Positions 1 to 23,454 of a DNA stretch of 23,454 bases are shown here, piece after piece. The position numbers were made by a program, and so were the translations under genes. The notes under the pieces were generated by a model. It worked only from the letters and a program-made list of their open reading frames with translations, did no database searches and was not told the origin of the DNA. Within the stretch, counting starts at the first letter, position 1; each line of letters opens with the position of its first letter. The DNA is from a virus, in IMG/VR virus record IMGVR_UViG_3300008450_000471, positions 1-23,454 of that record; one strand, 5' to 3'.

Positions 1-3
1 ATT

Positions 4-30
4 AAAGCCTCAAATTGAGGCTTTTTTTTT
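4..30 (+). terminator. Rho-independent terminator of the upstream gene
   Basis: An 8-bp stem AAAGCCTC/GAGGCTTT (4-11 with 17-24) closes a 5-nt loop and runs into nine T residues (22-30). It must end a transcript entering from the left, because the first gene of the window starts just downstream at 52. Confidence 0.88.
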
Positions 31-31
31 C

Positions 32-41
32 ATATTTATAA
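32..41 (+). promoter_or_regulatory. Putative late promoter motif ATATTTATAA (copy 1)
   Basis: The 10-mer follows directly after a terminator and ends 10 nt before the ATG at 52. The same 10-mer occurs before the genes at 9492, 10438, 11486 and 14153. It contains TATTTATA, the reverse complement of the T4 late -10 box TATAAATA; whether it acts in this orientation is inferred from position only. Confidence 0.6.
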
Positions 42-51
42 CAAAAACTAA

Positions 52-1272
52 ATGGCAAATATTCCTATTTGGCCTGGCTCTTCATCGTTTGCACAGGTTT
101 CAGCTTCGTATTATAATACACCTTCAACAGGTAGTTCACCAACTCCTTTTGGTTTTTATGATAGCGATACTGATTTTAAAACGGATGCTAATAAAGTAGC
201 AAATTTTTGTGCTAGAAGATTAGGCTACCCTATTGAAAACGTTGAATTACAAGATTTAAACTTTTGGGCTGCTTTTGAAGAAGCAGTTACAGTATACGGA
301 AACGAATTATATGCTTATCAAGTTAGAGAAAATATGCTTAACTTGGAAGGATTACCTATTTCTACTCCTACTCTTAACAACACACAAATTACCCCAAATA
401 TGGGTAATATTATTCGTATTTCAGAACAATATGGTACAGAAGCAGGATCAGGTGGTAATGTAAACTGGTATAGTGGTTCCGTTATTTTAACGGGAAGTGT
501 GCAAGATTATGACTTAAACGAGTGGGCCGTACAAAATGGTATTAGCGCAAGTAACTTGGAAATTAAACGCGTATTTTATCAAGGTATACCCGCTTCCGCA
601 ACGTACTATTATGGTGGTGCTGCAGGGTTAGGAGCAGGATTAGGTGGATTTATGGGTGGCTTAGGTGGGGTTCCGGGTTTTGCAGGATATGGATACAACT
701 ATCTTGTAACTCCATTATCATACAATGTTAATGCTATTCAAGAAGTTGAATTAGGACAAGAAATTTTGCTTTCAGCTTATAGCTTTGATATACACAACAA
801 TAAACTTAGAGTATATCCTGTACCTATGCCCGGAGACACAGGAACACATTACTGGTTCCAATATGTTCTAAAAAATGAACGTTTATCAGATTCGTTAGCT
901 TCCGGAAGTGGAGCTTTAGGAGCAGGTCTTATAACAAATGTATCTAATGTTCCATTTGCAAATCCCATATACGCCCAAATAAATTCAATAGGACGTTCTT
1001 GGGTATTTGAATATACTTTAGCTATAACTAAAGAAATATTAGGATATGTAAGAAACAAATATACCCAAATACCAATACCAGGTGCTGAAGTTACATTAAA
1101 CGGAGATACTCTTGTAGCATCAGCCCAAACAACTAAGGATGCCTTAATAGAAAGATTACGAGCATATTTTGATGAAACTTCTAGAAAAAGTATGCTTGAA
1201 AGACGTAAAGATGAAGCTGATTTTTCAAAACAGGAACTAAATAACGTTCCAATGACAATTTATATAGGTTAA
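52..1272 (+). CDS. Neck / head-tail connector protein (gp13-position)
   Basis: This 406-residue protein opens the neck module and lies directly before gp14- and gp15-like genes, the place of T4 gene 13. The N-terminal region (about residues 40-105) has an acidic/hydrophobic helical pattern with LQDLNFWAAFEEAVTVYGNE, typical of small head-tail adaptor domains that stack on the portal. Residues about 186-215 are a Gly/Tyr/Leu-rich linker (YYYGGAAGLGAGLGGFMGG), and the rest looks mixed alpha/beta. The ATG at 52 is chosen because it is the first in frame after the terminator and promoter motif; the leader AAAACTAA has no Shine-Dalgarno sequence. Two bases separate it from the next gene, so the three neck genes are probably one transcript. 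The role as neck protein is mostly from gene order; equivalence to gp13 itself is uncertain because length and sequence differ. Confidence 0.6.
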   Translation: MANIPIWPGSSSFAQVSASYYNTPSTGSSPTPFGFYDSDTDFKTDANKVANFCARRLGYPIENVELQDLNFWAAFEEAVTVYGNELYAYQVRENMLNLEGLPISTPTLNNTQITPNMGNIIRISEQYGTEAGSGGNVNWYSGSVILTGSVQDYDLNEWAVQNGISASNLEIKRVFYQGIPASATYYYGGAAGLGAGLGGFMGGLGGVPGFAGYGYNYLVTPLSYNVNAIQEVELGQEILLSAYSFDIHNNKLRVYPVPMPGDTGTHYWFQYVLKNERLSDSLASGSGALGAGLITNVSNVPFANPIYAQINSIGRSWVFEYTLAITKEILGYVRNKYTQIPIPGAEVTLNGDTLVASAQTTKDALIERLRAYFDETSRKSMLERRKDEADFSKQELNNVPMTIYIG

Positions 1273-1274
1273 TT

Positions 1275-1826
1275 ATGGCTCTTTTTGGACAGGCACGCGA
1301 CATTTCAATGTTTAGATATGTTAACCGCGAGTTAATGGGTAATATTATATCTCAACAGTGTGCCTTTTACAAATTAAGATTAAATCAAACTAATTTTAAT
1401 ATGTACGGAGAAGCTGCCGAACAGAAATATTACGATGGTCCTATCTTGTTATACTGTTTAATAGACCTACCTGATCAAACCCAACCCACAGACGATATGG
1501 GTGTAACTTTTGATTGGCAACCTGAATTTAGATTTTTAAGAGACGATTTATTAAATAAACTTAATGATTTTAACCAAGACTCAATATATGGTGCTAATTT
1601 AGTACCACAAATTGGTGATATTATCTTATATGAAACCGCATATTATGAGGTACACGCAACTAATGCCGCACAATATTTTGTAGGTAAAGACCCGGATTAC
1701 CCAAACAGCCCACAACCCGCAGGATTCAATCCAGGCTTAGGGGAATTTGGTTATAATGTATCTATAATTTGTAAAACCCACTATGTTCCTGCTGATAAAG
1801 TTGGTATAACCTTTGAACGAATGTAA
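1275..1826 (+). CDS. Neck protein, gp14-like
   Basis: The protein has 183 residues against about 256 in T4 gp14. The segment around residues 110-135 (PQIGDIILYETAYYEVH) resembles the conserved part of gp14, where a 'GD(L/I)IYF...LFEI' strand pair is found, followed by a Tyr/Phe-rich stretch ending in a VGKDP turn. In the T4 family gp14 closes the filled head together with gp13 and creates the docking surface for the tail. Two-base gaps to both neighbours and the leader GTTAATT with no Shine-Dalgarno sequence suggest coupled translation within the neck operon. The C-terminus IICKTHYVPADKVGITFERM is short, so the extra C-terminal region of T4 gp14 is missing here. The family assignment rests on weak motif similarity plus order 13-14-15. 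Confidence 0.66.
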   Translation: MALFGQARDISMFRYVNRELMGNIISQQCAFYKLRLNQTNFNMYGEAAEQKYYDGPILLYCLIDLPDQTQPTDDMGVTFDWQPEFRFLRDDLLNKLNDFNQDSIYGANLVPQIGDIILYETAYYEVHATNAAQYFVGKDPDYPNSPQPAGFNPGLGEFGYNVSIICKTHYVPADKVGITFERM

Positions 1827-1828
1827 TT

Positions 1829-2917
1829 ATGGCAGAAAGTAGAAACCCATCTCCAAGAAAACCTACCCCCAAAACTCAAGTTGAACTTAGTAATCAACTA
1901 TCAGGGGCAAGTAATTCTCTATTAGGAGATCCAAATTTAGCTAATCCTAATTTTAACGGGCCTAATCGTTCATTGCAGAATAGTTGGGAAGGAGATACTG
2001 TAAAACCATTTACAGTTACTATCCAAGATATAGACGAGGCTATTATGTATTATTTCCAAAATGTTATTAAACCTTTTGTAATACAAAATGGTACGCGTAT
2101 TGAAGTACCTATAATATATGGTGCCCCTGAACGTTGGAAATCAGTTCAACGCGATGGGTATTATAAAGATAAAAACGGAGCTATAATGGCACCCCTTATT
2201 ATGTTCAAAAGAGATACTATTGAACGTAATAGAAGTTTGGGAAATAAATTAGATGCTAATTATCCTAATTTATATGGGGTAATGAAGAAAAAATACGATA
2301 CTAGAAATTTTTATTCAAATTTTAATGTATTAACCAATAGAGTTCCTGAAGAACAATTCTACGCAGTTACAATCCCCGACTACATTAACTTAACATACAG
2401 TTGTGTAGTTTATACTTATTATGTTGAGCAACTAAACAAAATAGTTGAAGCTATTAACTATGCTTCAGACACATATTGGGGGGATCCTCAACGCTATAAA
2501 TTTAAAGCTTCAATTGATTCGTTTAATACAGTAACAGAATTACCTACTGGAGCCGAAAGAATAGTAAAAAGTACATTTAATATTAAAATGTATGGGTATG
2601 TAATACCTAATACATTGCAAAATAATATTTCTTCTTTACAAAAATATAGAAATAAAGCCAAAATAATATTCGCTTTAGAAACCTCAGACAATCCTTTAGT
2701 ATTTGATCCTAATATACCCGTACTAGATGACAGTGCCGGAAGACCAAATGCTCAAAACGCAAGAAGTTTAGCAGCAGATAGATACAATGTTAAACAAGCA
2801 GAATTATTTAAAAGCCCATCTAATCCCGAATCTGAAACATTACTAAACGAAATATCAGAATTAAGATTACAACTAATCAAAGCAAATGAAATAATTCAAT
2901 CTTTACAAAATCCTTAA
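1829..2917 (+). CDS. Tail terminator / sheath-stabilising protein, gp15-like
   Basis: This 362-residue protein matches the layout of T4 gp15 (about 272 residues), the hexameric ring that caps the finished tail and binds the neck. A disordered Pro/Asn/Ser-rich N-terminus (1-55) precedes the core. In the core, residues about 65-105 (a helix with DEAIMYYFQNVIKPF followed by IEVPIIYGAPERW) correspond to the gp15 segment 'KFIRVPITYASKEHF'. Later segments, YAVTIPDYINLTYSCVVYTY (near residue 180) and FNIKMYGYVIP (near 250), fit the ring fold with its polarised beta strands. The C-terminal 60 residues look helical and coiled-coil-like, ending near LRLQLIKANEIIQSLQ. It starts 2 nt after the gp14-like gene and ends the neck transcription block before a 62-nt AT-only gap. 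Confidence 0.75.
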   Translation: MAESRNPSPRKPTPKTQVELSNQLSGASNSLLGDPNLANPNFNGPNRSLQNSWEGDTVKPFTVTIQDIDEAIMYYFQNVIKPFVIQNGTRIEVPIIYGAPERWKSVQRDGYYKDKNGAIMAPLIMFKRDTIERNRSLGNKLDANYPNLYGVMKKKYDTRNFYSNFNVLTNRVPEEQFYAVTIPDYINLTYSCVVYTYYVEQLNKIVEAINYASDTYWGDPQRYKFKASIDSFNTVTELPTGAERIVKSTFNIKMYGYVIPNTLQNNISSLQKYRNKAKIIFALETSDNPLVFDPNIPVLDDSAGRPNAQNARSLAADRYNVKQAELFKSPSNPESETLLNEISELRLQLIKANEIIQSLQNP

Positions 2918-2979
2918 AATTTAATAAAATAATTTGGAAATTTAAATTAAATTTTGTATATTATAAAAAACAAAAATTT

Positions 2980-3228
2980 ATGGAAAAACTAACACAACAA
3001 GAACTTGAAAAACTTCAAGAATTACAACAAAGAGGTCAAATTCTAATCAATGAATTAGGTCAAATTGAAATCGCTAAATTTGCACTACAAAGCCGAAGAG
3101 AAAATGCAGAACAACTTTTAACTCAATTACAAAACGACGAACAAGTTTATACTAGAGAGTTAACTGATAAATACGGAAAAGTTTCTGTAGACCCACAAAC
3201 CGGAGAAATTTCTAGAATAGAAAATTAA
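2980..3228 (+). CDS. Small coiled-coil protein, unknown role
   Basis: An 82-residue, highly charged protein. Residues 1-35 and 38-65 form two amphipathic helices rich in Gln/Glu/Leu, joined by LGQIEIAKFAL, like a prefoldin-type helical hairpin. The tail KYGKVSVDPQTGEIS looks like a short beta hairpin. I recognise no enzymatic motif. Similar short hairpin proteins are common in T4-like environmental phages and are sometimes guessed to be assembly chaperones; nothing here proves it. It is preceded by an AT-only stretch containing TTTTGTATATTATAA, a possible weak promoter, and followed after 16 nt by the modification cassette, with which it could be cotranscribed. The start ATG is the first in frame and the leader has no Shine-Dalgarno sequence. 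Confidence 0.7.
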   Translation: MEKLTQQELEKLQELQQRGQILINELGQIEIAKFALQSRRENAEQLLTQLQNDEQVYTRELTDKYGKVSVDPQTGEISRIEN

Positions 3229-3244
3229 AATATTTTAAAAAGTT

Positions 3245-4234
3245 ATGATTGATAATTTTGTTAAAATAGTTTTAGAAAACGGGGGGGCTATAACTCCTCT
3301 ACTTATACCTTCGGAAAATACAAACGGGACAGGTTTATGTAACCCCTCAATTTATATTGACATTGACCCACTTTGTTCATGCAATGATAAAATTCTAGTT
3401 AATTTACGTCACATCCAATATACTCTATACCACTCAGAGCTAAACAGATTTGAGCATCAATATGGTCCCTTAGTATATTTACACCCAGAAAATGATTTAA
3501 CTCTTGCAACAACTAATTATCTTTGTGAATTAGATCCTACAACTTTAGAAATCCAATCATATACTAAAGTAGATACCTCTAAATTAGATATCCCCCCAGT
3601 ATGGGAATTTATAGGACTAGAAGATGCCCGATTAGTTAAATGGGACGGAAAACTTTATATGTGTGGGGTCAGAAGAGATACAAAACCTAATGGTGAAGGT
3701 AGAATGGAACTATCCGAGATAGTAGATGGTAAAGAAATATCTAGATTTAGAATTGAACCTCCTATAGATCCAAATTCATATTGTGAAAAAAATTGGATGC
3801 CTATCTTGGATATGCCCTACCATTTTGTGAAATGGACAAACCCAACTGAAGTAGTAAAAGTTTATCCTGAAGAAGGACGTTCTGAGCAAGTACATTTAGG
3901 TCAACATTGCAGTATACCTGCCGATTTAAGAGGAGGATCTCAAGTTATCCCATTTGGGGAAGGATATTTAACTCTTAATCATGAAACATATTTATATAAT
4001 TCTGAACAAGGGCGTAAAGATGGTACTTATAAACACCGATTTACATACTGGGATAAAAATTGGAATATTCTTAAATTTTCTGATAATTTTTCTTTTTTAG
4101 ATGCTAAGATAGAATTTGCATGTGGGTTAGCAAAATACAAAGAAAATTACTTAATTACATTTGGATTTCAAGATAATGCATCATATCTTCTCAAAATACC
4201 TGCTAAATTTTTAGAAAACTTTATTTATGGATAA
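3245..4234 (+). CDS. GH130-like beta-propeller protein (glycosidase/phosphorylase fold)
   Basis: The 329 residues show the repeated beta-strand pattern of a five-bladed propeller. Motifs seen: GLEDARLVKWDGKLYMCG (from G124), EKNWMPI (E181-), RGGSQVIPFGEGYLTLNHE near residue 220, YKHRFTYWD, and IEFACGLA (289-296). The 'G.EDAR', 'NW.P' and 'E.ACGL' signatures are those of the GH130/GH43-type superfamily, whose bacterial members phosphorolyse or hydrolyse beta-mannosides. It opens a three-gene cassette with a glycosyltransferase, so a sugar substrate is likely. Whether it is catalytic or only sugar-binding cannot be told: Asp/Glu residues are present at E126/D127 and E290, but I cannot align them to the catalytic residue. 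It overlaps the next gene by 8 nt, which suggests translational coupling. It is not a recognised structural protein of T4. Confidence 0.7.
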   Translation: MIDNFVKIVLENGGAITPLLIPSENTNGTGLCNPSIYIDIDPLCSCNDKILVNLRHIQYTLYHSELNRFEHQYGPLVYLHPENDLTLATTNYLCELDPTTLEIQSYTKVDTSKLDIPPVWEFIGLEDARLVKWDGKLYMCGVRRDTKPNGEGRMELSEIVDGKEISRFRIEPPIDPNSYCEKNWMPILDMPYHFVKWTNPTEVVKVYPEEGRSEQVHLGQHCSIPADLRGGSQVIPFGEGYLTLNHETYLYNSEQGRKDGTYKHRFTYWDKNWNILKFSDNFSFLDAKIEFACGLAKYKENYLITFGFQDNASYLLKIPAKFLENFIYG

Positions 4235-5345
4235 ACAGTTAATTAATTATATAAGCGATACAACTAATCCTGAATTTAATTATGAATTAGGGTTAGCATA
4301 CAAAAATTTAGGTCATACCTCTTCTGCCATATCGTATTTACTTAGAGCAGCTGAAAGATCTGAAGATTTAAATTTATCTTATGAATGTTTACTTCTTATA
4401 GCTGATTGTTTTATTCAACAGAAAAATAGGGATTTTACAGTAAAAGGGCTATATTTACACGCTATTACAGTTTTACCTAAAAGACCCGAAGCCTATTACT
4501 TATTAAGTAAATTATATGAATCAAGAAATGAATATGCTGAATGTTACACAATATCTGAAATAGGTTTAAATATCTCCGATTTTAATTTACCACCCCTTAG
4601 AACTTATTTTGGACACAATGGGAAATGTGGTTTGATGTTTCAAAAAGCATTTATTTCGTGGTGGTGGGGAAAAGGTACTGAAAGTAGAAAATTATTTAAA
4701 GAATTAGCTTTTAAGTATTGGGATGAATTAGATGAAAATTTAAAAAGTTCTGTTGAAAAAGAATGTAAAATTTTTTTAGATAGAACTTTTTTTGAACTAG
4801 AATACCAAAAAGTATGTAATACTTTTTCTAATATTAGTGAAAATCTTCCAATTCTTTTTGAACTCGCAAAAGAATGTAATCATGTTACTGAAATGGGGGT
4901 TAGAGCCGGTGCAAGTACTAGGGCATTTTTAAATACTGATGTTATTTTAAGGTCGTATGATCTTTATATTGATGATGAAGTAAATAACCTTTTTAATAAA
5001 GCAAAACAATTTGGGAAAGATGTAAATTATATTAAGGCAAACGTTTTAGATATTAAAATAGAAGAAACTGATCTTTTATTTATTGACACTTGGCATTGTT
5101 ATAACCAACTCAAAGAAGAACTTAAATTACACTCCCCAAAAGTTAGAAAATATATAGCATTCCACGATACTCATACTTATGGAACCAATGGTGAATCCTA
5201 TTCAGTCACTATAGAAAATGGATATAATGAAAACCCAATAGGACTTCTCCCGGCAATTATAGAATTCTTAATAGAACACCCAGAATGGAAATTTAAAATT
5301 CATAAAACAAATAATAATGGTTTAACTGTAATTGAAAGGATATGA
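4227..5345 (+). CDS. TPR repeat protein with class I methyltransferase-like C-terminal domain
   Basis: Residues about 8-125 contain tandem helix pairs with the TPR pattern (FNYELGLAYKNLGHTSSAIS; PEAYYLLSKLYESRNEYAEC), a protein-interaction scaffold. Residues about 205-372 form a Rossmann-like domain of the CmcI/Methyltransf_24 type: glycine motif VTEMGVRAGAST (220-231), strand DLLFIDTWHCYNQLKEEL (282-299; D287, H290) and IAFHDTHTYG (311-320; H313, D314). Family members use S-adenosylmethionine and often a divalent metal held by Asp/His. TPR plus methyltransferase plus a neighbouring glycosyltransferase is a common layout in glycan modification loci. It starts inside the end of the GH130-like gene (8-nt overlap) and its stop overlaps the next start (ATGA at 5342-5345), so all three cassette genes are probably translated together. 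Substrate unknown. Confidence 0.75.
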   Translation: MDKQLINYISDTTNPEFNYELGLAYKNLGHTSSAISYLLRAAERSEDLNLSYECLLLIADCFIQQKNRDFTVKGLYLHAITVLPKRPEAYYLLSKLYESRNEYAECYTISEIGLNISDFNLPPLRTYFGHNGKCGLMFQKAFISWWWGKGTESRKLFKELAFKYWDELDENLKSSVEKECKIFLDRTFFELEYQKVCNTFSNISENLPILFELAKECNHVTEMGVRAGASTRAFLNTDVILRSYDLYIDDEVNNLFNKAKQFGKDVNYIKANVLDIKIEETDLLFIDTWHCYNQLKEELKLHSPKVRKYIAFHDTHTYGTNGESYSVTIENGYNENPIGLLPAIIEFLIEHPEWKFKIHKTNNNGLTVIERI

Positions 5346-7699
5346 AAAAGATAGTAGATTTTTTTCCTTATTTTGACCCTACAGGAAAGGAAATTCTTGA
5401 ATTAAGAATTAATATGTTAAAAGATTATGTTGATGAATTTATAATCTGTGAGTCTAATAAAACCCAAAGTGGCATTCCTATTGAATACAATCTAAGAAAG
5501 AGAATTAAAGAATTAAATTTACCCGAAGAAAAAATAAAGATTATAGATTTAAATATACCTGAAGATTCTGATTTAATAATTGAAGAAATTGATATACATA
5601 ATTGTACAGAAGATTGGGATATTGAATCTAGTTTAAATAAAAATAATTTAAATTCATTGCGGGGAAGAGTAAGAGAAAGAATGCAAAAAGACTCTCTTTT
5701 ACTTGTTTTAGACGATTACGATGATGACACAGTATTTATCCACAGTGACTCAGATGAAATTATAAAACCTGAAGCTATTGAATGGGTTTCTTCTATGTGT
5801 AGGCAAAATCAAGAGACTATTATAAAAATTCCATTAGTACATCTTGAAGGAAGAGCAGATCTTAGAGTCTATTTTGAAAATGAAAATATTCCTAGGCTTT
5901 GGGCCGGGGGCATGTTTTTTGCTACAAAATCACAACTAAAAATATCAACACCCGCCCAAATTAGATCTTGTGTTTTTAATAAATTTTCTATAAATCATTT
6001 AACACAAGATGGAAATATAATACACGATTTGGGTTGGCATTTTAGTTGGATGGGAAATGGGAAAAAAAGAATAGAAAAATCTAAATCTTTTTGTCATTAT
6101 GATGATATATCTAAATCTTTAATTGGTAATAAACATAATTCCGAAGAATTCCAAAATAGACTACTAGAAAACACCCCAGAAGAAGGAAAAATACCCCCTT
6201 CGGGAATTAAAAATACTATTTTAAAAAAATACCCAATAGAAAATCTTCCAAAAGAAATATTTGAACTGCCCAGAGTTAAAAATTTTTTACTTCCTAATTT
6301 AACTGAATTTGATTGGGGCTCTTTTAATAATGAAGAGAATAAACCTCACAGGGATTATGTCAAAAATGAAATTGAACATGGAGTTTATACAAAATTTTTT
6401 GACGTTGAACCAAATGATATTGTATTTGATATAGGGGCAAGTGTAGGCCCATTTACTAATTTTATTATAAATAAATTTCCTAAAGAAGTTCATTGCTTTG
6501 AACCCAGTAAAGATTTGTTTGAAACATTAAGTAAAAATTTTAAAAATTATAGTAATATTTTTTTAAATTGTTATGCTATTTCAAATTATGATATGGACAA
6601 TGTAATTATAGATTCTGTATATGATCTTGATAATTCACAAAATCCTAATATAGTAAATGCAATCACTTTTAAGAGTTATATTGAAAATAATAATATTAAA
6701 AAAATTGATTTTTTAAAAACCGATTGTGAAGGGGGAGAATGGTCTATTTTTACTCTAGAAAATTATAATTGGATTCGTAAGAATGTTCGCAAAATTACTG
6801 GGGAATTTCATCTTCATACTTTAGAAATGAAAGAAAGTTTTATAACTTTTAGGAATTTATATTTAAAAGATGCAAAAGATTTAATTGCATTTTCATCTAA
6901 TGAATTAGCCCATGTCGAAGAAATTAATTTATGGGATGATAATTTTATAAAAAACCATTTAGACTATTGTAATATCTCATTCAGGTATGATAACTCATAC
7001 CGGATATCTAAGAAATTCAATACACTAGACACATACTACACAGATCCAACCCCAGACTCAGATTGGGGTGTTATAGAAACTAATAAATTTAGTTTAAAAG
7101 AAAACCAACGCAAATCTTTTTTTGTAGTTGATAACTTTTACGATGACCCATATGCTGTAAGAGAATTTGCTCTTCAACAAACTTATTTTCCAGGTGAGGG
7201 TGCTGTAGGTTCAAGAACCCGCAAACAATTTCTTTTTGAAGGTATAAAAGAAAGATTTGAAGAAATTATGGGTGTAAAAATAGCAGAACATACTGGTAAC
7301 GGGCAAGGATGGAAAGATGGAGGGATAAATGGTCGTTTTCAAACTTGTACAGCTGGTACCCCTTTAGTATATCATTGTGATTCTCAACAATGGGCAGGTA
7401 TGATATACCTTACACCTGACGCCCCCCCTCAATGTGGGACTAGTTTTTTTAGACACAAAGAAACTAAAATAAAACATAATTCTGAAATAAATTGGGAAAT
7501 TGGAGAAGGTAATAAAGTATTTAATCAACATACTTTTTTAGACGGAACACCCTATGAATTAGTAGATAAAATAGGCAATGTATTTAATAGATTAGTTATA
7601 TTTAATGGAGGGCTAATCCACTCAGCATCTGAATATTTTGGGTGGGATATTCCATCTTCTCGGTTATTCCATATGTTCTTTTTTGATGAAGAAACATAA
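5342..7699 (+). CDS. Three-domain fusion: GT17-like glycosyltransferase, FkbM methyltransferase, 2OG-Fe(II) oxygenase
   Basis: Three enzymatic modules in 785 residues. Residues 1-280: GT17-like transferase (the family of beta-1,4-GlcNAc transferase III), with DFFPYFDPTGKEILELRI at the start, the nucleotide/metal-binding HSDSDE (134-139) and GWHFSWMG (231-238). Residues about 335-510: FkbM-type SAM methyltransferase with FDIGASVG (362-369), the acidic HCFEPS strand and TDCEGGEW (460-467). Residues about 585-785: 2-oxoglutarate/Fe(II) oxygenase resembling the DUF6445 group, with H678-C-D680 as the HxD motif, distal H760 and R774 for 2OG binding, plus YLTPDAPPQCGTSFF. All key metal and cofactor residues appear intact. 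Typical single-domain proteins of these families have 200-300 residues, so this is a real fusion with no frameshift. The ATGA overlap with the previous gene and GAAAGGAT before the ATG suggest coupled translation. Domain functions are well supported; the acceptor and the joint reaction are unknown. Confidence 0.82.
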   Translation: MKKIVDFFPYFDPTGKEILELRINMLKDYVDEFIICESNKTQSGIPIEYNLRKRIKELNLPEEKIKIIDLNIPEDSDLIIEEIDIHNCTEDWDIESSLNKNNLNSLRGRVRERMQKDSLLLVLDDYDDDTVFIHSDSDEIIKPEAIEWVSSMCRQNQETIIKIPLVHLEGRADLRVYFENENIPRLWAGGMFFATKSQLKISTPAQIRSCVFNKFSINHLTQDGNIIHDLGWHFSWMGNGKKRIEKSKSFCHYDDISKSLIGNKHNSEEFQNRLLENTPEEGKIPPSGIKNTILKKYPIENLPKEIFELPRVKNFLLPNLTEFDWGSFNNEENKPHRDYVKNEIEHGVYTKFFDVEPNDIVFDIGASVGPFTNFIINKFPKEVHCFEPSKDLFETLSKNFKNYSNIFLNCYAISNYDMDNVIIDSVYDLDNSQNPNIVNAITFKSYIENNNIKKIDFLKTDCEGGEWSIFTLENYNWIRKNVRKITGEFHLHTLEMKESFITFRNLYLKDAKDLIAFSSNELAHVEEINLWDDNFIKNHLDYCNISFRYDNSYRISKKFNTLDTYYTDPTPDSDWGVIETNKFSLKENQRKSFFVVDNFYDDPYAVREFALQQTYFPGEGAVGSRTRKQFLFEGIKERFEEIMGVKIAEHTGNGQGWKDGGINGRFQTCTAGTPLVYHCDSQQWAGMIYLTPDAPPQCGTSFFRHKETKIKHNSEINWEIGEGNKVFNQHTFLDGTPYELVDKIGNVFNRLVIFNGGLIHSASEYFGWDIPSSRLFHMFFFDEET

Positions 7700-7717
7700 T
7701 TTTTAGAATTTTCTGTC

Positions 7718-7727
7718 ATATGTATTA
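7718..7727 (+). promoter_or_regulatory. Degenerate copy of the late promoter motif before the sheath gene
   Basis: CATATGTATTATCAAC (7717-7732) resembles AATATTTATAATCAAC found at 10400-10415, with mismatches inside the core. It lies 21 nt before the sheath ATG at 7749 and after the end of the modification cassette, where an independent late promoter would be expected. No terminator is visible between 7700 and 7748. Confidence 0.35.
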
Positions 7728-7748
7728 TCAACAAAACCCGATAAAAAC

Positions 7749-9452
7749 ATGGCAGAAACTTTAATATCTCCCGGCGTACTTGCAAGAGAAAACGACTCAT
7801 CATTTGTAACCCAACAACCCGTAACTGTTGGAGCAGCTATTATAGGACCCACAGTTAAGGGGCCAGTTGAAATCCCCACTGTAGTAACTACATACTCTGA
7901 TTATGTAAATAAATTTGGTACTACATTTTTAAGTGGTGGTCAAGAATATAGCTATTTAACATCTATTTCGGCATATAATTACTTCCAAAATGGAGGTACT
8001 TCATTATTAGTAGCTAGAGTAGCTTCAGGGTCATTTGCTCCTGCTTCGGCTTCAATTTTAGCTAGTGGTAGTAATGTAGCCTTTACTTTAAAAACCATTT
8101 CTGAAGGTACTATAATGAACAATTCAGGTTCATTAGGCACTAATGGTATTTTATCAAGTGGTTCAGCTGATAATGTAAGATGGCAAATTACAAACCGCGA
8201 TACAGGATCAGGAACATTCAGCCTATTAATTAGACAAGGTAACGACACTACTACAGAACCTGTAGTATTAGAAACTTGGACTAACCTTTCACTAGACCCA
8301 ACTCAACCTAATTATGTATCTAGAGTAATTGGTGATAGCTACCAAGACTATAATTCAACTGAAAACTATATTCAAGTAAATGGTACTTTCCCTAACCAAT
8401 CAAGATATGTTTATGTAAGTGCTATTAATAGCCCAACTCCTTACTATTTTGATAATAACGGAACTCCTCAAAACCAATATACAAGCTCCATTCCAGTAAA
8501 CGCTAGTGGAACTTTTGGTGGAGCTACAGGTAATTTATTTTACGGGGGTGGTGCTAAATTTTATAATGCTATATCAGGTACTACTAATCTTCAAGGTATT
8601 AATGCCACAGATTACAATAACATGATTTCTTTAATGTCTAATCAAGACGATTATAGATTTAATGTTATTACAATTCCGGGTTTAACTATAACTGATAATA
8701 CTACTCAAGTAACTAATTTAGCTAATGCAGTTCAATCACGTGGTGATGCTATTTTAGTAACAGATACTTATTATTTTGGTGCCCAGTTATCACAAACTAT
8801 AACTGCTGCCTCTAGTGTCAATAATTCATACGCCGCAACTTATTGGCCTTGGTTACAAACAGTTGATCCTGGAACAGGACAATTAGTTTGGGTACCTGCT
8901 TCTACAATGATCCCAGGTGTATACGCATTTAACGATAGTGTATCTGAGCCTTGGTTCGCACCCGCGGGTATTAACAGAGGTGGTTTAAATACAGTAGTTA
9001 GAGCAGAAAGAAAATTATCTCAAACAAATCGTAACGATCTTTATGTAGGTAACGTTAACCCAATTGCTACGTTCCCTGGAACAGGTGTTGTAGTATACGG
9101 ACAAAAAACATTACAGAAAAAAGCATCTGCTCTTGATCGTGTAAATGTTCGTAGATTGTTAATTGCTCTTAAGTCTTATATTACTCAAGTAGCAAATAAC
9201 TTAGTATTTGAACAAAACACAATCGCAACAAGAAATCAATTCTTAAGTCAAGTTAATCCATATCTCGAATCAGTACAACAACGTCAAGGTTTGTATGCCT
9301 TTAGAGTAATTATGGATGATTCAAATAATACACCTGATGTAATCGATAGAAATCAGATGGTAGGTCAAATTTATCTACAACCAACCAAAACCGCTGAATT
9401 TATTTACCTCGATTTCAATATTACCCCAACAGGTGCTACATTCCCTGCGTAA
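7749..9452 (+). CDS. Tail sheath protein, gp18-like
   Basis: The N-terminus MAETLISPGVLARENDSS is the classic sheath start with the 'PGV...E.D.S' signature of contractile-tail sheaths, followed by TVGAAIIGPTVKGPVEIPTV, also standard in the family. A variable domain with many Ser/Thr/Gly residues (about 90-330) is probably the exposed protrusion domain. The C-terminal half is conserved: VYAFNDSVSEPWFAPAGINR (near 395), RVNVRRLLIALKSYI (near 460) and FIYLDFNITPTG at the end form the core that packs against the tube and makes the inter-subunit handshake. At 567 residues it is shorter than T4 gp18 (659), as in many environmental relatives. It is the first gene of the sheath-tube pair. The leader GATAAAAAC has no Shine-Dalgarno sequence. 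Confidence 0.95.
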   Translation: MAETLISPGVLARENDSSFVTQQPVTVGAAIIGPTVKGPVEIPTVVTTYSDYVNKFGTTFLSGGQEYSYLTSISAYNYFQNGGTSLLVARVASGSFAPASASILASGSNVAFTLKTISEGTIMNNSGSLGTNGILSSGSADNVRWQITNRDTGSGTFSLLIRQGNDTTTEPVVLETWTNLSLDPTQPNYVSRVIGDSYQDYNSTENYIQVNGTFPNQSRYVYVSAINSPTPYYFDNNGTPQNQYTSSIPVNASGTFGGATGNLFYGGGAKFYNAISGTTNLQGINATDYNNMISLMSNQDDYRFNVITIPGLTITDNTTQVTNLANAVQSRGDAILVTDTYYFGAQLSQTITAASSVNNSYAATYWPWLQTVDPGTGQLVWVPASTMIPGVYAFNDSVSEPWFAPAGINRGGLNTVVRAERKLSQTNRNDLYVGNVNPIATFPGTGVVVYGQKTLQKKASALDRVNVRRLLIALKSYITQVANNLVFEQNTIATRNQFLSQVNPYLESVQQRQGLYAFRVIMDDSNNTPDVIDRNQMVGQIYLQPTKTAEFIYLDFNITPTGATFPA

Positions 9453-9467
9453 ATTTTTAAAAACGGA

Positions 9468-9477
9468 ATATTTATAA
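9468..9477 (+). promoter_or_regulatory. Putative late promoter motif ATATTTATAA (copy 2)
   Basis: Exact 10-mer in the 39-nt gap between sheath and tube genes, ending 14 nt before the tube ATG at 9492. It would allow the tube to be made in greater amount than by readthrough from the sheath gene alone. Confidence 0.6.
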
Positions 9478-9491
9478 TAAACTAAAATAAC

Positions 9492-9980
9492 ATGGCAGTA
9501 TTAGATCCAAACGAAATATTTTTCACAGCCTTTGAACCGAAACAAACCAACCGATTCATCATGTATATCGATGGTATTCCGGCTTATGAAATCAAAGGAG
9601 TAGGTGCAGTAAATTTAACTCAAAACTCAGTAGCTCTTAACCATATTAACGTACAACGTTATGTTAAAGGTAAAACTACTTGGGGCACTATTCAGTTCAC
9701 ATTATTCGATCCTATCACTCCTTCAGGTGCACAAGCGGTAATGGAATGGGTACGTTTACACCACGAATCAGTAACTGGTAGAGACGGATATTCTGATTTC
9801 TACAAGAAAGACTTAACATTTGATGTGTTAGGTCCTGTGGGTGATATTGTATCAGAGTGGGTAATTAAAGGAGCAATGATTACTGAAGCCAGTTTTGGTG
9901 ATTATAATTGGGATGATGATGGTGTAGCTGTAAATATTACAATGACTGTTCAACCTGATTACTGCGTATTGAATTTCTAA
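9492..9980 (+). CDS. Tail tube protein, gp19-like
   Basis: 162 residues, close to the 163 of T4 gp19. The start MAVLDPNEIFFTAFEPKQTN leads into RFIMYIDGIPAYEIKGVG, the beta-strand pair that opens the tube fold; MEWVRLHHESVTGRDGY contains the helix, and the end GVAVNITMTVQPDYCVLNF is the final strand in many T4-like tube proteins ('...I...DYC.L.'). The protein polymerises as stacked hexameric rings within the sheath and forms the DNA channel. It has its own upstream late-promoter-like motif and a strong terminator right after the stop, so it can be an independent transcription unit. Leader TAAAATAAC, no Shine-Dalgarno sequence. Confidence 0.95.
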   Translation: MAVLDPNEIFFTAFEPKQTNRFIMYIDGIPAYEIKGVGAVNLTQNSVALNHINVQRYVKGKTTWGTIQFTLFDPITPSGAQAVMEWVRLHHESVTGRDGYSDFYKKDLTFDVLGPVGDIVSEWVIKGAMITEASFGDYNWDDDGVAVNITMTVQPDYCVLNF

Positions 9981-10003
9981 AAAACGCTTACATATTTTTC
10001 AAG

Positions 10004-10033
10004 AAGAGCTTGGCAACCCCAAGCTCTTTTTTT
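10004..10033 (+). terminator. Strong Rho-independent terminator after the tail tube gene
   Basis: A perfect 10-bp stem AAGAGCTTGG/CCAAGCTCTT (10004-10013 with 10019-10028) with a 5-nt loop and a T7 tail (10027-10033). It separates the sheath-tube unit from the small cassette that follows. Confidence 0.93.
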
Positions 10034-10046
10034 ATATTATACACGT

Positions 10047-10068
10047 ATTATAGGGAAAGTTCTTTAAT
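10047..10068. repeat. Inverted repeat, left arm, flanking the 91-residue gene
   Basis: The 22 bases here are the reverse complement of 10380-10402 except for one G (GGG here, CCCC there). The two arms enclose the whole gene at 10096-10371 with a 311-nt interior. The core read on this strand is TATAGGGAAAGTTCTTTAA. Confidence 0.9.
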
Positions 10069-10095
10069 ACATTCAACAATTTAAATTAAAAAAGT

Positions 10096-10371
10096 ATGAC
10101 AACATTTTATTTTGTATTAGGTATGGTTGTAGTCTTGGTAATAGCCGAGGTTATAGCTGCATTTATTGTAATTAAAACAATAAATTCATTAAAAGAACAA
10201 GCAAGAGAGTGTGACACTCAATTTACTAACATTTATCGTAGAATGGATGATGTACACCGAGACACAGATCAACAATTCCAAGAGGTTTATCGACAACTCG
10301 ATTCTCGATTAGATAAACTAGAAGCTAGATTAAAAGGAACTCAAGGTTCAAAACAAGTTATAAAAGGATAA
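10096..10371 (+). CDS. Small membrane-anchored coiled-coil protein, unknown role
   Basis: 91 residues. Residues 3-27 (FYFVLGMVVVLVIAEVIAAF and onward) are one strong transmembrane helix with only one acidic residue; residues 30-82 are charged and heptad-like (FTNIYRRMDDVHRDTDQQFQ), predicting a coiled coil, with a basic C-terminus. The topology is probably N-terminal anchor with a soluble coiled coil. No family is recognised. Single-helix phage proteins with coiled coils include spanin-like and holin-like proteins, but there is no lipobox or overlapping partner gene to support a lysis role. It sits alone between the tube terminator and the next late promoter and is bracketed by an inverted repeat, so it may be a separate cassette inserted among the tail genes. 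ATG at 10096 follows the AT-only leader TTAAATTAAAAAAGT. Confidence 0.75.
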   Translation: MTTFYFVLGMVVVLVIAEVIAAFIVIKTINSLKEQARECDTQFTNIYRRMDDVHRDTDQQFQEVYRQLDSRLDKLEARLKGTQGSKQVIKG

Positions 10372-10379
10372 AGAATCCA

Positions 10380-10402
10380 ATTAAAGAACTTTCCCCTATA
10401 AT
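10380..10402. repeat. Inverted repeat, right arm
   Basis: 23 bases whose reverse complement matches 10047-10068 with a single-base indel. The arm begins 9 nt after the stop codon of the enclosed gene and its end overlaps the first two bases of the promoter-like motif at 10401. Confidence 0.9.
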
Positions 10403-10410
10403 ATTTATAA
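10401..10410 (+). promoter_or_regulatory. Putative late promoter motif ATATTTATAA (copy 3)
   Basis: Exact 10-mer ending 27 nt before the ATG at 10438. It abuts the right arm of the inverted repeat. Confidence 0.58.
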
Positions 10411-10437
10411 TCAACAAAGTTACATTAAATAAAAATT

Positions 10438-11178
10438 ATGGCCGAATTAAATTTCCCAACCGAAATAGTTGAATTACCATCTAAAGGATTAGTATATTCT
10501 AAAGATAACCCTTTATCAAGCGGCAAAGTTGAAATGAAATATATGACCGCTAAAGAAGAAGACATTCTTACTAATCAAAACTACATAAGACAAGGGATAG
10601 TAATTGATAAACTATTACAATCTTTATTGATTACTAAATTTAATTATGATGATCTTTTAATAGGTGATAAAGACGCCATTATGTTATCTGCTCGTATTTT
10701 AGGATACGGAAAAGAATATACATTTGAATATTTAGGAGAACCAATTAATATAGATTTAACCCTTCTAAAAGAAAAACAATTAGACGAATCTAAACTAAAT
10801 TCAGCACACACAAATGAATTTACTTTTATTCTCCCTCATACCAACAATACTATTACTTTTAAACTTTTAACTCAAAAAGACGAAAAAAATATAGAAGCTG
10901 AAATTGAAGGTTTAAAGAAAATTAATAAAGAAGCTAATACCGAATTAACTACAAGACTAAAACATATGATCTTATCAGTTAATGGTAACTACGATCAAAA
11001 ATCTATTAGAGAATTTGTAGATAATGCGTTTTTAGCGCGTGACTCTAGGGCATTCAGGGAATATTATAACGCTATAAACCCTGGTGTAAATACCAAAATT
11101 AAACATGAATTTATTGAAGGCGTAGAGGAGGACGTCAATGTCCAGTTTGGAGTTAACTTTTTTTGGCCTGACGTCTAA
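10438..11178 (+). CDS. gp26-like baseplate/tail assembly protein (tail-assembly-chaperone position)
   Basis: 246 residues. The N-terminus has the signature LPSKGLVY (13-20), then GKVEMKYMTAKEEDIL and GIVIDKLLQSLL, a pattern shared by T4 gp26-like hub-assembly proteins of environmental myoviruses. The central part is beta-rich, and a helical C-terminus ends in a FREYYNAINPG segment and VNFFWPDV. It lies two genes before the tape measure, exactly where contractile and siphophage genomes keep the tail assembly chaperone. Its last 41 nt overlap the next gene in another frame (+1/-2), and the overlap contains a T7 run (11158-11164), so a frameshifted longer product is possible. Leader AATAAAAATT, no Shine-Dalgarno sequence. 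The role is inferred from motif and position. Confidence 0.68.
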   Translation: MAELNFPTEIVELPSKGLVYSKDNPLSSGKVEMKYMTAKEEDILTNQNYIRQGIVIDKLLQSLLITKFNYDDLLIGDKDAIMLSARILGYGKEYTFEYLGEPINIDLTLLKEKQLDESKLNSAHTNEFTFILPHTNNTITFKLLTQKDEKNIEAEIEGLKKINKEANTELTTRLKHMILSVNGNYDQKSIREFVDNAFLARDSRAFREYYNAINPGVNTKIKHEFIEGVEEDVNVQFGVNFFWPDV

Positions 11179-11452
11179 TTATAGAGCACACATATTTAAT
11201 CAAATACACGAAATATTATTTCATGGGCAGGGGGGATATAGTTACGATATAGTATATAATATGCCGGTTTGGTTACGTACATTTACTTATAATAAATTAA
11301 AAAATTATTACGATAAGATAAATAATCAAGAAAATACAAATAATGTAGAAAAATCTATAGAAAATATGAAATCTGTAGGAGCTACAAGAGATAAATTACC
11401 TATAAAGAAAATATCACCCCCTACCTATGTTACAAAGGCATCAAAGAAATGA
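11138..11452 (+). CDS. Small protein overlapping the gp26-like gene; possible downstream half of a tail assembly chaperone
   Basis: 104 residues in the frame +1/-2 relative to the upstream gene. The conserved-looking part is HEILFHGQGGYSYDIVYNMP followed by VWLRTFTYNKLKNYYDKIN, a pattern frequent in short proteins next to gp26-like genes of T4-like environmental phages; the last 45 residues are Lys/Asn-rich and probably flexible. Two expression routes are visible. First, an AGGAGG at 11126-11131 lies 6 nt before ATG 11138, the only near-perfect Shine-Dalgarno sequence at a start in this window, although it also encodes Glu-Glu in the upstream gene. Second, frameshifting at the T7 run would fuse about 95 codons of this frame to the upstream protein. 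The stop codon lies within a terminator hairpin. The tape measure gene follows. Confidence 0.65.
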   Translation: MSSLELTFFGLTSNYRAHIFNQIHEILFHGQGGYSYDIVYNMPVWLRTFTYNKLKNYYDKINNQENTNNVEKSIENMKSVGATRDKLPIKKISPPTYVTKASKK

Positions 11453-11460
11453 TGCCTTTT
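11434..11460 (+). terminator. Terminator overlapping the stop codon
   Basis: A 9-bp stem AAAGGCATC/GATGCCTTT (11434-11442 with 11451-11459) with an 8-nt loop and a short T4 tail. The stop codon TGA (11450-11452) is inside the hairpin. The T tail is short, so termination may be partial; a late promoter motif follows within 2 nt. Confidence 0.7.
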
Positions 11461-11461
11461 A

Positions 11462-11471
11462 ATATTTATAA
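11462..11471 (+). promoter_or_regulatory. Putative late promoter motif ATATTTATAA (copy 4)
   Basis: Exact 10-mer immediately after the preceding terminator and ending 14 nt before the tape measure ATG at 11486. Confidence 0.62.
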
Positions 11472-11485
11472 CATATACTAATGAA

Positions 11486-14113
11486 ATGGCTAATCTAACT
11501 CCTGAAGAAATAAATAAGCAATTTGAAAGGCTTAAACAATTAGCTACTACTTTAAATAAAGATTTATCTAAATTAAATCTTAAACCTATAGCTGAAGATG
11601 CTACTGTGGTAGCTGAAATTCTAGGAAAATGGCAAACCGAATTTGATGAGTCTTTACGATCTATAGATAATCTTTCTTCAGGATTTAAATCAGTTGTACA
11701 AGAAATTTCAAAAGGTAATATTGGTTTAGGTGCTACTAAAAAAACTTTTAATTCATTATCTAGTATAGCACAAAAACTTCAGTACCAACAGGCGGGTATT
11801 AATGAATTATCTTTAGCAGAACTTAAGGTTTTACAAAGGAAATCGCAACAAGAAAAAGTAAATGCCAAAAATAATAATAAGCTTTTAGAACAAAAGAAAG
11901 CAGCATTAATAGAAGAAAACAAAAATAATGAAACTAGTTTAACTCAAAGGGCTAAAAATAGGACAGAAATTGCTAAAATAAATGAAGCTTTAAAAGAAAA
12001 TGAGGGGATTATAAACAAGCAAAATGCTCAATACGAAGATTTAAATAATTTTATAGAAGAAAATATTAAATCTGAAACTGAACTTAATAAAACCCTTGGT
12101 TTAACCGGTCAAGCTTTTAAAGGAATTGCAAAAACATTACAAAATATAGGTGTTGAAAGTGAAGCTATTGATGAAATCAATATTTCAATGCGTCAAGCTG
12201 CTAAAGAAGGAAAAACACTTAAAGTAGTAACTGAAGGATTAAAGGGTTCATTTAGAGCTATTAAAGAATCTTTACTCACAGACCCAGCAGTTCAATTAGC
12301 GTTTTTAACTAAAACATTTAAAACCTTATACGATATAGGAGCTAATTTTAGTAAAGACACTGCTAATTTAGCTCGGGAGTTGGGAATGTCTAGTAAAAAT
12401 GCAGCGGTTTTAAATAGAGAATTTTATAGTCTTACATTATCAAGTAAAAGTGCTTTTGGAAATCAACAAAACTTTTTAGAAGCCACTTTAAGACTTAATG
12501 AATCTTTAGGAACATCTGCAATTTTCTCAGAAGAGGTTTTAAGTACACAAGCCCAAATCTCTAAAGTAACCGGATTAACTGCAGAAGAATCTGCAGATAT
12601 ATATAAACTTTCTTTACTTAATAATAAAACCCAAGAAGAAGTATATGATTCTGTGGGTGCTATAAGAAAAGGTAATTTAAATAATAAAAAAGTTTTACAA
12701 GAAGTTCTTAAAACTAGTGGGCAATTAGCAGCACAATATAAAAATAATCCTATTTTACTAGGTAAAGCTGTAGTACAAGCCCAAAAGTTAGGGATGACTT
12801 TAGAACAAACTAAAAATATATCCTCTAAATTACTCAATTTTGAAGATTCAATTTCAGCTGAACTAGAAGCTGAATTGTTAACCGGACAAGATCTTAATTT
12901 AGAAAGAGCTAGATATTTAGCTTTAATGGGTGATTCTGCAGGAGCTGCTGAGGAATTAATGAAAAATCTAGGCCCTAATGGTTTAGAAAAATTCCAAAAG
13001 ATGAATGTTATTCAACAAGAAGCTTATGCTAGAGCATTAGGTATGAGCGCAGACGAATTAGCAGATTCATTAGTTAAAGAAAGACAATTACAAAAATTAG
13101 GTACAGTTCAACGAAGTGAATTAAATAAAAGAGTAGAAGCTTTAAAAGAAGCAGGTGAATATGAAAAAGCAGCTCAATTAGAAAAACTAGGGCTTGCAGG
13201 TAAAAACTTAAAACTATCTGAACAGCAATTAGATGCACAAGCTAGAATAGCTCAAGCTACGGATACATTCAAATCTGCAATTCAAGCTGTAATAGCCGGG
13301 CCTTTAGGTAAAATGGCTGATAAAGTTGCAAGAATTATGGAGACTATAAGTGAATCTCCATTTGCTAAAGCAGTTTTAGGAGGGATAGGCTCAGTAGGGG
13401 CTATAGCAGCGGCAGTTGGCTCAGTATTTTTAATAGGGAAAACCTTAGTTAATTCATTTAAAGATCGCCCAACAGGTACCCCAACTAATCGTATCTATAC
13501 TAATGATATTAATAATGGAAATAATGGGGCTAGTAAAGAAGATATCAGTGGAGGAGGAACTTTTGGAAAAGGAGCTTTTGGAAGACTAACTTCTAAAAAG
13601 GGTAGAGATGTTTTACGAAGAGCAGGTAAGGGAAATTTAATAAAAGGTCTTTTTAAAGGAGGTGGTAAAGGCTTACTTAAAGGTATCCCATATGCCGGGG
13701 CATTATTGGGTGCTGGTATGGAATTTGCTGAAGGAGGCTTTAGCGCTGAAACTATAGGTAGAGCTGCTTTATCTGGTTTAGGCGGATTTGGAGGAGGAGC
13801 TTTAGGATCTTTAATAGCCCCGGGTGTTGGTACTGTAGCAGGTGGTGTTGGGGGGGCTATGGCAGGTGATGCTTTAGGTGATCTTATATTTGGTGAAAGA
13901 GAAGAAATGGCTGCTGGAGGTATAGTAACTAAACCTACAAGAGCCTTAGTAGGTGAGGCAGGTGCTGAAGCAGTTATCCCATTAGATAAACTTATGGCAG
14001 AATTTAGAGAAATGAGAGCTATTTTAACCCAAATAGCTAACCGAGAAGGTAATGTTTATCTTGACGGCACAAAAGTAGGTAAAGCAATGGCTATGTCTAC
14101 TTACAAATCCTAA
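11486..14113 (+). CDS. Tail tape measure protein
   Basis: 875 residues. The first 250 are helical and coiled-coil-rich (Lys/Glu/Asn/Gln heptads). The middle (about 255-600) is Leu/Ala-rich helix with AELEAELLTGQDLNLERARY. A hydrophobic segment (about 627-656, GIGSVGAIAAAVGSVFLIGK) and a Gly/Ala-rich region (about 725-805) may insert in the host membrane at injection. The end carries the family hallmark AAGGIVTKPTRALVGEAGAE with AVIPLDKL (about 808-833). The protein sets tail length and sits within the tube; at 875 residues it is longer than T4 gp29 (590), predicting a longer tail if the same scaling holds. The start at 11486 is preferred over the ATG at 11481, which reads only five codons before a stop. 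It is the first gene after the chaperone-like pair, the usual order. Confidence 0.88.
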   Translation: MANLTPEEINKQFERLKQLATTLNKDLSKLNLKPIAEDATVVAEILGKWQTEFDESLRSIDNLSSGFKSVVQEISKGNIGLGATKKTFNSLSSIAQKLQYQQAGINELSLAELKVLQRKSQQEKVNAKNNNKLLEQKKAALIEENKNNETSLTQRAKNRTEIAKINEALKENEGIINKQNAQYEDLNNFIEENIKSETELNKTLGLTGQAFKGIAKTLQNIGVESEAIDEINISMRQAAKEGKTLKVVTEGLKGSFRAIKESLLTDPAVQLAFLTKTFKTLYDIGANFSKDTANLARELGMSSKNAAVLNREFYSLTLSSKSAFGNQQNFLEATLRLNESLGTSAIFSEEVLSTQAQISKVTGLTAEESADIYKLSLLNNKTQEEVYDSVGAIRKGNLNNKKVLQEVLKTSGQLAAQYKNNPILLGKAVVQAQKLGMTLEQTKNISSKLLNFEDSISAELEAELLTGQDLNLERARYLALMGDSAGAAEELMKNLGPNGLEKFQKMNVIQQEAYARALGMSADELADSLVKERQLQKLGTVQRSELNKRVEALKEAGEYEKAAQLEKLGLAGKNLKLSEQQLDAQARIAQATDTFKSAIQAVIAGPLGKMADKVARIMETISESPFAKAVLGGIGSVGAIAAAVGSVFLIGKTLVNSFKDRPTGTPTNRIYTNDINNGNNGASKEDISGGGTFGKGAFGRLTSKKGRDVLRRAGKGNLIKGLFKGGGKGLLKGIPYAGALLGAGMEFAEGGFSAETIGRAALSGLGGFGGGALGSLIAPGVGTVAGGVGGAMAGDALGDLIFGEREEMAAGGIVTKPTRALVGEAGAEAVIPLDKLMAEFREMRAILTQIANREGNVYLDGTKVGKAMAMSTYKS

Positions 14114-14122
14114 TAATTCTAC

Positions 14123-14132
14123 ATATTTATAA
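14123..14132 (+). promoter_or_regulatory. Putative late promoter motif ATATTTATAA (copy 5)
   Basis: Exact 10-mer in the 39-nt gap after the tape measure gene, ending 20 nt before the ATG at 14153. It would drive the whole baseplate and fibre block, in which no further copy of the exact motif or terminator was noticed. Confidence 0.6.
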
Positions 14133-14152
14133 TAAACCAAAACATTTTAATT

Positions 14153-14368
14153 ATGGGACTATTAGATAAACTTAGAAACCAAGGATCAACTTTAAGTGAA
14201 TTTGACGGGAATACTCCAACTACACCCGTAGGCGCAACAGATTTATCTGCTTTACACTACGAATATTCGATTAATGGAGTACCATTTCAACCATTTAAAC
14301 CTGAACCTTCAGTATTAGATTTAAATGGGCAAACTCCTCCAAAATATTTAGATAATCCTCCTAGATAA
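14153..14368 (+). CDS. Small probable structural protein, unknown
   Basis: 71 residues, Pro/Leu/Asn-rich: MGLLDKLRNQGSTLSEFDG followed by a central ALHYEYSINGVPFQPFKPEP and SVLDLNGQTPPKYLD. No enzymatic motif and no membrane segment. The opening MGLLD is shared with the next gene product, which may reflect a common docking element or a duplication of the 5' end. It is the first gene behind a late promoter motif and 5 nt before the large baseplate gene, so it is probably a minor baseplate component or assembly factor. Leader TTTTAATT, no Shine-Dalgarno sequence. Confidence 0.7.
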   Translation: MGLLDKLRNQGSTLSEFDGNTPTTPVGATDLSALHYEYSINGVPFQPFKPEPSVLDLNGQTPPKYLDNPPR

Positions 14369-14373
14369 TTTGA

Positions 14374-16548
14374 ATGGGCTTATTAGATCTAAAAACAGAC
14401 CTAAAAAGTCTTAGGTATGGTCAAGACACCCCAGGCGGTGGGGATAGTGGACAGCCTTATATTAAATCTAAAATTCCTGAAGGGTTAACATCCAAGTCAC
14501 CCGATTTTTTATTAAGAAATGGTTATCTAGCACCAAGAGATGCTCTTACAGATGTTGCTAGACTTACCAAAATGTTTTTTGATTTAAAATCACCTAACGG
14601 ACTGCTATTTACAGCTAAACAAAATGTATTATCAAATTCTGCGGTACGTACCCAAACTAGTGGAGTTTTAAATGAAGGTATTTATACCCCTTTATCTACA
14701 CTAGCTCAAGCCGGTGTTGTAGCATTTGGGGGCCATTTAAATAAACAAGGTGTAAATCCCTTTGGACAAACCGGAGCATATGCCAACAATGGTAACTTAT
14801 ATGCTACTCGAATAAAAAATTATAACCAAGAATGGTTAAATTCCCCAGATGGTAGTTTGAAAAATAGATTATTTGCTTTATATGAATCTAAAATTCAAAA
14901 TAATTCAATCGGACTATTTTCCAAGATAAATAATATATCAGATCTACCCAGTAACATTTTGTCATACAAAGGAGGGCCAGGAGCACCTTTGGGTGTAGGT
15001 TTTACCAGTATTAGATTTGCTGATCAAAGAACAGGTAAAAATAACCCATATAGCATTTCAGGTGCTACTACTTGGACTCCTGATTTATCAGAACAAAATA
15101 ATCCTGATCGTAGTCGAAAATTTTTAGATATATTACTAAGTAAAGCTACAGGGGTTACTAATAGATATTATGAAACTAATGGGGTAGAATTATTAACTAT
15201 TGGAAATTTTCCTACAGATGGTAATTATGTTTATGAATCAGGTTCGGCGGTTGGTTTAAATGCTAAATTATTTAATCCTAATGCTACAGGCCCTGTTACT
15301 TGGACCCCAAATCAAGAAACATTAAATTCAACTGATAATCTTAGAAGATTAATATCACAATCTCCAACATCTAGAAAATTTAATTTATTATTATCTGGTA
15401 GTAATAATGATATACCTTTATCAGATTTAACACCACCTTCAGTATATGAACAGGGTCCGAATCAAACTATATTAAATAATAACGACAAGATTTTATATGC
15501 TAATGGTTCGGCCACATATACACAAAAACAAATAGAAGAATCTCCATATGGGAAAGATAATCCTCCTTTATTAACTGCTGGGGTATCTAAAGATAATGAT
15601 AGTAGAAAAACAGGAGCACCTATATTACAAGATTTTAGAAGAATAATTAGAGAAAATTCAATCCTTCCTAAAACCGCAAGAGATAAAGCAACAAAAAATG
15701 GTTCTTTAGCTGAATCTTTAGATTATACTAGCCAAAATTATGAAAAGCGTGTTAATATAGGAGGGAAAGATGGAAGGGGCCCTGGTAACTCCTCAGGAAA
15801 AAATCTAACATCATATTCAAATGGGTCAGGTATAGGCCCCATAGATAAAATTAATGCTTTATCAATTTATAGAAGTGAAAAAGTTACTGATTCTCAAGAA
15901 GTAAATGATCTAGTTAAATTTAGAATTGCTGCTATAGATAACAATGCTCCTAATTTTAAAACCTTTATGCATTTTAGAGCATTTATAGATAGTTTTAGCG
16001 ATTCATATACGGGTGAATGGGATAGTGTAAGATATTTAGGTAGAGGTGAAAAATTTTATAATTATAAAGGATTTGATAGAACTATATCTTTAGCATTTAC
16101 AGTAGCAGCTCAATCCAAAAATGAGCTTATACCAATGTATAAAAAATTAAATTATCTTGCTTCTAATTTAGCCCCAGATTATAGTGAATTTGGCTATATG
16201 AGAGGTCCTTTAGTTGAATTAACAATGGGTGGATATTTGTACGAACAGGTTGGCTTTATAACTCAGTTAACGTATGATATACCCGAAGAATCTCCCTGGG
16301 AAATAGGAATTAATAGCAATATTGAGGGGGGTTCAGATAATACAGTAAAAGAACTACCACACATGATTAGAGTAACCGGATTTAGCTTTACACCAATCCA
16401 TAATTTTGTACCAAGTAAACAAGGGCTTGGATTTGGAGGTCAAGCCCTTAATAGCATAGATCAAGCTGCTATTGGTGAAGTAACATCATACGGAAACCAA
16501 AGATATATAGCTCTATCAGCTGGAGCAGCTTCTAATTATGATCGATAA
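14374..16548 (+). CDS. Baseplate protein, probable tube initiator/cap (gp48/gp54-like)
   Basis: 724 residues. The N-terminal 480 are low-complexity, Asn/Ser/Gly-rich and without a known domain. Residues about 508-685 form a conserved domain: VNDLVKFRIAAIDNNAPNFK, FRAFIDSFSDSYTGEWDSVR, then GFDRTISLAFTVAAQSKNEL and MYKKLNYLASNLAPDY, ending in PHMIRVTGFSFTPIHNFVP. This strand-helix-strand pattern is like tail-tube-fold proteins with a 'W....YlGRGe.fy.y.g..R.i.l.f...a.s..el.p.y.kl..L' signature, which in contractile systems belongs to the tube-baseplate junction. Its place between tape measure and LysM wedge protein agrees. Whether it equals gp48, gp54 or another hub component cannot be decided here. 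It ends 3 nt before the next gene (TAATAAATG). Confidence 0.65.
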   Translation: MGLLDLKTDLKSLRYGQDTPGGGDSGQPYIKSKIPEGLTSKSPDFLLRNGYLAPRDALTDVARLTKMFFDLKSPNGLLFTAKQNVLSNSAVRTQTSGVLNEGIYTPLSTLAQAGVVAFGGHLNKQGVNPFGQTGAYANNGNLYATRIKNYNQEWLNSPDGSLKNRLFALYESKIQNNSIGLFSKINNISDLPSNILSYKGGPGAPLGVGFTSIRFADQRTGKNNPYSISGATTWTPDLSEQNNPDRSRKFLDILLSKATGVTNRYYETNGVELLTIGNFPTDGNYVYESGSAVGLNAKLFNPNATGPVTWTPNQETLNSTDNLRRLISQSPTSRKFNLLLSGSNNDIPLSDLTPPSVYEQGPNQTILNNNDKILYANGSATYTQKQIEESPYGKDNPPLLTAGVSKDNDSRKTGAPILQDFRRIIRENSILPKTARDKATKNGSLAESLDYTSQNYEKRVNIGGKDGRGPGNSSGKNLTSYSNGSGIGPIDKINALSIYRSEKVTDSQEVNDLVKFRIAAIDNNAPNFKTFMHFRAFIDSFSDSYTGEWDSVRYLGRGEKFYNYKGFDRTISLAFTVAAQSKNELIPMYKKLNYLASNLAPDYSEFGYMRGPLVELTMGGYLYEQVGFITQLTYDIPEESPWEIGINSNIEGGSDNTVKELPHMIRVTGFSFTPIHNFVPSKQGLGFGGQALNSIDQAAIGEVTSYGNQRYIALSAGAASNYDR

Positions 16549-16551
16549 TAA

Positions 16552-16860
16552 ATGAACCGCTATCTAAACATACCTATTATTAAATCCTTAAGTGGAAAAC
16601 AGATGTATGCCACATCTCGTTATCCTGAGATACCATTATCAGCAAACGATATATATGTTTATACTTCACAAGGTGATAGATACGATTTATTAGCATTAAA
16701 TTACTACGGGGATTCTTCATTATGGTGGGTTATAGCTGTTGCTAATCCTAATATTAGTTTAGGAACATTAGTTATACCCGAAGGTGTACAAATTAGAATA
16801 CCCGGCAATTATACAAACCCAATAGAAGAATTTGATATTATAAACAGGTTACAAGCATGA
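16552..16860 (+). CDS. LysM-containing baseplate wedge protein, gp53-like
   Basis: 102 residues. Residues about 31-66 (ANDIYVYTSQGDRYDLLALN then YYGDSSLWWVIAVANP) form the LysM-like domain of contractile-tail baseplate proteins: a short 'Y.v..GDr.D.lA..yYGd..lWWvIa.aNp' consensus, followed by LVIPEGVQIRIPG, the closing strand. T4 gp53 and its relatives use this domain to clamp baseplate wedges around the hub, not to bind peptidoglycan. It is half the length of T4 gp53 and ends just after the domain. Its stop overlaps the start of the hub gene (ATGA at 16857-16860), so hub translation is probably coupled. Confidence 0.85.
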   Translation: MNRYLNIPIIKSLSGKQMYATSRYPEIPLSANDIYVYTSQGDRYDLLALNYYGDSSLWWVIAVANPNISLGTLVIPEGVQIRIPGNYTNPIEEFDIINRLQA

Positions 16861-19730
16861 ATATTATAGGCGAAGGAATACAAGATTTTGTTTCAAACCA
16901 AATAAAAACTAGACAAATAGCATATGGTTCTGGGGGGGTAGAAAATCGAACTTTAGAACAAATAGAATACCTTAATGCAAAAACATCTTTTGCTAAATTA
17001 GTATCATCCGTAGATCTAGAAGCCGGATTTAACCCAGCTAGTAAGGAATTACAAGATATTAAAAATAAATATGGAAGTAGTAATTTAGCTAAAGAATTTA
17101 TACTATTCAATGGTACTACAGATGTTAATAATCAACAACGTTCTGGAATAAATAGAACAGGTAATCTAATAAACCACAATGCTGCTTATGGTATAGGAGG
17201 TTTAGAATTTGGCTTACGTCCTATGCCTGGTATTACCTCAGTAGATATAAAAACTGAAACTAGGGGCACTTTAAAAACAGCCACAGTAAATATAAAAGCT
17301 TGGAATAGAGTTCAATTTGAAATAGTAGATTTACTCTATTTAAGATTAGGGTATAGTGTTTTATTAGAATGGGGAAATACTATTTACTTTGATAACGCTG
17401 GGGTTTTACAAAAAAATCAAATTAATTCAATAGCTGCAGACTTTTTAAATGGCACCCTTGATGTAAATACAACTTTAACTAAAATACAAGAAAAAAGAAA
17501 ACAATCTAATGGCAATTATGATGCTTTGTATGGTAGAGTAGTTAACTTTTCTTGGGATTTTGCTGAAGATGGTAGTTACAATATTAATTTAATTATACGA
17601 AGTATAGGGGATGTTATTGAATCACTAAAAATGAATATTTTAGTAGACGATAAAACAAATATTAATACCCCCTCTCAAAATCCATCTAATAATACAGGTG
17701 GAGACAATCAAACTGAACCCCCTACTATAGAATCATATGCTGATAAAAATCAAATTGGATTTTTACTTTATAATGTAAAACAAGTTTTTGAACGCCAAAA
17801 AACCCCAGAAAAAAAGAATGGTAGTGTATCTATAACTAGTATTATAAATCGTAATACAAAGGAAAATTTATTATTTAGTCCCGATATAGAACAGAAAAAA
17901 AATTTTTTAAAACAAATTTTTGAAGGAAAAAATGAACCTGAATATTATATAAGATTAGGAGCTTTATTAGCATACCTACAAAATAAAATTTTTCAAAAAT
18001 ATGATGGTAAAATCCCGATATTAAATATAAATTATCAAGAAAATAATTATGTATACACTGTCTATAATCAAATTAGTATGGACCCACGTGTATGTTTAAT
18101 TAAAACCCAAATCAATTCAACCTCAGGTAATACTTATTATTATGCTCCTGAAGGAGAAGATTATGTTAAAGAAATAGGAGGGTATAAAGTAGGTCAAATT
18201 ATGAACGTCTATGTTAATTTTATGTATGTTTTAGAAACTATAGATTCTAATACTGATAATAAAGGGGCATGTACTTTAATTTCGTTTTTAAAAGCATTAT
18301 TAGCTGGAATAAACACATCTATTGGAGGAGTAAATAATTTAGACATCCATGTAGAAAATGATAAAGATATTTTAATAATAGACCAAAATCCTCTCCCAGG
18401 AAAAAATGATATACTAACTAGTTTAAATAAAACGCCTTCAAATAATGATGATATAGCTACAATTAATTTATATGGTTATTATAATAATAAAACTACTGCG
18501 GGCTTTGTTCGTAATTTTGGATTAAAAACTGAAATTACACCCGATCTAGCTAATATGTTAACTATAGGGGCACAAGCCGCAGGATCAGTTGTAGGTGAAG
18601 ACTCTACAGCTTTATCTAAACTTAATGAGGGTTTAAAAGACAGGATAGCACCTACTAAAACTGATTCTAGCGGCGCCAATACTGTTAACCCTACTGCCCA
18701 AGAACAATTAGCAGATCTAAATGAAAGATTTCCTAATGCTAAAAAGAACTTTGATCTTGCAATATTTGAGTTAGGGTCTAAAAATAACAATGAAAAACCT
18801 ATATGGAATGGAGGAAGTATAGACAGTTATACTCAACTCCAATTAGATTTTGTAACTTATCAAACTGCTAAAAAAGCAATCACCGAAAAAAAAGCATCAA
18901 ATCATATTGGATTTATTCCTATAAGCTTAAATCTAACTTTAGATGGTATTTCAGGGTTTAAAATATATAATGCTTTAAGAGTAGATACTACATACCTTCC
19001 CTCAAATTACCCAGCTACTATGGATTTTTTGATTACAGGTATAACTAATAAAATAGAAAATAATGTTTGGACTACTGATTTAACTACAGTAATGGTACCT
19101 AAAGATCCATCTCAAAGTGACAGTTTAAATCCAAAACAAACAACAGGAACAACAAATCAAGGGAATAATGTAAGGGCTTCAAACAGAAATAGAAATTGTG
19201 CTGCTGAGGATCAACAATTATCTCCTAATTATACTTTATCTCGACTGTCTTGTAGTGCCCCTGCTGCTCAGTTCTTTATTCCTTTAGAGGGTGTCCCTAA
19301 AACTGCAAGAGGAGGAACATTTACAAGACAACAAATAATAGAAAATTTAAGAGCATTAGCCATAAACATATTAGAACCTATAAGAGCTGCTTTTCCTACC
19401 ATAATTGTAACTAATGCTTACAGAGATAAGGGAAATTCTAGCCAACACGAAATAGGAGAAGCAGTAGATATACAATTCTCTGACATTGCAGGAACTATAG
19501 AAAATCAAAATATCCAAATGCTTAAAAGAGCTCAAGATATACAAAAAATATTAGCTCGTAAAAATGGATACGACCAATTTCTATTAGAATATAAAACTGA
19601 TAATGGTGGAAGACCTTGGATTCACATTTCATATCGTAAAGATGGAAAAAATAGAAGAGAAGTTAAAACTTTTTTAAATAACGTGACTGCCCAAAAAGGC
19701 AATGGTACATTATATAATCCCTTAGCATAA
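16857..19730 (+). CDS. Baseplate hub protein with C-terminal M15-type peptidase domain
   Basis: 957 residues. N-terminal 1-110 is helical. Residues about 113-200 ([20 protein letters not shown], then [10 protein letters not shown] and [20 protein letters not shown]) are the characteristic block of hub proteins in environmental T4-like phages. A long Asn-rich middle includes [20 protein letters not shown] near 690. The C-terminus (about 815-945) is a D,D/L,D-carboxypeptidase-like M15 domain: [14 protein letters not shown] with zinc ligands H864 and D871, and WIHISY with H923, matching the S.H..G.A.D...W.H.S pattern. Such a domain would cut peptide cross-links of the host cell wall during injection, the job of the lysozyme domain in T4 gp5. 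The start overlaps the LysM gene stop by 4 nt. Zinc ligands appear intact; the substrate bond is inferred from the family. Confidence 0.85.
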
Positions 19731-19732
19731 CT

Positions 19733-22700
19733 ATGGCATATTTTCCTAAATCTCAAGTAACAACTAATTTATATAGTAATCAAGAATTTGTTATTCTTGA
19801 AACCCAAGAACTATATACGGGATTTTATTGGAAAAATTCTTCAGGACAATTCTTTACAGGTAAAACCCCACAGGACTTACCAACACAAGAATTAATTCCT
19901 ATAACTGATAGTCAAATTCAAACGGATGACATAAATGTTACACCTTCTTTAGACGCATTAGAATATAATACAACAACTAACACTAGTACTCCTTTTAATT
20001 CAACTCCGGTATTTTTTCAAACTAAACCTACCCACCAAGACTATCAAATAGGAGAATTTAGAAGATATTTTTGTAAAAAATCAAATGAAATTTTATATAT
20101 TGAAATTAGTAAAGAAACATTTGATTTATTAGTAATTAAAGATACAAGAATATTATGGCAATTATATGTGCCTTTTAATATACCTTGGCAATTAACAGGT
20201 GATAGGGAACAAGTATACAAAACTAACCGCAATATAGTTGAACTAACCTCTCAACAACAGCAGTTACCAAAATTTGACGAATATCTAAAAAAAGATTATT
20301 TAAAATATTATATAGAAGGAGTTTTTATAGAAACATCACTTACTTCTTCTATTAACACCCCATTTACAAGTTCAACTGCTAGAACAGTTACCAGAAGAAC
20401 CCCAACAACCCCTACACGTACTTCAACTAATAGAAATACAAATGTATTTCAACCTATTTCTACTTCTAGTTTCCAAATACCTACTGAACAACCCCAAATT
20501 AATCCTACTCAACAATCCAGGGAAATAATATATATAGGTACTTCGGGCCCACAAGGATCACAAGGTACAACTGGTACCCAAGGTGCTCAAGGAACCCAGG
20601 GTACCCAAGGTATACAGGGTATTGCAGGTGCTTTTGCAGGTCAAGGCATTCAAGGTACCCAAGGTACACAGGGTACACAAGGTATGCAAGGCTTTCAGGG
20701 TACACAGGGTACCCAGGGTACTCAAGGTACACAGGGTATTCAAGGCGTTCAAGGAACTCAAGGTACCCAAGGTACTCAAGGCATCCAAGGAATGCAGGGT
20801 GTTCAGGGCGTTCAGGGTATTCAAGGAACACAAGGTACACAGGGTACTCAAGGAACACAAGGTACACAGGGCACTCAAGGTGTTCAAGGAACCCAAGGTA
20901 TCCAAGGTCCCCAAGGCACACAAGGTACCCAAGGTGTCCAAGGCACACAGGGTATTCAAGGTAGACAGGGTATACAAGGCATACAAGGCACCCAAGGTAC
21001 CCAAGGTGTTCAAGGTGTTCAAGGAACGCAGGGTATAAGTGTGCAAGGAACCCAAGGCACACAGGGCATCCAAGGAATCCAAGGCACTCAAGGTATCCAA
21101 GGTACACAGGGTATTAGTGTCCAAGGAGTTCAAGGCACACAGGGTATTCAAGGTGTACAAGGAACCCAAGGCACACAAGGTATCCAAGGTGTACAAGGAA
21201 CACAAGGTACCCAAGGTATCCAAGGGGTTCAAGGAATACAAGGCACACAAGGCACACAAGGTATCCAAGGTGTTCAAGGAACACAGGGTACACAAGGTAT
21301 CCAAGGCGTTCAAGGCACACAGGGTATTCAAGGTGTTCAAGGAACCCAAGGTACACAAGGTATTCAAGGTATTCAAGGCATAACAGGTAATACAGGGGGG
21401 GCAGGAACACAAGGAACACAAGGTACCCAAGGTGTACAAGGTACACAGGGTACTCAAGGCATTCAAGGTATCCAAGGTGTACAAGGCACACAAGGTACAC
21501 AGGGTATTCAAGGCGTTCAAGGTGTACAGGGTACACAGGGTACTCAAGGTACCCAAGGTGTACAGGGTACACAGGGTACTCAAGGTATTCAAGGTATCCA
21601 AGGTGTACAAGGCACACAAGGTACACAGGGTATTCAAGGCGTTCAAGGTGTACAGGGTACACAAGGCACACAAGGTATCCAAGGTGTTCAAGGAACCCAA
21701 GGCACACAAGGTATTCAAGGTGTTCAAGGCACACAAGGTACACAAGGTATTCAAGGTGTACAGGGTACACAAGGCACACAAGGCACACAAGGTATTCAAG
21801 GTGTACAGGGTACACAGGGTACTCAAGGTATTCAAGGTACACAAGGCACACAAGGTATCCAAGGTAGACAAGGTGTTCAAGGCACACAAGGTATCCAAGG
21901 CACACAAGGTAGACAAGGTATCCAAGGTACAACAGGTTCTACTCCTTCAGTTACAGCTTGTTGGTCAGCTACTGGATCAAGCAGTCCAGATGCTAATGAA
22001 ATTAGTACAAACACAGGTACAGGATTAACTTACGATAATAGTACTACTTTTATATATGCCGGCCGTACTAGTCCTAATGTTGCACTTTTAGATTCTCTTG
22101 TAAGTGGCCAAACTATAACTGTCACTAATGGTGGGTTAAGCACACAATATAATATCAGTGGTACTCCTACTACAGCAGGCTCTATTACTACCATACCTGT
22201 ATCTTACAATAATGGTGCAGAATATTCAGCTGCTGTGGGAGCAACAATTTGTATTTCAGTTATTAATGCTATTGGTGCCCAAGGTATCCAAGGTATACAG
22301 GGTAGACAGGGTACACAAGGTATCCAAGGCGTTCAAGGAACACAGGGTACTCAAGGTACTCAAGGCATACAAGGTACACAAGGCATTCAAGGTGTTCAAG
22401 GAACCCAAGGCACACAAGGCATACAGGGTAGACAGGGTATCCAAGGTACAACAGGTACACAAGGTACTCAAGGCACACAAGGTACAACAGGTACACAAGG
22501 TACTCAAGGTATCCAAGGTACTCAAGGTATCCAAGGTACTCAAGGTATCCAAGGTACTCAAGGTATCCAAGGTACTCAAGGTATCCAAGGTACAACAGGT
22601 ACACAAGGTACTCAAGGTATACAGGGTACAACAGGTACACAAGGTACTCAAGGTACACAGGGTACACAAGGTATCCAAGGCGTTCAAGGAACACAGGGTA

Positions 22701-23454
22701 CTCAAGGTATTCAAGGTGTTCAAGGGACACAGGGTACTCAAGGTATTCAAGGTGTTCAAGGGACACAGGGTACTCAAGGTACACAAGGTATTCAAGGTGT
22801 ACAGGGTACACAAGGCACACAAGGCACACAAGGTATTCAAGGTGTTCAAGGAACACAGGGTACTCAAGGTATCCAAGGCGTTCAAGGAACACAGGGTACT
22901 CAAGGTATCCAAGGCACTCAAGGCATTCAAGGTGTTCAAGGAACCCAAGGCACACAAGGTATTCAAGGTGTTCAAGGCACCCAAGGTACCCAAGGTATTC
23001 AAGGTGTACAGGGTACACAGGGTACTCAAGGCATTCAAGGTGTACAGGGTACACAAGGTATCCAAGGTGTTCAAGGTACACAGGGTACACAAGGTATCCA
23101 AGGCGTTCAAGGAACACAGGGTACACAAGGTATTCAAGGTGTACAGGGTACACAAGGCACACAAGGTATCCAAGGTGTTCAAGGAACACAGGGTACTCAA
23201 GGTATCCAAGGTGTTCAAGGAACCCAAGGCACTCAAGGCACTCAAGGTATTCAAGGCAGACAGGGTATTCAAGGTGTACAAGGAACACAGGGTACTCAAG
23301 GCACACAAGGTATCCAAGGCGTACAAGGCACACAAGGTATTCAAGGTAGACAAGGTACCCAAGGCACAATAGGAACCTCAGGCAACGACGGCTCCAACTC
23401 AGGAAGATGGCAATACGCTACGGGGGGTGGGGTGCCTAATACTAAAGATTTCAC
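19733..23454 (+). CDS. Giant collagen-like tail fibre/adhesin, partial (runs off the right edge)
   Basis: One continuous frame from the ATG at 19733, 2 nt after the hub stop, with no stop before the window ends: at least 1,240 residues. Residues 1-271 are a non-repetitive head ([20 protein letters not shown]..., later [20 protein letters not shown]), presumably the baseplate anchor, ending in a Thr/Pro/Ser/Asn linker. Residues 272-734 are about 154 Gly-X-Y triplets, overwhelmingly Gly-(Thr/Ile/Val)-Gln. Residues 735-847 are a beta-rich island with Cys in TACWS and TICIS. Residues 848-1219 are about 124 more triplets. From about 1220 a new domain begins ([10 protein letters not shown]). Gly-X-Y repeats form trimeric triple helices, as in phage fibres, so a long trimeric rod is expected. 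Oddities: almost no Pro, no Hyp-type or Lys sites, and a few phase breaks (GISVQG twice, GAFAGQG once). GC is higher than elsewhere. Receptor binding is inferred. Confidence 0.9.
20546..21934 (+). repeat. 9-bp Gly-X-Gln coding repeat, block A
   Basis: About 154 copies of a degenerate 9-mer GGN-(ACN/ATH/GTN)-CAR. Rare variants carry Ala, Met, Phe, Arg, Pro or Ser at X/Y. Phase breaks occur at GAFAGQG (near 20627) and at GISVQG (near 21033 and 21111). Higher-order units are stacked within it, including a 126-bp duplication. Confidence 0.95.
21422..21673 (+). repeat. 126-bp tandem duplication inside block A
   Basis: The unit at 21422-21547 recurs at 21548-21673 (14 triplets each). The first ~115 bases match with only two or three third-position differences (CAA/CAG, GGC/GGT); the last ~12 bases diverge. 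This suggests recent unequal recombination or slippage. Confidence 0.8.
22274..23389 (+). repeat. 9-bp Gly-X-Gln coding repeat, block B
   Basis: About 124 copies of the same degenerate 9-mer after the beta-rich island, in the same reading frame. Arg at X (GRQ) and Thr-Thr triplets (GTT) are the main variants. A 36-bp unit is present twice in perfect tandem at 22706-22741 and 22742-22777. Confidence 0.95.
22499..22588 (+). repeat. Five perfect 18-bp tandem repeats
   Basis: GGTACTCAAGGTATCCAA is repeated five times with no mismatch (starts 22499, 22517, 22535, 22553, 22571), coding (Gly-Thr-Gln-Gly-Ile-Gln)5. Flanked by GGTACAACAGGT units on both sides. Lack of even synonymous change marks it as the youngest expansion seen here. 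Confidence 0.95.

Follow-up and report, generated by a model that had tools for sequence, protein, structure and literature searches.

Collagen-like tail fibres of phages (PHROG 5073, 6320, 819 and 1806; Pfam PF01391) are among the closest described systems, with the side tail fibres EPclA/B of EHEC prophages and FibU of 80-alpha as examples. Their plan of an anchor, a Gly-X-Y rod and globular modules is also that of the protein described here. The stability of collagen is usually attributed to proline, hydroxyproline, charge pairs or glycosylated threonine. Phage collagen-like fibres have been shown or proposed to be trimeric tail fibres (PMC3368898; for FibU, PMC7048315). In published viral collagens, position X holds 22% Pro and 35% Asp/Glu, and position Y holds 13% Gln (PMC3368898, Table 4). 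Prokaryotic collagens are said to depend on Pro, charge or hydration networks (PMC8968730).

The window analysed here is the whole 23,454-nt contig of the IMG/VR virus record IMGVR_UViG_3300008450_000471, and it also equals the full record IMGVR_UViG_3300008451_000033. Its last gene starts with an ATG at position 19733, two bases past the stop codon of the hub gene. In the list of open reading frames, this frame is open to position 23452 and comprises 1240 codons, in agreement with the original prediction of at least 1,240 residues open to the window end. Since the window is the complete viral contig, the gene is truncated by the contig itself and no stop codon is in view. Among the IMG/VR contigs found, none runs to the end of the fibre gene, and no longer contig was found. 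The plus-strand frame from 19733 is a real gene and chance is excluded. With base composition as the reference, it reached +0.57 bits per codon under the codon usage of the 15 genes upstream. Along the repeat, codons for Gly, Thr, Gln, Ile and Val differ at their third positions without altering the protein pattern. Both observations confirm the predicted choice of the collagen frame. The encoded protein consists of an anchor, a linker and a rod with inserted modules (Table 1), and the boundaries first proposed for a head (about residues 1-271) and an island (about 735-847) held to within a few residues. We consider it probable, at roughly 80%, that an Immutovirus-like contractile-tailed phage carries this protein as a side or tip tail fibre, made up of a hub-side anchor, a rod and exchangeable inserted modules, its distal end being missing.

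Table 1. Domain plan of the fibre and the hub gene in front of it, in window positions.
Feature	Residues	Position	Strand	Basis
Baseplate hub/spike gene, 957 aa, with C-terminal peptidase-like domain		16857..19730	+	BLASTP 8e-65 to immuto26A_238
Conserved anchor domain, stand-alone in relatives	1-193	19733..20311	+	Homology to relatives; AlphaFold2 pLDDT 84, pTM 0.56
Thr/Pro/Gln-rich linker (75 residues)	194-268	20312..20536	+	Starts about where stand-alone relatives end (DYLKYYK, then stop)
Collagen rod 1, 154 triplets; interruptions 302-304, 437-438, 463-464	269-737	20537..21943	+	PF01391; tail fibre families phrog_5073, phrog_6320, phrog_819
Island, 110-aa globular module between rod segments	738-847	21944..22273	+	Single-sequence model, Foldseek
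Collagen rod 2, 125 triplets, T-T-I-V rhythm over four triplets	848-1222	22274..23398	+	36-bp and 126-bp DNA repeats
Start of second module, cut by contig end	last 18 visible	23399..23454	+	Same motif opens L004 island

Judged by its sequence, the rod is a collagen-like repeat with a long Gly-X-Y periodicity. The Pfam Collagen model PF01391 matched with E = 7e-127 and 413.7 bits, far above the gathering cut-off of 27.2. The tail-fibre family phrog_5073 was matched with E = 1e-178, also by the rod alone, a low-complexity match that is to be read at family level only. Further PHROGs matched by the fibre were phrog_6320 and phrog_819 (tail fibre). NCBIfam models for Lcl and Scl also matched the repeats, the Lcl score lying below its cut-off and the Scl2 hit being confined to the repeat. 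The rod comprises 279 Gly-X-Y triplets, close to the predicted 278, an exact count that depends on the metagenome assembly of tandem repeats with periods of 9, 36 and 126 bp. They form five runs, covering residues 269-301, 305-436, 439-462, 465-737 and 848-1222. The predicted composition, with Gln at nearly every Y, Thr, Ile or Val at X and hardly any Pro, was recovered. Position Y is Gln in 260 triplets, and position X is Thr (140), Ile (72) or Val (46) in 258 and Arg in seven. Pro occurs in two triplets, and about eight charged residues are found among the 558 X/Y positions. At X, hydrophobic residues return with a period of four triplets (autocorrelation 0.43 for the second block and 0.31 for the first block's longest run). 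Four of the seven Arg triplets lie within about 25 residues of block ends, a post hoc observation.

This composition is far outside the published viral-collagen average (PMC3368898). The original prediction of a chemically unusual rod holds in this respect, but the rod is not unique. The exact GTQ-type repeat pattern was present in 61 stretches in IMG/VR, nearly all with at most a few percent Pro, a set that is biased as it was selected by pattern. In contigs carrying the anchor gene, about 14 of 20 collagen ORFs did not exceed 4% Pro at either X or Y; the Pro-poor ones were of GTS/GSS types, several of them interrelated, and Pro-rich ones occurred too. In 84,980 prokaryote genomes, the strict GTQ pattern had no match and a relaxed pattern matched ten stretches. 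These include Pro-free GTQ/GIQ repeats of the named bacterial isolate Desulfosporosinus fructosivorans (L158, L165), which shows that the type also occurs outside viruses. Based on these repeat searches, Pro-free Gly-X-Gln collagen is a recurring type rather than an oddity, since it recurs in dozens of viral contigs. The GTQ/GIQ collagens of other viral contigs (e.g. L103, L116 and L087) share the same triplets, near-zero Pro and interruptions by small domains, and some end in an intramolecular-chaperone-like tail (IAQEV...LLIEA). They differ in their N-terminal domains, and among those examined the hub-side anchor was found only in the window and L004. A tblastn search of the repeat against INPHARED gave nothing, which is uninformative because low complexity was masked. 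A literature search with poor cover of subscription journals found no paper on GTQ-type phage collagen. PDB entry 8zxl was considered as a Pro-free collagen and rejected, as its repeat model of GAPGSQGAPGLQG type contains Pro. A further repeat protein was of GTS/GSS type, a 4333-aa ORF on the minus strand of L151 (from 18510) with 1019 Gly-X-Y triplets in 134 runs; L151, a 112-kb relative, has the anchor protein in unfused form.

The near-lack of Pro and charge bears directly on the architecture of the rod, as natural collagens draw on Pro, Hyp or charges (PMC3368898, PMC8968730), and work referenced in PMC11869133 describes Gly-rich PPII bundles in the snow flea antifreeze protein and in the adhesin of phage S16. 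The rod could accordingly be made and present in the virion as a PPII or polyglycine-II bundle, or another Gln-bonded rod, and not as a classic collagen triple helix. We regard this as unlikely: Gly stands strictly at every third residue over hundreds of residues and, together with the modular islands and the PHROG tail-fibre and Pfam collagen matches, this suits a trimeric rod. Known PPII bundles are also short. A slightly better, still tentative chance is given to the broader idea that Gly-X-Gln repeats free of Pro and charge make up a separate kind of rod that stabilises itself, for example through glutamine bonds and with an Ile or Val at intervals of a few triplets. Such rods would be widely used for the fibre shafts of aquatic viruses and be stabilised unlike any characterised collagen.

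For the first island, no sequence relatives were found at the sensitivity used, INPHARED included. Its model (pLDDT 60, low confidence) gave best Foldseek hits mostly to collagen triple helix repeat proteins of uncultured tailed phages, a Synechococcus phage and giant viruses, suggesting a fold that resembles modules of viral collagen-repeat proteins. In L004, an island flanked by two collagen blocks begins with the motif seen at the visible end of the protein, and a relative of this island module is tandemly repeated in L150. The end is therefore probably another inserted module rather than the C-terminal knob. No C-terminal receptor-binding or trimerisation domain was seen within the contig, as the gene runs off its end. 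In L150 (6198-9200), several tandem WKYATGGG modules were present in a 1000-aa protein without collagen.

The fibre gene is located inside a tail module. Upstream genes encode a head-tail adaptor, tail sheath, tube, hub-assembly, tape-measure, LysM-type tail and hub protein. The tail sheath is 54% identical over 98% to that of Flavobacterium phage immuto, and the gene order is that of immuto, down to a hub-like protein followed by immuto26A_239. This suggests that the aquatic phage is probably a relative of Immutovirus, a likeness judged on the tail module (colinear genes and sheath), and a Bacteroidetes host is likely. Limnohabitans phage DC33 (L147, PQ492659.1) is filed under Inoviridae; with 39 kb, far above the usual inovirus size, its taxonomy looks wrong. 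A sugar-enzyme cassette in the tail module (3245-7699) comprises a 329-aa protein of unclear family, a TPR protein that weakly matches a methyltransferase, and a 785-aa protein that fuses glycosyltransferase family 17, an FkbM methyltransferase and DUF6445 with a 2OG-Fe(II)-oxygenase-like HxD...H pattern. It could modify virion or host glycans. The GT17 part is 94% identical in L004, and the cassette was suspected of travelling with the fibre. This was dropped after a comparison of the entire contigs: window and L004 resemble each other before and after a divergent tail segment, and no link between cassette and fibre is claimed.

That segment was delimited by comparing window and L004. DNA identity was 88-96% over most of positions 26-11313, with unaligned gaps. 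Strong divergence followed, spanning the tape measure, the hub and the initial part of the anchor; from about 20156 through the linker, identity was again 89-99%. The linker itself showed 97-99% DNA identity, and the parts upstream of it 40-75%, placing a mosaic breakpoint within the fibre gene. These alignments indicate that segments of the fibre gene have been exchanged between relatives. Within the fibre, the N-terminal part goes with the hub and the rod with the rest. This would be expected of an N-terminus that has to match the hub, and it supports contact of the anchor with the hub or baseplate. The hub gene was itself modular. Its N-terminal three quarters are kept and its C-terminal, probably wall-degrading domain is swapped (L004:6931-9990 against the window gene). 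Residues 764-940 match the endolysin family phrog_894. The peptidase-like end was matched in only five of 75 relatives, and hub lengths were mostly about 800 to 1400 aa.

Residues 1-193 of the fibre align with immuto26A_239 (BLASTP 3e-07 over residues 3-179), which is annotated as a hypothetical protein only. It occupies the same place behind the hub and is a stand-alone protein of 323 aa without collagen, carrying a Pro-rich N-terminal extension instead. This homologue came from synteny; no INPHARED relative of the anchor was found at the sensitivity used. A search with a four-sequence alignment detected anchor relatives in 80 viral loci, the window contig included. Of 76 relatives, 71 had a hub homologue directly upstream of the anchor gene, and 47 of 59 had a DNA polymerase A homologue downstream of it. 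An AlphaFold2 model of the anchor domain, built from 63 sequences, matched uncharacterised phage proteins only and had no fold match in the PDB. Its site in the virion is for this reason inferred from position and mosaicism, both of which point to baseplate attachment of the conserved N-terminal domain beside the hub. With an anchor of no known fold, and with head or structural proteins among the collagen PHROGs (phrog_19200, phrog_38766), the protein might instead decorate the capsid or neck. Such a location is improbable given the hub gene directly in front in nearly all relatives and the divergence of the N-terminal half of the anchor along with the hub and tape-measure segment.

Collagen was fused to the anchor in three contigs only, the window, L003 and L004; the remaining relatives were unfused, the protein being encoded by itself in immuto and in about 75 further viral contigs. 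Unfused relatives with a visible stop mostly had about 200 aa, many ending in DYLKYYK, and a few had 254-296 aa. The rod thus starts, via the linker, about where the ancestral protein ended. The N-terminal region, called a head in the original prediction, is not specific to the fibre; most of it is a conserved stand-alone tail protein of the relatives. A separate GTS/GSS-like collagen gene follows the anchor gene in L040, L043-046, L048 and L067. By gene order, rod and anchor are neighbours in these relatives and fused in the window. All three fused contigs stop inside the fibre gene, and DNA repeats of the above periods are present, so that the fusion or the extreme length could be an assembly artefact in which the anchor was joined to another gene's repeat or extra copies were introduced. 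This is very improbable: the fusion recurs in three contigs, each from another metagenome, together with a unique linker and a common interruption motif, and its junction lies in non-repetitive DNA; the copy number alone is uncertain. Expression of one of the shadow frames, which the original prediction feared an automated caller might pick and which do reach 455, 404, 368 and 366 aa, has a negligible probability and is a weak worry because codon statistics tell the frames apart clearly: all six shadow frames tested scored from -0.52 to -0.95, third-position variation preserves the collagen frame alone, and no shadow frame is continuous with the conserved anchor.

For a tail fibre at the baseplate, the following structure is proposed. 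An old tail protein, encoded right after the hub gene, would form the N-terminal domain and anchor the fibre, as its position and mosaicism suggest. In the lineage of the window, this anchor would have been lengthened by the linker and a rod of at least 279 triplets, nearly all of them Gly-X-Gln. The rod is presumably trimeric. With a rise of 0.286 nm per residue in the collagen helix, it would measure at least about 240 nm if so extended (279 x 3 x 0.286 nm). The expected tail length is about 130 nm, calculated from the 875-aa tape measure at 0.15 nm per residue. The small globular modules may act as joints, trimerisation points or glycan binders, and the receptor-binding end would lie beyond the contig.

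Phage collagen-like tail fibres are an already known kind, and the new fact here is the fusion of anchor and rod. It suggests how a phage fibre can originate: a rod is added beyond the normal end of a conserved tail protein on the hub side, after which recombination replaces the hub-proximal part and leaves the rod in place. The rod itself, with two prolines, almost no charge and a common viral type, offers a direct test of the triple helix without the usual stabilisers. Whether it folds as a normal triple helix is a question of interest and worth an experiment, and a simple rod for protein engineering would be on offer. Streptococcal Scl1/2, Bacillus BclA and Legionella Lcl likewise carry Gly-X-Y rods. 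These bacterial proteins serve as adhesins on cell surfaces or spores; their triplets contain Pro, charged residues or glycosylated Thr, and they have no non-collagen domain in common with the fibre. The EPclPs are closer in plan and differ in chemistry: they hold 48% Pro at X and about one third charged residues at X and at Y, whereas the rod of the window, with at least 279 triplets, holds 0.4% Pro and about 1.4% charged residues at X/Y.
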